DNA from: Saprospiraceae bacterium
GTDB taxonomy: Bacteria; Bacteroidota; Bacteroidia; Chitinophagales; Saprospiraceae
DNA: 64,000 nucleotides
Direction: 5' to 3'
Assembly: GCA_025055285.1 (NCBI GenBank)
Contig: JANWXM010000008.1
Span: 62,001 to 126,000 of the forward strand
The notes below the pieces were generated by a model. That model was not told the origin of the DNA, did no database searches, and saw only the letters and a program-made list of their open reading frames with translations. The position numbers and the translations under genes were made by a program. Below are positions 1 through 64,000 of this stretch, piece after piece; positions within the stretch are counted from its first letter, which is position 1, and each line of letters starts with the position of its first letter.

Positions 1-983
1 CCCACGCATAGACATTATTATCGCGCAGAGCCACGTTGAGCGGATGGTTAAGGTTACTTATTACTGCCTGTAGGTACTCGTCTTTGAACAAACGACGTGG
101 GCGGCATGCCAATTCGTGCCAGATGAGTTTGGCCACTAGGCGCACCTGCAATTCTGAAAGCGTGATTTTGTCATTTTTGAACTCAATAATGTCGGCGAGG
201 TACGGATCTCGAAAAACCTCTTGAAGGGAAGCATATAGGTTTCCGTAAACGCCCTGGTAGCCGATAAGCGTTTAGGGATATAGCCGGGTACATGTAAACT
301 TTATCGGACAGTATTAGTTCGCGCATGACCTCGCCGGTGCTATAATAAGGACCGGAAAGCGGAGCAGAAGCTACTATGGGAAATTCCTGGCTCCATAGGG
401 CCTCAGCGTCGCGATGGAAGGCCATAGCAGCGTGGCCACCTTGGGAGTACCCGGTTACAAACAGTTGGTCGTGAGTATGGACGTCATACAGCTGGGCGAA
501 AACTGGCAGTGCGCGCAACATGTCAGCGGCTACCCATGCCTCGGAAGCAGCATGGACGTAAGGGTGGAAGCCTTTAGATACACCCAAACCTAGGTAGTCG
601 GGCATAAGTGTGACGAAACCCAAACTGGCAAAAAGTAAGGCCTGCTCTCCTTCGCCTCCTGTAAAAACGTTGAATGAGGGTACTTCAAAGCGCGACGAGG
701 CTGTGCCGTGTTGATATAGTAAACGCGGGAATCGCCGCGTAGGGTCCAAGGGCACAGCTACTAGACCCGACACCGTATCGAGTTGGCCCGCTGTGTTCTT
801 CGTAATGTAAATTAGGCGAAAGCATTGCACATCGTAGGCAGCTAAGGGCTGCTTAAATCGGTCAGCGATTTGGGAGCGCGTGCGACTGCCCAAGGGCTGG
901 ATGCTGACGACTTTTTGGGCGCAAAGCAAAGAAGCGAACCCAAAGGTGCATACAACGAGGAAAGTGCGCACAAGCATGAACAT
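1..983 (-). pseudogene. Secreted lipase-like alpha/beta hydrolase, frameshifted, 3' end outside window
   Basis: The protein begins with a signal peptide (about residues 1-22, ending LLCAQ) and has an alpha/beta-hydrolase core resembling the secretory lipase family: QHGT at 91-94 near the oxyanion hole, PDYLG at 128-132, and the nucleophile elbow GYSQGGH with Ser180. It should be an exported esterase or lipase. The reading frame breaks near bases 265-275. The first frame continues only to a stop at 183 with implausible Arg/Pro-rich sequence. The frame offset by one base reads LIGYQGVYGNLYASLQEVF and stays open to base 1, matching the family's usual continuation after the nucleophile domain. 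One extra base would explain this. Either the gene is disrupted or the base is a sequencing error. The acid and histidine of the triad would lie outside the window. Confidence 0.75.
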
Positions 984-1263
984 AAGAAATCTTTGATGTT
1001 ATGAACGCATTGCTTGTAGGACAAAACGCCGCTTCTGCCTGAGGTAGGATTTATATCTTGCCCAAAGCACCTGACCGAGAAAAGAAACGATGTTCTCTTT
1101 TAGCAACTCCCTAGCGCTGCGCAACGGCGCTCTGTGCATTCTTTTTTCCACAGACAAAAACTGTGAAAACAGTCATAATTCGGCATCGGGTGTTGAATCC
1201 CGTCGTTTAATTAATTAAACAGATCAAGCTCAAGCAGCTTTGGAATTTTTTTCAAGAGGCAAT
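984..1263. other. Intergenic, weak hairpin only
   Basis: No gene is visible between the lipase-like gene and the BtuF-like gene, both on the minus strand. A short inverted repeat (CACAG, 7 bases, CTGTG, flanked by T and A runs) lies at 1144-1169. It could end the upstream transcript, but its stem is only 5 bp. A TTAATTAATTAA-type AT-rich stretch lies at about 1207-1218. Confidence 0.3.
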
Positions 1264-2079
1264 TCATTTAGCCAGGTTAATGGCGTTTCCTTTATTTCGC
1301 GATAGATTCATTCGCAACTGCTTAAAATACGCAGGTGCTTCTAGCAAGCGACTACCATACCAGGAAAACATCTGCCCATCGACCAAAAGGATTTGAGCGT
1401 GTGAGCAGGCCTCCTGAAATTCGGCGAAGTGCTTTTGGGAAAACGGATAGGGCTCTGATGACAACAGCAATACCTCAGGATCATAACGAGGCAGATCAAC
1501 AAGGTGCACTTCTGGATATCGCCGTGCAGAGGCGAACACGTTGTCAAAGCCCGCTGCCGTTAGCATGGCATGAATAAAAGTGTCACTGCCAGCAACCATC
1601 CAGGGCTTGCGCCAAATAAAATATGCCGCTCGGCGCGGCCGCCAGCCCAAGTCAGCGCTCAAGCTAGCAAAAGCGCTTTCGATGCGCTCAATAAGCGTTT
1701 TAGCCTCAACCTCCCGGTGGGTCAAAATGCCCACCTGAGCAATCATGGCCAATCCACTAGGCAAATCGTTTACATTGCTAACCCAAACGGGATAATGCTC
1801 TGCTAGTGCTTCCACTTGTTCGCGCACATTTTCTTCGTAATTGGCCAAAATGAGATCGGGCTGCAATGTGTGTACTCGATCTAGATGAATGGTTTTCGTC
1901 CCACCTACGCGGGTTTTCTGCCGAAACCAGGCCTCCGGACGCACGCAGAACTTGGTAATGCCGACTACTTCTTGTTCTAAACCTAGCGACCAGAGCAGCT
2001 CCGTTTGCGAAGGTACTAGCGACACAATGCGTTGAGGTGGGCGTTCAGGTGCAAGAGCAGGAGTAGGAAGCAGAGGCAT
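1264..2079 (-). CDS. BtuF-like helical-backbone metal/cobalamin receptor
   Basis: The protein resembles periplasmic-binding proteins of the BtuF/FecB fold. After a short Pro-rich N-terminus it has RIVSLVPSQTELLWSLG, then VVGITKFCVRP and TRVGGTKTIHLDRV, the signature pattern of vitamin B12-binding BtuF relatives, followed by LQPDLILANYEEN. I see no clear signal peptide or lipobox, so this may be one of the soluble cytoplasmic relatives often annotated as cobalamin-binding protein or helical backbone metal receptor. No BtuC/BtuD permease genes are next to it. The start is set at the ATG giving MPLLPTPALAPERPPQ; an upstream TTG at 2118 would add 13 residues. Nothing in the sequence proves cobalamin as the ligand. 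The B12-domain regulator at 33.9 kb is not linked to it. Confidence 0.7.
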   Translation of the reverse strand: MPLLPTPALAPERPPQRIVSLVPSQTELLWSLGLEQEVVGITKFCVRPEAWFRQKTRVGGTKTIHLDRVHTLQPDLILANYEENVREQVEALAEHYPVWVSNVNDLPSGLAMIAQVGILTHREVEAKTLIERIESAFASLSADLGWRPRRAAYFIWRKPWMVAGSDTFIHAMLTAAGFDNVFASARRYPEVHLVDLPRYDPEVLLLSSEPYPFSQKHFAEFQEACSHAQILLVDGQMFSWYGSRLLEAPAYFKQLRMNLSRNKGNAINLAK

Positions 2080-2166
2080 ACATTCAGAGCAATTTGCAAC
2101 TATGGCCTGTAAGGTCAACCTCTCGAGACCATCTGATGCCGCGAAGGCCGAATTATGAGGCAGTAA

Positions 2167-3183
2167 TCATAGCTCTAACAGAAAGCCAATAGTGAAGTTG
2201 GCGTCCCAGTCAAAGATAAACCGACGACAACCCGTAGCATCAGCGATAGCCTTGTAGATGTTGAGTCCTCCTGCCTGCTTGTCGCCTTGAGCAGTATATG
2301 CCTCAGGAGCCTTGAGTACGGTATAGCGTTCCTTTCCGTTGCGCGTCTGCTTGGCCAGTTCGTAGGGCACACCGCCAATGATAAAGCACGTACTGCGCAA
2401 CTGCAAAGGAACGCGCATAGCCTTATCCTTAACTTCGCGATAGACAGCTTCGTCGCTAATACCTCTTTGGCGATACTTTGCACCAGGAAGTTCGACGCCT
2501 ACAATGCGGTTACCTTCCATCCAAGAAAGCTTAGTATTGCCTGAACCAATATCCACTACAAAGGCTTGATTAGCGTATTCCCTAGGCAGACAAGACCGCA
2601 AGGCCAACTGAGCCTCGCGTTCTGGGGATACTTCGTTGACTACGTAGCCTAAAGATTTTAGTTCACGCGAAATCTTTTCCGTGATAGGAACTTTTCGGGC
2701 TCCTGAACTAATGACGAAGTGAATGTTTTTAGCGCCCACGCCGTAGGCTAGCATATCGGCAATATAATTCTTCAGGCCTTTTCGAATGTCGTCATCAGTA
2801 GCCAGACCCTCATAAACTAAACTAGCGCCGTAATCCGCTTTTTCTAATTTCCAATTCTTACGCTCATCTACGCGAATAATGAAGGAGTTGAACCCTGTAG
2901 CGCCTAGCTCCACCACACCCCGAAGTACGCCGTTGATAGGAGCAGGTGGAGTGTAATTGAAGGTAGTTGAAGTACTGCCTCTACCCCAAGGTTCTGATTT
3001 TGGCGGAGGTGAAACCATTTCTTTAGCACCAGCATCCCCTTCATAGGTCGTCGTTATAGCAGCAGGTGAGTCGCTACCCACCATCTGCTTAAGCTGAGGC
3101 AAGAACGTTCTGATGCCGAAATAAACTCCGCCAACAATGAGCAATGTGATCAGCAATCGAGAAAATGTGGTTAGTCGTGCCAT
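2167..3183 (-). CDS. Membrane-anchored Ppx/GppA-like actin-fold protein
   Basis: The 338-residue protein has one N-terminal membrane segment (about 8-27) and a linker rich in Pro, Ser and Gly to about residue 80. A domain resembling the ASKHA (actin/Hsp70/sugar kinase) fold of exopolyphosphatases follows. Two phosphate-loop-like motifs are visible: VELGATGFNSFII (91-103) and DIGSGNTKLSW (211-221). SSGARKVP (159-166) lies between them, at the place of the connecting motif in Ppx/GppA. Such proteins bind nucleotides or polyphosphate, but the anchoring helix is unusual for true Ppx. I would not assign an enzyme activity. A possible -7 element lies 47 bases upstream. Confidence 0.55.
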   Translation of the reverse strand: MARLTTFSRLLITLLIVGGVYFGIRTFLPQLKQMVGSDSPAAITTTYEGDAGAKEMVSPPPKSEPWGRGSTSTTFNYTPPAPINGVLRGVVELGATGFNSFIIRVDERKNWKLEKADYGASLVYEGLATDDDIRKGLKNYIADMLAYGVGAKNIHFVISSGARKVPITEKISRELKSLGYVVNEVSPEREAQLALRSCLPREYANQAFVVDIGSGNTKLSWMEGNRIVGVELPGAKYRQRGISDEAVYREVKDKAMRVPLQLRSTCFIIGGVPYELAKQTRNGKERYTVLKAPEAYTAQGDKQAGGLNIYKAIADATGCRRFIFDWDANFTIGFLLEL

Positions 3184-3902
3184 AGATGTAAAATAATTAA
3201 GTGAATGAACTTTTTGACAAGTAGCACAGCAAAGTTAGAAAGTACTGATAGGGGAGAGATTACTCGTTAAAATTTAATCTTTCTCGAGAGAGGCGGCTCT
3301 TTCCTGTTTTTGCTCAGGAATTGTCGACTGATGTTACGCAAGAGGCAATAAAAAGAATGCCCTATCGCGCTTATTCAAAGTGCTCTTCGCCATTGTCTGA
3401 ATACTTATGAAAATCTGTTGCGCAACACTATCCATTTCTCCAGCGCAGGCCACTTGTCAAGTCATTCCTGCGTGTAGGAAGAGATCTGCCTCTTTCTCCC
3501 ATTCTATCGAGCGATTACAGGATGTTTTATATGCCTACTCCAGCCAGGGAGGAGAATGGCATTCCGCCTTTTTTGCAACAACTATTGATCCGTTAAACAG
3601 GCAAGCGAAGAGTTAAAAGGACAGGGCCCACAGGTGTAATTCGATTTTATACTCTTCTTCAAGCGCTTTGCAACGACATCTCACTTAGGCGGTAACGCCC
3701 TTTGAATGCAATGAACAGCTGTGCACTCTCGGCCTTGTGTCATGCACCCCTTGGGATGCGCCATATAACTGAGAGGTGTACGACACTCCTGTCGTCTGGC
3801 GAGGCCAAACAACCTTTCACGAGCTAAAAGCACTACCCAACTGCTTGCACAGCCGGGCAAGCTTTTTCACCCTCTAAAAAATCCATTGTACCATAACAAA
3901 AT
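3184..3902. other. Intergenic region, no convincing gene
   Basis: About 0.7 kb between the Ppx-like gene and the 3' end of the giant repeat gene. It holds the -7 element above and, near the giant gene, a 6-bp stem (GCTTGC/GCAAGC, 3843-3862) followed by TTTTT on the plus strand, a weak terminator candidate. A 69-codon plus-strand frame at 3407-3616 has no family resemblance and no upstream signals, so it is not called. Confidence 0.4.
3230..3237 (-). promoter_or_regulatory. Bacteroidota -7 element (TAACTTTG)
   Basis: On the minus strand this reads TAACTTTG, an exact match to TAnnTTTG. It lies about 47 bases before the start of the Ppx/GppA-like gene. No TTTG is found at the expected -33 spacing, so the assignment rests on the -7 box only. 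Confidence 0.35.
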
Positions 3903-6900
3903 TCAATCCACAATCGTCAGATCGCCTTTCATCAGGATCACCTGCCCGCTGGTGAGCTCCACTTCGGCCCACCAGACGAACACCGCCGGGTTCATGGGCT
4001 GACCGCGGAAGCGGCCGTCCCAGCCGTGTTTGGGAGTGTTCGGCTGAATGTTTTCCCGGCGAAAGACTAAGTTACCCCAGCGGTCGTAAATCTGCAGGGA
4101 GCGTATTCTCTGCACGGTATTGGGCGCGGCAAAGATCATGAAGACGTCGTTGCGGCCAGCGCCCTGGTTGGGGCTGATGGCGTTGGGCGCCCACAGGTTG
4201 GGATCGCCCACGCGCACGATGGTGCGGGCAGTGGCTTCGCAGCCTTCTCTGTTGACGACGCGCACCGTGTATTCGGTGGTGGTAAACGGCCGCGCAATGA
4301 CCACGTCGGGCCGGTTCGTCCGCGTAATGCTCTCCATGGGCGACCAGATGATGGTATCTATTTCGTAGGGCGGAAGGTTCACCAACGCCCGCAGCGTGTG
4401 CGACTGGCCAAACTCCAAGCGGATCTCCGGATCGAGTTTGACCGCGGGCTGAACAGGCGTTTTGAACACGAGCCACTGCTCATACTCGCAGCCGTTGGCG
4501 TCCTGCACCACAAGCCGGTACTGCCCCGGGTTGAGGTTGGCAAACTGATTGGCCGATAAGAACGTATTGCCGCCGTCAATGGAATACAGGTAAGGCCCAA
4601 CGCCGCCCTGCACTTCCTCGAAGCGGATGAGGCCTTTGCGGCCATCGCAGCCGGGTGGCTGACTGAACACTTTCAGGCCAGCCGGGTAGTTGGTGTTTTT
4701 CGTAACGACGGCGACGTCCGTAGCCGTGCAGCCGTTGAGCGTGTTGGTAACCAGCAAGGTATACGTCCCTGGCGCGTTCACCAATGGATTGGGCGCATTG
4801 GCGCCGGAGAGGATGTTGCCGCCCGCAGTCGTCCATTGGTAGCTGATGTTCGGCCCGGTAGAGGAGCCGTTGGCGTTGAGCGTGCCTTGCTCGACGGAGC
4901 AGGTGAGTTCAAAGTCGCCGCCAGCCTGAGCAACGGGCGGTTGCGTGTTCTGAAGCACCTGAGTAGAAGCCGTAGCGGTACAGCCGTTCTGTTGGTTGAG
5001 GATGACCAGGGCGTAATTGCCAGGCTGGTTTACTATGGGCGTCAGCGTCTGGCCGCCAGAAACGATGCCCGGTCCTGTCCAGGTGTACGTGTAGTGGCTG
5101 CCCTGAGCGCTGGCCGAGGCGTCGAGCGTCGTTTGTTTCACAGTACACGTCAGCAAAGCCGGCGCAGCAATGGCAATGGCCGGCTTTTGCGTGTTGACCG
5201 GCACACTGACCTGGGCCGTGCTGGTGCAGCCGTTGTAGTTGTCGGTAACGACAAGTAGGTACAGACCGCCGGCGTTGACGACTGGCGCAGCGGTGTTGGC
5301 ACCCGAGACAATGTTGCCGTTTTGCGTCGTCCAGGCGTAGCGCACGCCCTGACCACCGCCGCTGCCGAAGGCACTCAGGCTCACGGAAGTGCGCGCGCAG
5401 GTGATGGTGTCGGCCGCATTGACCACTGCTGACGGCGGCTGGATGTTTTGCGACACGTTCACCGTACGCTGAGCCGTGCAGCCGTTTTGGGTGTTGGTTA
5501 CGCGCAGGGTGTAGGCGCCCGGCGCATTCACCGTTGGCTGCGTGCTGGCAGCGCCAGCGACGATGTTGCCGCCAGAGGTCGTCCACTGATAAGTAAACTG
5601 CGGTCCTGCGCTGCTGGCCGAGCCGTTGAGGATAATTTCTTTGACCAGGCACGTCAGTTCCTGCGGCGCAGCAATGGCTGCTATGGGCGCTGTGGCGTCT
5701 TGCAAGACCTGCACAGAGGCCTCGCGCGTGCAGCCGTTCTGGATGTTGGTAACGACGAGCGTGTACGTACCTGGCGCATTTACGGTCGGCTGCAGGGTAT
5801 TCGCGCCCGCAATGATGTTGCCGTTGAGCGTTGTCCACTCATAGGTGAAGTTAGGCCCTGTACTACTGCCCGCACCGTTGAGTTGAAGCACAGGTGAGGT
5901 GCAGGTGAGCGTAACGGCGTTACCGGCAGAGGCGTCGGGCGGTGTGATGTCGCGCAGCACCGTTACCTGCACCGTATCAGCGCATTTGTTGTTGGTGTTC
6001 GTAACGATAAGCCGGTACGTACCCGGTTGGTTCACCGTGGGTATCAGCGTGTTAGCGCCCGAAAGGATGTTGCCGCCGCCCGAGGCCGTCCACTGGTAAG
6101 CGAACAGCGGGCCACTGCTGGAGCCGTTGCCGTTGAGTTGAGCCGTCGGGTTGGCGCAGGTCAGCACGGGCGGCGCGGCCACTACGGCTACGGGGCGCGC
6201 AGTGTTTTGAGTAACGAGCACCTGGTCGGTAGCCGAGCAGAAATTGGCGCTGTTCGTTACCACGAGCGTGTACACCCCTGGCGCATTCACGACCGGGTTG
6301 AGCGTGTTGGCGCCCGACACGATATTGCCGTTTTGCGTCGTCCATTGAATTTGCGCCGCGCTGCCGCCCAGATTAGTCGCCGTGCCGTTGAGGCTGAGCG
6401 AGGTGATGGCGCAGTTCAGCTCGGCGTTTGGGCCGGCGTCCACTACTGGCGTAAGTGTGTTTTGCACGACGACTGTGGAGGCAGTGGCCGTGCAGCCGTT
6501 GCTCAGGTTGGTAATGACTAAGTTGTATGTGCCCGGTCGGTTGACTATCGGGCTGGGCGTGTTGGCGCCCGAGACGAAGCCGCCGCCGATGGTTGTCCAC
6601 GAATAAGCAAAGTTGCTGCCCGAGCTACTGCCCGCTGTCGAGAGCGGCGTTTGCGTCAGCTGGCAATTGAGCACTGGCGGCGGAGCAATGACGGCCGTAG
6701 GCGGCGTGCGGTTGACGACGACGTTCACCGAGTCCACCGACGAGCAGCCGTTGTCCGGATTGGTTACGGTGAGCAGATAGACGCCAGGAGCATCCACCAC
6801 TGGGCTGAGGGTATTGGCGCCCGACACGATATTGCCGTTGGGCGTCGTCCAGGCGTAGAGGAAATTCGGCCCTACGCTGCTGCCTGCACCGTTGAGGGTA

Positions 6901-9900
6901 ACCGTATTGGCGGTGCAGGTGAGCTGGCGTTGAGGGCCGGCTTCGGCTTGAGGCGAGTTCTGGTCGAGCAAAATCTGGACGGATGCCGACGAGGTGCAGC
7001 CGTTTTGGGTGTTGGTTACGACGAGCACATAGGTGCCGGAGCGATCCACCTGCGGTGTCAGCGTGTTGGCGCCCGATAAAATGTTGCCGTTTTGGGTGCT
7101 CCACTGGTAGGTGAAGTTATTGCCCTGGCTGGAGGCTGTTCCGTTGAGCGTAAGCACGGGCTGAGCGCAGGAAATGACGGCAGGAGTGCCAGCGTTGGCC
7201 GCGGGCGGCGTCAGGTCTTCACTAACTATAATGGTGAACTGCGCTTCGCAATTATTGGCCGTGTTTAGCACGCGCAGGGTGTACTGACCGGGGCGATTGA
7301 CGATAGGCGTCAGCGTGTTGGCTCCGGAGACAATGTTGCCGTTTTGCGTCGTCCAGGTGTACTGCATACCCGGGCCAGTAGTGGAAGTCGTGGCGTTGAT
7401 TTGGACTTGCTTGACAGCGCACGTGAGCGGGCCGGGTACGCTGGCAGCGGCGACGGGCACGTTGTCGTCTTTATTGACTACCACGCTGGCCGTAGCCGTG
7501 CAACCGTTTTGGGTGTCGGTAACCAACAGCTGATACGTGCCGGGCGCATCCACGGTAGGCGTCAGGGTGTTGGCCCCAGAGGCGATGCTGCCGTTGGGCG
7601 TCGTCCATAAATACGTAAACTGCGGCCCTGTGCTGCCGCTGCCGTCCAAGACGGCGGTTACGGCCGAGCAGGTGAGCGTTTTGGAGCTGCCAGCGTTCGC
7701 CGTGGGCAAGGTCGTATTTTGCGTAACCTCGACAGCGTCCGTAGCCGTGCAGCCATTCGCCGTGTTGGTAATGAGCAAGGTGTATGTACCGGGCTGGTTG
7801 ACCACAGGCGCGAGCGTGTTGGCGCCCGAGACGATGTTGCCGCCCGGGCTGCTCGTCCATTGGTACGTCAGGTTGGGGCCGCTGCTGGAAGCGGTGGCGT
7901 CGAGTGTGAGCGCCGTCTGGATGCAGTTCAGCACGCCATCAGGGCCAGCAGCAGCCGTAGGCGGCGTTACATCGGCGGGAATGACGACGTTGGACGTCGC
8001 CGAGCAGCCGTTGCCGGTGTTGAGCACTTGCAGCGTGTATGTGCCCGGCTGGTTGACCACAGGTGTCAGCGTATTAGCGCCCGAGACAATGCCTGGCCCT
8101 GTCCAGGTGTAGGCAAAGTCAGCGCCCTGGCTAGAGGCCGTGCCGTCTAAGGTCAGCTGCGTTGTCGCGCAGGTGAGCGTATCGGCTGGGCCGGCATTTG
8201 CCACAGGCAAGCTGTTGTCGGCCGTTACGGCAGCGCTGGCTGAAGCCGTACAGCCGTTTTGGGTGTTGGTGACCACGAGCGTATAGGTACCCGTAGCGTT
8301 TACAACAGGAGTAAGCGTATTCGCCCCGCTGACGATGTTGCCGTTGGCTGTACTCCATTGATAGGCGAAATTGCCGCCCTGGCTGGAGGCTGTTCCATTC
8401 AAAGTAATGGAAGTGTTGGTGCAACTCAGCACCTCCGGCGGCGCCACGGAAGCGACGGGCAGGGTCGTGTTCCGGCTAACGGCCACAGAAGCCGTGGAGG
8501 TGCAGCCCGTTTGGGTGTTGATGACGGTGAGGACGTAAGTTCCCGGGGCATTCACTACGGGCGTAAGCGTGGTGGCGCCGGAGACGATGTTGCCGTTTTG
8601 CGTCGTCCAAAGGTAGCTAAACTGCTGGCCTTGCGAGGAGCCCGTGCCGTTGAGGCTCAGCTGCGGAGCGGCGCAGGTGAGGGTTTGCGCCGGCCCGGCG
8701 TTGGCGGTGGGGAACGTTTGCTGGCTGACCACCTGTACAGTGGCGGTGGCCGTGCAGCCGTTCTCGATGTTTTGCACCGTCAGCACGTACGTACCTACCT
8801 GGTTCACCACAGGCGTGAGCGTCAGTTCGCCTGACACGATGTTGCCGTTTTGCGTCGTCCACAGGTAAAAGAACGGGTAGCCTTCCGAAGAGCCGTTGCC
8901 GTTCAGCGTGGTCTGCGGGTTCTGGCAGGTGATCGTCGCCTGAGGAACGGCTACTGCTACCGGCGGCGTGATGTCTAAGTTCACCGTAGCAGTTGTGCTA
9001 GCCGAGCAGCCATTGGCTGTATTGGTAACGACGACGGTATAAACGCCTGGCTGTCTCACTTCGGCGACGGGCGTGCCCTGACCGCTGAGGATGCGGTTGG
9101 CAGGCGACCATTGGTAGGCTAAATTGCTGCCCGAAGAGCCGCTGGCGTCTAATTGTACCGTTTGGAACACACAGTTGAGCGTTTGGGGCGGAAAAATGTT
9201 GGGAATAGGGTAAACAATGTTGTCCTCCACCCAAACCTCATCGGTGTCGGTGCAGCCGTTTTGGGTGTTGGTAACAATGAGTGTATAGTTGCCGAAAGCG
9301 TTGACCACGGGCGTCAGCGTGTTGGCGCCCGAAACGATGTTGCCTGGATTGGCCACCCATTGGTAAATGATGTTGGGGCCTGTGGACGAGCCAGTGCCGT
9401 TGAGTTGTACGCTGGGATTTGTACACGTGAGCTCGCGGTCGGCGCCGCCAAAGGCGACGGGCGCGTTCTGGTCGGCCAGGATGTTGACGCTGCTCTGGCG
9501 CGTACAGCCGTTGACGACATTGGTAACGACGAGGAAGTACTGCCCAGGCGCGTCAATGACCGGGTTGAGCGTATTTTCGCCCGAGACAATGTTGCCGTTA
9601 GGCGTCCACCATTCATAAGTGAAATTCGGGCCGGAAGAGCCACTGCCCTGCAAGGTGAGTTGCGAAACGGTGCAGCTGAGCGTGGCCGTTGGGCCGGCGT
9701 TGGCGTTGGGCAGCACCTTGTTCTGTTGCACTACCACGCTGGCGGTGGCTGTGCAGCCGCTGGCTATGTTGCTCACCAACAGGTTGTACGTGCCGCCCTG
9801 GTTGATGATAGGCGTTGGGCTGTTCTGGCCGCCGACGAAGTTGCCGCCTACCGTCGTCCAGGTGTAGGTGATGTCGGGGCCTTGGGTAGAGGCTGAGGCG

Positions 9901-12900
9901 TCGAGATCAATTTCCGGCGTGTAGCAGTTGATGATGCCCGGCGGCGCAATGACGGCCACCGGCTGGTCGAAGTTGGCTTCGATGTGCACGAAGTCCGACG
10001 CGCTGCAGCCATTGGCCGTGTTGGTAACGACCAGATAGTAAACGCCCGGCTGGTTAATGGTCGGTGCATACGTGTTGGCGCCCGAAACAATGTTGCCTGG
10101 ATTGGCCGTCCATTGAATGACGATGTTCGGCCCTGTGCTGCCCGAGCCTTGCAGCTGCAGCGTAGGGTTGACGCAGTTGAGCAGAAATTCCGGCCCGGCG
10201 TTGGCGTTGGGGAAATTCTGGTTGCTGTTGACGTTGACCGTTATCGAGCGCGTGCAGCCGTTGTCCTGGTTGGTAACGACCAGCGTGTACTGGCCGGGCG
10301 CGTCCACCGTGGGCGTCAGGGTATTTTCGCCCGAGACAATATTGCCGTTGGGCGTCGTCCATTGGTAGGTAAACTCCGGCCCTTGCGACGAGCCGTTGCC
10401 GTTGAGCACAATCTGCGGATTCTGGCATGTCAGGATGGGCGGAGGCGCTACCGTTGCCGTCGGCTGGGTGGTGTTGGCCGTAACGGTTACCGAGGCCGTA
10501 GCCGTGCAACCGCTTTCGGCGTTGGTGATGGTCAAGAAGTACGTGCCCGGCTGGTTCACGTTGGGATAGGGCGAGTTGGCCCCGCCCACAATGTTGCCCG
10601 GATTGGCCACCCAGTTGAAGACGTAGGGCGGCCCTTGCGACGAGCCACCGGCGTCAATTTCCACAATCGGCGTGTAGCAATTGATGACGCCGGGCGGCGC
10701 AATGACGGCCACCGGCGTGTCGAAATTGGCGTTGACGGTTACTTCCGACGTCGAAGAGCAGCCATTTTGGGTGTTGGTTACGGTTAAAATGTAGGTACCG
10801 GCCTGGTTGACGACAGGCGTGTAGGTGTTGCCCCCGCTCACAATGTTGCCCGGGTTGGGCGTCCATTGAATGCTGAAATTGGGCCCGCTGCTGCCCGAGC
10901 CTTGCAGCGAAATGGTCGGGTGGGTGCAATTCAGCGTCCGCTCCGGCCCGGCGTTGGCGGCAGGGAAATTCTGGTTGCTCGTAACGCTCACCGTTACCGA
11001 GCGCGTGCAGCCGTTATCCTGGTTGGTAACAACCAGCGTGTACTGGCCGGGCGCATCCACCACGGGGGTAAGCGTGTTTTCGCCCGAAACGATGTTGCCG
11101 TTGGGCGTTGTCCACGCGTATGTGAACTGCGGCCCCTGCGACGAGCCGTTGCCGTTTAGCGTGATTTGCGGGTTCTGGCATGTCAGCAAAGGCGGCGGCG
11201 CTGCGACAGCGGTGGGCAGCGTCAGGTCTGAGGTAACCGTCGTGCTGGCCGTGGCCGTGCAGCCGTTGTCGGTATTGGTTACGGTAACGGTGTAGTTTCC
11301 GGCCTGGTTGACCGTTGGGTTGGGCGAGTTGGCGCCGCCCGAAAAGCCGCCCGGATTGGCCGACCAGCTGAAGGTGAATTCCGGCCCTTGGGATGAGCCG
11401 CTGGCGTCGAGCTCGATGGTAGGATTGTAGCAGTTGATGACGCCTGGCGGCGCAATGACGGCCGTGGGCGGTGTGAAGTTTTCCGAGACCGTTACCTGGG
11501 ATGTCGAAGAGCAGCCGTTTTGGGTGTTGGTTACGGTTAAAATGTAGGTACCGGGCTGGTTGACGACGGGCGTGTAGGTGTTGCCGCCGCTCACAATGTT
11601 GCCGGGGTTGGGCGTCCATTGAATGGTGAAATTCGGCCCGCTACTGCCCGAGCCTTGCAGCGAAATGGTCGGGTTGGTGCAATTCAGCGTCCTGTCTGGC
11701 CCGGCGTTGGCGTTCGGGTAGTTCTGGTTGCTGTTGACGTTCACCGTGGCGGAGGCCGTACAGCCGTTGTCGTTGTTCGTAACGACGAGCGTATACGTGC
11801 CGGCTTCGTCCACCACCGGATTGAGCGTGTTTTCGCCCGAGACGATGTTGCCCGGATTGGCCGTCCATTCGTAGGTGAATTGCGGTCCCTGCGAGGAGCC
11901 GTTGCCGCTAAGGGTGATCTGTGGCTGCGCGCACGTGAGCACCGCTGGCGGCGCTACGACAGCCGTGGGCGGCGTCAGGTTCGAGGTTACGCTTACACTG
12001 GCAGTGGCCGTGCAGTTGTTGTCGGTGTTCGTTACCGTGATGGTGTACGTGCCGCCGGCGTTCACCGTGGGGTTGGTTCCGTTTGTACCGCCGGTGAAAT
12101 TGCCGCCGTTGCCGGCGCTCCACTGGTAGGTGAAGTTATTGCCCTGGGAGGAGCTGCTGGCATCCAGTTCAATTTCGGGCGTATAGCAGTTCACTACGCC
12201 CGGCGGCGCAATGACGGCCGTGGGCGGGTCGGTATTGCCGCTGACGGTTACGCTGGCCTCGTTGGTGCAGCCGTTGGTCGTGTTCGTGATGACCAGCGTG
12301 TACGTGCCCGCCTGGTTGACGGTGGGCGTGTAACTGTTCGTGCCGCCGGTGAAATTGCCGCCGTTGGTGCTCCACACAAACGTGAAATTCGGCCCCTGCG
12401 ACGAGCCGTTGGCGTTGAGCGTTACGGTGGGTGTCGGGCAGCTGATGTTTTGCGGCGGCGCAATGACCACCGTGGGTGGCGTAATGTTTTGCTGCACCGT
12501 CACAGCAGCCGTAGCCGTGCAGCCGTTGTCGCTGTTGGTTACCGTCAGCACGTACGTACCGGGCGCGTTGACGGTGGGTTGCAGCGTAGTTTCACAGCAG
12601 GTGATGCCCGGGCCATTCCATTCGTAGGAAAAGTTTGGGCCTGTGGACGAGCCGTTGCCGTTGAGCGTAATTTCCGGAGTACTGCAGGTGATTGGCCCTG
12701 GCACTGAGGCCACAGCCGTCGGCGGCGTCAGGTCGGCGGTGATGGTTACGGAGGCCGTTACTGTGCAATTGTTGGCGTCGCTGACGGTAACGGTGTACGT
12801 TCCAGCAGCGGAGAAGGTCGGGTTGGGCCCGCCGGAGCCGCCGCTCCAGTTGTAAGTGTAGCCCGGTGTGCCGCCCGCCACGGTTACTTCGGCGCTGCCG

Positions 12901-15197
12901 GTGGGGTGCAGGCAGTCTATGTTGCCGGTGTTTTGTGCCGAGGCGGTCAGGGCGGGCGGTTCGGTCAGTTCCACGCTTTCCGTTTCCGTACAGCCCTGGC
13001 CATTGGTAACGGTGACGGTGTAGGTGCCCGGCCCCAGCCCTGTAGGATTGGCGCCGTTGAAGCCATGCGCCCAAGCATAGGTGAATGGCCCGTTTCCGCC
13101 GGAGGCAGAGGCCTGGATAGAGCCGTTGTTGGCGCCGTTGCAGGTAGGATTGGTGGGCGTCAGGGTAACCGTTACGTCTATTTCGTTCAGCGTTACCGTG
13201 CCGGTGGCCGTGCCCGTACAGCCGCTTTGGGTAGCCACGCTGACCAATGAGTACGTGCCTGGTTCGTTGACCGTGTACGTCGTGGGCGTCTGTGAAAAGG
13301 TATGCGTCTGCGTGTTGCCGTTGTGGTTGATTTCCACTGTCCAGGGGCCTTGGCCGGTGAAGGTTAGCGTCAGGTTAACGGGTTGCGGGTTGTTTTCACA
13401 GAAAAAACCCGAGCCGCTCAGATTAGCCGTGGGGCGCGGCTCCAGCGTTACGATGGCTTGAGCCGTCGAGGTGGCCCCACACAGGTCGGTTACCGTAACC
13501 GTATAGGTGTTGGTGCCCGGCGTGTTCACTGTGATGGAGGGGGTCGTAGCACCGGTGCTCCACGCATAGGTGTAGGGCGGTTGCCCGGGTTGAACAAAAC
13601 TGGGCGTCAGCGTGGTGCTGGACACGCCGCACAGGGTTACGTCGTTCAGATCTACCTCCAGTGGTGGCTTATCGTTGATGTAAAACGTGATTTCAATCTG
13701 GTCGCACGAGCAGGGGTTGCTCAGTGTAATAACGATGGTTTCCTGGCCTTCGGTGATGTTATCTATAAAGACATCTACCGGGATTTCGATGAAGTTGGAA
13801 CCTGCCGGTATGGTTACTGAATTAGGCAGGGTAGCGTAGTCTACGCCGGGCGTAGCGGTACCGCTTACGGTAAAGTTGACCACCAATGGGTCACTGTTGC
13901 CACCACTGCCGCGTATAAAGCGGATAAAGCTGCCCGAGCAGCCCTCAATGGCGTATTGATTATTATTTGGGTAAATGGGCACTGCTTTGACCACTCCGCC
14001 AGCATTGAAGGAGTTGGCCTTGAGAAACACAGCAGAGAAGAGCAACCCGTCCGCAATATCGCAGATAGCTAGCTTAATGTGGTACGTCGAGCAGGGTATC
14101 AGTCCTTGAGCCGTAGCGGTCAGCACCGTCGTCCAGCCGTCTAAGGCGCATTCAGGAATACAGCAAGCACCGACATTCTGGCAAGGACTAAAGTTGTTGT
14201 TATTAACATAAAAGGCCGTATTCGTAGTGTGGTTGACATTATTGATAGAGACGGGCGGGTTTCCGTTCACAGGAAGGACAGCAATGTTTTGAGAGCCATT
14301 AATGCCTGGTCCGCTGATAAAAAAACCGAACACGTCGTTGTACTGGCTGTTGGCGTACTCGCAATATTCTTCCGACCCGAAGACATAGTCGAATGTGACC
14401 GTCTCTGCTGTAGGTGTGAAGTCAAATTCTAGTTTAATGACGTCCCATTGGTTTCCGTTGGAGAGTGTGGCCAAATCTGGGTCATCGGGCGAGTTTACAT
14501 TAAAACCTGCCGTGTTGGCCGAGGTATTGGAGGCGTTGTTCGGCCCAGGCAAGCTGTTCACGTTGCCCGTTGCCATCACAATGCCGTTCGCAATGCCAAT
14601 ATTCGTCGCTCCATTGCTGAATGTCCCTCGCGATTGCGTCGGCCCTTGGGCCGTGATATTCGACACCTGAAAGCAGTTGCCGCCGATGAGCGTGTTCACC
14701 ATGTTAGTCGGCGTCGTACCGCCCGTTACAGATAAATTGGCCTCGGGGCCACCGACGTGCTTAATGAAATTTTCTAAAAAAGCCCTCGCCTCCGGACAAT
14801 CCACGCAACCTAGCGAAAGTCGCATAGCGAATGGCCCACTTTGGCCTTCCTCGCCAACCTGTAAGTAAAAAGTAACACACGTTGAAGGCGCTACAAATTG
14901 CCGATGCTGCGGCCGGTCAGGGCGCGACATCCGATACGCTTCCTTTTCTAACCCTGGGTCGGCCATGCGCAAGACCAGCGGCGTCCGGTCACCCAAGGCT
15001 TGCGGAACCGCCACAGCGGAATATGTCGTGCCCGGTATCAAACCGCAGACTTCAATCGTATTGGCGCCGTAAACGACTTCCAACGGAATGCGCTGGCGCT
15101 GCCGATCCAACTGCACTGACACGTAGTTTTGTGCCAAAAGCGGCTGAAAAACAGCCCAAAACAGCGAGAACAGCAAAAATGTCAAGCGATTACCCAT
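3903..15197 (-). CDS. Giant T9SS type-B surface protein: choice-of-anchor-L plus 32 Ig/PKD-like repeats
   Basis: This 3,764-residue protein should be exported by Sec and the type IX system and attached to, or released from, the cell surface. In order: signal peptide 1-22; an N-terminal region to about 165; a choice-of-anchor-L domain (about 167-398, with the family hallmark VTFDYVFGSEEY); a Calx-beta-like segment (about 405-510); two PKD/Ig-like domains; a SprB repeat (about 685-745, CNGANNGSI and GTYTVTVTNGQGC); a related module; then 32 tandem repeats of about 84 residues (about 823-3511). The protein ends in a gliding-motility-associated (type B) sorting domain, recognised by APNAISPNQGAGRNDVF, IYDRWGNLVF and GWDGRFRGQPM. 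It is probably an adhesin or motility-related filament protein. The gene is single, with intergenic DNA on both sides. Its GC content looks much higher than that of its neighbours. Confidence 0.9.
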   Translation of the reverse strand: MGNRLTFLLFSLFWAVFQPLLAQNYVSVQLDRQRQRIPLEVVYGANTIEVCGLIPGTTYSAVAVPQALGDRTPLVLRMADPGLEKEAYRMSRPDRPQHRQFVAPSTCVTFYLQVGEEGQSGPFAMRLSLGCVDCPEARAFLENFIKHVGGPEANLSVTGGTTPTNMVNTLIGGNCFQVSNITAQGPTQSRGTFSNGATNIGIANGIVMATGNVNSLPGPNNASNTSANTAGFNVNSPDDPDLATLSNGNQWDVIKLEFDFTPTAETVTFDYVFGSEEYCEYANSQYNDVFGFFISGPGINGSQNIAVLPVNGNPPVSINNVNHTTNTAFYVNNNNFSPCQNVGACCIPECALDGWTTVLTATAQGLIPCSTYHIKLAICDIADGLLFSAVFLKANSFNAGGVVKAVPIYPNNNQYAIEGCSGSFIRFIRGSGGNSDPLVVNFTVSGTATPGVDYATLPNSVTIPAGSNFIEIPVDVFIDNITEGQETIVITLSNPCSCDQIEITFYINDKPPLEVDLNDVTLCGVSSTTLTPSFVQPGQPPYTYAWSTGATTPSITVNTPGTNTYTVTVTDLCGATSTAQAIVTLEPRPTANLSGSGFFCENNPQPVNLTLTFTGQGPWTVEINHNGNTQTHTFSQTPTTYTVNEPGTYSLVSVATQSGCTGTATGTVTLNEIDVTVTLTPTNPTCNGANNGSIQASASGGNGPFTYAWAHGFNGANPTGLGPGTYTVTVTNGQGCTETESVELTEPPALTASAQNTGNIDCLHPTGSAEVTVAGGTPGYTYNWSGGSGGPNPTFSAAGTYTVTVSDANNCTVTASVTITADLTPPTAVASVPGPITCSTPEITLNGNGSSTGPNFSYEWNGPGITCCETTLQPTVNAPGTYVLTVTNSDNGCTATAAVTVQQNITPPTVVIAPPQNISCPTPTVTLNANGSSQGPNFTFVWSTNGGNFTGGTNSYTPTVNQAGTYTLVITNTTNGCTNEASVTVSGNTDPPTAVIAPPGVVNCYTPEIELDASSSSQGNNFTYQWSAGNGGNFTGGTNGTNPTVNAGGTYTITVTNTDNNCTATASVSVTSNLTPPTAVVAPPAVLTCAQPQITLSGNGSSQGPQFTYEWTANPGNIVSGENTLNPVVDEAGTYTLVVTNNDNGCTASATVNVNSNQNYPNANAGPDRTLNCTNPTISLQGSGSSGPNFTIQWTPNPGNIVSGGNTYTPVVNQPGTYILTVTNTQNGCSSTSQVTVSENFTPPTAVIAPPGVINCYNPTIELDASGSSQGPEFTFSWSANPGGFSGGANSPNPTVNQAGNYTVTVTNTDNGCTATASTTVTSDLTLPTAVAAPPPLLTCQNPQITLNGNGSSQGPQFTYAWTTPNGNIVSGENTLTPVVDAPGQYTLVVTNQDNGCTRSVTVSVTSNQNFPAANAGPERTLNCTHPTISLQGSGSSGPNFSIQWTPNPGNIVSGGNTYTPVVNQAGTYILTVTNTQNGCSSTSEVTVNANFDTPVAVIAPPGVINCYTPIVEIDAGGSSQGPPYVFNWVANPGNIVGGANSPYPNVNQPGTYFLTITNAESGCTATASVTVTANTTQPTATVAPPPILTCQNPQIVLNGNGSSQGPEFTYQWTTPNGNIVSGENTLTPTVDAPGQYTLVVTNQDNGCTRSITVNVNSNQNFPNANAGPEFLLNCVNPTLQLQGSGSTGPNIVIQWTANPGNIVSGANTYAPTINQPGVYYLVVTNTANGCSASDFVHIEANFDQPVAVIAPPGIINCYTPEIDLDASASTQGPDITYTWTTVGGNFVGGQNSPTPIINQGGTYNLLVSNIASGCTATASVVVQQNKVLPNANAGPTATLSCTVSQLTLQGSGSSGPNFTYEWWTPNGNIVSGENTLNPVIDAPGQYFLVVTNVVNGCTRQSSVNILADQNAPVAFGGADRELTCTNPSVQLNGTGSSTGPNIIYQWVANPGNIVSGANTLTPVVNAFGNYTLIVTNTQNGCTDTDEVWVEDNIVYPIPNIFPPQTLNCVFQTVQLDASGSSGSNLAYQWSPANRILSGQGTPVAEVRQPGVYTVVVTNTANGCSASTTATVNLDITPPVAVAVPQATITCQNPQTTLNGNGSSEGYPFFYLWTTQNGNIVSGELTLTPVVNQVGTYVLTVQNIENGCTATATVQVVSQQTFPTANAGPAQTLTCAAPQLSLNGTGSSQGQQFSYLWTTQNGNIVSGATTLTPVVNAPGTYVLTVINTQTGCTSTASVAVSRNTTLPVASVAPPEVLSCTNTSITLNGTASSQGGNFAYQWSTANGNIVSGANTLTPVVNATGTYTLVVTNTQNGCTASASAAVTADNSLPVANAGPADTLTCATTQLTLDGTASSQGADFAYTWTGPGIVSGANTLTPVVNQPGTYTLQVLNTGNGCSATSNVVIPADVTPPTAAAGPDGVLNCIQTALTLDATASSSGPNLTYQWTSSPGGNIVSGANTLAPVVNQPGTYTLLITNTANGCTATDAVEVTQNTTLPTANAGSSKTLTCSAVTAVLDGSGSTGPQFTYLWTTPNGSIASGANTLTPTVDAPGTYQLLVTDTQNGCTATASVVVNKDDNVPVAAASVPGPLTCAVKQVQINATTSTTGPGMQYTWTTQNGNIVSGANTLTPIVNRPGQYTLRVLNTANNCEAQFTIIVSEDLTPPAANAGTPAVISCAQPVLTLNGTASSQGNNFTYQWSTQNGNILSGANTLTPQVDRSGTYVLVVTNTQNGCTSSASVQILLDQNSPQAEAGPQRQLTCTANTVTLNGAGSSVGPNFLYAWTTPNGNIVSGANTLSPVVDAPGVYLLTVTNPDNGCSSVDSVNVVVNRTPPTAVIAPPPVLNCQLTQTPLSTAGSSSGSNFAYSWTTIGGGFVSGANTPSPIVNRPGTYNLVITNLSNGCTATASTVVVQNTLTPVVDAGPNAELNCAITSLSLNGTATNLGGSAAQIQWTTQNGNIVSGANTLNPVVNAPGVYTLVVTNSANFCSATDQVLVTQNTARPVAVVAAPPVLTCANPTAQLNGNGSSSGPLFAYQWTASGGGNILSGANTLIPTVNQPGTYRLIVTNTNNKCADTVQVTVLRDITPPDASAGNAVTLTCTSPVLQLNGAGSSTGPNFTYEWTTLNGNIIAGANTLQPTVNAPGTYTLVVTNIQNGCTREASVQVLQDATAPIAAIAAPQELTCLVKEIILNGSASSAGPQFTYQWTTSGGNIVAGAASTQPTVNAPGAYTLRVTNTQNGCTAQRTVNVSQNIQPPSAVVNAADTITCARTSVSLSAFGSGGGQGVRYAWTTQNGNIVSGANTAAPVVNAGGLYLLVVTDNYNGCTSTAQVSVPVNTQKPAIAIAAPALLTCTVKQTTLDASASAQGSHYTYTWTGPGIVSGGQTLTPIVNQPGNYALVILNQQNGCTATASTQVLQNTQPPVAQAGGDFELTCSVEQGTLNANGSSTGPNISYQWTTAGGNILSGANAPNPLVNAPGTYTLLVTNTLNGCTATDVAVVTKNTNYPAGLKVFSQPPGCDGRKGLIRFEEVQGGVGPYLYSIDGGNTFLSANQFANLNPGQYRLVVQDANGCEYEQWLVFKTPVQPAVKLDPEIRLEFGQSHTLRALVNLPPYEIDTIIWSPMESITRTNRPDVVIARPFTTTEYTVRVVNREGCEATARTIVRVGDPNLWAPNAISPNQGAGRNDVFMIFAAPNTVQRIRSLQIYDRWGNLVFRRENIQPNTPKHGWDGRFRGQPMNPAVFVWWAEVELTSGQVILMKGDLTIVD
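4690..12731 (-). repeat. 32 tandem ~252-bp repeats coding for ~84-residue Ig/PKD-like modules
   Basis: Counting by eye gives 32 consecutive modules. Each follows the pattern PxAxxxPxxxLTC, LxGxGSSxGPxFTYxW, GNIVSGANTLxPVVxxPG, TYTLVVTNxxNGCTxxA. Each keeps two cysteines, one after the first strand and one near the end. Modules 3-5, 6-8 and 9-11 match each other in register, making a threefold copy of a three-module block of about 750 bp; module 12 begins a fourth copy. DNA similarity is high in the GANTLTPVV and GCTATA segments, so the array could change length by recombination and may be hard to assemble from short reads. Confidence 0.85.
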
Positions 15198-15668
15198 AGC
15201 AGCTATGACTGAAGCAGTGAAGGATAGCGTATTGGCACGACGAAGTAAGCCCTCACCTCAAGATTATGGGGATGCGCCCTGGAAGGTCGCCCAAAGCGAT
15301 GTGCTGAAACCGGATTTTGTATAAAAACTTATAAGCGGACAACTGCAATTTTCGCTAATAACCGGGCATTTGCCAAATATTTTGGGCGGAATAACTTCAT
15401 ATCTAAAGTTGTCGTGCAATTTTTTCGATAAGCTTTTCTCCTGAAAGGAGACTACTCATTTGAAGGGAATTGAACTGCCTGTCACTTTGTCAGAGAACTT
15501 ACTTAATTGAAACATAATCCTGTTATTTCATGTTAAATCTTCAATAATTCCGAAACAGGCGCGTTTTTTGCGCGTTGCACCGAAGATAATTTTAATCTGC
15601 ATACTTAGCGGAAAGCGTGGAAGCGGCTTAAGCCATCTCCTGCTTACTCCATTAAAAAAAGAAAAACC
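15198..15668. other. Divergent intergenic region between giant gene and CotH-like gene
   Basis: The two flanking genes point away from each other, so both promoters should be here. I find no exact TAnnTTTG on either strand with a correctly placed TTTG. A perfect 6-bp hairpin (TCTCCT, GAA, AGGAGA) lies at 15437-15451. The 12 bases before the CotH-like start are almost pure A, as is common for Bacteroidota translation starts. Confidence 0.35.
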
Positions 15669-16697
15669 ATGACTACTGGAATATTAGTAAATTTTTTTAT
15701 TATCTTTTTTCTTCCCGTAGGTGTGCTCCCAATATTGGCACAAGGGGTAGCAAGCAAGCCCATGTCTTTTTTCGAGTACGTCGGGCGTCAAGAAGGTGCC
15801 CCCATCATTTTAGAAACCGATGTAACTACCCTTCGAGCCAATCGCTACAGCAATGAGTATTTTCCTGGCGTTCTCACTTTAGCGAATGGAGAAGCCTTCA
15901 CGGTCAAAATTCAAACGAAAGGTAAGTACCGCCGAAAGATCGCCGAGATCCCACCATTAAAATTAAAGGCGACTAAAAAAGAACTTCGGGAGCACAGCTT
16001 AGATACGCTCACAGAGATGCGTTTGATACTGCCTTGCTACGATAGTTACGAAGGCGACGTGCTGCTCATCAAGGAGTATCTCGTCTATCGCATGTTCGAG
16101 CAGCTGACTGACCGCTGTGTGCGCGCCCGACTAGTGCGCGTTACTCTACGCGACAACCACGTAGAAAAGTCCTCCAAGAAGATGTACGGCCTGCTGGTTG
16201 AGGACAACGAAGAAACTGCCGCTCGCCTCAAGGGAGCTCTAGTCGAGCAATACGGGCTGCCCATGGATAGCCTAGATGTCGAGCATACTGCCCTGATGGC
16301 CATCTTCCAGTATATGATCGGCAATACCGATTGGGATCTCGCCATGATGCGCAACGTGCGTATGGTGCGCATGCCTGATGGTAAGATATCGCCCATTCCC
16401 TACGATTTTGACTTCGCAGGCTTAGTAGCCGCACCCTATGCCTCGCCTTCGTCTGAAAGTGGCCTGCGCACCGTGCGCGACCGCTTCTTGATGGCCAACG
16501 GCATTCCACGAGAGGCTTTGCGCCGCGCTGTACAACGTATCAAAGATAAACAGCAAGCCCTCTTTAACCTTTGCTACTCTAGACACTTGCCGCGCGATGT
16601 TTCTGCTGAAATGATTCAGTATTTAGAATCTTTTTTTAGAAAGGTCGACAAAAACAATGACGTACCTCCCCGTGCTGTAGCAGAAGTGCTCGATTAA
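15669..16697 (+). CDS. Secreted CotH/atypical-kinase-like protein
   Basis: The 342-residue protein has a signal peptide (about 1-25, ending PILAQ). An N-terminal beta-rich part includes VKIQTKGKYRRKIAEIPPLK (79-98), which resembles the segment of CotH-type proteins where RGNxR precedes a PPLKL motif. The C-terminal half has GNTDWD (218-223) and PYDFDFAG (244-251). These look like the catalytic-loop Asp and metal-binding DFD of the CotH kinase fold. Substrate and activity are unknown; related proteins are common, uncharacterised secreted proteins in Bacteroidota. The start follows an A-rich stretch. It is divergent from the giant adhesin gene. A structural match to CotH would confirm the call. 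Confidence 0.55.
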   Translation: MTTGILVNFFIIFFLPVGVLPILAQGVASKPMSFFEYVGRQEGAPIILETDVTTLRANRYSNEYFPGVLTLANGEAFTVKIQTKGKYRRKIAEIPPLKLKATKKELREHSLDTLTEMRLILPCYDSYEGDVLLIKEYLVYRMFEQLTDRCVRARLVRVTLRDNHVEKSSKKMYGLLVEDNEETAARLKGALVEQYGLPMDSLDVEHTALMAIFQYMIGNTDWDLAMMRNVRMVRMPDGKISPIPYDFDFAGLVAAPYASPSSESGLRTVRDRFLMANGIPREALRRAVQRIKDKQQALFNLCYSRHLPRDVSAEMIQYLESFFRKVDKNNDVPPRAVAEVLD

Positions 16698-16794
16698 ATA
16701 AATATAGGCCGGCGTCTGCTCCCACCAAAGCCCTACATCTTAGCATGCGCGTGATCAACAACACCTTCAAGAGAAGGCTACGAGCAGAAAGCTT

Positions 16795-17355
16795 TTAGTT
16801 CCAGCTAACCGCGTCAGCATTATCTGCGATGATGGTATACGTACTCCCTTGATTATACATGGCTAGGCGCCACAGGTCATCTGGATTCGTGTTGAAGAGA
16901 TAATTCGGGTCCATTTCTCCCGTCACCCAAGATTTATACGACATCTCTTCTTGCAACTGGCCCGCTGACCAGCCTGCGTAGCCCACCATGAAGCGAATGT
17001 TTGACGGCTGAATTAAGCCCTGCGAGGTCAAAAATCGGAGCGCTTCAAAATTCCCTCCCCACCATACACCTCGAGCTACAGGCAAACTTCCTTCTAATAA
17101 GTCGCCCACATTGTGAAGGTAACTCAGCGTATCGGTCTGAACGGGCCCTCCATAGAAAACTTCAGCCTCAAAGTGGGGAAAGTCGGGCAGCAACTCGTTC
17201 AGCGTCATGTTTATGCTTTTATTCAAGATGAGGCCAATGGAGCCCTGTTCGTGATGCTCACACAAAAGAACTACCGAGCGCCGAAAGAAGGGATCGAGCA
17301 TAAAAGGCTCCGCAATCAAAATTTGACCGCTTTTGATCAACGTGTTCGTCGTCAT
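16795..17355 (-). CDS. YqgE/AlgH family protein
   Basis: The 186-residue length and sequence fit the YqgE/AlgH family well: GQILIAEPFMLDPFFRRSVV near the N-terminus, then GSIGLILNKS (about 39-48), VFYGGPVQTDTLSYLH (about 66-81) and the conserved FMVGYAGWSAGQLQEE (about 122-137). The molecular function of the family is not settled. In Pseudomonas the name AlgH comes from an effect on alginate expression, but the protein is widespread in bacteria without alginate. The gene is convergent with the CotH-like gene upstream on the map, with about 100 bp between them and no clear terminator. Confidence 0.9.
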   Translation of the reverse strand: MTTNTLIKSGQILIAEPFMLDPFFRRSVVLLCEHHEQGSIGLILNKSINMTLNELLPDFPHFEAEVFYGGPVQTDTLSYLHNVGDLLEGSLPVARGVWWGGNFEALRFLTSQGLIQPSNIRFMVGYAGWSAGQLQEEMSYKSWVTGEMDPNYLFNTNPDDLWRLAMYNQGSTYTIIADNADAVSWN

Positions 17356-17593
17356 TTACAAGATATAAATTATAACAAATTGAGCGCCGAAAAATAGAAA
17401 CTTTTCTTGTTACGCCAAAAAACGCTCTTATCGCCGCCTCGTGTATGTCGAGAAATTTCAATAGTCCTAAAAAAGTTGACAACCTTCGCTTCACGTGCCC
17501 AAGCGAGCGATTGCAGGAGGGTTGATTTTCCCGCTCAAGTTGACGGAGATCTGCCAGGAGAAAAGCATTCCCTCTCATCTGCACAAGGTTCGT

Positions 17594-18481
17594 TTAACAT
17601 TCTCCCAGCACGACTTCAGCCGGGACAATCTTACGAATCATGCCGCGCAAAATGGGCCCTCCGCCTCCTACCTCGATAAATTCGTTAATGCCATCCTTGA
17701 GCATGTTTTGAATGGTTTGCGTCCAACGTACTGGAGCAGTTAATTGGGCAATAAGGTTCTGGCGAATTTCATCGGGATCCGTAACAGGCAGCCCGTGCAC
17801 ATTTTGGTAAACTGGGCACACAGGCTTCCGAAAAGGCGTAGCTTCAATGGCTAAAGCCAACTCTTCCTGAGCAGGCTGCATGAGAGGAGAGTGAAAGGCG
17901 CCACCTACCGCTAATACGACAACGCGCTTGGCTCCTGCTTGTCGAAGCCGCTCTACTGCCCGCTCAACGCCCGCACGCGAACCAGAAATGACCAATTGTC
18001 CAGGAGAATTGTAATTAGCAGGAACCACCACCTCATCCGTAATCTCCGCGCAAATAGCCTCTACAACAGCGTCTTCCATGCCTAATACAGCGGCCATCGT
18101 GCTATCTACCAGCTCACAAGCGCGCTGCATTGCAAGAGCCCGCTGGTACACTAGGCGAAGGGCATCTTCGAAAGCTAATGCACCGGCAGCCGCAAGCGCT
18201 GTAAACTCTCCCAGCGAATGCCCTGCCACAGCATCGGGCCTAAAGGCTTCTCCCGCCACCCGAGTCCTGACCCAGCTTTCTAAAAACACCGCAGGTTGCG
18301 TCACTTTGGTCTGCGTTAGATCTTCTTTGGTGCCGCAAAACATGACATCGCTCAAACGCCAACCAAGGATCTGATTCGCCTGCTCAAAGTAGTCTCTAGC
18401 TAATGAACTACTCTCGTACAAGGCCTGACCCATTCCTTCAAACTGAGAACCTTGACCAGGAAATACATATGCTCTCTTCAT
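17594..18481 (-). CDS. fabD: Malonyl-CoA:ACP transacylase
   Basis: FabD transfers the malonyl group from CoA to acyl carrier protein, supplying extender units for type II fatty-acid synthesis in the cytoplasm. The 295-residue protein is full length. It has the N-terminal FPGQGSQFEGMG (7-18), the active-site GHSLGE with Ser89, Arg114 in the VYQRALAMQ segment, and the catalytic His197 in GGAFHSPLM. The C-terminal GGGPILRGMIRKI is typical. The gene begins 13 bases after the stop codon of the small gene upstream, so the two are probably co-transcribed. No other fab genes are adjacent. It is not part of a polyketide cluster in this window. Confidence 0.95.
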   Translation of the reverse strand: MKRAYVFPGQGSQFEGMGQALYESSSLARDYFEQANQILGWRLSDVMFCGTKEDLTQTKVTQPAVFLESWVRTRVAGEAFRPDAVAGHSLGEFTALAAAGALAFEDALRLVYQRALAMQRACELVDSTMAAVLGMEDAVVEAICAEITDEVVVPANYNSPGQLVISGSRAGVERAVERLRQAGAKRVVVLAVGGAFHSPLMQPAQEELALAIEATPFRKPVCPVYQNVHGLPVTDPDEIRQNLIAQLTAPVRWTQTIQNMLKDGINEFIEVGGGGPILRGMIRKIVPAEVVLGEC

Positions 18482-18494
18482 ACGTTAGGAATAC

Positions 18495-18923
18495 TTATGA
18501 TAAAAATACCTTTTTCAATGCGTTCCAAAGACGCCCCTTAAACTCCCGATTCGTCTCTAGAATAGCCAGGGCATGGGCGCGCAAAAAAATCGCCTGATGA
18601 AACTTAATCGGCTGATATTCAAACAACTCAATTTGCATACCTAAGTCACGAGGAGCAACGCCAAAAACTAAAACGACACGCGGCTGCTTCTCCCTCAGAA
18701 AACAGCCCAAACCACTAATTCTATTTGGCTGAATGGCAGCAAAGAGAGTATCTTTGTGCAAATCCAAGCCTACGGCGGTGAGTATTTTTTCTAAAAATGC
18801 TGTTTTATCACCCTTACTAGGCTCATCCAAGGCTATCACTGCCACCTGCTTTTGAAAATCACCGCGGACGACTTGAAGCAAAGACCTTTCGGGTATTCGA
18901 TATACAGCACCTCCTCCTGGCAT
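18495..18923 (-). CDS. Conserved small protein upstream of fabD, unknown function
   Basis: The 142-residue protein has no signal peptide or membrane segment. It shows an alternating alpha/beta pattern: VAVIALDEPSKGDKTAFLEKI, a central VVLVFGVAPRDLGM, and a helical end with NREFKGRLWNALKKVFL. This resembles a small Bacteroidota family sometimes annotated as a DNA polymerase III psi-like subunit, but I recall that only loosely and cannot confirm it. The VLVFG strand followed by a loop could also suggest a degenerate uracil-DNA-glycosylase-like fold. It is the first gene of a probable two-gene unit with fabD. The unusual start MPGGG is the first ATG. A -7-like box lies 25 bases upstream. Confidence 0.55.
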   Translation of the reverse strand: MPGGGAVYRIPERSLLQVVRGDFQKQVAVIALDEPSKGDKTAFLEKILTAVGLDLHKDTLFAAIQPNRISGLGCFLREKQPRVVLVFGVAPRDLGMQIELFEYQPIKFHQAIFLRAHALAILETNREFKGRLWNALKKVFLS

Positions 18924-18947
18924 AAGCTTTTTTTATTGGGATTTTGC

Positions 18948-18955
18948 CAAATTTA
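18948..18955 (-). promoter_or_regulatory. Possible -7 element (TAAATTTG)
   Basis: On the minus strand this reads TAAATTTG, an exact TAnnTTTG, about 25 bases before the start of the small gene that precedes fabD. No matching -33 TTTG lies 19-21 bases away. The region is AT-rich, so chance is possible. Confidence 0.3.
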
Positions 18956-19007
18956 ATTTCTTTTATTTTAAAAGGAACGCGATAAATTCAAAATTTCAAA
19001 AGATTAT

Positions 19008-19039
19008 TTTGTTGGCTCGAGCGCTCAATGTTAACTTTG
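19008..19039 (+). promoter_or_regulatory. Bacteroidota promoter of ilvE (TTTG-20-TAACTTTG)
   Basis: TTTG at 19008-19011 and TAACTTTG at 19032-19039 are separated by exactly 20 bases, a full match to the Bacteroidota housekeeping-sigma consensus. The predicted transcript starts about 7 bases further on, giving a leader of about 40 bases before the ATG at 19086. Confidence 0.7.
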
Positions 19040-19085
19040 CGAACGCTGTTGTGTTATCCTTTCATTTACAAAAACAAGCTTGCTC

Positions 19086-20213
19086 ATGGCGCTAAGTTCT
19101 TCCATTTCGGTAATCCCCACGAAGCGATCGCGAATTTCGTCGGTGGATTTTTCCAATATTCCCTTCGGGAAGGTCATTTCTGACCACATGTTTATTGCCG
19201 AATACAACGGCAAAGAATGGGTAAATTTCAGAATAGAGCCCTTTCGAAATTTAGAAATTTCTCCTGCTAACCTAGCCTTGCATTACGGTCAGAGCATCTT
19301 CGAAGGCATGAAAGCTACCAAACGCCACGGAGAGCCAGTACTTTTCCGACCTGATGCTCACATCAGGCGCTTAAACCTATCTGCTGAGCGCATGTGCATG
19401 CCTACCTTTCCAGAGGACATCTTTCTGCAGGCGTTGAAGATGCTAGTAGACCTTGACCGCGCCTGGATCCCCGAACAGGAAGAATACTCCCTTTACATCC
19501 GGCCATTGATGTTTGCCACGGATGCTTACTTTGGTGTACATGCTTCGGAAACCTACCAGTTTATCATCTTCACTGGTCCAGTAGGACCTTATTACCCCAA
19601 GCCCGTGCGGCTATGGGTAGAAGAAGTATTTACTCGCGCAGCGCAAGGCGGCGTAGGCGAGACTAAATGCGCAGGCAATTATGGTGCCTCTCTTCTGCCA
19701 ACTCAACGCGCGCGTCAAGCAGGTTACGACCAGATCATGTGGATGGACGCTCAGGAAAAAAAATACGTTCAGGAAGTTGGCACCATGAACCTCTTCTTCG
19801 TCATAGACGACAGAGTAATTACCCCAGCTACTACTGGAACCATCCTACGCGGCATCACTCGCGATAGTTTTATTACCTTGCTCAAAGATTGGGGATACAC
19901 CGTAGAAGACCGGCTTATTAGCATAACCGAAATTGCCGACGCCTACTGGAGAGGACGGCTTCAAGAATGTTTTGGCTCCGGCACAGCCGCTGTAGTCAGC
20001 CATGTGAGCGAAATTACCTGGCGCGACCGCAGACTAGAATTGCCACCAGTAGACGAACAACACCGACCCATTGGAACTCGTCTCAAAAATTACATCAACC
20101 AACTTCGAATTGGGCGAATACCTGACGAGTACGGATGGTTGCACTCCTGCGAGAATTCAGGAGTGTGGGACTTAGTCGCCCTCCAGCAAAAGGAAGCAAT
20201 GCCTATTAATTAA
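19086..20213 (+). CDS. ilvE: Branched-chain amino-acid aminotransferase
   Basis: This fold-type IV PLP enzyme performs the last step of Leu, Ile and Val synthesis and the first step of their breakdown, using glutamate/2-oxoglutarate. The 375-residue length and sequence match the larger BCAT subgroup: LALHYGQSIFEGMKA (63-77), RPDAHIRRLNLSAERM (88-103), YIRPLMFAT (137-145), and the PLP lysine Lys194 in GETKCAGNYGAS. VGTMNLFF and TGTILRGITRDS follow, as expected for the phosphate-binding region. I place the start at ATG 19086 and not at the in-frame TTG two codons earlier. The gene has its own well-matched promoter and appears monocistronic. Confidence 0.93.
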   Translation: MALSSSISVIPTKRSRISSVDFSNIPFGKVISDHMFIAEYNGKEWVNFRIEPFRNLEISPANLALHYGQSIFEGMKATKRHGEPVLFRPDAHIRRLNLSAERMCMPTFPEDIFLQALKMLVDLDRAWIPEQEEYSLYIRPLMFATDAYFGVHASETYQFIIFTGPVGPYYPKPVRLWVEEVFTRAAQGGVGETKCAGNYGASLLPTQRARQAGYDQIMWMDAQEKKYVQEVGTMNLFFVIDDRVITPATTGTILRGITRDSFITLLKDWGYTVEDRLISITEIADAYWRGRLQECFGSGTAAVVSHVSEITWRDRRLELPPVDEQHRPIGTRLKNYINQLRIGRIPDEYGWLHSCENSGVWDLVALQQKEAMPIN

Positions 20214-20551
20214 AAAAACACGCTGCTTGTAAAATACCTTCTTTGTTGTAGAAGCAAGCTAAACTTCTGAGATCCTTTGACTTGCTCTAGCTATGATGGG
20301 CAAAGTATCCCTTTCATTTCCTCGAACATCCCAACGAACTTTCTACTGTGCGCAAGCCCCGCATGCTAACAGGTTGGCTTACCGCTTCTAACGCCGTGCA
20401 AGACAGAGCAACAGATAGATCACCTCGTTTTAAAAATACGTTAAGACGCAATAGTGGCATATCCTTTGCGCAATAATGCGTAGCTCGCGCCGTTTCTTGA
20501 CTAAGCGATACCGTCATCTCGAAAAAAATACACACAATAAAATTCGCACAC

Positions 20552-20647
20552 ATGAAAGGGTGGAAAAAGTCATTCCTCTGGACGTTGCTGGCTGTAGCGG
20601 TAGTGCTTGTGCAAGCTTGCCACCGCGGTTACGGTTGCCCTTATTGA
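20552..20647 (+). CDS. Tiny 31-residue lipoprotein
   Basis: The frame codes for 31 residues: a positive start (MKGWKK), a hydrophobic core (LLAVAVVLV), a lipobox VQAC with Cys23, and a very short mature tail CHRGYGCPY. It fits a lipoprotein signal peptide followed by only nine residues. Tiny lipoproteins of this kind occur in Gram-negative bacteria and are often missed in annotation. The stop codon is clear. No exact promoter is seen; TATCCTTTG at about 20458-20466 is one base too long for the -7 consensus. The function is unknown. A chance frame is possible, but the combination of charge, core and lipobox argues for a real gene. Confidence 0.5.
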   Translation: MKGWKKSFLWTLLAVAVVLVQACHRGYGCPY

Positions 20648-20802
20648 CAACGGAAAAAATTGCCTCAAAAGCACTAGAACTCGGGCGATAAGTAGAGCGT
20701 AGTTTGACTACCGCGTGATGCCGAACTTCGAGCGCGTCACGGGAGGAGGCTTTTGCTTTACAGCATTTGTTGCTCATACAGCAAGGAGGGTGAGAGGGAT
20801 AT

Positions 20803-20925
20803 ATGCGTTTCGCTAAGAGTTCTTCTTACTGCGAATGTGGGTTAAAAGAAATTGCTCCACTTGACGAGGGTGTAAGTGCGAGTGGTGGTAAGGCCTATAA
20901 CATCACTGTGCTTGATGGTAGCTAA
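20803..20925 (+). CDS. Possible 40-residue small protein
   Basis: A 40-codon frame preceded by the Shine-Dalgarno-like AAGGAGGG (20783-20790), 12 bases before the ATG. The product has two close cysteines (YCECG) and no signal or membrane segment. Bacteroidota seldom depend on Shine-Dalgarno pairing and the spacing is long, so this may be chance. No relatives are recognised. Confidence 0.18.
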   Translation: MRFAKSSSYCECGLKEIAPLDEGVSASGGKAYNITVLDGS

Positions 20926-21485
20926 ATGGTAGCTATCCCCTGTTCTTCCCTGAACCCATTTTGCTGTTGCGCAATGCATTAACTTGCCCAATGGCCAAAG
21001 GTGAACTGGCGCATTGACCTATTGTTGGTTTCGGAGCACGTCAAGCAGGGATCATCTACCCACACCAAGTTGGCTAAGTAGTAGTATTTTGACACTTAAG
21101 GCCATCGCTGATGTTATTATGAGATAGAGCTCCAGCGTCATTCTTTTCCAAAGAATACAACTTCGGCGAGAAAGAATCCTTTGCTCTTCAAAAGAGGAGG
21201 CCTTGCTGTACAGCACGTCGGGGATTTCCAAACGGTGCCTCTAGTTATTTGCTTTTTGCTTTTGTGACGTTAGCAATTGCTGGGTAGGCTTCGAAACCTT
21301 TCTCCATTGTCCTTGGCGGCGTTTCCAAGATGAGAACGTTAACCTTTGCGTGCGCATTTGCTGCGGTACCATATTCTGGACTACAGACCGATGCGTTCTC
21401 GAGTAAGAGGTTTGGACATGGATAGCAGAAATCCCCCTTCTTTTCACCCTGCCGCTTCAAGCGCAATAAAGCAAGGCTTTTGCCT

Positions 21486-22802
21486 CTATCCTTTTTGTTC
21501 GCGAATTTGAAGGCATAGTAACGACGCTATACCCAATAAACCACCCCCAACCATCACAGCTCCAATTCGGTCGTTGCCTAGGACGTGCTCCATAATCGGC
21601 CCGAAAAAAAGCGTAGCAATGATCTCCGGCAAAACGATGAAAAAGTTAAAGATGCCCATGTAAACGCCCAACTTGTTTGACGGCAAGGTAGAAGCAAGCA
21701 TAGCATAGGGCATGGAAAGAATACTAGCCCACGCAATGCCTACACAAAACATGGATCCTAAAAGCCAATATTTGTTCGGTGCAAAGCCTACAGAGATTAG
21801 GCCAAGGGCTCCAATTGCCAAGCAGGCCATGTGCGTGTATCGCCGGCTATACTGGTCGGCAATAGTGGGCAAAAAAAAGGAAAAAAGAAAACATACCGCC
21901 GAATAAAAGCCAAAGCAGAGATTGCCCCACGCTACTCCCTCAGCATATAACGACGAATTTGTATCCGAAGCACCTAACACGTCGCGGGCTACTGCTGGAG
22001 TGAAGTAAAACCACATTAAAAATAACCCAGGCCAAGTGAAGAATTGTACTATGGCTACTTGGCGCATGGTCCGAGGCAAATGAAGGATATTGGTCAATAT
22101 TTCTTTAAATCCACGCCAAAAGCCCGCCGTCTTTGCTTTCTCGCGCTTAAACGCTTCTATATCGGCCGGCGGATACTCCTTGGTCGTAAGCACAGTATAA
22201 AGCACAGCACCTAGGTAGAAGAGTGCACCTACCGTGAAAACGGCCACTAAGTAGGGCGGAACGCCTTGGCTTACTTTCTGGGCATCTTCACCCATAATTT
22301 TCAAAATAACCGTCGGTAGAAGCGCAGCCAATACATTGCCGATGCCGATGAACATGCTCTGCATGGTATAACCGCGGTTAATTTGCGCTTCGGGCAGCAG
22401 ATCGCCTACAAAAGCGCGAAAAGGCTCCATGCTAATGTTAATACTAGCATCCAGAATCCATAGAAGTCCAGCAGCCATCCACAGGGCAGAAGAGTGCGGC
22501 ATTGCAATTAGTGCTAACGTAGCCAGAAGGGCACCTACCGTAAAATAAGGCCTTCGGCGTCCAAGGGGGCCCCACGTGCGGTCGCTCATGTAACCAATGA
22601 TGGGCTGTACCAATAGACCTGTCATTGGAGCGGCTAGCCACAAGAGCGGAATTTCGTCGGGCTTTGCCCCCAAATACTCGTAAATCGCACTCATGTTGCC
22701 CATCTGCATTCCCCAGCCCACCTGGATGCCGAGAAAGCCAAAACTCATGTTCCAAATCTGCCAGAAGCTCAGCGCAGGTTTTTCGCATCCCAGAGCAGTC
22801 AT
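21486..22802 (-). CDS. MFS sugar transporter, SLC45/GPH-like
   Basis: The 438-residue inner-membrane protein has about 12 hydrophobic segments and the features of the SLC45/sucrose-maltose-type branch of the major facilitator superfamily. These are an N-terminal FWQIWNMSFGFLGIQVGWGMQ and the loop YMSDRTWGPLGRRRPYF (about 71-87), the family's counterpart of the MFS RxGRR motif. DASINISMEPFRAFVGDL (about 118-135) follows, another conserved segment. Proton-coupled uptake of a disaccharide such as maltose or sucrose is likely, but no sugar hydrolase gene lies nearby to support a substrate. It appears to be a single gene. Confidence 0.82.
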   Translation of the reverse strand: MTALGCEKPALSFWQIWNMSFGFLGIQVGWGMQMGNMSAIYEYLGAKPDEIPLLWLAAPMTGLLVQPIIGYMSDRTWGPLGRRRPYFTVGALLATLALIAMPHSSALWMAAGLLWILDASINISMEPFRAFVGDLLPEAQINRGYTMQSMFIGIGNVLAALLPTVILKIMGEDAQKVSQGVPPYLVAVFTVGALFYLGAVLYTVLTTKEYPPADIEAFKREKAKTAGFWRGFKEILTNILHLPRTMRQVAIVQFFTWPGLFLMWFYFTPAVARDVLGASDTNSSLYAEGVAWGNLCFGFYSAVCFLFSFFLPTIADQYSRRYTHMACLAIGALGLISVGFAPNKYWLLGSMFCVGIAWASILSMPYAMLASTLPSNKLGVYMGIFNFFIVLPEIIATLFFGPIMEHVLGNDRIGAVMVGGGLLGIASLLCLQIREQKG

Positions 22803-22975
22803 ATCTAAGGTGATGTAAGTGCGCAGTAGAAAAAATACCTACCCATCGCAACATCCTTCGCTCAAAAGGTACGTGGTGGCCTTCTTTTTTTCGCCAGCGA
22901 AGAAAAAGAGAACAATTGTTGCTTCAACGTTGTACGCAGCTACTTGAAGGCCGAAGCCGAGGAATTAAACGAGAA

Positions 22976-23398
22976 TCAGTAGTCGTCGCTATCGTCAGGG
23001 ATATCGTCATCTTCGTCGTCGCTGTCGCGGCGGCGACGGGTAGGAATAATATGGTCGTCTTCATCCAAGGTGCCACTATCGTCGTAGTCCTCCTCTTCTT
23101 CCTCTGCTTCGGCAATCAGTTCAGGATCAACCTCAAGGTCGGCAAAACCTTCGCGCAGCACGCCTTCTTCGTCGTAGTCTTCATCCTCGCTAATGATGCG
23201 CTTAGCTTCTTGTGCAGTCATCCGGATGAGGTAATAGGTGTCTTCCGTTTCAAAGGGTAGGGCAGACACCAATTGTCCCTCTTGATTCCGGTACTGGATG
23301 AGGTGCGCTACAAACCCTGTCGGGTATGCCATCTTTACCCGGCGAATGATTTCTTCTGGTAGCGCGTGATAATCCTTAATAACTCGTTTCTTGGACAA
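22976..23398 (-). CDS. Bacteroidota-specific protein with very acidic tail
   Basis: The 140-residue protein has a folded-looking first half (MSKKRVIKDYHALPEEII, then YRNQEGQLVSALPFETEDTYYLIRM). The second half is almost all Asp and Glu, with a short basic patch PTRRRR before the final acidic run. I recall closely similar proteins widely in Bacteroidota, always uncharacterised. An acidic tail of this type could bind a basic partner (RNA-polymerase or ribosomal protein), but that is inference. The start codon is TTG. I accept it because family members begin MSKKRVIKDY at this point and the next ATG would remove the most conserved part. A full-consensus promoter lies 77 bases upstream. Confidence 0.75.
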   Translation of the reverse strand: MSKKRVIKDYHALPEEIIRRVKMAYPTGFVAHLIQYRNQEGQLVSALPFETEDTYYLIRMTAQEAKRIISEDEDYDEEGVLREGFADLEVDPELIAEAEEEEEDYDDSGTLDEDDHIIPTRRRRDSDDEDDDIPDDSDDY

Positions 23399-23474
23399 GG
23401 TCGGAGCAATTTTGGGTTATTGATAATCAAATTTTTATAGAAAATCTATTTTCGATAAAAGCAACTCATGCGGG

Positions 23475-23507
23475 CAAAGTTAATCGAATGAATCGAGCAA
23501 GTTCAAA
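23475..23507 (-). promoter_or_regulatory. Bacteroidota promoter (TTTG-21-TAACTTTG) of acidic-tailed gene
   Basis: On the minus strand TTTG (23507-23504) and TAACTTTG (23482-23475) are separated by 21 bases, a full match to the Bacteroidota consensus with the same -7 octamer as the ilvE promoter. It predicts a leader of about 70 bases before the TTG start. Confidence 0.65.
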
Positions 23508-23681
23508 ACTTTGATGCGCGTTTTTTTCGCGCAAGCAAAACGAGAGTCAGGGGAGCGACAGTAAGATGCTTAAGCCTCTCACCAAATAAAGAAAGCTCAG
23601 AAAAATACTATAAGCAAGCCCACTCTTGGTAGCTGCTCACCTACTTTTTTGCTAAAAGGCAAGCACGCGAAAGTCGAGCTT

Positions 23682-24473
23682 TTATTTTCTAAAAAGAGCA
23701 ATCAAAAAAGTAACTACAGATAAGATGCCTGTGGTATAAGTAACGATTCGAGTAGCCGGATCTGCAACAGCAGCCACTTTAGAGCGGCCAGGTTCAACAT
23801 ATATAATGTCGTTTTGTTGTAAGTAATATACGGGAGAGGAGAACAGCTGGTCAGTCTGGAGGTTTATACGGGTAAAGATGCGCTGTCCATTTTGTTCTCG
23901 AATGTGAAGAATATTTGTTCGGTTGGCATAAGGCGACAAATCGCCCGCGCGCCCCAAAGCTTCGAGCAGGGTAATGCGCGGAGAAGTTATGGTATAGGTA
24001 CCTGGCTGATTAACTTCACCCAACACGGTGATTCGAAAATTAATAAAACGAACCTGAACGACGACATCGCGCACATACGTCTTCAGGCGTGCCTCTAGAG
24101 TATCCTTCACTTGAGAGAGCGTGAGTCCTGCCACAGGTACAGCCCCAAGTAAGGGAAAGTCAATGTTGCCTTCGCCGTTGACTAGGTATCCCAAGAAGAT
24201 TTCTACCATTTGTGGCTGCGCAGCCGATAAGGGATTAGCCTCTGAAAAGCCCTGCCAGTTGAAGGGTGCAACCGCCTCAGCTTCAGAACTATGGACAACG
24301 ATGTGCAGAATGTCACCCCTTTGCACCACGGGCTCCATCCATGCTGAAGCTTGCTGCTGCGGTGTGCTACGAAAAGCTACTAAATCCCTGCGCATCACAC
24401 AGCTGCTGCTCCCCATCGCTATCAACAACCCGAGCATCCATCCAAGAGGTGATGCGAACACCAATAGCCTCAT
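23682..24473 (-). CDS. Polysaccharide export outer-membrane lipoprotein (OPX), second copy
   Basis: This Wza-type protein should form part of the outer-membrane channel for capsule or exopolysaccharide. From the ATG that overlaps the upstream stop codon, it has a signal peptide with a lipobox ending GSSSC (Cys25). A poly-export domain follows (VVQRGDILHIVV, then VNGEGNIDFPLLGAVPVAGL). Next is an SLBB domain (FRITVLGEVNQPGTYT) and a final region with YYLQQNDIIYVEP. A hydrophobic segment at the very end (YTTGILSVVTFLIALF) fits a membrane-crossing helix. I reject the start 20 codons upstream because ATG 24473 forms an ATGA overlap with the previous gene. It is the last gene of the operon and similar to the preceding copy. 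Confidence 0.85.
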   Translation of the reverse strand: MRLLVFASPLGWMLGLLIAMGSSSCVMRRDLVAFRSTPQQQASAWMEPVVQRGDILHIVVHSSEAEAVAPFNWQGFSEANPLSAAQPQMVEIFLGYLVNGEGNIDFPLLGAVPVAGLTLSQVKDTLEARLKTYVRDVVVQVRFINFRITVLGEVNQPGTYTITSPRITLLEALGRAGDLSPYANRTNILHIREQNGQRIFTRINLQTDQLFSSPVYYLQQNDIIYVEPGRSKVAAVADPATRIVTYTTGILSVVTFLIALFRK

Positions 24474-25246
24474 TTTGTAGCAGTAACGAGAGTGACCAAC
24501 AAGCCCAGCGCCGAAATGATGGGCAAGGCCCATTGCAAGTATTTAGTTGTCACATCTGCTGTTTCGCCCACTTTGGCCTTCAAGGGTTCTACATAAATAA
24601 TGTCGCCTTGTTGAATATAAAAATACGGCGATTGAAAAACATCGCGGCGATGCAAGTTAATGCGGCCGTACTGACGCCGACCATCTGTCTGGCGGATGAT
24701 CAAGATATTTTCGCGATTGCCGTACTTGGCAACATCACCCGCCATGCTGAGCGCCTCTAAAATGCTAACGCGTTCATAGGGAACAGTATAGGTGCCTGCT
24801 TTGTTGACTTCACCCAATACCGAAAAGCGAAAATTAGCCAATTTAACGTTGACGATCGGATTTTTCAGGTAAGGCTCTATGTAGCGTGTGATGGTGTCGC
24901 GCGCCTCTTGAGTAGTAAGCCCTACCACGCGCACGCGTCCGGCCATAGGGAGGTTGACGCACCCGTGCACGTCTACCAAGTAGGTGGGTTCAACGACACC
25001 GCCTGCACCGGCTCCTGGAGTGGCTGCCGCCTGAAAAGGCGCTGTGGCTTTGGGGTCGGCTATCTGGCTAAGGACCGTGATTGCAAGCAAATCGTCGTAC
25101 TGGATACGCAACGTGGGATGATGAAATGCTCCTGCCAAGCTATCAAAAGGAGGACCTACGTCAAAATTGATCAACTGGCGATGTTCGATGCATGCAGCCT
25201 GCATGAGCACCAGTGCTCCAAAAATAACGGCGTAAAAGACCTTCAT
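24470..25246 (-). CDS. Polysaccharide export outer-membrane lipoprotein (OPX), first copy
   Basis: A second Wza-type export protein, directly before the other and overlapping it by ATGA, so the two are translationally coupled. It has a lipoprotein signal peptide (lipobox MQAAC, Cys19). The poly-export domain contains LRIQYDDLLAITVL and LVDVHGCVNLPMAGRVRVVG. The SLBB domain is marked by FRFSVLGEVNKAGTYTV, followed by YIQQGDIIYVEP and a C-terminal hydrophobic helix. The two copies are clearly paralogous over their whole length. Having two OPX proteins in one operon could mean a hetero-oligomeric channel or two alternative ones. I prefer ATG 25246 to an in-frame TTG two codons earlier. Confidence 0.85.
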   Translation of the reverse strand: MKVFYAVIFGALVLMQAACIEHRQLINFDVGPPFDSLAGAFHHPTLRIQYDDLLAITVLSQIADPKATAPFQAAATPGAGAGGVVEPTYLVDVHGCVNLPMAGRVRVVGLTTQEARDTITRYIEPYLKNPIVNVKLANFRFSVLGEVNKAGTYTVPYERVSILEALSMAGDVAKYGNRENILIIRQTDGRRQYGRINLHRRDVFQSPYFYIQQGDIIYVEPLKAKVGETADVTTKYLQWALPIISALGLLVTLVTATK

Positions 25247-25255
25247 CAGCAAACT

Positions 25256-26002
25256 CTAATTTATTTCCGAATTCTGAAAAGTATACTTCGTCAATACCTT
25301 TTCAAGATGTCCGCTGCGCAGAGCGGCCTGAAGCGTATAAGCATGGCGTATGCGATGAGCATCTGTTCCCAGAAAGTCTACCATTCCTTCTTTGAGCAAG
25401 AGAAATGCTGACTGTTGAACATCTGGACCATAATGACCGGTTAAAGAGAGGATATTTACTTGAAAAAGACAACCCATCTGCTTAAGGTTTCGATATTCGT
25501 CTACTTTCATATGGTAGAAAGGATACCGCTCTGGATGCGCCAGCACTGGCCTATAGCCCTTGCCCTGTAGGTCGAATACGTATTTGTTCAGCGAAAGAGG
25601 AGGGTGTAAGAAAGACATTTCCACTAAGATATGGCCGCGCTCGTCGAGAGGCAAAAGGTCTTTGTCGCGGAGCAGCTTGCCAAAGTTTTCATCCAACATA
25701 TATTCTGCGGCGGCGCGAAACACTACTGGAATACCGGCCTTCTTGATAGCATCCCGAGTCGTGCATTCCGCTTCCCGAATAGTCTTGGAGGTATTTGGGT
25801 AACGCTCTGCCGAAACATGAGGGGTGGTTACAATACGCTGATATCCCATGCGCCACAGCGCTTCAGCTAGCTCTACAGCCTCTTCGATATCTGGTACGCC
25901 GTCATCTATAGCGGGCAGAAGATGATTATGAAAATCTGTTTGCAAAACAGAAAAATTCGTCGGTGTTACCGGTGTTAAGAATCGGGTAATCCACCTGAGC
26001 AT
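25256..26002 (-). CDS. CpsB/CapC-type tyrosine-protein phosphatase (PHP family)
   Basis: This 248-residue metal-dependent phosphatase of the PHP superfamily resembles CpsB/Wzb-like regulators of capsule synthesis, which dephosphorylate the tyrosine-rich tail of the export kinase. Metal-binding motifs are all visible: DFHNHLLPAIDDG (23-35), TTPHVS (about 59-64), RGHILVEMSF, a later LAHPERYPFY, and GTDAHR near the end. It lies in the middle of the exopolysaccharide operon, 9 bases from the first OPX gene. No matching Wzc-type kinase gene is present in the window, so its target must be elsewhere or the protein has another role. Confidence 0.85.
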   Translation of the reverse strand: MLRWITRFLTPVTPTNFSVLQTDFHNHLLPAIDDGVPDIEEAVELAEALWRMGYQRIVTTPHVSAERYPNTSKTIREAECTTRDAIKKAGIPVVFRAAAEYMLDENFGKLLRDKDLLPLDERGHILVEMSFLHPPLSLNKYVFDLQGKGYRPVLAHPERYPFYHMKVDEYRNLKQMGCLFQVNILSLTGHYGPDVQQSAFLLLKEGMVDFLGTDAHRIRHAYTLQAALRSGHLEKVLTKYTFQNSEIN

Positions 26003-26047
26003 AGCGACATAGAAGGCTTTTTATCCGCTCAAAGGTATGTCTTCTTG

Positions 26048-27349
26048 TCACAATCGCCAATAGGTCATATGGCGCTCCATGACATGGCGAGGATATATTC
26101 CCTTTATGTCGAATAAGATAGGGTCATCTTTCATGATTCTAAGGAAAAATTCAGGGCCGTACTTCTTATAGACGTCATGAGCAACAGCAAGAATAACGGC
26201 ATCGTAATCGTTTGACAGTTTGTCAATTAGGGTCAACCGGTATTCGTGCGCTACCTCGTTGGGGGAGGCATGCGGATCGTGGATATGCACATGGATGGAG
26301 TAGTCCATCAATTCTTGGACGACATCTGCTACCTTTGAATTGCGGATGTCAGCCACATTTTCTTTAAATGTTATGCCCATTACCAGCACCTTACAACGCG
26401 ACAGGTTTTTGCCCTTTTGCGTCAACGTTTGGGCTAATCGTTTGGCGATAAAAGCCGGCATGCCATCGTTAACGCGTCGCCCGCTAAGGATAACCTGAGG
26501 GTCGTAGCCCACCTGCTTAGATTTGTGAAGGAGATAATAGGGGTCTACGCCGATGCAATGCCCACCTACTAAGCCCGGTGAGAAACGTATAAAGTTCCAT
26601 TTTGTAGCAGCTGCGTCGAGCACCTCACTTGTGTCGATACCTAGGCGGTCGAAGATGATGGCTAATTCGTTGACCAGCGAAATGTTCAAATCGCGTTGAG
26701 TGTTCTCAATTACTTTTGCTGCTTCGGCCACTTTTATTGAAGACGCTCGGTATACCCCAGGTTTGACGATTGCACTGTATACTTGAGCAATTGTTTCCAA
26801 CGCTTCGGCATCACAACCAGAAACTACTTTCAAAATATCCACTACTGTTCGGTTTTTGTCGCCAGGAGAGATGCGTTCTGGCGAGTAGCCCAATTTAAAG
26901 TCGCGTCCTACTTTTAGCCCACTCTCTTGCTCGAGAATAGGGAGGCAATCTTCCTCCGTACAGCCGGGGTACACGGTGCTTTCATAGACCACGTAATCGC
27001 CTGGTTTCAGCGCGCGTCCTACAGTAGTAGAGGCCTTTTTCAAGGGTGTTAGGTCAGGCACCTTATGGGCATCCACATCAGTAGGGACAGCTATGACAAA
27101 AAAGTGGGCATTTCTCAGGTCCTCTGGGTCAGCTGTAAAGTGTATGTCACAATCGTCGAAGGCCTCTGGAGGGAGTTCGCGAGAAGGGTCCTGGCGCATT
27201 TTCATCATCTCTATGCGTTGTTCGTTGATGTCGAAACCGATGACCCGAAATTTGCGGGCAAAAGCCAGAGCAATTGGTAGGCCGACATAACCCAAGCCAA
27301 TAACACCGATGGCTTTACTTTTTTCCTGAAGGGCAGAATACATACACAT
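26048..27349 (-). CDS. Nucleotide-sugar dehydrogenase (WbpA/TviB-like)
   Basis: The enzyme belongs to the UDP-sugar 6-dehydrogenase family, which oxidises a UDP-hexose twice to the uronic acid with NAD. Over 433 residues it shows the Rossmann motif GVIGLGYVGLPIALAF (15-30). It then has the FVIAVPTDVD segment, YESTVYPGCTEED, LGYSPERISPGDK, and the catalytic cysteine in GGHCIGVDPYYLL. The pattern is that of the UDP-N-acetyl-glucosamine/galactosamine branch (WbpA, TviB) and less that of plain UDP-glucose dehydrogenase. With the adjacent aminotransferase it could make a UDP-diacetamido-uronic acid for the polysaccharide. An alternative ATG lies two codons downstream. Confidence 0.88.
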   Translation of the reverse strand: MCMYSALQEKSKAIGVIGLGYVGLPIALAFARKFRVIGFDINEQRIEMMKMRQDPSRELPPEAFDDCDIHFTADPEDLRNAHFFVIAVPTDVDAHKVPDLTPLKKASTTVGRALKPGDYVVYESTVYPGCTEEDCLPILEQESGLKVGRDFKLGYSPERISPGDKNRTVVDILKVVSGCDAEALETIAQVYSAIVKPGVYRASSIKVAEAAKVIENTQRDLNISLVNELAIIFDRLGIDTSEVLDAAATKWNFIRFSPGLVGGHCIGVDPYYLLHKSKQVGYDPQVILSGRRVNDGMPAFIAKRLAQTLTQKGKNLSRCKVLVMGITFKENVADIRNSKVADVVQELMDYSIHVHIHDPHASPNEVAHEYRLTLIDKLSNDYDAVILAVAHDVYKKYGPEFFLRIMKDDPILFDIKGIYPRHVMERHMTYWRL

Positions 27350-27354
27350 GTTTT

Positions 27355-28473
27355 TTACTCAAAAAAGGAACGAACACCTTCGATGATTATATCCTGTTGC
27401 TCAGGAGTTAGTTCCGAGTGCATGGGGAGAGAAATCACCGACTGACATAGCTGCTCCGTCACAGGAAGCTCTTTGCCTTTCCAGTAAGGAGCGAAGGCTC
27501 GCTGCTTGTAGAGCGGAATTGGATAATACACCATGGCAGGAATACCGCGCTCGGCTAAATGCTGTCTGAGCGCATCCCGGTTGCCCTCGCGCAGCACCAG
27601 GGTATATTGGTGAAATACGTGAGTAGTATAGGCCTTTCGCACAGGTATTTTCAACTGGCGCATAGTGCTAAAGGCAGCGTCGTAATAATTTGCAGCCTGG
27701 CGGCGAGCGGCGTTGTACTGCTCCAATCGCTTGAGCTTCACGCTTAAAATTGCAGCCTGAATAGAATCTAGGCGCGAATTGACGCCGACGACGGCATGGT
27801 GATACAATTGACTTTGACCGTGATTGGCAATCATTCGCAAACGTTGAGCTAGCTCGGCGTCATTGGTGGTCATGGCGCCTCCATCTCCGTAGCAGCCTAA
27901 ATTTTTGGAAGGGAAAAAAGAGGTGCAACCCACATGACCTAGGGTGCCTGTCTTCAAGCACCTACCATCGCTAAAGCGGTAGTCACTGCCCATCGCTTGC
28001 GCATTGTCTTCAATGACATACAGGTCGTATGCTTGAGCCAATTGTAAGATAGGCTCCATGTCTGCACTTTGCCCAAAGAGATGTACCGGCACGATGGCAC
28101 GCGTACGCGAAGTAATGGCCATTTTGGCCTGGTCTGTATCAATGTTGAATGTATCCGGACAAACGTCTACCATCACGGGCGTTAGACCCAATAGAGCGAC
28201 AACTTCTGCTGTAGCCACGTAAGTAAACGCCGGAACGATAACCTCGTCACCGGGCTTTAGCTCAAGAGCCATCATGGCAATTTGCAAGGCATCGGTGCCG
28301 TTAGCACAAGGGATAACGTGCTTAACTTGTAGATAGGCTTCTAGTTCCGCTTGGAACTTTTTAACCGCCGTACCATTAATGTACTCCGTAGAGGCAATGA
28401 CTTCCAGCACAGCGCGGTCGATCTCCTCGCGTATTTTCTCGTACTGGGTCTTCAGGTCAACCATGCGTATCAT
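27355..28473 (-). CDS. DegT/DnrJ/EryC1-family sugar aminotransferase (WbpE-like)
   Basis: This PLP-dependent enzyme transfers an amino group onto a keto-sugar nucleotide. The 372-residue protein shows the family pattern: IPCANGTDALQIAM (about 54-67), DEVIVPAFTYVATAE, PVHLFGQSADMEPI, EDNAQAMGS, and the internal aldimine lysine in SFFPSKNLGCYGDGGAM. A final HVFHQYTLVLREGNR segment is also typical. Its position 5 bases before the WbpA-like dehydrogenase suggests it acts on the 3-keto derivative of that product, as WbpE does; no third enzyme (WbpB-like oxidase) is in the window. It is the first gene of the five-gene operon. No exact promoter is seen upstream. Confidence 0.87.
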   Translation of the reverse strand: MIRMVDLKTQYEKIREEIDRAVLEVIASTEYINGTAVKKFQAELEAYLQVKHVIPCANGTDALQIAMMALELKPGDEVIVPAFTYVATAEVVALLGLTPVMVDVCPDTFNIDTDQAKMAITSRTRAIVPVHLFGQSADMEPILQLAQAYDLYVIEDNAQAMGSDYRFSDGRCLKTGTLGHVGCTSFFPSKNLGCYGDGGAMTTNDAELAQRLRMIANHGQSQLYHHAVVGVNSRLDSIQAAILSVKLKRLEQYNAARRQAANYYDAAFSTMRQLKIPVRKAYTTHVFHQYTLVLREGNRDALRQHLAERGIPAMVYYPIPLYKQRAFAPYWKGKELPVTEQLCQSVISLPMHSELTPEQQDIIIEGVRSFFE

Positions 28474-29087
28474 AAGAAAGGATAATTTGTTCCAGGTGCG
28501 CGTTGGGCTTCAAGCAAAGAATGTTCCAGGTTTTATCCCCCTGCTTTGAGGGCGCTGCAGAGCGTTTCCTTCACTTGCGTTCTCTTTTAGGAACAAAGGT
28601 GGTCTTCGGCTGACTTGTGCTTAGTTTCCTCTGCAGTTCTGCGCAGCAATTTCCGCTCGCCCGGTCGTATGCGCTTCTTTGGCAATTAAGCCGGTTCATA
28701 TCGACAGCCAGACCCGCCCATATAAAGTCGTTGCAGGGACCAAAAACTACAGCAAGCTTGCTGTAAAAGCTTTCAGGCACGACATCCCACAAAAATGGTA
28801 ATAGCATTGCCAGAGCCTGGCGTCGTGCATTCCTGCAATCAGCACGCTAAGAAACGGCGCAATGGAATAAAAAAAGCGGTTTAAAAATAAAGGAATAATG
28901 TGCACAAAAAAGCTAAAGCACACTCTCCAGCTGCTCGCCGTGAGATGTGCATTACTAATCAGCAGCAAAGTTGCACATGCGTTAGAACAATCCGCAAGGG
29001 CATTTTTGTCTCAACAACCTTCCTACGCACCCGTGCACCGTTGCCTTCCCGGTGTATTCTGTGGGCAATTTGCGCCTAATCAAAGAA
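28474..29087. other. Intergenic region upstream of the polysaccharide operon
   Basis: About 0.6 kb that should hold the operon promoter (minus strand) and the 3' end of the paaA transcript. The nearest match to a -7 box on the minus strand is CACCTTTG (28594-28601), with one mismatch and no -33 partner. Small frames on both strands have no recognisable features. Confidence 0.3.
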
Positions 29088-30074
29088 TTAAGCCGCTTGG
29101 ATATCTGTTTTATCCTGAGCGAGTCGCTTGGCCTTCTTCTCAGCATAAGCAAGAGCTGCTTCGCGCACCCAAGCACCGTTTTCCCAAGCTTCGCGGCGCG
29201 CGCGCAGGCGCTCACGGTTACAAGGACCGTTGCCGTTTACAACGTTCCAAAATTCATCCCAGTTGATGGGCCCGTAGTCGTAATGGCCGCGTTCAGGATT
29301 CCACTTCAAGTGTGGGTCAGGCAATGTAAGTCCTAGGACTTTTACCTGTTCAGCAATCATATCAATAAAGCGTTGGCGCAATTCGTCGTTGCTAAAACGC
29401 TTGATCTTCCACCGCATGCTCTGGGCAGAATGTACCGACTCAGCGTCCGAAGGACCAAACATCATGACCGCCGGCCAGTACCAGCGATTAATAGCATCTT
29501 GAGCCATCGCGCGCTGTTCGGGTGAGCCTTTGGCCAAGGTAAGGAGAATATCAAAACCCTGACGTTGGTGAAAACTCTCTTCTTTGCAAATCCGCACCAT
29601 CGCTCGCGCATAGGGCCCGTAGGAACACCGACAGAGCGGTATTTGGTTCAAAATAGCCGCTCCGTCTACTAGCCACCCAATCGCTCCAATGTCTGCCCAC
29701 GTCAGCGTAGGATAGTTGAAAATCGAGGAGTATTTCGCTTTACCATTGTGTAAATCCTCTATCAGGGCATCGCGCGAGACTCCAAGAGTCTCTGCCGCTG
29801 AATAGAGGTATAACCCATGACCTGCTTCATCCTGAATTTTTGCCAACAAGATAGCCTTGCGCTTCAGCGAGGGCGCTCGAGTAATCCAGTTTCCCTCGGG
29901 CAACATGCCAACCACCTCGCTATGAGCATGCTGACTTATCTGCCGAATAAGCGTCTTTCGATAGGCTTCTGGCATCCAGTCCTTCGGCTCAATTCGGATT
30001 TCATTGTCTATCTTTCGTTGAAATTGCTCCTCTAGCGAAACCACTGTAGAGTTCTGCTCTTTGATTGCTTGCAT
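29088..30074 (-). CDS. paaA: 1,2-phenylacetyl-CoA epoxidase catalytic subunit
   Basis: PaaA is the diiron catalytic subunit of the multicomponent epoxidase that starts aerobic phenylacetate breakdown by epoxidising the ring of phenylacetyl-CoA. The 328-residue protein fits the family throughout. Ferritin-like diiron motifs are visible: DEAGHG (82-87) and CKEESFHQ (163-170), with DWMPEAYRK near the start and the C-terminal [19 protein letters not shown]. The partner genes paaB, paaC, paaD and paaE, which normally follow in one operon, are not here. The gene stands alone between intergenic regions. The catalytic subunit needs PaaC and the PaaE reductase, so these must be encoded elsewhere if it is functional. 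Confidence 0.93.
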
Positions 30075-30459
30075 GACTCAAAACGTTTAGGCAAATGTCG
30101 GAACTTCAATTCAGCAAGCAAGAGTGCTGCACATGTTTAGAGTTTTTCAAAATAACACCCGACTCGAGGAATGGTTTGCGCCAACACATGAGAGACTCAA
30201 CCGTGACGCCTGGAGTTTTGCTCCCTACCTTCGCGAGACGCGAGGAGAACGACTCAATCGCGTTCGGAATTCATCAAAAATAGACTTAGTGTGTAAAACT
30301 CCCGTCATTTTTCGAGAAAAATATCATTAGCGCGCGCTCCTTTCCGAGCATACGCTAAACTATAGCACTAATTTTGCCCGAGTTTTCAGCCTGTGCATCA
30401 TGCGTGGAACGCATTCGAAACAGGCATTAGCGCATAAAAAAGAATTTTGCCCACCCGAC
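30075..30459. other. Divergent intergenic region between paaA and the fusion gene
   Basis: Promoters for both flanking genes should be here. On the plus strand a TAATTTTG -7 element is present (listed separately); on the minus strand I see none for paaA. Short plus-strand frames at 30095-30330 show no family features. Confidence 0.35.
30369..30376 (+). promoter_or_regulatory. -7 element (TAATTTTG) upstream of TIR-like/TPR/SDR gene
   Basis: An exact TAnnTTTG, 83 bases before the chosen ATG and 23 bases before the upstream alternative ATG at 30400. The best -33 candidate, TTTC at 30341-30344, is 24 bases away, too far for the consensus. Confidence 0.35.
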
Positions 30460-32853
30460 ATGATTCGTGTTCATCTTCTGTATTCCCCCGAGAATCGGGA
30501 TTTAGCAGACCGCCTGACAGCCGATTTAGGACGTGCTGGTCTTACATTCGAACATTACACACTTTTGTCAGACGATAAGCCTGGGCATTTGGCTGCTCGC
30601 ATAGCAGTTATAGAAGGGCCCGTCCTTTGGTTGTTGACCGACAACTTTCTGAAAGACCCCCTGTGCATGGCGGGTATATGGCGTGCCTATCAAGCTTTGC
30701 TCGGGCGAGGACACCTTTTGACGGTGGTAGCTCCTGGGCGTCAGCCGCAAGCAGACGGATCCTACCGGCCTGTGCCTACTTCCTTTGAGCGAGCTGGCGA
30801 GGTGATCAAGTATATGAATTACTGGCAAGAAATTTTCCTTAAAAGCACTGACCGCCTGCGAACAGCGCCGTTAGAGCTACGCGAAGTTTACGACCGCGAA
30901 GTGGAAGCATATCGCCTCATTGCCAATGACGTTAGCGAGCTGCTCTCTGCCTTGCGCGAGAGCGGATACGTGCGGTGGGAAGCATTACAAGCCGACCATT
31001 ACAAGCTCTTCTTCCAGCGCTTTGGCCTCGTAGACCGCTATCCTGCCTATCGAGAAATTGCTTCGTTGGATGTTGAGGCGCCACCCATACCTGCTGCACA
31101 AACACCTCCTGCGGGCCCATTTATTCCACCACCAGTGCTTTCTGGTCCCCTTATACCCCAGCCCGTAGAAGCCTCTGGTGAAAAGATGGCTCAAGAGCCA
31201 GTGACGGAGTCTTCTCCTGCATCTCTCAAACCAGAAGCCGAAGCCGAGGCTAGCGAGGTGCGCATCCGCCAAGCCATCCGCGACGCCTGGACATGGATCG
31301 AAAAAGGCTATCCTCAGCGAGGCCTTGACATGCTGCGTCAGTTGACGGAGCAGCATCCTCAGCATGCTATTGCCATGGCCGAATATCACCGGGCTCGTGC
31401 CCATTTCACTGAAGCCGAACCACTTCCCGAACGTCCAGTGCCAGAAATAGCTTCGCCTCAAGCCCAACAAGAGCAAAAAACCGAAGTACCCCCTCCTCCA
31501 GAGCAAGAGCTCTCAGCCCCCTCCAACGGATTCGCACCCACAGAGGCTGACGCCTACAATGCTATGGGCGATAATGCCGCTGCAAAAGGCGACTACCTCT
31601 TGGCTAAGTACTGTTGGAATCGCGTGGCTGAACTTGACCCTGCTTATCCACGCGTTTTCCGGAAGCTCGCTGACCTAGCAATAGCGCATTTGGAGAAGGA
31701 GAACAGCGATGAAGTGCTATCCTATATTGAAGAGGCTCTGGCCGCTGAGCCCAACGACGCAGAACTGCATTATCGATACGCGCTGGTATTGCGCGACCAA
31801 ATGGGTCAACCTGAACGCGCCTATCAACTGCTCGATACTGTCGTAGCGCTCCAACCCGACTGGGCAGAAGCTTGGCTTACGCTAGCAGAAGTTACTCACC
31901 AATCGGGGAATCTCCAACAGGCACAAGAACTGTATCAACACGCCTGTCTCCTCGACCCAAAACTCAAGAGCAAAGAGCGCGATGCCCATTTCGCTTTGCC
32001 TACAGAGAAAATATCTGCTTCTTCGCCCTCGCCTACCTTATCGCTCCAGTCCGCGGAGGAAGTAGCCTTTTCGCAGCCTGCGCAGGTGCTTACAGTGCTC
32101 ATCACTGGCGCTACTTCGGGAATCGGAAAAGCTACAGCTGAGGTATTTGCGCGCCACGGTCATCGTCTCTTGCTTGTTGGTCGCCGGGCCGAACGCCTAG
32201 CAGATATACGCGCACGCTTTGCTCAGCAGTATCCTCATGCTACAGTATTCGAGCTACCTCTCGATATACGCGATGCAGACGCGGTTATGGCTCACCTCAC
32301 CAATTTGCCCGAAGAATGGACAGAAATAGACGTCCTAATCAATAACGCTGGTCTAGCTAAAGGGCTAGCACCTATTCACGAGGGCAATCTGGAGCATTGG
32401 GATGCAATGATAGATACTAACATTAAGGGATTGCTCTACGTCACACGTGCTGTTGTGCCCGGCATGGTGCAACGACGCCGAGGCCATATCATTAACGTGA
32501 GTTCGAGCGCAGGGAAAGAAGTCTATCCCAATGGCAATGTTTATTGTGCAACAAAATTCGCGGTAGAGGCTCTAACGCGCGGTATGCGTTTAGATCTGCA
32601 CGCCTATGGTATTCGCGTCAGCCAAGTTAGCCCAGGTCATACGGAGGACACGGAATTTGCCCTTGTCCGCTTTGACGGCGATGCTGAACGAGCCCGTATT
32701 TATGAAGACTTTCAGCCTTTGAAGGCCGCTGATGTGGCAGAAGCCATTTATTTCATCGCTACAAGACCTCCGCATGTGAACGTGCAAGATATCTGGCTTT
32801 ACAGCACTCAGCAAGCATCTGCTATGCTGATCGACCGCTCAGGACGAAAGTAG
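30460..32853 (+). CDS. TIR-like / TPR / short-chain dehydrogenase fusion protein
   Basis: In 797 residues the protein joins three parts. Residues 1-92 resemble a TIR domain (IRVHLLYSPENRDLADRLT, then GPVLWLLTDNFLKDPLC). Residues 100-200 are helical, and 205-270 are Pro-rich. After a helical segment and a second Pro-rich linker, residues 360-500 form about three TPR units. Residues 543-797 are a complete short-chain dehydrogenase of the YdfG-like classical type: TGATSGIG (549-556), RRAERL as expected for NADP, NNAG (628-631), and the active-site Ser/Tyr695/Lys699 in YCATK. TIR NADases have a Glu three residues after the conserved Cys; here the segment is LCMAG, so the Glu is absent. The start is ATG 30460, where the TIR strand begins; ATG 30400 would add 20 unlikely residues. 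No partner gene is apparent. Confidence 0.75.
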   Translation: MIRVHLLYSPENRDLADRLTADLGRAGLTFEHYTLLSDDKPGHLAARIAVIEGPVLWLLTDNFLKDPLCMAGIWRAYQALLGRGHLLTVVAPGRQPQADGSYRPVPTSFERAGEVIKYMNYWQEIFLKSTDRLRTAPLELREVYDREVEAYRLIANDVSELLSALRESGYVRWEALQADHYKLFFQRFGLVDRYPAYREIASLDVEAPPIPAAQTPPAGPFIPPPVLSGPLIPQPVEASGEKMAQEPVTESSPASLKPEAEAEASEVRIRQAIRDAWTWIEKGYPQRGLDMLRQLTEQHPQHAIAMAEYHRARAHFTEAEPLPERPVPEIASPQAQQEQKTEVPPPPEQELSAPSNGFAPTEADAYNAMGDNAAAKGDYLLAKYCWNRVAELDPAYPRVFRKLADLAIAHLEKENSDEVLSYIEEALAAEPNDAELHYRYALVLRDQMGQPERAYQLLDTVVALQPDWAEAWLTLAEVTHQSGNLQQAQELYQHACLLDPKLKSKERDAHFALPTEKISASSPSPTLSLQSAEEVAFSQPAQVLTVLITGATSGIGKATAEVFARHGHRLLLVGRRAERLADIRARFAQQYPHATVFELPLDIRDADAVMAHLTNLPEEWTEIDVLINNAGLAKGLAPIHEGNLEHWDAMIDTNIKGLLYVTRAVVPGMVQRRRGHIINVSSSAGKEVYPNGNVYCATKFAVEALTRGMRLDLHAYGIRVSQVSPGHTEDTEFALVRFDGDAERARIYEDFQPLKAADVAEAIYFIATRPPHVNVQDIWLYSTQQASAMLIDRSGRK

Positions 32854-33075
32854 CATTGCTCTAGCTGCACCCTCGACAAAGTTATGCCCATCGTCTTATA
32901 GCTTAACTAATTGACACTTATCTTGTAACCATAAAAAAAATTCATTCTCAAGGCACTGAAAGCCTCTTCTCTCGACAGAGGAGAAAAGGTCGTTCTGCCC
33001 TGTTATCGCCTTTACAACTTGCAGGGACAGCCTACCAGAATTCTTGGTTTGCTCAACACAAAGTGCCAGACGTTT

Positions 33076-33110
33076 GCTTGCAAGGTTGTTCTTCTCCTTG
33101 CAAGCCTTTT
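33076..33110 (+). terminator. Intrinsic terminator-like hairpin
   Basis: A perfect 10-bp stem (GCTTGCAAGG with CCTTGCAAGC), a 10-base loop and a CTTTT tail on the plus strand. It lies about 220 bases after the stop codon of the fusion gene and could end its transcript. Confidence 0.5.
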
Positions 33111-33270
33111 AAATCTAGCGCACGGCATAAAAGCGAGGTTAAGCACGCTTAGAGCAGCGAACTCAGAAAGGAGTTCTTGCCCTGTGCTCATGAACAGGCA
33201 GAAATTGGTAAATCCATATAGCATCCCTCACTTTGCGAGGTAAGTCAGACGTCTTCTTTCGTTCATGTAA

Positions 33271-33314
33271 CAGCAAGCCCCCCAGAGGTTGCACTCCGAC
33301 TGGGGGGCTTGCTG
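33271..33314. terminator. Strong hairpin, perfect 15-bp stem
   Basis: CAGCAAGCCCCCCAG pairs perfectly with CTGGGGGGCTTGCTG across a 14-base loop. It lies 25 bases beyond the stop codon of the small minus-strand peptide gene, and it faces the end of the plus-strand fusion gene. It is followed by CCTTTT on the plus strand but by no T-run on the minus strand. A bidirectional terminator is the simplest reading. Confidence 0.65.
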
Positions 33315-33339
33315 ATCCTTTTAGAGAGGGCAGGTATAA

Positions 33340-33552
33340 CTATTGAGGTATTGTGCCGCCAAAAGTAGAATTCCAAGGAAAAACTTGCCCAATGGGCTTG
33401 TTCGATGTTTTCCCTCCCTCTACTTTGCGCATGTCTTCTTTGTCCAAAACCTGCGAGGTCTCCTGCACTTTGTCCAGCCGACTCTTCTGATTTTCGGGCT
33501 GCTGGTCTTTTGACGTAGAGGTGTTCGATTTCTTATTAAAAAAGGAGAGCAT
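33340..33552 (-). CDS. Small double-glycine-leader peptide, RiPP-precursor-like
   Basis: The 70-residue hydrophilic peptide has no signal sequence. Its middle, LDKEDMRKVEGGK (36-48), matches the Bacteroidota double-glycine leader pattern (L-x-K-E-x-M-x-K-V-x-GG) cut by C39-type peptidase/ABC exporters or found before modified natural-product cores. The remaining 23 residues (TSNKPIGQVFPWNSTFGGTIPQ after Lys48) would be the core: no Cys, several Ser/Thr, one Trp, a second GG. The gene is supported by a near-consensus promoter 23 bases upstream and a strong hairpin downstream. No radical-SAM, lanthipeptide or C39 transporter gene is in the window, so modification and export enzymes would act in trans. 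It could also be a non-modified leader-like peptide. Confidence 0.6.
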   Translation of the reverse strand: MLSFFNKKSNTSTSKDQQPENQKSRLDKVQETSQVLDKEDMRKVEGGKTSNKPIGQVFPWNSTFGGTIPQ

Positions 33553-33574
33553 AGCTTTTCTATTTTTTACGCGT

Positions 33575-33606
33575 CAAAGGTATAATTATTTATCCATTTA
33601 TTCAGA
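33575..33606 (-). promoter_or_regulatory. Near-consensus promoter of the small peptide gene
   Basis: On the minus strand, TCTG (33606-33603; consensus TTTG) and TACCTTTG (33582-33575; exact TAnnTTTG) are 20 bases apart. The predicted start of transcription leaves a leader of about 15 bases before the ATG. Confidence 0.55.
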
Positions 33607-33898
33607 ATTCGGTCTAATTTTTTAGGAAAAGGCGCATTTTTATCAACTAACGGCGGTTAATCGAGCAATTTTTGAAAATGGGCCATCGCAAAGGAAGAGC
33701 GTCTTTTCTGATTCCCTACTCCTTGCAGAGAAACACTTTCCTCAAGGCAGCCCATTTTTTCTCAAAAACAAGGTGCTTCGCACAGTCGCAATGCGTTCCT
33801 TAAGGGATAGGAAACATAAAAATGCGCTTGTCAGCGGCATTTTGAAAACCATATCTCTTCTCGGATGTTTAATATTTTTAGATAATGGACATTTTATC

Positions 33899-33930
33899 TT
33901 TAAACCAATACTTCAGCTTGAATAAGTTTG
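33899..33930 (+). promoter_or_regulatory. Promoter of the MerR-type regulator gene
   Basis: TTTA (33899-33902; consensus TTTG) and TAAGTTTG (33923-33930; exact) are 20 bases apart. The predicted transcript would start only a few bases before the ATG at 33941, so the mRNA may be almost leaderless. Confidence 0.55.
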
Positions 33931-33940
33931 CGCCGGAATT

Positions 33941-34843
33941 ATGAGTATCTACTCGATCGGCGATCTAGAACGCCTTACAGGCATCAAAGCTCATACCATT
34001 CGAGTATGGGAGAAGCGATATCGGCTTATTTTACCCGCCAGAACGGATACAAACATTCGTTATTATACAGATGAGAATCTTCGGCTGCTTTTTAACATTG
34101 CTTTATTAAAGCGAGCAGGCTACAAGATCAGCAAGTTAGTTAAGATGCGGCCGGAGGAGATTGCTTCTTTGGTAGCTGAACTTACGCGATCGAACTTAAC
34201 GCTCGATACGAGAAACGAGACGCTGGTATTGGCCATGCTAGACTTAGATGAGAGCGCCTTCGAACGGGTGTTTCTCAACTATCAGTGGGAGCATGGTTTT
34301 GAGCGAACAATGCTCGACGTGATTTATCCCTTTTTGGAAAAGCTAAACGAGCTGTGGTTAACGCGAAGTATCTCTTTAGCTCACGAGAAATTTATTACCC
34401 AAATCATTCGCCGGAAGTTGATGGCGGCCATTGATGGCGAAGTAACCAAACCGAAGCCAAATGCGCCGCGGTTTTTGTTGTACCTACCAGAAGACGAGCG
34501 CCAAGAGCTCGTGCTTCTTTTCCTATTTTATCTGCTTCGACGCCGAGGTTTTCGGGTACTTTATCTTGGGTCTGGGGTTTCGATTGGTGACCTTCAGGAC
34601 GCCGTCCAGAATTTTAAGCCCCATTTCGTGTATACTATCCTCAATGCACCTCCCTCGCGGCAATCTGTTCAAGGGTATATAGAAAAAGTATCGAAAGTTC
34701 TGGGTGAAGCCCAGTTGCTCGTGACAGGAATTCAGGTGTTTATGAATGGGCATCCTTTGCCTCCGAACGTAAAGCGGCTGAATGGCTTGCCGGAAACACT
34801 TCAATTGTTGGAACAATGGAAACCGACTGAGGCTCATCCCTGA
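33941..34843 (+). CDS. MerR-family regulator with degenerate B12-binding domain (CarH/LitR-like)
   Basis: The 300-residue protein has a MerR-type winged helix at the N-terminus (YSIGDLERLTGIKAHTIRVWEKRY, then NIRYYTDENL). A four-helix B12-binding cap (about 90-165) and a Rossmann-like cobalamin domain (about 176-285) follow, as in the light-sensing CarH/LitR repressors. In those proteins the cap carries W-x9-EH and the cobalamin domain carries the lower-ligand His. Here the cap reads W139...E149-K150 and the loop reads DERQEL (185-190), so both His positions are replaced, by Lys and Gln. The repressor fold is kept, but adenosylcobalamin sensing is probably lost or altered. CarH relatives control carotenoid genes; none is nearby. 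The promoter gives a near-leaderless mRNA. Confidence 0.8.
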   Translation: MSIYSIGDLERLTGIKAHTIRVWEKRYRLILPARTDTNIRYYTDENLRLLFNIALLKRAGYKISKLVKMRPEEIASLVAELTRSNLTLDTRNETLVLAMLDLDESAFERVFLNYQWEHGFERTMLDVIYPFLEKLNELWLTRSISLAHEKFITQIIRRKLMAAIDGEVTKPKPNAPRFLLYLPEDERQELVLLFLFYLLRRRGFRVLYLGSGVSIGDLQDAVQNFKPHFVYTILNAPPSRQSVQGYIEKVSKVLGEAQLLVTGIQVFMNGHPLPPNVKRLNGLPETLQLLEQWKPTEAHP

Positions 34844-34915
34844 GCAAGCACCCCGCGATAGTAGCTTCGAAAGTTGCTGCCTGCAGTGAAATTTTATCTA
34901 AAAGCAAGGGCTTAT

Positions 34916-35341
34916 TCAACGCGAGGTTGCGCCGCGTCCTTTCAAGGCTGTACGATTTCGCAATTCTTCTTCCACCTCCAAGAGCACATGGAGTAGCTCT
35001 CCTCGGCTTTCATACTTCCACTTTAACCACACTGTGCCTCCTACAAAAGTTAAGATGCAGGCCACCGACATGACATAACCTAAAAGAGCAAGTACCTTCC
35101 AGCCTAATAACAGACAAATTACGCCAGCTAGAAAAGATACTGTTCCGGTGGCACTCAACAGCATGAGAGTCTTCTTAGTGCGATCAAAATGATCAAGACG
35201 CTTGCGAATCGTTTCGCGCAGATCCACAAGATGCATGCTGTCAAAATACGTTGGCCCTAGCTCTTTAAGGAGCCTGAAATCATCGCTAGCCTCGCGTTCG
35301 AGACGCTCCAGGGCCGACTCTTTTCGGAAGCGAAATAGCAT
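34916..35341 (-). CDS. Two-helix membrane protein of unknown function
   Basis: The 141-residue protein has a charged helical N-terminal half (RKESALERLEREASDDFRLL, with heptad-like spacing), two adjacent membrane helices (about 63-82 and 87-107), and a charged helical tail. I do not recognise the family. The arrangement suggests a small inner-membrane protein with both ends in the cytoplasm. It is convergent with the MerR-type gene and stands alone. The ATG start is the first possible in the frame. Codon use looks normal for this genome, and the hydrophobic pattern supports a real gene. Confidence 0.6.
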   Translation of the reverse strand: MLFRFRKESALERLEREASDDFRLLKELGPTYFDSMHLVDLRETIRKRLDHFDRTKKTLMLLSATGTVSFLAGVICLLLGWKVLALLGYVMSVACILTFVGGTVWLKWKYESRGELLHVLLEVEEELRNRTALKGRGATSR

Positions 35342-35719
35342 AGATTTAGGTCAAAATGAAAGGATGAACCAACAGAAAAGGGAGATGAAAGCCTAGTATG
35401 CCTAGAATGCGCCGACAAATATAGGACATCTTGTCGAAGAATGCTCAATACTCGACTAAAGTAGATTTTATATCTTGAAATGGCTAGATATATTCACCCC
35501 TATGTATATGTGCGTTAGCCCTTCTCTGAGTGGCCAAACCGTGCACCTAAAAAATAGTTGCTTAACAATCAATTCCTTGAACTTACAGAACTTTGCCTCA
35601 GGTCAGCAGGTCAATTGACCGCATTTATGCGTTTAGATTCGACCTCGCCGAACGTCGCTAAAATGCACGGATGATTTTAATGCCAATGAGCTATTTCTCC
35701 GACGCAACTACTCCTTTTC
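35342..35719. other. Intergenic region upstream of aroQ
   Basis: A divergent region between the two-helix protein gene and aroQ, AT-rich around 35450-35510. I see no exact TAnnTTTG with a paired TTTG on either strand, no RNA fold and no frame with recognisable features. Confidence 0.3.
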
Positions 35720-36169
35720 ATGCGCATCCTAATTATAAACGGCCCAAATTTAAACTTATTGGGTCATCGCGAACCTCAATGGTACGGAAACACCTCCTTT
35801 GAGGTGTTTCTGGAGGAGCTGAAGTCGCGTTTCGTTCAGATTCATTTAGAATATTTTCAGAGCAACTCAGAAGGTGCGCTGATAGATTACTTGCACCAAC
35901 ACGGTCCGTCGGCTGATGGCATCGTGATCAACGGTGGAGCTTATGCTCATACGTCTATTGCTTTAGCCGACGCCTTGGCAGCAGTAGGCCGACCTGCCGT
36001 AGAAGTCCACATAAGCAATGTGTTTGCTCGAGAGGCATATCGGCATCACTCTTACTTAGCAACGCGGTGTATCGGTTGCATTATTGGTCTTGGCCTAGAA
36101 GGCTATGCTTTGGCTATTGAATACTTATTAAGACACCAGGCGGCTCGCTCAGGCAAAGTGCAAACTTAA
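35720..36169 (+). CDS. aroQ: 3-Dehydroquinate dehydratase, type II
   Basis: AroQ converts 3-dehydroquinate to 3-dehydroshikimate in the shikimate pathway for aromatic amino acids, as a cytoplasmic dodecamer. The 149-residue length is typical. Family motifs are clear: the N-terminal INGPNLNLLGHREPQWYG with the catalytic-loop Arg and Tyr, FQSNSEGALIDYLH, INGGAYAHTSIALADAL (usually INPGAYTHTS; here Gly replaces Pro), and VHISNVFAREAYRHHSY with the active-site His-Arg region. IGLGLEGYALAIEYLL ends the fold. No other aro gene is adjacent. Confidence 0.95.
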   Translation: MRILIINGPNLNLLGHREPQWYGNTSFEVFLEELKSRFVQIHLEYFQSNSEGALIDYLHQHGPSADGIVINGGAYAHTSIALADALAAVGRPAVEVHISNVFAREAYRHHSYLATRCIGCIIGLGLEGYALAIEYLLRHQAARSGKVQT

Positions 36170-36266
36170 TTTATTTGCCCCTGGCGATATCCATGGCGGT
36201 GCCTACCTTCGCGCAGCGAAAGTTCGCTAGTGCTCCATTATTTACTTCATTTTTAATTTCTTGCGC

Positions 36267-38666
36267 ATGTTAGTAAAGCATATCAAAAAAGTCGCCGTAC
36301 TCGGCTCTGGACTCATGGGTACAGGCATCGCCGCTCACACAGCAAGCTGTGGGTTTGAAGTACTCCTGCTGGACATTTTACCTCCTGACCTTTCCGAAGC
36401 GGAAGCCTCGAACACCGAAGCTCGCAATCGGGTGGCTCAAAATGCCTTGCAAAACGCGCTTAAGGCTAAACTCAACCCTTTTTACGATCCCAAATTCGCT
36501 AATCGTATCACCGTAGGCAACTTTGAAGATGATTTTCCTAAGATCAAAGACTGTGATTGGATCGTGGAGGCAGTTGTCGAGCGCTTAGACATAAAACGTC
36601 AAATCTTTGAAAAGGTAGACCGCTATCGTTCGCCGGGCTCCTTGGTGAGCTCCAATACCTCTGGCATACCTATTCATTTAATGACTGAAGGCCGAAGCGA
36701 CGACTTCAAGAAACATTTTCTGGGCACTCACTTTTTTAATCCTGTGCGCTACATGCGCTTGCTAGAGATCATTCCCACGGCGGAGACAGATCCAGAAGTT
36801 ACGGCGTTCTTCCTGCACTTCGGCGACGTGTTCCTTGGAAAGCAGACAGTATTGTGTAAAGATACGCCCGCCTTCATTGCCAATCGTATCGGCGTGTTTT
36901 CAATGGCTAAGATTTTTCAATTAACTTACGAACTGGGTCTAGATATTGCTACGGTAGATTCTCTCACTGGCCCAGCTATTGGCCGGCCTAAGACGGGCAC
37001 TTTCCGCTTAGCTGATCTGGTGGGTTTGGACACAGCCTTGCATGTCATTAACGGCCTGCGCCAGAACTGCCCAAACGACGAGCAGATTCAGGCTATTCAA
37101 AAGCCCGAATTCTTACAATTCTTGATTGAGCACAAGTTTTTAGGCGATAAATCAGGAAAAGGATTCTACCAGAAAACCGAACAAAAAGATGAAAAAGGTC
37201 GCTCTATCGTATTAGCTTTTGATTTGCGAACGCTCGAGTACGTTCCTTCGCAAAAGGCAAAATTGCCTATTCTCGACACCCTCAAACAAATAGACGAATT
37301 GCCGCGTCGTATAAAGGCCATCTTTAAGGCCGACGACGTGGGCGCTCAATTACTTAAGCGCCACTTTATCAGCCTTTTTGCTTATGTTTCTAACCGAGTG
37401 CCCGAGATTAGCGATACCCTTTACGCCATTGACGACGCACTGCGCGCTGGCTTTGCGTGGGAGAAAGGCCCTTTTGAATATTGGGACATGGTGGGTTTAG
37501 CGGAAGGCGTGGAAGCCGCTGAAGCGCAAGGTGAGAGGGTAGCTCCTTGGGTTAGGGAGATGCTTGCTGCCGGGCACACCCAATTTTATAAATCGGAAAA
37601 TGGCCAGCGTTTGTGCTATAATCCCATTTCAAAGGCATACGAACCGCTACCGGGCGGAGCGGCCTTCATCGTGCTCGACGCCTATCGCAACCAAAAGCCT
37701 GTATTCCACAATCCAGAGTGTACGCTGCACGATATTGGCGACGGCGTACTTTGTCTGGAGTTCCACTCTAAGATGAATGCAATTGGCGAAGGTATCTTGC
37801 GCGGCCTCAACGAGAGTATTCGCCTCGCAGAGGAAGGCGGTTGGCGCGGACTGGTGATTGGCAACAACGCTCAACATTTCACCGTAGGCGCTAACCTCAT
37901 GATGATCGCCATGATGGCCTATCAACAGGAATGGGATGAGTTGAATATGGCCGTACACCTTTTTCAGCAGACGTCCATGCGTCTGCGCTACTCAAGTATC
38001 CCTGTAGTGATGGCCACTCAGGGCTATGTTTTTGGCGGCGGTTGCGAATTTGCTATGCATTGCGACGCAGTTATTGCTGCGGCTGAAAGCTACATTGGGC
38101 TTGTGGAGGTAGGTGTAGGTTTGTTGCCTGGGGGCGGCGGGACAAAGGAGTTTGCAGTGCGCGCTTCAGATGCCTACAGCCGAGAGGGCGATGTCCAAAT
38201 ACCTACTTTAATAGAAAAATTTAGAACGATTGCCACTGGACAAGTAGCCTCTTCAGCATTTCAAGCTTTCAACTATGGGTATCTGCTGCCACAAAAGGAT
38301 CGCGTAGTGCTGAATACAGCGCGAAATATTGGCGAGGCAAAGGCTCGCGTGCTAGAAATGGCTGATGACTACGTACAGCCTATTCCGCGCAAGGACGTAT
38401 ATGTGTTAGGACGCACGGGATTAGGCGCGCTCTATGTCGCTGCTCATTCGCTATATTTGGGTAACTATGCCACGGAACACGACATTAAGATTGCGCGCAA
38501 GATTGCGTGGGTGCTTTGCGGCGGCGATCTTACAGGGCCTCAGCATGTATCGGAGCAGTATTTGCTTGACCTAGAGCGAGAGGCTTTTTTAAGCCTATGC
38601 GGCGAGTCTAAGACGCTGGAACGCATCCAGTATATGCTCGAAAATGGCAAGCCGTTGCGCAACTAG
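36267..38666 (+). CDS. 3-Hydroxyacyl-CoA dehydrogenase / enoyl-CoA hydratase (FadN-like)
   Basis: This 799-residue bifunctional beta-oxidation enzyme hydrates enoyl-CoA and oxidises 3-hydroxyacyl-CoA with NAD. The domain order is dehydrogenase first, hydratase last, as in FadN of Gram-positive bacteria and many Bacteroidota and opposite to FadB/FadJ. The NAD site reads VAVLGSGLMGTGIAAH. The catalytic dyad region is SSNTSGIPI followed by GTHFFNPVRYMRLLEI. The hydratase part has GNNAQHFTVGANL for the oxyanion hole and GLVEVGVGLLPGGGGTKEF with the catalytic Glu. The ATG at 36267 is preferred to an in-frame TTG two codons before. No thiolase or acyl-CoA dehydrogenase gene is adjacent. Its stop codon overlaps the stop of the convergent gene. 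Confidence 0.9.
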   Translation: MLVKHIKKVAVLGSGLMGTGIAAHTASCGFEVLLLDILPPDLSEAEASNTEARNRVAQNALQNALKAKLNPFYDPKFANRITVGNFEDDFPKIKDCDWIVEAVVERLDIKRQIFEKVDRYRSPGSLVSSNTSGIPIHLMTEGRSDDFKKHFLGTHFFNPVRYMRLLEIIPTAETDPEVTAFFLHFGDVFLGKQTVLCKDTPAFIANRIGVFSMAKIFQLTYELGLDIATVDSLTGPAIGRPKTGTFRLADLVGLDTALHVINGLRQNCPNDEQIQAIQKPEFLQFLIEHKFLGDKSGKGFYQKTEQKDEKGRSIVLAFDLRTLEYVPSQKAKLPILDTLKQIDELPRRIKAIFKADDVGAQLLKRHFISLFAYVSNRVPEISDTLYAIDDALRAGFAWEKGPFEYWDMVGLAEGVEAAEAQGERVAPWVREMLAAGHTQFYKSENGQRLCYNPISKAYEPLPGGAAFIVLDAYRNQKPVFHNPECTLHDIGDGVLCLEFHSKMNAIGEGILRGLNESIRLAEEGGWRGLVIGNNAQHFTVGANLMMIAMMAYQQEWDELNMAVHLFQQTSMRLRYSSIPVVMATQGYVFGGGCEFAMHCDAVIAAAESYIGLVEVGVGLLPGGGGTKEFAVRASDAYSREGDVQIPTLIEKFRTIATGQVASSAFQAFNYGYLLPQKDRVVLNTARNIGEAKARVLEMADDYVQPIPRKDVYVLGRTGLGALYVAAHSLYLGNYATEHDIKIARKIAWVLCGGDLTGPQHVSEQYLLDLEREAFLSLCGESKTLERIQYMLENGKPLRN

Positions 38667-39181
38667 CGGCGATGAGGACAGCCTAGTCTTGCTGCCGTGA
38701 GAAGTTTGCGGGTAAATTCCAAGCTAGGGCGAATGTGCTGATTCTTCGGGTCTTGGATCTGCTTTTCTAGGGCTTGTTCTACCTCTTCAAAGTGCCCCAT
38801 ACTTGCGGCTTGTTCCCAGGTGAATTGATAGGTGTCGCGAAAATTTTTCATGTCGGCTGCATAATCAGGAGCGGGTCGGAGCAACCACCAATACAGCGCG
38901 CACAACAGCAACGCACTCACAAAACCCGAAAATCCGGAGAAGAGCAGCATCTTAAGCCCGAATCCGCCTTTTTGCACCCGCAAGCGCTCGTAATCTTGCT
39001 GAATGCGATGTCGATCTTCGCGCAGTTGGCGCACTAATTGGCGCTCGGCAAAAAGGTCGTCGGCATAGCGTTGTCGAAGCCTTTCCAGTTGTTCTCTGCA
39101 TTTTTGCTCCGCTTGTTCGAGTTTAGCAAGCGCTTCTTTCATCTCGGCTAATTGGGCGGCAGGGTCTGAGTAAGCTTCCAT
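38663..39181 (-). CDS. Coiled-coil membrane protein of unknown function
   Basis: The 172-residue protein starts with about 70 residues of strong heptad-like coiled coil (AEMKEALAKLEQAEQKCRE and on). One membrane helix follows (about 77-101, MLLFSGFSGFVSALLLCALYWWLL), then a helical outer or inner tail of about 70 residues with many acidic and aromatic residues. I do not recognise the family. It starts 32 bases from the divergent bshB1 gene and ends in a 4-base tail-to-tail overlap with the FadN-like gene. Confidence 0.65.
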   Translation of the reverse strand: MEAYSDPAAQLAEMKEALAKLEQAEQKCREQLERLRQRYADDLFAERQLVRQLREDRHRIQQDYERLRVQKGGFGLKMLLFSGFSGFVSALLLCALYWWLLRPAPDYAADMKNFRDTYQFTWEQAASMGHFEEVEQALEKQIQDPKNQHIRPSLEFTRKLLTAARLGCPHRR

Positions 39182-39213
39182 GTTCTATTTATTTTTCTCG
39201 AACAAAAGTAGTT

Positions 39214-39939
39214 ATGACCGTTGATATCTTGGCAGTTGGTGCCCATCCGGACGATGTGGAATTAAGTGCTGCGGGTACGCTGTTGCGACAAGTGGACAGA
39301 GGATATACGTTTGGGTTGCTCGACCTGACGCGAGGCGAGCTTGGTTCGCGCGGCTCGGCAGCATTGCGCACTCAAGAGGCTCAAGCTGCAGCCCAGCTTT
39401 TAGGAGCTACTTTTCGAATGCAGCTGGATTTGCCCGATGGTTTTTTTGACAATTCGCGCGAAAACTTATTGGCCGTGGTACGCGTAGTGCGCCAATGTCG
39501 GCCGCGTATTGTTCTGTGCAATGCTCCCAGCGATCGCCACCCTGACCACGGCAGGGCGGCCCGTCTAGTGGCTGATGCATGCTTTTACGCCGGCCTGCTC
39601 AAGGTCGAGACTACCGACGACTTGGGTAGTCCGCAACAGCCGTGGCGGCCTCAATTAGTATTTCATTATGTTCAAGATAGGTATTTAACACCTCATTTCA
39701 TCGTAGATATTACACCTTATTTTGAGCGCAAAATGCAGGCTATTCTCGCCTTTCGCTCTCAGTTTTATAACCCAGATACTCCTGAAGAAGGGCCACAAAC
39801 TCCAATTTCTAGCAAGGATTTTCTAGACTTCATAGAAGCTAAGGCTCGTGTTTTTGGGCGTTCTGCTCAAGTGCGATATGCCGAAGGGTTCCTCTGCTCG
39901 CGCATTCCGGCTGTCAGCGATCTCTTCGCCCTTGCTTGA
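39214..39939 (+). CDS. bshB1: Bacillithiol biosynthesis deacetylase
   Basis: BshB1 removes the acetyl group from N-acetylglucosaminyl-malate, the second step in making bacillithiol, the low-molecular-weight thiol of Firmicutes and many Bacteroidota. The 241-residue LmbE/PIG-L-type zinc enzyme has the metal motif GAHPDDVELSAAG (9-21), LTRGELGSRGS (38-48), NAPSDRHPDHGRAARL (103-118) with the second His ligand, and a final RYAEGFLCSR. The motif usually reading GTRGT is GSRGS here, a conservative change. bshA and bshC are not in the window. The gene begins close to the divergent coiled-coil gene. Confidence 0.93.
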   Translation: MTVDILAVGAHPDDVELSAAGTLLRQVDRGYTFGLLDLTRGELGSRGSAALRTQEAQAAAQLLGATFRMQLDLPDGFFDNSRENLLAVVRVVRQCRPRIVLCNAPSDRHPDHGRAARLVADACFYAGLLKVETTDDLGSPQQPWRPQLVFHYVQDRYLTPHFIVDITPYFERKMQAILAFRSQFYNPDTPEEGPQTPISSKDFLDFIEAKARVFGRSAQVRYAEGFLCSRIPAVSDLFALA

Positions 39940-40058
39940 AGAATAATTTCTGCCTTTGCGAATTTCTCCTTTCCTGCTCGCGATTTTTCGTCTAAGTTTA
40001 TCTGGCATGCGCATGCAACTCGGGACGGTATTGAGTTGTCTTTGGTAGCGATGACACT

Positions 40059-40601
40059 ATGAGCGAAGTTACCTGTACACACCAAGAACTCATCGAACGC
40101 TGCAAGCGAGGCGACCGAGAGGCGCAATTTGATTTGTATCGGATGTATTGTAAAGCTACCTACAACACGCTTTTGCGCATGGTTCGGCATGTGCACGATG
40201 CGGAAGATCTTTTGCAAAGTACATTTATCGAAGTGTTTACTAAAATAGATACTTTTCGCCAGGAAAGTACCCTTGGTGCATGGATAAAACGCATTGCTAT
40301 TAATAAGGCCATCAATTTCTTGAAGAGCCGTCGAGTGGTTTTTGAAGGATTTGGCCCATTTGATGACCGGGCTGAAATGCTTGAAGAAGACAATGATATG
40401 GTGCTCTCTGTCGAGCGCATTAACCAAGCTATCCAAGCATTACCCGACGGCTATCGCACGGTATTCGTCCTTTACGCCGTGGAAGGTTACGACCACGAAG
40501 AGATAAGCGAGATTCTCGGTATTAGTGAAGCTACGTCTAAATCACAGTATAGCCGCGCTCGCGCGCGATTGCGCCAGTGGCTTAAAACGAATGGGATATG
40601 A
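40059..40601 (+). CDS. ECF-type RNA polymerase sigma-70 factor
   Basis: The 180-residue protein has the two-domain layout of extracytoplasmic-function sigma factors. Region 2 covers about residues 10-90, with LLRMVRHVHDAEDLLQSTFIEVF and TLGAWIKRIAINKAINFLKSRR for -10 recognition. Region 4 covers about 125-178, with LPDGYRTVFVLYAVEGYDHEEI and the helix-turn-helix GISEATSKSQYSRARARLRQ. It is the first gene of an operon with a membrane protein that overlaps it by ATGA and looks like its anti-sigma factor. The third gene codes for an exported repeat protein. The signal and regulon are unknown. Confidence 0.92.
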   Translation: MSEVTCTHQELIERCKRGDREAQFDLYRMYCKATYNTLLRMVRHVHDAEDLLQSTFIEVFTKIDTFRQESTLGAWIKRIAINKAINFLKSRRVVFEGFGPFDDRAEMLEEDNDMVLSVERINQAIQALPDGYRTVFVLYAVEGYDHEEISEILGISEATSKSQYSRARARLRQWLKTNGI

Positions 40602-41383
40602 GCAAGAAAAGTTGCATAGAAGCGTTTATTCGAGAAAATCGAGAGGCTTTTGATGCCGCATTGCCTTCGCCACACCTTTGGGAAGCGATAGTGCGCGCCT
40701 TGGCACGTGGCGAACAAGCAGACGCGAAAGCGCGCGCTTCGGCTGAGCCGTGGTGTGCTTCGAACGAGGCTGACATAGCCAATTCCCTGCGGAGGTATCC
40801 GTCAAACGGCGTGACAACGGAAGGAGAATGCAGTCTGACAGCGTTCATCCGCCAACACCGAGATGCCTTCGATATGCACGTGCCGCGCGCGCAATTGTGG
40901 GAGGGCATCGCCCAAGCGTCATTTCCTTCGCCTGCTTCGCGTCTCACTTGGGTTGTTCGCCTTCGCCTAGCAGCAGCTGCTGTCATACTCCTCCTAGTGG
41001 GCATAGGCGTCGGCTGGTGGTGCAGTAATGCAATGCATCCACCTCAGTCCGAAGGCATAGCCTTAAGCCAAATATCTCCTGAATATGCCGAACTGGAGGC
41101 GCATTTTCAGCGCGAAATCCAGCAAAAGAAAAGCCGCCTGCAACAGATGAGTCTCCCTAGCTCGGCAACTGTATGGGAAGATCTCCAACAAATGGATGCC
41201 GCAATGCGAGAGCTGCAAACGGAATTAGCCCAAGTTCATCCTGCCAATCGAGAGGTAGTCGTAGATGCCATAATTAAGAATTACAAAGCCCGACTTGCCA
41301 TTTTGGAGCGTGTGCTTAAGTACCTAGAGCAACAACACTCTTCCTCAACTCGACATCTTCCACCAAGCTATGAAGAAATATAA
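40598..41383 (+). CDS. Probable membrane anti-sigma factor with duplicated N-terminal motif
   Basis: This 261-residue single-pass membrane protein has about 120 cytoplasmic residues, a membrane helix at about 123-142, and a periplasmic helical part with coiled-coil character (about 160-250). The cytoplasmic part holds two copies of one motif: IEAFIRENREAFDAALPS...LWEAI (7-31) and LTAFIRQHRDAFDMHVPR...LWEGI (80-104). A single copy of this motif (FIRxxRxAFDxxxPxxxLW) stands at the N-terminus of many Bacteroidota membrane proteins encoded after sigma factors, where it probably binds sigma. Translation is coupled to the sigma gene by ATGA. The role is inferred from position and layout; no ZAS zinc motif (HxxxCxxC) is present. 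Confidence 0.7.
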   Translation: MSKKSCIEAFIRENREAFDAALPSPHLWEAIVRALARGEQADAKARASAEPWCASNEADIANSLRRYPSNGVTTEGECSLTAFIRQHRDAFDMHVPRAQLWEGIAQASFPSPASRLTWVVRLRLAAAAVILLLVGIGVGWWCSNAMHPPQSEGIALSQISPEYAELEAHFQREIQQKKSRLQQMSLPSSATVWEDLQQMDAAMRELQTELAQVHPANREVVVDAIIKNYKARLAILERVLKYLEQQHSSSTRHLPPSYEEI

Positions 41384-42500
41384 TCGTGGAGCCATAATAG
41401 TTATTTGGTTGCTCATAGGGTGGTGCGTGTTACCGGGATGGACAAGATCCCCGCAGGAGTTCTACAAGAAAATTACTCGCGAATTTAGCATCTCTCCTAC
41501 GGGCACGACAGCTATCTACAACAAATACGGCAACATCAAGGTACACACTTGGCCCAATCGATCGGTAAAATTAGACATCACCATTGTCGTAGATGCCGCT
41601 AACCAACGTTCGGCCAACCGCTTATTTGAGCGTATTCACGTTAATTTCTTGCACACTGCCGACTATGTAAAAGCAGAAACCGTCATCGAGCCTGAAGACG
41701 GAGAAGAAAGTTACGGCCTCATTCGCATCAGTTTTAAAAGGCAAAATTTCAAGATTCACTACGACGTATGGTTACCCGCTGAAAATCAGCTTGATTTGAA
41801 GAATCGGTATGGCGATGCTCTGGTATCTCAGCTCAAGGGCAAGCTGATGGCCGAGATTCGCTATGGCTATTTGCAAGGTGAAAACCTAGCAGGCGATGCT
41901 GAGCTTTCCCTGAATCACGGGAAGGCCTTCTTCAATCAGATGCGGAACCTCTCAGGCTATATCAACTATTCTGAATTAACTGTAGAGCGCGCTGTGGAGG
42001 TTAGTCTAGATACGCGATATTCAGAAATCCACATTTCTCGGGCCGACCAGGTTCATCTAATGTCGAAATACGACAAAATGAACCTCGGCGAAGTGAAAAA
42101 CCTGCGTCTTCAAACGCGCTACGGCGACTTAAAGGGCCGCCAAATTGGCTCTCTTTTCCTGACAGCGCAATATGCCGACTCCTATTTGGAGCACATTTCG
42201 GAGGTCTTAAATGCCGACCTCCAGTACGGTCAAATCAGGGTAAATACACTAGGGCGCCATTTTTCCGAGGCAAAGCTGCAAGCAAAATATACTGACGTGA
42301 AGATCGGCGTTGAACCAGGGACTACTTTTCGATTAGATGCTGAGGGAAAATACGCTGACGTCCACACACCTGCGTTATTGCGAACAATACGATGGGAGAA
42401 TGCCGACGGGAAGAAGAAATTATCGGGTTATGTAGGCGACGCTAATGCGCCACGCGTCATTTCCGCTAAACTGCAATACGGCGATTTCGTGTTGAAGTAA
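41370..42500 (+). CDS. Exported DUF4097-like beta-repeat protein
   Basis: The 376-residue protein starts with a signal peptide (about 1-26) and an N-terminal segment, then a regular series of short repeats. Each holds a Tyr-Gly/Ala/Ser-Asp-like triplet every 20-25 residues: NKYGNI, NRYGDA, IRYGYL, TRYSEI, SKYDKM, TRYGDL, AQYADS, LQYGQI, AKYTDV, GKYADV, LQYGDF. This pattern resembles the DUF4097 adhesin-like beta-solenoid family. It would sit in the periplasm or on the outer membrane. The gene starts inside the 3' end of the anti-sigma gene (14-base overlap), so it is part of the same operon and perhaps the sensing or target protein of the sigma system. Confidence 0.65.
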   Translation: MKKYNRGAIIVIWLLIGWCVLPGWTRSPQEFYKKITREFSISPTGTTAIYNKYGNIKVHTWPNRSVKLDITIVVDAANQRSANRLFERIHVNFLHTADYVKAETVIEPEDGEESYGLIRISFKRQNFKIHYDVWLPAENQLDLKNRYGDALVSQLKGKLMAEIRYGYLQGENLAGDAELSLNHGKAFFNQMRNLSGYINYSELTVERAVEVSLDTRYSEIHISRADQVHLMSKYDKMNLGEVKNLRLQTRYGDLKGRQIGSLFLTAQYADSYLEHISEVLNADLQYGQIRVNTLGRHFSEAKLQAKYTDVKIGVEPGTTFRLDAEGKYADVHTPALLRTIRWENADGKKKLSGYVGDANAPRVISAKLQYGDFVLK

Positions 42501-42530
42501 ACTTTCCAGGAGCTTGCGTGTTTTCGAGGC

Positions 42531-42731
42531 ATGATGTTTCGCTGGTTTAGATTTGATCCAATAAAAAAGTTGCGCAAGCAATACGAAGAAAAAATGCTTG
42601 AAGCGCGCGACCTGCAGCGCCAAGGCAATATTCAGGCCTTTGCTCAAAAAAGCGCTGAGGCCGAGGCCATTATGCAAGAGATTGAGCGGCTTAGTCGCCA
42701 GCAACGCCTCTCGAAGGACGCAGGTCAATGA
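42531..42731 (+). CDS. Small DUF6435-like protein
   Basis: This 66-residue highly charged protein begins MMFRWFRFDPIKKLRKQY. It then has an alpha-helical stretch with EARDLQRQGNIQAFAQKSAEAEAIMQEI. This matches the small DUF6435 type (F-x-x-DP-x-KKLxKxY start and a helical body). No signal peptide is present. The function is unknown. It starts 30 bases after the YGD-repeat gene on the same strand and may be the last gene of that operon. The second ATG, one codon on, is equally possible. Confidence 0.7.
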   Translation: MMFRWFRFDPIKKLRKQYEEKMLEARDLQRQGNIQAFAQKSAEAEAIMQEIERLSRQQRLSKDAGQ

Positions 42732-43476
42732 CCTGAAAGTTGGACGAGGCGTCTTAGACACTCTCGGAGTCGTCAGCTACGACTTCGGCAAAAGGCAATA
42801 TTTCAAGCAAAAGCGCTAATTAGAGTAAATCGTGCCTCTGATTTCAGAGGCCGAGGCGAAGTCTTTGAAAGAATTTGATTTTCGCAGGAAAAACTGCGCC
42901 TTGCCTATACGTCAAATGCTCTGCGGGCCTCGCTAGATTGAATAATATGCCTTTAGAAAGATAAGACCATAGAGAGCGATAAATTTGCCGTGAGAGCTAA
43001 ACCTTTTAGCCTCAGAGCGTTTCGCGTCTGCAAAGAAGCGCATCACCAATAGAAGGCGAAAAGCACCTCCATTAGCCCTTTGCTAGGATGAATGCTCTAG
43101 ATAGCTCGCGCGCAAGATCCATTACTTCCAAAGAGAACGTTTGCTAGGCATTAGCTCTCTCAACGTAGCAGTGAAAACCTGCACACCACTACCCTACTCG
43201 GATGCTTTTGAGACAAAATTATTTTCGTGATTTCACGGTAGGAATTATGCGAAATGGTATAACGGGCGACAAGGCCCTATCTTTCAATGGAATCCTCAAA
43301 TTCCCAAGTTGAGACGTTTAAACAAGGCCAGCCGTCGGGAAGACGCTCCCTTCGAAGACGTCTGAATAACAGGAAACAGAAAAATAACTATATTTTTGCG
43401 CATCAGCTATTGCGCAAGTATTGCAACATATAGAAGTGCATTTTTATCAATCCGAGGATGTTACGTTTATTGGGCT
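42732..43476. other. Intergenic region upstream of mnmG
   Basis: About 0.75 kb without a convincing gene. A 73-codon frame overlapping the DUF6435-like gene (42598-42819) has no support. The -7 element listed separately lies near the right end. I see no tRNA or other RNA fold. Confidence 0.35.
43391..43398 (+). promoter_or_regulatory. -7 element (TATTTTTG) upstream of mnmG
   Basis: An exact TAnnTTTG, 78 bases before the ATG of mnmG. The nearest -33-like sequence (TCTG, 43361-43364) is 26 bases away, so the match is partial. If real, it rules out the longer in-frame start at 43396. Confidence 0.3.
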
Positions 43477-45345
43477 ATGTTTCCAACCTATGATGTAGTA
43501 GTAGTAGGCGCAGGGCATGCGGGCTGTGAGGCAGCGGTGGCAGCCGCTAATTTGGGTTGTCGAGTGCTGCTGGTTACAATGAACATGCAGACCATTGGCC
43601 AGATGAGTTGCAACCCAGCGATGGGCGGGGTAGCTAAGGGACAGATTGTACGCGAGGTAGATGCTCTGTGCGGCTATTCAGGTATTGTCACTGACTACAC
43701 GATGGTGCAGTTTCGGATGCTCAACCGCTCGAAGGGGCCAGCGATGTGGAGTCCGCGCGCCCAGAACGACCGCATGGCTTTTGCTGCCAAATGGCGTCAG
43801 ATGCTAGAGGCGCATCCGAACATCGATTTTTGGCAAGAAATGGTATGCGGTTTAGTTGTCAGGGATGGGCGAGTACACGGCGTGCGCACAGGCATGGGCC
43901 TGGAAATACCTGCGAAGAGCGTGGTGCTTACCAATGGCACGTTTCTCAACGGCATCATTCATATTGGTGAAAAGCAATTTGGCGGTGGACGCGCTGGCGA
44001 GAGTGCTGCGCGCGGCATCACAGAGCAGCTTGTGGAGTTAGGTTTTGAAGTGGGCCGCATGAAAACAGGCACTCCACCGCGCTTAGATGGCCGAACAATT
44101 GACTACTCGCGCATGGAGATACAACCCGGCGACGACCCTCCTGGTAAATTCTCTTACACCGAGACACCGCCGCTGACTGACCAACTTCCGTGCTACATTA
44201 CCTATACCAATGAGCGCGTCCACGAAGTACTTCGCAGTGGTTTTGACAAATCGCCTATGTTTACTGGTCGCATTAAGGGAGTAGGCCCGCGCTATTGTCC
44301 CAGCATAGAAGACAAAATTGACCGCTTTAGCGAAAAACCGGCACATCAGTTGTTCGTCGAGCCAGAAGGCCGCCACACTTGCGAAGTATACCTAAATGGC
44401 TTCTCTTCATCGTTGCCAGAAGATGTGCAATACAAAGCGCTGCGCCTTATTCCAGGTTTAGAAAATGCGCGTATGTTCCGCCCGGGCTACGCCATTGAGT
44501 ACGATTACTTTCCACCTACTCAATTGCAGCCGACGCTAGAGACGCACTTGATCAAAAACCTTTTCTTTGCCGGCCAAATCAACGGCACTACCGGTTATGA
44601 AGAGGCGGCATGCCAAGGTCTGGTAGCAGGCATCAACGCCGCACTAGCCGTGCAAGAGCGCGATTCACCATTGGTGCTCAAACGTTCAGAGGCCTACATT
44701 GGCGTACTGATCGACGACTTAGTTAACAAAGGCACGCAAGAGCCCTATCGCATGTTTACTAGCCGCGCTGAATACCGCATCTTGCTGCGACAGGACAACG
44801 CCGACCTGCGCCTCACACCTATCGCCTATCGGTTAGGCCTCCGCGGCGCTGACGTGCGCATGGAGCGCGTACGCGCCAAGCAGCAAGCTGCTAACGATAT
44901 TGAGCGTTTCTTCCGCGAAGTTGCTGTATCGCCCGACCAAGTCAACGGCTATTTGACCGCCGTTAATTCTACACCAATTTCCCAGAAGGTCAAACTATTC
45001 AATATCCTCGCTCGACCTCAAGTGAACATTCGAGCTCTGGCCGATGCGGTACCTTTTGTAAAAGAGTTCTTAGCGCCCTTCGAAGCGGAATTTGTAGAGC
45101 AGGCTGAAATTCGCATGAAATACGAGGGCTACATCCGAAGAGAGGAAGAGATGGTAGAAAAGATGAGCCGCTTGGAAGACTTACACCTGCACCCAGACTT
45201 TAACTACCACGCTTTGACGGCCCTGAGTGCTGAAGCACGCGACAAATTAAGCCGCCATAAGCCGCGCACGCTTGGTCAGGCTAGCCGTATCTCTGGAGTA
45301 AGCCCAGCCGACATCAGTGTTTTGCTTATCCACCTGGGGCGTTAA
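43477..45345 (+). CDS. mnmG: tRNA uridine-5-carboxymethylaminomethyl modification enzyme
   Basis: MnmG (GidA) works with MnmE to modify the wobble uridine (cmnm5U34) of several tRNAs, using FAD, NADH, glycine and a folate carrier. The 622-residue length is normal. The FAD site is YDVVVVGAGHAGCEAAVAAA. Family segments follow: MSCNPAMGGVAKGQIVREVDAL, GRMKTGTPPRLDGRTIDYS, YCPSIEDKIDRF, NGFSSSLPEDVQ, GQINGTTGYEEAACQGLVAGINAA and TSRAEYRILLRQDNADLRLT. The C-terminal helical domain ends with RISGVSPADISVLLIHL. I choose ATG 43477 because homologous proteins begin just before the FAD-binding strand; the 27 residues upstream look non-coding. Confidence 0.96.
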   Translation: MFPTYDVVVVGAGHAGCEAAVAAANLGCRVLLVTMNMQTIGQMSCNPAMGGVAKGQIVREVDALCGYSGIVTDYTMVQFRMLNRSKGPAMWSPRAQNDRMAFAAKWRQMLEAHPNIDFWQEMVCGLVVRDGRVHGVRTGMGLEIPAKSVVLTNGTFLNGIIHIGEKQFGGGRAGESAARGITEQLVELGFEVGRMKTGTPPRLDGRTIDYSRMEIQPGDDPPGKFSYTETPPLTDQLPCYITYTNERVHEVLRSGFDKSPMFTGRIKGVGPRYCPSIEDKIDRFSEKPAHQLFVEPEGRHTCEVYLNGFSSSLPEDVQYKALRLIPGLENARMFRPGYAIEYDYFPPTQLQPTLETHLIKNLFFAGQINGTTGYEEAACQGLVAGINAALAVQERDSPLVLKRSEAYIGVLIDDLVNKGTQEPYRMFTSRAEYRILLRQDNADLRLTPIAYRLGLRGADVRMERVRAKQQAANDIERFFREVAVSPDQVNGYLTAVNSTPISQKVKLFNILARPQVNIRALADAVPFVKEFLAPFEAEFVEQAEIRMKYEGYIRREEEMVEKMSRLEDLHLHPDFNYHALTALSAEARDKLSRHKPRTLGQASRISGVSPADISVLLIHLGR

Positions 45346-45380
45346 CTCTTGCTGTAGGGGCTGCATGTTACCTTCGCGCC

Positions 45381-46064
45381 ATGCTTTGGCAAGGAATGCT
45401 CTTGGGTTTGTCGCTAAGTCTTCTCATTGGGCCACTTTTGTTTGCCATTGTGGAGGCGAGCCTGAGTCGCGGCTTTCGCGCGGGAGTGGCTCTAGCTGCA
45501 GGTATCTGGTTGAGTGATTTAATGTACATGATTATTGCATATCGCTGGCTAGATGTCCTCATTCGGCTAACAGCACTTCCGAATTTCCGCCTCTGGGCCG
45601 GTCTAGCAGGTGGTTTAATGCTGATGCTATTTGGTGGAGTTACTATGCTAAGAAAAGGCCAGCCTCCTGAGCGCCAACAAACAACCGCGGCCGACCGCTT
45701 GCTCGATATCCTCGACGGCCCTGAACCACCTGGCGTTGCACACAACTGGATGGCTTGGGGGTATCCAGGTTACCTGTTGCGCGGGTTTTTGCTCAACACC
45801 ATCAATCCATTCACAGTATTCTTTTGGCTTGGTCTGGCAAGTGCCTTTATAGTTTCCAACCAACTGACCTCCTCCGAGGTATTGACGTTTTTTGGCGGGA
45901 TGCTGGGCGCGCTTATGTTCGTAGATATCCTAAAGGCTTACGCGGCTAAGCGGGTGCGCAATCTGCTCCAAGCCTATCAATTGCGGCGCGCTCAACGCCT
46001 CATAGGCGCAGTATTAATTGCATTTGGAGCGGCGCTGTTTATTCAAATGATTGCAGCGAGATAA
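45381..46064 (+). CDS. LysE-family exporter
   Basis: This 227-residue inner-membrane protein of the LysE/RhtB type exports amino acids or related small molecules. The start WQGMLLGLSLSLLIGPLLFAIVEASLSRGFRAGVALAAG (read in parts) is typical, with Pro18 in the first helix followed by the SRGFRAG loop. GLMLMLFGGVTML and GFLLNTINPFTVFFWLG are further hallmarks, the latter being the second family motif (N-x-x-NP). About six hydrophobic segments are present, with a longer than usual hydrophilic loop (about 88-128). It starts 35 bases after mnmG and may be co-transcribed with it. The substrate cannot be told from sequence. Confidence 0.85.
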   Translation: MLWQGMLLGLSLSLLIGPLLFAIVEASLSRGFRAGVALAAGIWLSDLMYMIIAYRWLDVLIRLTALPNFRLWAGLAGGLMLMLFGGVTMLRKGQPPERQQTTAADRLLDILDGPEPPGVAHNWMAWGYPGYLLRGFLLNTINPFTVFFWLGLASAFIVSNQLTSSEVLTFFGGMLGALMFVDILKAYAAKRVRNLLQAYQLRRAQRLIGAVLIAFGAALFIQMIAAR

Positions 46065-46149
46065 CCCAGCCATCCCCTGCGTTGCTCAATTCCAAGGTGG
46101 CGTAGATGAGCAACTCCTAAAGCAAAGAAAACAACGTAAGTAGAACCTA

Positions 46150-47136
46150 TTAGAATCCTAATCCACTGTCAATGATTGTTCCTTCGGGTGGGTTGAACCA
46201 CCAGCGTGCAGTGGCCTCCACAGCGCCAGTACTCAACCGCTGCAAGCGCGTCAGGCCAATATCATAAGAGGCACAAAAGAAAAGGTTTTTCGTCACCTGA
46301 ATACCTGCTAGAATATCTAGGCTCTCTCCATAACCTACATCGCCTCCACTGCGGTAAGTGAGGCCGCCATAAAATTTGCGCCTGAGGCCCGCCATGACAT
46401 TGACTTCTGCGCTAAAAGGCGCTCGAGGTACATACCGGAGCAGGGCTTGAGGGATTATCTCCCAACCTTCATCAACGCGGAGAGTAAAGCCTCCCATCGC
46501 GTTAAAATGTCGTTCTTCGCGCGATAATTCGGTTCCAAACTCGGAGAAATCAATATTATTTTGTAAAAAACGAGGCACCGCGGCACCTACATACCAGCCG
46601 CGTTCGTCGTTAGAATAATAGAGACCAAAGCCGAAGTTAACCAACCACTTAGAACGCAATCCTGTTGGGATAGAGACATCAATAGTAGCAGGGGTAGCGC
46701 TGTAAAGGCGTTCGTCGTTCCAATTTTGCCAAAAGTTGCGCACGCTAGGCTGTAGACCGATGCCGAGGTGTCCGCGTCGCATGGGGACTCGATAAGAGTA
46801 CACCAGGTCAATTGTCAGGGCACGCGTGATGCCCACACTGAAACGCGAGGCAGCCAGACCAATGCCAAGTCGTTCGTTGAGCAGCGGTTGCGTGTATGAA
46901 AGCAATTGGCTATTCGGCGCTCCTTCGATGCCAAACCATTGACCTCGGTAAATAGCAGTAAGGGTAGGAGAAACGAAGCTACCTGCATATCCGGGGTTGT
47001 AGCTCAATTTATTGAACATGAATTGAGTGTATTGCGGTTCCTGTTGGGCAAAAAGCGAGGAAAGGGCCCCATAGGCGAGCGCGCAAATCGCCAACAGCGC
47101 TCTGCAGCGGGAGTCGTCATGGGTAAAGAACATCAT
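46150..47136 (-). CDS. PorP/SprF-family type IX outer-membrane protein
   Basis: PorP/SprF proteins are outer-membrane barrels needed for secretion or anchoring of type IX cargo, often of SprB-like giant adhesins. From ATG 47136 the protein has 328 residues. It has a signal peptide ending SSLFAQ, then the family start QEPQYTQFMFNKLSYNPGYAG (given in parts: QYTQFMFN, NPGYAGS). SPTLTAIYRGQWFGIEGAP and repeated beta-strand patterns with YSYRVPM and GGLTYRSGGDVGYGESLDILAG follow. The longer start at 47169 is rejected because it would lie inside the -7 promoter box. The two giant type-B T9SS proteins in this window are plausible clients. SprF is usually next to its SprB gene, and here it is not. 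Confidence 0.88.
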   Translation of the reverse strand: MMFFTHDDSRCRALLAICALAYGALSSLFAQQEPQYTQFMFNKLSYNPGYAGSFVSPTLTAIYRGQWFGIEGAPNSQLLSYTQPLLNERLGIGLAASRFSVGITRALTIDLVYSYRVPMRRGHLGIGLQPSVRNFWQNWNDERLYSATPATIDVSIPTGLRSKWLVNFGFGLYYSNDERGWYVGAAVPRFLQNNIDFSEFGTELSREERHFNAMGGFTLRVDEGWEIIPQALLRYVPRAPFSAEVNVMAGLRRKFYGGLTYRSGGDVGYGESLDILAGIQVTKNLFFCASYDIGLTRLQRLSTGAVEATARWWFNPPEGTIIDSGLGF

Positions 47137-47166
47137 GAGAAGGGATAATCGAGCATTTGCGTTGCA

Positions 47167-47174
47167 CAAAGATA
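47167..47174 (-). promoter_or_regulatory. -7 element (TATCTTTG) of the PorP/SprF gene
   Basis: On the minus strand this reads TATCTTTG, an exact TAnnTTTG, 31 bases before ATG 47136. It overlaps the alternative upstream start codon (47169), which decides the start. No -33 TTTG is at the right distance. Confidence 0.45.
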
Positions 47175-47209
47175 TGCTCTTATTTATCCACAGCGCTACA
47201 TTGTTTGTT

Positions 47210-47241
47210 ACGCCATTATTGAATTCATCGAAGTACTTTTG
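47210..47241 (+). promoter_or_regulatory. Promoter of the AAA-like membrane protein gene
   Basis: ATTG (47210-47213; consensus TTTG) and TACTTTTG (47234-47241; exact TAnnTTTG) are 20 bases apart. The -7 box overlaps the in-frame TTG at 47239, so translation must begin later; the GTG at 47278 fits. Confidence 0.5.
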
Positions 47242-47277
47242 CTTTGGATAAAACGGGACAAAGCGTCCTTTGCAAGC

Positions 47278-48888
47278 GTGAACCTCCCTTTTCTTAGAAA
47301 AAGACTTCTTCTCTTTCTCCCTATCGTTGGGCTAGCGGCGTGGATAGGTACGCGCGACCAGGCTGATCCGCTATGGCTTCAGGCAGGTGAGATCGTCAGG
47401 CAACGCTATCCCCTTCTGGAAGATGTGCCGGACTCTTTGCAATATTGGTACTGCCTTTGGCACAGGCGACGTTACCGAAAAGGCGACTCCACGGCGCTGC
47501 GCATTGTCAGTCAACCTACCCTTTCCAAAATCGAGTGGCGCACTTTTCACCAACTCTGCGACTATGCCACGCGCCATCGCGATATTGTAGTAATGGGCGT
47601 CACGGGAGTAGGCTCTACAAAACAAACAAAACACTTGGCACGCCTGCTGACAGGAAGTCCCGATAATCAGCTAATTATAGAGTGCGCTCCGCAATTTGAC
47701 TTAGATTTTCACAAGAAATACATTGGCTATGAGCGAAATGGGCAGTTTTATCCAGGAGAGCTCATTCAGTTTTGGGAGCGATGCAGGCGTTCGCCTGAGC
47801 AGCAATTTGCCGTGGTTATAGATAATTTTGATAAAATAAATCCTGAAACGTTTTTTGGGCCTGCCTTGTGGGAGGCCCTCAGCAGCACCTCTGTGCGGGA
47901 GGCCAATATCGGAGGGTATCGCGTCGTCGTACCAGACAACTGCCGCCTGTTATCTGTAATTCACTTTGGTCCAGGAGGTGTGGTCAAGTTTAGTGGTGAG
48001 CATTTTAAGCGCCTTGGGCGCCCATACTTACTTCGTCCTAATCCGCGCGAGCTTTGCGAGATGCTCTACCGAAAATGGGCCTACAGTAAAGACGCTGCTC
48101 GAGCTGCTTTCGTGCGCGACCCTCAGCGCATGCAGGCACACATCTTTTACTTTCTGAAAGCCAACGAACTTATCGCCCAGCGCTACGGAGAAGGTTATCA
48201 ACTTGGGCAAGGCACCGCTGTGCGCGAACTCTTTTTGGAACAGGAGCGAGATGACCTAAAGCGTGTATTTCTAGACCATCTTGCTGCCGTAAACACGAGC
48301 AACCCGTTAACTGCTCGCGATTTCGCCTCCATAGAATACACTATTGAAAAAGGTGGAACAGCTCCGCACTCTAGCTTCTTTGACCGCTTATACCAGCTGT
48401 TGCACGACACTGGTTACTTCGTGGAAATTACTATGGTGATCACCACCGCCCTCCTAACCTTTCTCCTAAGTTGGTGGGTATTTAGGCGTCGCGAGCGACT
48501 TATTCGACATTACGGCGAACAGGCTCAGGAAATTTTTCAAAACTTCGAACAGCAACGACTTAATGCCGACAGTGCAGCTAAACAACTGGAGCGCATCAAG
48601 AGCGAAGTAGACATGCTGGTCCGGCGCCGCCGATTGAACTATACGGAAGGGCTGTATTTGCTGACCTTCATTGAAGACAAGGTAAAGCGGGTTGAGTTCG
48701 CTCGCAATGTCAGCCAAAATTTTATCGAGCTATTCAATGCCTTCATGGAAGACAACATCCTTACCCGCAGCGAATACCTCAAGCTGAGGCAGTTCCTCCA
48801 ATTTGTCAGGCACAAGATCCCTCCCGATACTTATGAATATTTCCATCGAAAAGTGGAGGATGCCTACAGCGAGCGCCTAACTGAGTAG
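47278..48888 (+). CDS. Membrane AAA/McrB-like protein with degenerate P-loop
   Basis: The 536-residue protein has an N-terminal membrane helix (about 8-24), a middle domain (about 95-290) and a second membrane helix (about 381-400). A long coiled-coil-like tail follows, up to the C-terminus. The middle domain has a P-loop-like DIVVMGVTGVGSTKQTKHLA and a Walker-B-like FAVVIDNFDKINPETFFGP. The latter, with LWEAL after it, recalls McrB-type AAA proteins (IIDEINRxNxxxIFGExxxLLE). In the P-loop the Lys of GxxGxGK[ST] is replaced by Ser, and the Walker-B Glu is Asn. ATP hydrolysis is therefore doubtful. I choose GTG 47278, placed just after a promoter; the TTG at 47239 lies inside the -7 box. The function is unknown, and a scaffold or sensor role is possible. 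Confidence 0.6.
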   Translation: MNLPFLRKRLLLFLPIVGLAAWIGTRDQADPLWLQAGEIVRQRYPLLEDVPDSLQYWYCLWHRRRYRKGDSTALRIVSQPTLSKIEWRTFHQLCDYATRHRDIVVMGVTGVGSTKQTKHLARLLTGSPDNQLIIECAPQFDLDFHKKYIGYERNGQFYPGELIQFWERCRRSPEQQFAVVIDNFDKINPETFFGPALWEALSSTSVREANIGGYRVVVPDNCRLLSVIHFGPGGVVKFSGEHFKRLGRPYLLRPNPRELCEMLYRKWAYSKDAARAAFVRDPQRMQAHIFYFLKANELIAQRYGEGYQLGQGTAVRELFLEQERDDLKRVFLDHLAAVNTSNPLTARDFASIEYTIEKGGTAPHSSFFDRLYQLLHDTGYFVEITMVITTALLTFLLSWWVFRRRERLIRHYGEQAQEIFQNFEQQRLNADSAAKQLERIKSEVDMLVRRRRLNYTEGLYLLTFIEDKVKRVEFARNVSQNFIELFNAFMEDNILTRSEYLKLRQFLQFVRHKIPPDTYEYFHRKVEDAYSERLTE

Positions 48889-49915
48889 AGGCAATGCTGT
48901 CGTTTTGCTCTGCGACGAGTTGCCTACTCGAGCGCAAAGCTTTATACTTCAGATGCTGCCCTTGATATTTCACGGATGTTGTGCGCCTGCAGCGAAAAGT
49001 GTCTCATCGGCATTTAACTTACTCAACAAAGGCCTTTTTCGATAGTAGCTGTGTTCCTCCAAAAACCCATTGCGCAGCAGCAGAAGTTTCCCTGTGAGAT
49101 GCTGTTTGTCGGGATGTTTGATAAGGTAGAAGAGTAATCTAGCTGAGTTCTATTCTCTTCTTCAAGTAGTTATAGGATTACTCGAAAACCTCAGTTTACG
49201 GCGATCAAAGAAGCGTTTGCCCAATTCTCGCTATACCTAGAGATCGGCCATCGCTTTGAAGAGCATATAGGCCTGCCTGAAACCCCTATCCTGTTCATCA
49301 CCCTTCTGTGGTCTGCTGATTTATTGGAGGATGTAATGCGCTTACTTCGCTCTTTCGTCCATTAGCCTGACAAGCGGTACGTTTTGCCAAATTAATAACC
49401 AGGAGATAGATGGAATATCCGTCAGAATATTTGATGAGAAAAAGAGAAACCCTGCAGCTCCCCTACCCCCTCCTCAAGACAGGTACGCGTTGCTCGATGT
49501 ACTTACCTCCGAAGGACGATACGACCCAAAGAAGGCAGCATTCTACCTTACCCGAATAGGACCTGCTTTATAATTCAGGCCCTCTTGCTTATACATAGCC
49601 TGCTTTGAGGAGGGGTAACCTATACGCATGTAGTATCTACGATCCCTCCAGAAGTAGGCTGAATGGGTACAGATACGTAACTTGATGACATACAGGACTT
49701 TTTCATGATACGGGAGGAAAACTTAGCGACGAACGACAAGTCAAAGTTTACAACCGCTCACAAAATCCTTATTAACAGAAAGCGCTTTTTTGTTACCTAT
49801 CTTTTGGAAGACTTTTTCTGCGTATCATGAATTAAACAACTGAATATCAATTAAAAAAAAATCAATTTTTTATAAAAATCGTTACCTAATTTCTCATTAG
49901 CTGTCTTTGCGGAGG
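48889..49915. other. 1-kb gene-free stretch with possible coding relics
   Basis: No complete gene is visible. Two open, protein-like stretches without start codons lie on the plus strand: 49147-49363 (containing EEHIGLPETPILFITLLW) and about 49337-49573 (containing RYALLDVLTSEGRYDPKKAA) in the next frame. Together they could be a decayed gene. An 11-bp inverted repeat (CCCCTCCTCAA at 49467-49477, TTGAGGAGGGG at 49605-49615) encloses the end of the second stretch. Confidence 0.3.
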
Positions 49916-51403
49916 TTATTCTAATACCTCTACCACCATCTCCCACAAGTCCTCGTAAGGAATAATCTCAATTTCGTGCGTTTGATTGGCCATCTGTATC
50001 GGAACCGCTTGCAATTCTTTTAGAAATCGAGCACTCCTTTCCTCGACGATTTTTCGTTCAAACTGACTTAGAGGTACTTGAAGTAGCATTTTCATGAAAT
50101 AGTAACTGCGTTTAGTATTCTCACTGCGCAGGTGGCGATAGCAATATTGCTCTGTGCTTTCCACTTCGTCGAGCAGTCTTCCAAACTGTTTTTCCAAAAT
50201 GAGTAACAACCACTTCACAATGATAATGGCTATATTAACGCCACTGCGGTCTTTGTTGAAAATAGAGAACTCGTTGATGAATTTCGCGAGCTTGAATTTA
50301 GTTTTGGAAGTGCCAACTACCTTACCAGCGCGATATAGGAAGTAAATGTAGGCTTCGTAGATGCGCCAGATTTCGGCGACGTTTTCAGGCAGAAATTCAA
50401 AACGAGGGTGCGCGAGTGTTTGATGCAGCAGTTGAGCAGCCTCCTCGTAACGGCGCGTATGGAGCAACAGGTGAAGATAAAGCTCTCGGTATTTAAACCA
50501 GTTGAAGGTGCCTTCTTGCATGAGGCGTAAACAATGGCGAGCGGCCTCCTTTCCTGCCTCAAATTGCCGCAAATGAATGTGGCAAATCAGTTGCTGATAG
50601 TAAAAAATTTGCAAAGGCACGCGCGCTTCGTAAGGGCGATGTTGAAAAAAAGCAATAGCTTCCTTGCAGAAATCTAGGGCTTCTTGGTATTTGTGCTGAG
50701 CTGTATAATAAGTAAGTCCTATCAAGTAACCATACAAGTGGAGTTTGTATGTGGCGTATTGCTCCATGTGCGGCCGAATGCGCTCGTAATACTCTCGAGC
50801 TAGCGTGGCAACTTCCGGTTGGGCAGAGCGATTGTTCACGGTACGCACCACTAAGGAGGTATACAGTTCCTCAGCCAGGGCCTCGGCATCGTAAATCTTC
50901 CGGAAGCGCTCAAACTGCTGCGTAGCCTCTTCAAACCTTTTTGGGTTGCTCTCCCGAAGTCCATACTGAATCCGCAAATAGGAGGCGATGTCCATGCACA
51001 GCAATGTAAAATCAAAGCGCTCGGCAGTGCGCAGCAGCTTATTCGCCAGAATTAGAGCTACAGTGTTGGCATTTTGACCCGTAAGAAACCGCACGATAAC
51101 CCACTGCCTATGACAGTCGTAATAGGCTCTTTGATAATCCGAATATGTTTCCTGCTGTGTGTTAATTTCAAATATACAATCCAGGAGTTTCTCTCGCAGT
51201 GTTGACTTTAGTTTGCGATAACTCGACGAGGTGCTTTTATCCTTATATAGGTCAGCAGCCGCTTCTTCGTCAGAATGATATTTTCCTTTTGCAATTCCTT
51301 CGTATAGCGCTAACAATTTGGAATCTTTAGCACTATTCAATTCTTTGAAGGGCCGAATGTTGTGTTGCGCCAATAGCAAAATTAACTCTCTGAGATCCTG
51401 CAT
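49916..51403 (-). CDS. Helical TPR-like protein of unknown function
   Basis: The 495-residue all-helical protein is without signal peptide or membrane helix. The N-terminus (LRELILLLAQHNIRPFKELN, DSKLLALYEGIAKGKYHSDEEAA, SSYRKLKSTLREKLLDCIF) is a pattern I associate with a paralogous family in Saprospira-like bacteria. The rest shows TPR-like helix pairs, for example YQEALDFCKEAIAFF and YEEAAQLLHQTLAHP. The first part might be a small helical DNA- or protein-binding segment, the second a binding scaffold. No motif for catalysis is visible. It stands alone, flanked by long gene-free stretches, and I can give no function beyond protein interaction. Confidence 0.65.
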   Translation of the reverse strand: MQDLRELILLLAQHNIRPFKELNSAKDSKLLALYEGIAKGKYHSDEEAAADLYKDKSTSSSYRKLKSTLREKLLDCIFEINTQQETYSDYQRAYYDCHRQWVIVRFLTGQNANTVALILANKLLRTAERFDFTLLCMDIASYLRIQYGLRESNPKRFEEATQQFERFRKIYDAEALAEELYTSLVVRTVNNRSAQPEVATLAREYYERIRPHMEQYATYKLHLYGYLIGLTYYTAQHKYQEALDFCKEAIAFFQHRPYEARVPLQIFYYQQLICHIHLRQFEAGKEAARHCLRLMQEGTFNWFKYRELYLHLLLHTRRYEEAAQLLHQTLAHPRFEFLPENVAEIWRIYEAYIYFLYRAGKVVGTSKTKFKLAKFINEFSIFNKDRSGVNIAIIIVKWLLLILEKQFGRLLDEVESTEQYCYRHLRSENTKRSYYFMKMLLQVPLSQFERKIVEERSARFLKELQAVPIQMANQTHEIEIIPYEDLWEMVVEVLE

Positions 51404-52229
51404 ACGGGAGAACGTTAGTTAGATGAGACAATGACGACTCGACCAAATGGAGCTGAGCACCTGTAAGACTTTTGCGCGGGTGCAACTCTTTAAGAGCATG
51501 AGCATTAGCTATCTAAAGGGAGAACAGGAGGATAGATTAATTTTAAAATGCCTAGAGGAAGTATTGTCTCACCAAGAACGTCTAAAGAGATGTACCTAGT
51601 TCTCCCTACGATTAAAATCCGATTTTTTCTTCTAACTTCAAAGATGAATATACACATAAGATTTATAACTAAAAATTTCGATGAAAATGCTAAAAAATTA
51701 CAGACAAGCAGACTAAGCTAATTTTTTATCGACAAATTATATGCTCTTCAATAGAGAAACTAATCCAAATCCTTTAAATGCTGGGCAAAAAAATAGAGGG
51801 TATCGTCTTGCAACTATAGTTGCGGGCATTGCACCAAACGTTAGCTTGCAAACTGTCTTGATGGTCTCTACTCATGGAAAAACTAAAACAGTCTTAGCCG
51901 CTGTGCCTCCATACCTGGAGTGAGAGGATGAAAGAGCCTCTACGCCTACCCGATTTTCTCGCATTCCCTCGCCCGCACGCCGGATTGCACTTCTGACCAG
52001 TGGAGAAACGAAGCGTTTGATAATCAACTCCTGGAAAAAGAGGATATATCCCTTCTTCCCAACAATCAAAGAACTTTTATGAAGTTTCTCTTTTCAAACC
52101 TTTTGAGATTGCAGTAGGAAGACCAAATGTTCAATCTTTTCACCACCATTCAATGCAGCATCCCTTGCTGTAGATGCATCCCTGTTGTTTGAACGGAAAG
52201 TTGCTTGTGTAAATTCACCGCCCTCGATT
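51404..52229. other. Intergenic region, no gene called
   Basis: About 0.8 kb, AT-rich between 51600 and 51740. A 60-codon plus-strand frame (51741-51923) shows no relatives, signal peptide or promoter and is not called. No exact TAnnTTTG is seen upstream of either flanking gene. Confidence 0.35.
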
Positions 52230-53726
52230 ATGTTCTCCAGACGCATTCTTGCTTGGAATTTTATACTCCTAATAGGGTTTTGCCTAAATATACGGATGAA
52301 TGCTCAGCTGAGCCTTGCAGAAGCGTATGCCTGGCGTTTTCCCGCACCAGATACTATACGCAAGGCAAGCGATTTGGTTTCTCTGTTTCGCCGAGAAATT
52401 GAACTGGTGCTCGACGCTGGGCATTTGGCGCCCATTCGGCTGGCTTTCGGAGACATTATTGAAGATCATTATTTTCTCTATCAGGAGCCAGGACGTATTC
52501 TAACTACATTGGCCTGGGCATGGCCCTATTTGACGCCCGATCAACAGGCGCGAACGCTGGCTTATGCAGAGGCCGAGTTAGAAAATCCAGCATATGCTCC
52601 TTGGGCGCCTCATTTTACAATGCCTCGCTATGTGGGGGCACGTCGGGAGTGGTATTTGTCTACTGACCGATGGGGCGAGGATGCTACCTTTGGTGACTTT
52701 CGCCCGCGCCTGCACACCCTATACGGCTTCTGGCTGTTCTGTTACCGCAGTGGCCGAACCGATTGGATGAAAAGATATTATGAATCAGCGCGCGACTTTT
52801 ACTTAAGCCAACACGAACGCGCCAGGCTCTACGGCGACATGTGTGGCCACATCGCCATGGCCCGCTTAGCAGAGGTCAATGGCGACACCACTACGCGCAA
52901 CTTTGCCCTGCTGCGGTTAGAAACAGAACTCTTGGACGGCCTGAACGTGGAAAACAAGCACGCGTTTGCTCGCAATGGTCTTTACGGTTGGGATGCACCT
53001 TATAACCGCCTGCCTACTAATGACATGTATAACCCTCGGAAAGACGGTTGGATTTATCGCGGCTTCATTTTCTTAAACATGGGGCCAGAAATCGCCCGCT
53101 TTCTTCGCGACTCCTGCTTCGCACAGGTGCGAGCCATGCACGAGGAGGGCAAACGCATTCTGCCACTTTGGTGGCTTATGCAAGCCACCTACTACCCGCG
53201 CTGGACTGGCGACGAAAGCGTAGGGGTGCCTTCGGAGGCCTTTGGCATGTATCATCCTGTAGAGACTTGGATACTTCAAGCGCCTGCGGATCAGCTGCGT
53301 CGCTATATGCGCAGCAGTCCTACTGGCCGAGGCGATTGCTATTGGATAGAGGCATTAGTGCAAACGATTGAGGCCCATAGCGCTAACACGCGTTGGATAG
53401 ACGTGCGCACTCAAGTCTTTCCACCTATTGTCCTGGAAGGTACTGTGAGCAACTATGCTCCTTCTTACACTCCGACTTTGCGATTAAGGCTACAGCCTAA
53501 TCCTGCAACCCATCAAGTGCGGTTGGAAATCAGCGAACCTCCTGCAGTACCGCTGCGCTGGCAAGCTTGCGACCAGCAAGGGCGTATCGTCACTTCGGGA
53601 GTAGTGGCTCCAGGTCAAGATGGTGTGCTGGTCTCGCTAAATCATTGGCCAAGCGGCTCCTACTTAATATCGCTTCTAGACGAGCGACATCAATCTATTC
53701 ACACCCAAACACTGATCATACCATGA
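52230..53726 (+). CDS. Secreted T9SS type-A cargo protein, helical toroid-like
   Basis: The 498-residue protein has a signal peptide (about 1-25, ending RMNAQ). It has a large, mostly helical domain (about 30-390) rich in Trp, Tyr and Arg, and a C-terminal T9SS type-A sorting domain (about 415-498). The sorting domain is recognised by LRLQPNPATHQVRLEI, a DQQGRIVTSG turn and the ending GSYLISLLDE. The helical domain (LTTLAWAWPYLTPDQQARTL, GFWLFCYRSGRTDWMKRYYE, LYGDMCGHIAMARLAEV) recalls alpha/alpha-toroid enzymes, but I see no diagnostic catalytic motif, so a lyase or hydrolase role is only a guess. I choose the ATG just before MFSRRILAW because it gives a proper signal peptide. It overlaps the next gene by ATGA. 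Confidence 0.65.
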   Translation: MFSRRILAWNFILLIGFCLNIRMNAQLSLAEAYAWRFPAPDTIRKASDLVSLFRREIELVLDAGHLAPIRLAFGDIIEDHYFLYQEPGRILTTLAWAWPYLTPDQQARTLAYAEAELENPAYAPWAPHFTMPRYVGARREWYLSTDRWGEDATFGDFRPRLHTLYGFWLFCYRSGRTDWMKRYYESARDFYLSQHERARLYGDMCGHIAMARLAEVNGDTTTRNFALLRLETELLDGLNVENKHAFARNGLYGWDAPYNRLPTNDMYNPRKDGWIYRGFIFLNMGPEIARFLRDSCFAQVRAMHEEGKRILPLWWLMQATYYPRWTGDESVGVPSEAFGMYHPVETWILQAPADQLRRYMRSSPTGRGDCYWIEALVQTIEAHSANTRWIDVRTQVFPPIVLEGTVSNYAPSYTPTLRLRLQPNPATHQVRLEISEPPAVPLRWQACDQQGRIVTSGVVAPGQDGVLVSLNHWPSGSYLISLLDERHQSIHTQTLIIP

Positions 53727-55246
53727 AGAAGGCTCTTGTGGTTGTCGTGTCATACTTTGCAGCGATAGCATTGCAGAGTCAACCGTTGGGCGAATGGCCT
53801 CAATGGCAGCGCGACGCTGCTCGCACAGGACGCACAGCAGCATCGGTAGCGCCGCCTTTTCGCGCGCGATGGTTTTGGCTGGGGCCAAATCTGACACTGC
53901 GCAATTACGCCTCTAATCCGGCCTGGACTGACGACCTGGAGTCGCGTGAGGGATACTCCTTTCCCGTCCCAAGCCCATACACTGTGACGATTGCCAAGGG
54001 GGTAGAACCCGTAGTAGCTGCTGGCCGCGTCTTCGTCGGCACACAAGAGGGCGGAGTGTACGGCATCGCTCTCCACGATGGCACTACCCTCTGGTCGTAC
54101 GATATGGGCGACGCCGTCATCTCTACCGCATGCGCCGACGCCAAGCAGGTGCTCTTCGCCGACGTGTATGGCGATATAGTGGCTTTAGATGCCGCTACAG
54201 GTCAGCTGCGGTGGTCTTTCACGGCTGACCGAACGATTGTGACGGCGCCGCTCTTATTGTCGGAGCAAAACCGTGTTTTCTTAGCCTCTCACGGAGGCAC
54301 GGTATACTGTTTTGAATGGCTGACAGGAGAACTGCTCTGGAGCGTGCAACTGCCAGCTCCCGTGCAGGGCCAGCTGGCCGCCACCTCTGCACGCCTTTTT
54401 GTACCGGCCGAGAATCTCTTCGTTTATACTCTCAGCGTCCAAGATGGTGCTCTCTTGGCCCAAGAACAAGTGGTCGGTCAGAGCTTTCGCTTAACCCATC
54501 CCGTAGTCTTTGGTGGTAAGCTGTGGGTAACTACCTGTCAAATGCCTATGGTCGGCTCCGAATACATTATGGACGACCTGCTAGCAGCCTCACAAACCTT
54601 GGAAGAAGAAGAAGCTCTCATACGCGCTTATCTAAGGGGGCAGACTAATTTTAATTACGCCTCTCGCGACTGGCAACACATCTTTGCCTTGGATACTGCG
54701 ACGCTCGACACTGCTTACCTGATTGCCAACGGCCCTGTAGAGGGGGTGGGATATCCACTGGCCGGCGTCGGCATTACGCACAACGACTTAGTAGTTACAT
54801 GGTTCCGGACGCGCTTCCCTACACTTACTCGCGATGGACCCGCCTTTGGGACGAACTTTCCTATCGATATTGCTGCGATTGACCCGCAAACTGGGAATCG
54901 CATCCGCATTGACAATGGAAGATTCTCCTACATGTGGCCCGGCCCGGAAGCGGATAATCTCTACATCTTTACTTCCGGTGGCGAATACCTCTGGTTGCGC
55001 CAGTTTTTCCGAGGAACGCAAGTCATTCATTTGCCGACGAGCGAACACAGGCTCGTCATGGCAAACATACGAGAAGACGACGGGGGTAGTTTTTCAGCCG
55101 ATGTCGTGCTTTATCAGACAGAAGCCAACAGACCTGCTTATGCTCAGACACCTTTAGAAGGGAAGGCAGCTGCGGTTATCGTGTCGAACATGGTACTCCT
55201 TTCCCAAGTAGGGGGTATCCTAGCTATTGAACATCGTCAGGACTAA
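53723..55246 (+). CDS. Exported PQQ-like beta-propeller protein
   Basis: The 507-residue protein with a signal peptide (about 1-20) and PQQ/outer-membrane-BamB-like propeller repeats. The entry segment EWPQWQRDAARTGRT is the usual start of such proteins. Repeats are marked by VFVGTQEGGVYGIALHDGTTLWSYD, VLFADVYGDIVALDAATGQLRWSF and VFLASHGGTVYCFEWLTGELLWSV (read as blade units), ending with LLSQVGGILAIEH. The PQQ-dehydrogenase catalytic residues are not visible, so it is more likely a binding propeller than an enzyme. It shares an ATGA overlap with the T9SS cargo gene, so the two are probably made together and may act together. A longer frame upstream is excluded by that overlap. Confidence 0.75.
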   Translation: MKKALVVVVSYFAAIALQSQPLGEWPQWQRDAARTGRTAASVAPPFRARWFWLGPNLTLRNYASNPAWTDDLESREGYSFPVPSPYTVTIAKGVEPVVAAGRVFVGTQEGGVYGIALHDGTTLWSYDMGDAVISTACADAKQVLFADVYGDIVALDAATGQLRWSFTADRTIVTAPLLLSEQNRVFLASHGGTVYCFEWLTGELLWSVQLPAPVQGQLAATSARLFVPAENLFVYTLSVQDGALLAQEQVVGQSFRLTHPVVFGGKLWVTTCQMPMVGSEYIMDDLLAASQTLEEEEALIRAYLRGQTNFNYASRDWQHIFALDTATLDTAYLIANGPVEGVGYPLAGVGITHNDLVVTWFRTRFPTLTRDGPAFGTNFPIDIAAIDPQTGNRIRIDNGRFSYMWPGPEADNLYIFTSGGEYLWLRQFFRGTQVIHLPTSEHRLVMANIREDDGGSFSADVVLYQTEANRPAYAQTPLEGKAAAVIVSNMVLLSQVGGILAIEHRQD

Positions 55247-55247
55247 T

Positions 55248-55280
55248 GAGCAGGTCGAGTTTTTCTGCTTCGACCCGCTC
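55248..55280. terminator. Hairpin between convergent genes
   Basis: GAGC-A-GGTCGA pairs with TCGACC-C-GCTC around a loop containing TTTTT. It lies directly after the propeller gene stop codon and before the end of the convergent gene. It may end transcription from both sides, although no external T-run is present. Confidence 0.4.
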
Positions 55281-55289
55281 ACCCTTCTC

Positions 55290-56579
55290 TTATGTCTTCT
55301 GTGGCTTTTTGCGCGCGGCCGGGAAGAGAATATTGTTGAGAATGAGCCGATATCCTGGGGAATTTGGGTGCAGCGCGAGGTCAGTGGGCGGGTCGCCTAC
55401 ATAATGGCGGTAATCTTCAGGGTCATGGCCGCCGTAGAAGGTGAAGAAACCCTTGCCGTAGGTGCTATGGATATAGCGCGCTTCATTGGCCGCCTTGTTC
55501 TCGCCTAAAATGAGCACATGTGGCTTGATCGTATTTTTCAAAAAGGCCGTGCTCTGACCCATAAAGCCTTTTACGGTGCGCGTATGGCATTGGGTTAGCA
55601 TCGTTGGAATAGGATCCCACTTAGCAGAGAAGTCAAAAAGGGTAAAGTAGTCCTGCTCAGGGTTGACGTTCCGGCCGAAGTTGTTGTCAATTGTGGAGTG
55701 CTCGTAGGTAAGTGGATCGCGCACAAGTTGGAAGTTATGGAAGGCCAGCGTCTTTGAGAAGTCCAGTTTTTGTTGAGCATTGGGGTCGGCCGGGTCGCCA
55801 TCGTACATTTCTGCACAGATATCTACGCCCTCAGCGGCTAGAGCAATATCGTAAGTATCGGTAGCAGAGCACATTGCAAACATGAAGCCGCCGCCCGCTA
55901 TGTATTCAGCAATTTTCTTAGCGACAGCTAGCTTGAGGTGGCTGACTTTTTTGAAGCCGTTTTCGCGCGCTAGGTTTTCCATTAACCGTACGTGCTCACG
56001 GTACCACGGCTGACTGCTGTGGCTGGCGTAAAACTTGCCATATTGGCCCGTAAAATCTTCGTGGTGTAGGTGAAGCCAATCGTACAGCGGCAATTTATCG
56101 CGCAATACCTCGTTATCGTACACAATATCGTAGGGTATTTCGGCATATGTCAGCACTAGCGTCACCGCGTCGTCCCAAGGTTGGATGAGTTCTCCACGCT
56201 CGTTTTTCTCTGGCGAATATACGGCGATGCGCGGTGCCTTTTCCAGCTTAATGACGTCCATGTTGACTTCCGGATTCAGGATATACTCCTGAATGGCTGC
56301 AAATTGGGCATCGGCTAAAATCTCATAGCTTACCCCGCGTATTTTACACTCGCGCTCGAAGGCACTAGTGTAAGGAAAAGCAAAACTTCCTCCGCGATAG
56401 TTGAGCAGCCAATAGGCCTCTACACCCTGCGATAAGACCCAGTAAGTAATGCCATAGGCCTTTAAGTGATTCTTCTGGGTCTCCTCATCCATAGGCAAAA
56501 GAATGTAAGCCGCGTAAAGAGGATAAACTAAAGCAAGGAAGAGCAGAGCCAATAGCAAAATGCGCTTTCTAAACATCAT
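55290..56579 (-). CDS. Conserved Bacteroidota protein (often annotated asparagine synthetase B)
   Basis: The 429-residue protein has an N-terminal signal peptide or membrane anchor (about 5-23). It contains highly conserved segments: YILLPMDEETQKNHLKAYG, YWLLNYRGGSFAFPY, DDAVTLVLTYAEIPYD, YDWLHLHHEDFTGQYG, FMFAMCSATDTYDIALAAEG, and the end HDPEDYRHYVGDPPTDLALHPNSPGYRLILNN (read in parts). I recall the family as common in Bacteroidota and often labelled asparagine synthetase B by database transfer. The glutamine-amidotransferase Cys at residue 2 and the PP-loop of that enzyme are absent, so I do not accept that name. The segment with GxDICxEMYDGDP recalls an amidotransferase-like fold used structurally. 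Function unknown; it is probably periplasmic. Confidence 0.75.
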   Translation of the reverse strand: MMFRKRILLLALLFLALVYPLYAAYILLPMDEETQKNHLKAYGITYWVLSQGVEAYWLLNYRGGSFAFPYTSAFERECKIRGVSYEILADAQFAAIQEYILNPEVNMDVIKLEKAPRIAVYSPEKNERGELIQPWDDAVTLVLTYAEIPYDIVYDNEVLRDKLPLYDWLHLHHEDFTGQYGKFYASHSSQPWYREHVRLMENLARENGFKKVSHLKLAVAKKIAEYIAGGGFMFAMCSATDTYDIALAAEGVDICAEMYDGDPADPNAQQKLDFSKTLAFHNFQLVRDPLTYEHSTIDNNFGRNVNPEQDYFTLFDFSAKWDPIPTMLTQCHTRTVKGFMGQSTAFLKNTIKPHVLILGENKAANEARYIHSTYGKGFFTFYGGHDPEDYRHYVGDPPTDLALHPNSPGYRLILNNILFPAARKKPQKT

Positions 56580-56791
56580 CGGGAAACACTTTTTTTCAAT
56601 AAACGAGCGACAACGCAGAAAGATTACGCTGCAAACGGCTGGAAAACGATGCTTCTTTGTTTGACAGAAGTATTGCTCCTTCAGCGAGCGTCATTTACAT
56701 GCCTTATTCGCTCCTGTGCCCGTTGAACACATGCCGTAAGAAGAGGTACGAAACTAATGAATTTAAAGAAAAGCTTTAGGCTCTTTTATCT

Positions 56792-57532
56792 TTAGTTTTT
56801 CAAGTACCAAGGTCCATTCAAGAAGTAAGACACGGTTAGCCCTGCAGTGTAATACCAGTCTTTGCGTTTGGGATTGCCGTTTCGACTAACGCCATCCACT
56901 AGATCGCTAGGCGCTGGGCGCGCGCAAGCCTCTAAGCCAAGCGCTACGAAATCGGATGCTATAAGACGCATCCCTACGCCAAAGGGGAAAATACCTACCG
57001 TTTGCTGGGCGCGTCCTCCCTCCGGAATGGGTTCTCGCTCAAAGCGATAGCGCTCGCTAGGAGGACCGTAATAGACAACTTTTGGAGCAGAGAACGCAAT
57101 TCCTACGCCAGCAAAGATATAAGGCGAAAAGTAGTAAGTGTGCGAACCTCCTGGCGGGTCGTAAGCAATGTTTACCAGGGATAGCTCTAGCGAACCCATT
57201 GTTTCTATGGTATTGCTCGTGAAACGAAAGCTACGGTTAGCATTCGGAGGGTGGAGTCGGTCATCGCCCGCTAGCTGCACGTAATTGAGTTGGCTACGCA
57301 GCTGAAACGTAGGGCTCCAATGGTAACGAAGAAAAAGCGACGCTCCAAAGCGCGTATTCGAAAAGCTTATATGGTCAGGCGCTAAGTCGCCTGAGTAGTT
57401 TGAGCCATACAAGCCAGCGCCAACCTCCCAAAAACGCGGAATTCGCCTGAGTTGGCCCTGTACGCTGGATAGGCTAGTGAGTAATGCAAATAAGAAGACG
57501 CCGAGCTTCAGCCCAAGTGGTCGCGTACGCAT
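56792..57532 (-). CDS. DUF6089-like outer-membrane beta-barrel protein
   Basis: The 246-residue protein has a signal peptide (about 1-26, ending SSVQG). It then shows the barrel pattern of alternating beta strands, starting WEVGAGLYGSNYSGDLAPD, the hallmark of a Bacteroidota family (DUF6089). ASLFLRYHWSPTFQLRSQLNYV, SPYIFAGVGIAFSAPKV and GRAQQTVGIFPFGVGMRLI follow, and the chain ends on strands with an aromatic near the C-terminus. It should be a small outer-membrane barrel of unknown role. It is a single gene on the minus strand with about 210 bp to the next gene in the same direction. Confidence 0.78.
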   Translation of the reverse strand: MRTRPLGLKLGVFLFALLTSLSSVQGQLRRIPRFWEVGAGLYGSNYSGDLAPDHISFSNTRFGASLFLRYHWSPTFQLRSQLNYVQLAGDDRLHPPNANRSFRFTSNTIETMGSLELSLVNIAYDPPGGSHTYYFSPYIFAGVGIAFSAPKVVYYGPPSERYRFEREPIPEGGRAQQTVGIFPFGVGMRLIASDFVALGLEACARPAPSDLVDGVSRNGNPKRKDWYYTAGLTVSYFLNGPWYLKN

Positions 57533-57640
57533 AAATTGAACGTCGTCGATTTGACAGCTAAGGTAGGCCAGGGTAGGACTAATGAAATACGCTGTGCAGA
57601 AAATTTAATCAACGTAACGAGTCGATGTGCCGCTTTAAAG

Positions 57641-57674
57641 CACCTGGCGAAGGTTGAATAACCTTCGCCAGGTG
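57641..57674 (-). terminator. Strong hairpin after the PKD-domain T9SS gene
   Basis: CACCTGGCGAAGGTT pairs perfectly with AACCTTCGCCAGGTG over 15 bp with a 4-base loop (GAAT). It lies 23 bases beyond the stop codon of the minus-strand gene. In that direction it is followed by CTTTAAAG instead of a long T-run. Confidence 0.6.
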
Positions 57675-57697
57675 TAAAGTAGGGCCTACGCTTTTTC

Positions 57698-60076
57698 TTA
57701 CTTTACAAGAAGCCTAGCGGCCTGTACAGCATCCTGCATATGTAGAAGCACAGTATATAGCCCTGGCGTTAGTCGCTCGTAGATAAAGAGGTGCTGGAGG
57801 TAATCATGGGCAGGGCTCAGAATTTGTCGATCTATGACTCGGCCATCGGCGCTCACCAGCGAGTAAGTCACTTCACTAGGCAAGTGTTTATCTCGTAGTG
57901 TAAGCAAAAAGGTTCCTTCTGTAGGATTGGGCACGATGCTCAAGAACGAGCGTGGCTGAGCGACAGCTGGTGCGTCTACCACTCCAATGACCCGGCGTAA
58001 GGTATCGGAGCCGCATATGCCTATGGCAATGAGCGTGATTACATATTGCCCACTTGCAGCATATGTGTGCGAGGGAGCGGGCAGCGTGCTAGTGGCACCA
58101 TCGCCAAAGTCCCACAGGAATATTCCAGCGTCAGAGGAGAGATTAACGATGGAGACCGTATTACCCGTGACGATTGCGTTGAAGTCAGCCTTGGGCGGTG
58201 GCAAAATGAGGATGATATCCGCCTGGACAATAGTGTCACCACCCGCGGCATTAGAGGCGATAAGCGTAACGGAGTATATGCCTGGATTGGGATAGATTAC
58301 CTTCGGGTTTTGCGCAGTAGAAGTAGACGGCACGCCACCGGGGAACAACCACTGGAATGAGGTAGCGTTGACGGAGGAAAGGTTCGTAAACTGGATCGCC
58401 TGACCGGGACACCCACCAGATGGATCGAAAGAAAAATTGGCCTTAGGCGGTAAAAGGATAATTATTGTGCGCTGTACAGTATCGGCACCACACGGCCCTT
58501 GTGCAATGAGCCGCACTACATAAGTTCCTTCTTGAGCATAAGTGTGGGAGGGCTCTTTTTCCGTACTAACAGCGCCATCGCCAAAGCTCCACTGATAGGT
58601 AAGCGCGTCGGTGGAAGTATTGAAGAAAAGCACACTGTTCCCATTGACTGCCCAGGTAAAGTTAGCTTTGGGCCAAGGAACATAGAGGGTATCCGAGAAG
58701 CCATAACACCCGAAAGCGTCCGTAATCTTTACGAAATAGCGACCTGCGCGAGTGGGTTTGTATGTCCCTTGAGTGGCGCCAGGAATAGGCAAGCTATCGC
58801 GATACCATTGGTATTTTGGATCAGGTGTACTAAACGATGCTGAAAGAACGCAGTTTTGATAGCGCAATTCGATATCCTCGACGCTGGGCATAAGGAGGAG
58901 AATATCCCGCGTAGGTAGGAGGAGCAGCTCGGGGAAGGTACTCAAAAAAGCAAAACGGCCGTAGGGAACTTCTACTACATCGTGTAGGGTAATGGGCAGC
59001 GTCGTTTCGTTGATGGCAATGACTGGAAACAGCTCGCCGTTGAATGCCGCTACTCCAGCAGCATGGGCAGTGAGTAGCCCATTAGCAGGCACCGTTTGCC
59101 CAACCGCTAAGAAAATTCCCGGCTGTGCTTCTGAGGTAATTAAATTCGCAAGCTCTTGCCGTTCAGGCAAGGGGAAGACCAACGTATCTAACGGCTTTCC
59201 GCTCAGATCAAGTAAGATAAATACTGCGTCTGTTAGGCTGTCGGGGCTAGCCTTATGGTGTAGCGCTCCGCAGACTACGATGTTATTGGATGCTGGCGGA
59301 AATCCGCGAACGGCGCCACCTGCCCGGCAGAAACCGTATTTGCCTAAGCGCGTATACTCGTAGATATACTCCCACTGCTTTTGTCCTTTTTCATCGATTT
59401 TAAGGGTAATCAAACGATTCTGAATAGAAGCTTCCGGATCGAATATGTTCCCGGTTAGCGCAAACATTGAAACTAAATACGCACTGTCGCCCATTAATAC
59501 AATTTTTCCTGCATTATCTACTCCATAATCGTAGATGACAGGCGCACTCACGGCGTCTAGGGTATTAGCGTTTACGCGCAACACGAAGACGTGAGAGAAA
59601 TCCACCCAAACACCCTGCGTCTCGCCCAGCACCAGTAAATCGCCGTTTGGAGCCAGCGCTACGGAGCGGCCGCGCGCCCACTTGTCGTCGATGAGGAGGG
59701 TTTTAGCGGTTATTTCTTTTAAATCAGGCGTTACTTTTAACATCAATAAATGTTGCCGAGCAGTATCGTCAACCAACAACCTCGTTTCACCGACAATGAT
59801 TAAATTTCCATCGGTCAACTCTATCGCCTCGTAGAATACCGTAGGACCTGGTACGTATGCTTTAAGAAATTTTTCTAAAACTCGCCCATCACAAGTAACC
59901 TTGTACAACGCGCCATTCACACCTTCGCTACCCGCGACGATGAACGTCCTATCACTATGCATCAACAGGTCATTGGCCATCTCGTTGACGGCGAATTGTC
60001 CAATCGGAGTCTGAGCGAAAACTTCCGAAACAACTACAGCCACAGGCAAGAATGCCTTTAAAAACACTCGGAGCAT
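57698..60076 (-). CDS. Secreted PKD-domain protein with T9SS type-A sorting domain
   Basis: The 792-residue protein with a signal peptide (about 1-21, ending SEVFAQ). Residues 25-400 read as a beta-propeller-like domain (TDGNLIIVGETRLLV, NGDLLVLGETQGV, NNIVVCGALHHK). An Ig-like segment follows (about 405-465), then three PKD domains (about 470-705) marked by FTWAVNGNSVLFFNTST...YQWSFGDGAVSTEKEPSHTY, LFPGGVPSTSTAQNPKVIYP and FLWDFGDGATSTLPAPSHTY. The C-terminal sorting domain (about 715-792) is type A: SIVPNPTEGTFLLTL, SADGRVIDRQI, LTPGLYTVLL. It should be a cell-surface or released protein. The N-terminal half has the style of delta-60-type repeat proteins. A strong hairpin follows the gene. 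Confidence 0.82.
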   Translation of the reverse strand: MLRVFLKAFLPVAVVVSEVFAQTPIGQFAVNEMANDLLMHSDRTFIVAGSEGVNGALYKVTCDGRVLEKFLKAYVPGPTVFYEAIELTDGNLIIVGETRLLVDDTARQHLLMLKVTPDLKEITAKTLLIDDKWARGRSVALAPNGDLLVLGETQGVWVDFSHVFVLRVNANTLDAVSAPVIYDYGVDNAGKIVLMGDSAYLVSMFALTGNIFDPEASIQNRLITLKIDEKGQKQWEYIYEYTRLGKYGFCRAGGAVRGFPPASNNIVVCGALHHKASPDSLTDAVFILLDLSGKPLDTLVFPLPERQELANLITSEAQPGIFLAVGQTVPANGLLTAHAAGVAAFNGELFPVIAINETTLPITLHDVVEVPYGRFAFLSTFPELLLLPTRDILLLMPSVEDIELRYQNCVLSASFSTPDPKYQWYRDSLPIPGATQGTYKPTRAGRYFVKITDAFGCYGFSDTLYVPWPKANFTWAVNGNSVLFFNTSTDALTYQWSFGDGAVSTEKEPSHTYAQEGTYVVRLIAQGPCGADTVQRTIIILLPPKANFSFDPSGGCPGQAIQFTNLSSVNATSFQWLFPGGVPSTSTAQNPKVIYPNPGIYSVTLIASNAAGGDTIVQADIILILPPPKADFNAIVTGNTVSIVNLSSDAGIFLWDFGDGATSTLPAPSHTYAASGQYVITLIAIGICGSDTLRRVIGVVDAPAVAQPRSFLSIVPNPTEGTFLLTLRDKHLPSEVTYSLVSADGRVIDRQILSPAHDYLQHLFIYERLTPGLYTVLLHMQDAVQAARLLVK

Positions 60077-60325
60077 GGTCTAAATATTTTTTTATAAATA
60101 TACTTTAGAAAGAGGTTGCGTTATTGGTTAATGTCGCTCTCCAAAGAGGGCAATGCAGCTTGAGCGCTTGTTTGCGCCCGTTCGTCAGCTGCAAGAAAAG
60201 TGAGCTGCACTGCGCAAGCCTCTCCGCTGCGCAGCCAAAGGTAGATATTAGCCCGCAAAGGGCGACTGTTCCCCGTAAGGAACGCGCCATTTTTTCATGC
60301 ACAGAGAAATGTCTACTCGACGCCC
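60077..60325. other. Short intergenic region between two T9SS genes
   Basis: It should hold the promoter of the PKD-domain gene, but no exact TAnnTTTG is seen on the minus strand. A weak inverted repeat (CTGCGC/GCGCAG, about 60210-60235) lies in the middle and may end the giant gene transcript. No gene is visible. Confidence 0.3.
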
Positions 60326-63300
60326 TCAGCGCACCAACGTGACGTCGCCTTCGAAGAGCAGTTCGCGGCCGTCAATCAGTTCGACGACGGCGTAGTAGGC
60401 GAACACGCCAGGGGGCATGGGTTGGCCGAGGAAGCGTCCGTCCCAGCCGTGAGCGGGCGAGTCGGGGAAGAAGTTGTAGTAGGCGTGGACGCGCTCGCCC
60501 CAGCGGGAGAAGACCTCGAAGGTTTTCACGCGCCTGACCATGAGCGGGTTGGCGAAGATGCGGAACACAGCGTTATCGCCCTCGCTGTCGGGTTTGAAGA
60601 CGTTCGGGATGTAGATGTCGGCCGACGGGTCCACCTGCAGGCGCAGCAGGGCGTTGTCGCTGCAGCCGCTTTGGCTGACGACCGTCAGGCGGTACCAGGT
60701 GGTGGTCAGCACGCGCGCTTCGGTGGTCAGGCAGGTATCGCACGCTAAGCCGTCGGAGGGCGTCCAGCGGATGTGCTTCAAGGCGCTGGCGGGCTGATTG
60801 ACTTTTGCCTCGATGCGGTAGGTTTCGCCTAAGCGGATGGTTGCCTCGGGCACGAGCGTGATTTCCACGTCTTGCGGCGGGTTGATGGCGATCGTTTGCG
60901 TAGCCGAGCAGCCGTTGGCGTCGATGAGGAAGAGGGTGTAATTGCCCGGCTGCAGGTTGGTCAGCAGGCGGGTGTTGGTGAACGTTTGACCGCCGTCGAA
61001 CGATAGGCGTATAGGCGGCTGGGCGCCGACGATGCTATCCACGATGATGGCGCCGCGGTCGCCTGTGCAGGGCGGGTGCTTGGCGGTTATGTAGGCTACA
61101 GGCGCGTTGGGTTCGATGACGACGCTATCGCTGTCGGTGCAGCCGTTGGCCGGGTTGGTTACCACGAGTTGATACGTGCCCGGGCGGCTGATGGTGGGCG
61201 TGGGCGTGGTAGCGCCGGCCACAATGGCGCCGTTGGCAGTTGTCCATTGATAGGTCATGCCCGGCAGGCCCGACGAGGCCGAGCCGTCTAATTGAGCCGT
61301 CTGACCGAAGCAGTAGATCTTGAACGGTGCGCCGGCGTCGGCGATGGGATAGACGAAATCGCTCTGTACCAGCACCGAAACGGCGTTGGTGCAGCCACTG
61401 GTAGGCTCCAGCCCGATGAGCAGGTAGGTGCCCGGCGTGTTCACCGTCAAGCTTGGGCCGCTGCCGACGACGACCGTGTCGGCGCCGTTCAGGCGGGCCC
61501 AAGTGAGCTGCACGTTGGGGAAGGAGGAGCTGCCCGTCAGCGTGGTGGTGCGGTTGCGGCAGTTGAGCGCTCCGGGTGTGGGCGCGCTTAGCGGCGGGAA
61601 ATTCAGGTTTTGTTGAATTTGGATGCGCGCAGTGTCGGAGCAGTGCGTCAGCGTATCGCGGATGACGAATGTGTAGTTGCCCGGCGCGTTGATGTGGATG
61701 ACCGTGCCTGCGGCGTAGGTATTGCCGTTGTAAAGCCAGGTGGTGTTAGCGTTGGTCGTGCCCTCGACGCCACCGGTGAGGACGATCCGGTCAATGCGGC
61801 AGTTGAGCACGCTGGCCGGGTCGGCGACGATGGTCGCCTTAGGCTGGTTGCGGATGTCCTGCACCTGCACCACAGCGGTGTCGGCGCATCCATTGGCGAC
61901 GACGACGAGCCGGTACGTTCCCGCGCGCGCCGCGCTGACGGCAGGCGAAGCCGGGTTGCCAACGATCTGCCCGCCGGCGGTAGTCCAGGCAAATGTGCTG
62001 CCCGTTATGTCGGATGCCCCCGCCAGCGGTACCTGCACCGCCGCGCACGTAATGGGCTGCACCGGCGCTATGCTGGCTTTGGGTTTTTGTTGGAAAACGA
62101 CCGGCGTGCCCGGCGCAACGACCGTGCAGAAATGCGACAGCGCGACGTTGCCCGAGCCGTCGTTGTTGCCGGCTACTGCCGAAATGTAATAGGTCTTTCC
62201 ATAAGTCATCCGCGCCGGGTCAAAGCAGAAGGTCGGCGTGCTGCTGCGCGCCACCTCGTTGACGATTTGCGCGCCGGCGCCCTCGTGCAGGATGAACTGC
62301 CGCACATCGCCTGGCTCTAAGAACTCGCCTGCCGGGTTGTACGTCGCCGTCAGACAGCCCGGGCCGCAGCGCGAGAGCAGCGCGGAGGACATCGTCCCGA
62401 TTTTTGTCTCGCAGGCCAGCAGCTGGATGTTGAACGAGCAGCTGGTCGTGCAGCCGTTGGCATCGGTAACCACGGCAGTGTAAGCGCCTACGGCGAGGTT
62501 TGCGATGGAAAACGGCCCTGCCGGCACGCCGCCTTGCGAGGCGCCCGGCGGCGACCAGAGGACGGTATAGGGCGCTGTGCCGCCAGCGAGCACAAGGGCT
62601 GCTTCGCCGTCGTTGGCGCCGGGTTCGCTTACCACCTTGGCCTGGGCGCACGACAACTGCAGGGCCGATGCGGGCTGCTGAAGGGTTACCGTGCCCGCGG
62701 CTGTGCAGCCTGCCGCGTCGGTGGCCGTTACGGCGTAAGTGCCTGCGCCTAAGCCCGTTGGGCTTTGCGGGTTGCCCGGTATGGCCGGCGACCATTGGAA
62801 GGTGTAGGGCGCGGCGCCCCCGCTGACGCTCACCAGGATGCGGCCTGTTTTTTCACCAAAACAATTTACATGCTGCGGCGCCAGCTGGTCGAACACCACC
62901 GTGCCCGTAGCGCTGGTAACTGCAAAAGTCGCCGTGGCCACGCACGCGCCGCCGCCGTTGACGGTTACGGTGTAGGCGCCCGCAGCTACGTTGGTCAGGT
63001 TGGGCGTCGTGGGGCCGCTCGACCACTGGTAGGTGTAGTTCAGGTTCGTCGGCGTTACCGACAGTACAATAGCGCCGTTGGCCACCACGCACGAGCTGAC
63101 GGGCGTAATGGTTGCGCTCACGTTCGGGATGACCGTATTTTCCGGCACGGTAAAAGAAGCCGTCGAGGAGCACCCGTTGGCGCCGGTGATGGTAACGGTG
63201 TAGGTTCCGGAGAGCACCCCGATGAGGTCTTCTACCGAAGCGTTGTTCGACCATTTAAAGGAATACGGCGGTGTGCCGCCGCTGGCCGTAAGGTCAATGC

Positions 63301-64000
63301 GTCCGTTGCTCTGGCCGCACAGGGCCGGCACAATGTCGGCGCTGCTGGCGGGTGCAGGCGTGTTGTTGCCTACGGTTACGACAGCGGTGTTCGTACACGC
63401 GCCGCCGCCATTGACGGTTACGGTGTAGTCGCCGGGAGCGAGGTTGCTCAGGTTGGGCGTCGTCTGGCCGCTCGACCACTGGTACGTGTAAGCCAGGTTG
63501 GTGGGTAATACGCTCAGGTGAATGGCCCCATTGGGCGCCACGCACGACGTGTTGGGCGTAGGCGTGGCCGAAATGGCAGGCGTTACGGTGTTTTCCTGCA
63601 CGGTGTAGGTGCGCATGAGGATGCAGCCGTTGGCGCCGGTGATAGTAACGGTATAGGCGCCCGAGGTCAGGCCAATGAGGTCTTTGGTTACAGCGTTGTT
63701 TGACCATCTAAAGGTGTATGGCGACGCGCCACCGCTGACGGTCAGGTTGATAAAGCCGTTGCTCTGGCCGCACAGGGCTGGGCCTATGTTTTCGGCTGCG
63801 TTGGGCGGCAGGGCAGTGTTGGCTACGTTGAAGCTGGCGGTGTTGGTGCACGAGCCACCGGCACTGACGGTTACCGTGTACAGGCCGGGCTGCAGGTTGC
63901 TGAGGTTTTGCGTCGTCTGGTTGTTCGACCACTGGAACGAATAGCCTGGCCCTTGCGGCGGCACGGGCGGGTTGAGCGTCAGATTAATTGCGCCATTGAA
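60326..64000 (-). CDS. Giant T9SS type-B SprB-repeat protein, 5' end outside window
   Basis: The frame is open from the right window edge, so the N-terminus is missing; 1,224 residues are visible. Order from the edge: five alternating SprB/PKD-like modules (62,905-64,000); two more SprB-type modules (NCFGEKTGRILVSVSGGAAP, and ANDGEAALVLAGGTAPY); a unique domain with cysteines (CETKIGTMSSALLSRCGPGC). Four modules related to the 84-residue repeats of the first giant protein follow. Then come a module with CTGDRGAIIVDSIVGAQPPI and a pre-C-terminal domain. A type-B sorting domain ends the protein (YIPNVFKPDSEGDNAVFRIF, VFSRWGERVH, HGWDGRFLGQPMPPGVF). The final three domains have the same order as in the 3,764-residue protein at 3.9-15.2 kb. 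It is probably a surface adhesin. Confidence 0.88.
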   Translation of the reverse strand, partial: FNGAINLTLNPPVPPQGPGYSFQWSNNQTTQNLSNLQPGLYTVTVSAGGSCTNTASFNVANTALPPNAAENIGPALCGQSNGFINLTVSGGASPYTFRWSNNAVTKDLIGLTSGAYTVTITGANGCILMRTYTVQENTVTPAISATPTPNTSCVAPNGAIHLSVLPTNLAYTYQWSSGQTTPNLSNLAPGDYTVTVNGGGACTNTAVVTVGNNTPAPASSADIVPALCGQSNGRIDLTASGGTPPYSFKWSNNASVEDLIGVLSGTYTVTITGANGCSSTASFTVPENTVIPNVSATITPVSSCVVANGAIVLSVTPTNLNYTYQWSSGPTTPNLTNVAAGAYTVTVNGGGACVATATFAVTSATGTVVFDQLAPQHVNCFGEKTGRILVSVSGGAAPYTFQWSPAIPGNPQSPTGLGAGTYAVTATDAAGCTAAGTVTLQQPASALQLSCAQAKVVSEPGANDGEAALVLAGGTAPYTVLWSPPGASQGGVPAGPFSIANLAVGAYTAVVTDANGCTTSCSFNIQLLACETKIGTMSSALLSRCGPGCLTATYNPAGEFLEPGDVRQFILHEGAGAQIVNEVARSSTPTFCFDPARMTYGKTYYISAVAGNNDGSGNVALSHFCTVVAPGTPVVFQQKPKASIAPVQPITCAAVQVPLAGASDITGSTFAWTTAGGQIVGNPASPAVSAARAGTYRLVVVANGCADTAVVQVQDIRNQPKATIVADPASVLNCRIDRIVLTGGVEGTTNANTTWLYNGNTYAAGTVIHINAPGNYTFVIRDTLTHCSDTARIQIQQNLNFPPLSAPTPGALNCRNRTTTLTGSSSFPNVQLTWARLNGADTVVVGSGPSLTVNTPGTYLLIGLEPTSGCTNAVSVLVQSDFVYPIADAGAPFKIYCFGQTAQLDGSASSGLPGMTYQWTTANGAIVAGATTPTPTISRPGTYQLVVTNPANGCTDSDSVVIEPNAPVAYITAKHPPCTGDRGAIIVDSIVGAQPPIRLSFDGGQTFTNTRLLTNLQPGNYTLFLIDANGCSATQTIAINPPQDVEITLVPEATIRLGETYRIEAKVNQPASALKHIRWTPSDGLACDTCLTTEARVLTTTWYRLTVVSQSGCSDNALLRLQVDPSADIYIPNVFKPDSEGDNAVFRIFANPLMVRRVKTFEVFSRWGERVHAYYNFFPDSPAHGWDGRFLGQPMPPGVFAYYAVVELIDGRELLFEGDVTLVR
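62905..64000 (-). repeat. Alternating two-module repeat (A-B, ~453 bp per pair)
   Basis: Five modules alternate B-A-B-A-B. Type A carries CGQSNGxIxLTxSGG, WSNN, DLIG and YTVTITGANGC; type B carries C(V)xxNGAIxLSVxPTNL, YTYQWSSGxTTPNL and YTVTVNGGGAC. The A-to-A and B-to-B distances are both 151 residues. The pattern continues beyond the window edge. Confidence 0.8.

What the first reader, a model, noticed from the sequence alone, without database searches (positions are those of the whole stretch)
30460..32853. TIR-like domain fused to TPR repeats and a complete short-chain dehydrogenase
The three parts are read directly: an N-terminal TIR-like fold, a TPR middle, and an SDR with all catalytic residues and an NADP-type Arg pair. 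TIR domains of bacterial immunity enzymes consume NAD; SDRs use NAD(P). Joining both in one chain is unusual. The TIR part lacks the catalytic Glu (LCMAG where C-x-x-E is expected), so it may bind a nucleotide or act as an assembly domain instead of a NADase. The protein could be a sensor whose output is a redox enzyme. It may also be an unrecognised defence or signalling protein.
Basis: partly seen in the sequence, partly recalled or inferred. Interest (0 to 1): 0.75.

Follow-up and report, generated by a model that had tools for sequence, protein, structure and literature searches.

The report
Dead TIR domain fused to dehydrogenase
In one family of environmental bacteria, an immune-type TIR domain that has lost its catalytic residues has become a lasting front end, with a TPR repeat region, of a metabolic dehydrogenase, probably to assemble or recruit the enzyme.

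Summary
Window 30460-32853 encodes one 797-aa protein: TIR-fold domain with helical extension, disordered linker, TPR array and a complete YdfG-type SDR. It is no assembly error: the order recurs across Saprospiraceae. In an order-level sample each of 37 family genomes has one close SDR match, fused in 21, stand-alone in 16. Both forms often follow the same TlpA-like gene (17/27 fused, 14/16 stand-alone), so the TIR-TPR module sits in front of a resident enzyme gene. The TIR fold is confirmed by profile search (MyD88, E 8e-6) and a confident model (pLDDT 93.7, TIR structures Z about 10). The catalytic Glu is present in 3 of 83 fused proteins but in 16 of 20 SDR-less relatives; the Asp at the end of strand B goes with it. 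The TIR is still under purifying selection. Best reading: a TIR stripped of NADase residues, kept as an assembly or recruitment module of a metabolic dehydrogenase. Defence is not supported. Five literature searches aimed at such a fusion found no report (open-licence library only). Function is inferred, not shown.

The parts
30460..32853 (+). Whole gene: TIR-extension-linker-TPR-SDR protein, 797 aa from ATG 30460 (an in-frame ATG also at 30400)
   Evidence: ORF list; family alignment starts here
30460..30774 (+). TIR core, residues 1-105 (strands 3-7, 29-33, 55-59, 86-90 plus hairpin 93-105); the border to the extension is approximate, as Pfam TIR_2 in relatives reaches further
   Evidence: AF2 pLDDT 93.7; VIA-align Z 10.3 to RPS4 and Roq1 TIR; profile hit to MyD88 8e-6; TIR_2 range in L090
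30556..30558 (+). Codon of Tyr33, where SDR-less relatives mostly have Asp (end of strand B)
   Evidence: D in 17 of 20 SDR-less rows and 3 of 80 fused rows
30673..30675 (+). Codon of Gly72, where the catalytic Glu of NADase TIRs is expected (C-x-x-E)
   Evidence: E in 3 of 83 fused and 16 of 20 SDR-less rows; the column equals the Glu replaced in the entry titled RUN1 E100A, 7s2z (alignment, title)
30775..31047 (+). Helical extension, residues 106-196, with Tyr118 and Trp122 (80 of 80 fused rows each)
   Evidence: secondary structure; conservation
31048..31539 (+). Linker with a short helical stretch, variable in length between relatives
   Evidence: pLDDT under 50 at 206-246, 248-263, 318-358; alignment
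31540..31995 (+). TPR array, residues 361-512
   Evidence: Pfam TPR families; helices 362-510
32092..32850 (+). YdfG-type short-chain dehydrogenase, residues 545-797
   Evidence: adh_short 8e-54; NCBIfam YdfG model best, 8.5e-73 but below its cut-off; PDB 3asu 6.9e-64
32104..32127 (+). TGATSGIG dinucleotide-binding motif (549-556)
   Evidence: its first glycine 56/56
32182..32187 (+). Arg575-Arg576, NADP-type pair (that meaning is recalled)
   Evidence: R 56/56 and 54/56
32419..32421 (+). Active-site Asn654
   Evidence: N 56/56
32503..32556 (+). Stretch with active-site Ser682, Tyr695 and Lys699
   Evidence: S, K 56/56; Y 55/56

Best explanation
A resident YdfG-type, probably NADP-dependent dehydrogenase of Saprospiraceae carries an N-terminal TIR-TPR module. 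The module probably derives from the Bacteroidota TIR proteins that share the same helical extension; two such proteins also carry TPR repeats but no SDR. After or around the fusion the TIR lost the residues that make NADase TIRs work (Asp at the end of strand B, the Phe-Met pair before helix B, Glu of helix C), while its structural core and helical extension stayed conserved. Proposed mechanism (inferred): the TIR is a non-catalytic, self-associating or partner-binding module. SDRs of this type are tetramers (recalled), so each enzyme core would display several TIR-TPR arms on flexible linkers; TIR-TIR and TPR-partner contacts would cluster the enzyme or recruit it to a partner, much as TIR adaptors assemble signalling complexes, but with a metabolic enzyme as the passenger. 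Shown here: domain identity, conservation of the fusion, loss of the NADase residues, selection on the TIR, intact SDR residues. Inferred: oligomerisation, recruitment, substrate and any regulation.
For: TIR homology and fold. Same architecture in all 26 relatives read first and in 83 distinct sequences in all, counting the window. One SDR match at E<=1e-60 in each of 37 family genomes of the order sample (up to 13 candidates scored per genome), fused in 21 and stand-alone in 16; the 21 are those with the TIR. Same TlpA-like gene upstream of both forms (Pfam). Glu in 3 of 83 fused against 16 of 20 SDR-less rows; Asp33 17, Phe44 16 and Met45 16 of 20 SDR-less rows against 3, 12 and 0 of 80 fused; S60, L64, C69, M70 and W122 kept in 59, 77, 69, 69 and 80 of 80 fused. 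dN/dS in the closest pair L027-L028: TIR 0.042, SDR 0.038, linker plus TPR 0.115. The profile's closest PDB relatives are MyD88 TIRs, an adaptor; PMC9153377 (passages) says NADase activity was not found for mammalian TLR2 or TIR adaptor(s). TIR-extension-TPR proteins without SDR exist elsewhere in the phylum (L090, L091).
Against: No direct evidence of self-association or of any partner. The full-length model gives no domain arrangement (pTM 0.38) and has stretches under pLDDT 50 even inside the SDR. 16 of 37 family genomes do without the module, so the enzyme does not need it. L057 keeps both Asp33 and Glu72 and might still be an NADase; L229 and L183 keep the Glu alone, L235 and L200 the Asp alone. 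Four of 20 SDR-less rows do not show the Glu either (two Lys, two ending before the column). In more distant pairs the TIR changes faster than the SDR (dN/dS 0.10-0.22 against 0.07-0.12, and window-L027 identity 72% against 87%). G652 keeps TIR-TPR at the TlpA-like locus without an SDR, and no SDR at E<=1e-50 was found in that genome, so the module may have a job independent of the enzyme. One origin of the fusion is not rejected (p-AU 0.43) but not shown: the label needs 4 changes on the joint tree and 8 on the SDR tree, where well-supported branches alone force 2.
Confidence: 0.5

Rival explanations
1. The TIR pocket still binds NAD(P)+, ADP-ribose or a TIR-made signal without cutting it and switches the attached dehydrogenase on or off (cofactor-sensing regulatory domain).
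For: TIRs and SDRs share NAD(P) chemistry (general knowledge). The fused TIR keeps the SDNFLK-CM segment beside the old active site. Five other TIR_2 proteins lie in the own genome, four over the cut-off.
Against: The Asp, Phe-Met and Glu positions drift to many residues, unlike a preserved ligand site. No arrangement bringing TIR and SDR together is predicted.
Confidence: 0.2
2. A defence protein: the TIR-TPR part senses infection and the SDR is the toxic output.
For: Related TIR-extension proteins carry Schlafen AlbA_2 or STAND-like/WD40 parts typical of conflict systems (L089, L092). PADLOC SduA matches the helical extension at E 0.058.
Against: One SDR per family genome, with a conserved neighbour in both fused and stand-alone forms; intact SDR active site; PADLOC otherwise matches only the TPR region; the four neighbouring ORFs tested are not defence or mobile genes.
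Confidence: 0.06
3. The TIR is still an NADase through other residues, and the fusion couples NAD breakdown to NADP-dependent reduction.
For: L057 keeps Asp and Glu; L229 and L183 keep Glu.
Against: 80 of 83 fused proteins lack the Glu. PMC11374754 (passages) lists loss of NADase activity for AbTir D167 (strand B) and E208 changes, and for TcpC D203 and E244.
Confidence: 0.05
4. The fusion is a neutral passenger: the TIR-TPR stretch is tolerated but does nothing.
For: 16 of 37 family genomes lack it; the linker varies; the TIR changes faster than the SDR in distant pairs.
Against: TIR dN/dS 0.033-0.042 in the two closest pairs, as low as the SDR; Tyr118 and Trp122 invariant in 80 of 80.
Confidence: 0.05
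5. Assembly error or chance join of separate genes.
For: None found.
Against: Same architecture in many independent assemblies, including a single-contig genome (G173) and a two-contig one (G617).
Confidence: 0.01

Closest known systems
YdfG, NADP-dependent 3-hydroxy acid dehydrogenase (NCBIfam NF007829); nearest PDB sequence 3asu (the E. coli enzyme, from memory)
   Same: SDR domain over its full length; best NCBIfam model 8.5e-73, PDB 3asu 6.9e-64; stand-alone orthologues in the same bacterial family
   Different: 244.8 bits against a cut-off of 411, so not an equivalog; substrate unknown; carries a 540-residue TIR-TPR front end
Bacteroidota TIR-extension-TPR proteins (L090, L091)
   Same: Same TIR subtype and helical extension, followed by TPR repeats
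   Different: No SDR; keep C-x-x-E and the Asp; other families of the phylum
Animal TIR adaptors (MyD88, TIRAP)
   Same: MyD88 TIRs are the closest PDB relatives of the family profile, TIRAP far weaker; TIR adaptors reported without NADase activity (PMC9153377, passages)
   Different: Animal immune signalling; no SDR or TPR; an analogy for mode of action only
Group 6 bacterial TIRs of PMC7075850 (often N-terminal TIR with C-terminal TPR, mainly actinobacterial; passages seen)
   Same: N-terminal TIR followed by TPR repeats
   Different: The group's motifs as given in the passage (-RDFFVSY-, BB loop -WDAVPG-) are not those of this protein; no SDR mentioned in the passages seen

Membership tests
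TIR domain superfamily | TIR (flavodoxin-like) fold | tested here: met
   AF2 pLDDT 93.7; 49 of the 50 VIA rows are TIR or SEFIR proteins (all but row 49, a receiver domain; Cat1, RPP1, SPARTA and SARM1 counted as TIR partly from knowledge), Z up to 10.3; profile to MyD88 8e-6
TIR domain superfamily | Pfam TIR_2 gathering score | tested here: not met
   Window domain 14.3 bits against 28; homology rests on the family profile and the fold
Catalytic (NADase) TIRs | Glu of helix C (C-x-x-E) | tested here: not met
   Gly72 in the window; Glu in 3 of 83 fused
Catalytic (NADase) TIRs | Asp at the end of strand B | tested here: not met
   Tyr33 in the window; Asp in 3 of 80 fused. Equating it with AbTir D167 is by its place in strand B, not by direct alignment
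Catalytic (NADase) TIRs | NAD+ hydrolysis | not testable with these tools
   needs an assay
TIR adaptors / scaffolds | Homotypic TIR assembly | not testable with these tools
   no complex prediction or experiment available
Classical SDR | TGxxxGIG motif and Asn-Ser-Tyr-Lys tetrad | tested here: met
   G, N, S, K 56/56, Y 55/56; window intact
YdfG equivalog (NF007829) | Score above the curated cut-off | tested here: not met
   244.8 against 411 bits
YdfG-type enzyme | NADP-dependent oxidation of 3-hydroxy acids | not testable with these tools
   Arg pair suggests NADP; substrate not inferable
TPR protein | Tandem TPR motifs above Pfam cut-off | tested here: met
   TPR_14, TPR_2, TPR_19 and others above cut-off
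Known anti-phage defence system | Convincing match to a PADLOC model outside the TPR repeats | tested here: not met
   Four matches at E<=1: three in the TPR region (best 6.5e-5), SduA at 0.058 over the helical extension

The most novel reading that the evidence does not exclude
A bacterial family has domesticated an immune-type TIR-TPR module, stripped of NADase residues, as a permanent assembly or control module of a core metabolic dehydrogenase: a TIR scaffold working in metabolism rather than immunity, with living intermediates (Asp and Glu kept in L057; Glu alone in L229 and L183) and a reverse case (TIR-TPR kept, SDR gone, in G652) that let the transition be followed.
Probability: 0.4. 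Interest if true: 0.72.

Novelty: new variant of a known kind. Interest (0 to 1): 0.52.

Why it matters
TIR domains are studied mostly as immune switches and NAD-consuming enzymes. A family-wide case in which the TIR has lost the catalytic residues, yet stays under selection on the front of an NADP-type metabolic enzyme, would show that the TIR can serve as a plain assembly part outside immunity. It also gives a natural series (NADase-like TIR-TPR proteins, fused proteins with and without Glu, stand-alone enzyme) in which loss of catalysis can be separated from scaffold function.

Tried and rejected
Single-sequence searches were uninformative for the N-terminus: full-protein Pfam and phmmer against PDB (best E 0.22, not TIR). 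Foldseek alone gave no match at E<=0.001; its top match was a TIR at 1.3e-3, with unrelated rows among the next ones. The VIA second look, restricted to Foldseek's candidates, separated TIRs clearly. The plasmid collection had no relative. Rfam found nothing in the window.

Assembly error was rejected by relatives. Defence was rejected as first choice. One shared operon for all members was rejected: the TlpA-like neighbour is missing in 10 of 27 fused loci, among them the window and its three closest relatives (L027, L028, L032) and the group L070-L073, L075, L076, where a thymidylate-kinase-like ORF is next door (kinase name read from sequence, not tested in Pfam).

A single origin of the fusion was neither shown nor rejected. 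dN/dS of the more distant pairs is saturated (several dS undefined); the values that exist are all below 0.25.

Sampling. Loci were chosen by score and by genus, not at random. In one search, of 112 distinct rows 83 have the SDR in the same held frame. The other 29: 20 SDR-less proteins (16 with Glu; L094 and L096 with Lys in a CYEKE-type motif; L093 and L095 ending before the column), L222 (TIR-TPR without SDR, Asn), and 8 stretches cut by the locus edge before the SDR (7 with a non-Glu residue, 1 without the column). The SDR domain was scored in the 56 of 83 whose retained copy holds nearly all of it. In one search I used 80 of 83 fused rows (at least 150 aligned residues) and 14 SDR-less rows; these 14 came from a list I had made by hand of the 16 with Glu (L092 and L097 dropped as short), so '14 of 14 with Glu' there is by choice. 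One search repeats the count with all 20 SDR-less rows and is the one quoted. The SDR-less rows were found by likeness to the fused profile. 'One SDR per genome' rests on up to 13 scored candidates per genome at E<=1e-60.

Literature. Five searches aimed at such a fusion or at TIR proteins in this family, three on related matters. each listed one paper holding all terms (PMC5080296, PMC8228183); neither was opened. Seen as passages: PMC9153377, PMC7075850, PMC11374754, PMC8195603 ('dehydrogenase' and 'SDR' do not occur in its text). The rest were seen as search listings only. The library holds open-licence papers only.

Full report
What is there. The frame at 30460-32853 is open throughout and encodes 797 residues. 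Pfam finds an SDR (adh_short 8e-54) and TPR repeats; no TIR is among the 25 of 30 families shown for the single protein. With the first 200 residues, relatives were found in 20 other genomes of the order sample (21 of 198 counting the own genome), all in the own family. A pattern scan of genome contigs gave 30 loci, of which six, all Saprospiraceae assemblies, match over the full length (L027-L032, best segments 36-71% identical); the other 24 match only TPR or SDR parts. In all 26 relatives read first, one frame carries both ends.

Is it TIR? Yes. A profile of the 27 N-terminal domains hits MyD88 TIR structures at E 8e-6 and other TIRs only at 0.16 and weaker. 19 of 27 rows match Pfam TIR_2 at E<=1, best 8e-7; the window row has only 0.06. 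AF2 on seven rows gave pLDDT 93.7 and pTM 0.88. VIA-align puts plant and bacterial TIRs on top (RPS4 Z 10.3 at 3.7 A over 150 residues; Roq1 10.3; TcpB 10.2; PdTIR 10.2), and 49 of its 50 rows are TIR or SEFIR proteins. Foldseek's own E-values are weak, best 1.3e-3. Strands A to D are in TIR order; then come a hairpin and long helices (112-135, 138-168, 173-187). The border between TIR core and extension is approximate, since Pfam TIR_2 in relatives runs on to around the Trp122 segment.

The active site. Glu stands in the C-x-x-E column in 3 of 83 fused proteins and in 16 of 20 SDR-less proteins of the same profile family; of the other four, two have Lys there (CYEKE-type motif) and two end before it. 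The column is the catalytic Glu: phmmer aligns the SDR-less L203 to RUN1 with Glu on Glu, and to the entry titled RUN1 E100A (7s2z) with Glu on Ala (title). Asp33, Phe44 and Met45 occur in 17, 16 and 16 of 20 SDR-less rows but in 3, 12 and 0 of 80 fused rows, whereas S60, L64, C69, M70 and W122 are kept in 59, 77, 69, 69 and 80 of 80 fused rows. L057 alone has both Asp33 and Glu72. PMC11374754 (passages) lists AbTir D167 in strand B and E208 as needed for NADase activity; identifying Asp33 with D167 is my inference from its place at the end of strand B.

The enzyme half. Active-site positions are intact in 55 or 56 of 56 near-full SDR domains. The nearest NCBIfam model is YdfG, below cut-off; the nearest PDB chain is 3asu. 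In the order sample each of the 37 family genomes has exactly one match at E<=1e-60 (up to 13 candidates scored per genome); its frame is 730-1159 aa in 21 and 257-293 aa in 16, and the 21 are those with the TIR. Matches listed outside the family lie in frames of 221-379 aa; the list was cut before its end. One search finds the N-terminal profile in 244 of 398 family genomes; that count includes some SDR-less TIR proteins, as one search shows for G151, G123, G143 and G184.

Gene neighbourhood and origin. Upstream on the same strand, mostly directly, lies a TlpA-like gene (AhpC-TSA 8.8e-11 in L029) in 17 of 27 fused loci and 14 of 16 stand-alone loci. Of the 43 family loci, 20 also hold an about 180-aa ORF and 10 a DctA-like transporter (transporter name read from sequence). 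So fused and stand-alone genes are orthologous, and the TIR-TPR stretch lies in frame in front of a resident gene. The window and its three closest relatives lack this neighbour. On an SDR tree the fused label needs 8 changes, of which well-supported branches force 2; on a tree of SDR, TlpA-like and the 180-aa ORF it needs 4 (31 rows), and a single fused clade is not rejected (p-AU 0.43). Outside the family the same TIR with extension is joined to TPR repeats alone (L090, L091), to Schlafen AlbA_2 (L089) and to WD40 repeats with a STAND-like middle (L092; STAND read from sequence). The TIR-TPR part probably came from this pool.

Selection. In the close pair L027-L028 dN/dS is 0.042 for TIR with extension, 0.038 for SDR and 0.115 for linker plus TPR; L027-L032 gives 0.033, 0.043 and 0.104 (dS near or above 1, so rough). 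In more distant pairs the TIR changes faster than the SDR (0.10-0.22 against 0.07-0.12 where defined; window-L027 identity 72% against 87%). A non-catalytic TIR kept under such constraint points to a structural or binding role. Among fused proteins Tyr118 and Trp122 are invariant (80 of 80), and T107, N120, Q123 and R152 are kept in 67-76 of 80 but occur in at most 1 of 14 SDR-less rows, a candidate new interaction surface.

Against and loose ends. G652 keeps the TIR-TPR half (840 aa) beside the TlpA-like gene without the SDR and has no SDR match at E<=1e-50, whereas G728 of the same genus has TIR and (cut) SDR matches in frames of the same length, 752 aa, on one contig: either the module has its own function or this is recent decay. 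The full-length model has no reliable inter-domain geometry (pTM 0.38) and weak stretches inside the SDR. Nothing here shows oligomerisation, binding or catalysis.

Verdict. Its parts are each of a known kind; the combination, and a TIR retired from catalysis onto a metabolic enzyme, is a new variant. The literature searches named under Tried and rejected found no report of it, within an open-licence library.

Noticed in passing
L222 (G652:C58:51600-55300), 594-3116 -: TIR-extension-TPR protein of 840 aa without SDR, TlpA-like ORF just upstream; no close SDR found in that genome.
   Followed up: partly
window 33340-33552 -: 70-aa ORF with LDKEDMRKVEGG followed by a short tail, which looks like a double-glycine leader precursor peptide (motif recalled, not tested).
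   Followed up: no
window 33941-34843 +: MerR-type regulator with a B12-binding_2 domain, possibly of the CarH/LitR light-sensing type (recalled).
   Followed up: no
window 3903-15197 -: 3764-aa protein with PKD, Ig-like and SprB repeats and a CHU_C type IX secretion signal.
   Followed up: no
window 60326-63964 - and 57698-60076 -: SprB-repeat protein with a weak Por_Secre_tail match near its N-terminus (residues 13-37), and a neighbouring PKD-rich protein.
   Followed up: no
L089 4278-5513 + and L092 191-4159 +: Same TIR subtype joined to Schlafen AlbA_2, and to a STAND-like NTPase (read from sequence) with WD40 repeats; both keep C-x-x-E.
   Followed up: partly
L190, L191, L192, L195, L198: In Saprospiraceae, C-x-x-E TIR-extension proteins of 440-550 aa; Pfam found only TIR in the four tested (L195 not tested). 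L190-L192 show a hydrophobic, membrane-like segment after the TIR (read from sequence).
   Followed up: partly
L029 3823-5904 and equivalents: Recurring gene run before the SDR or the fusion: about 180-aa ORF (weak PcrA_UvrD_tudor match, E 0.006) and TlpA-like gene, with a DctA-like transporter further up in some.
   Followed up: partly
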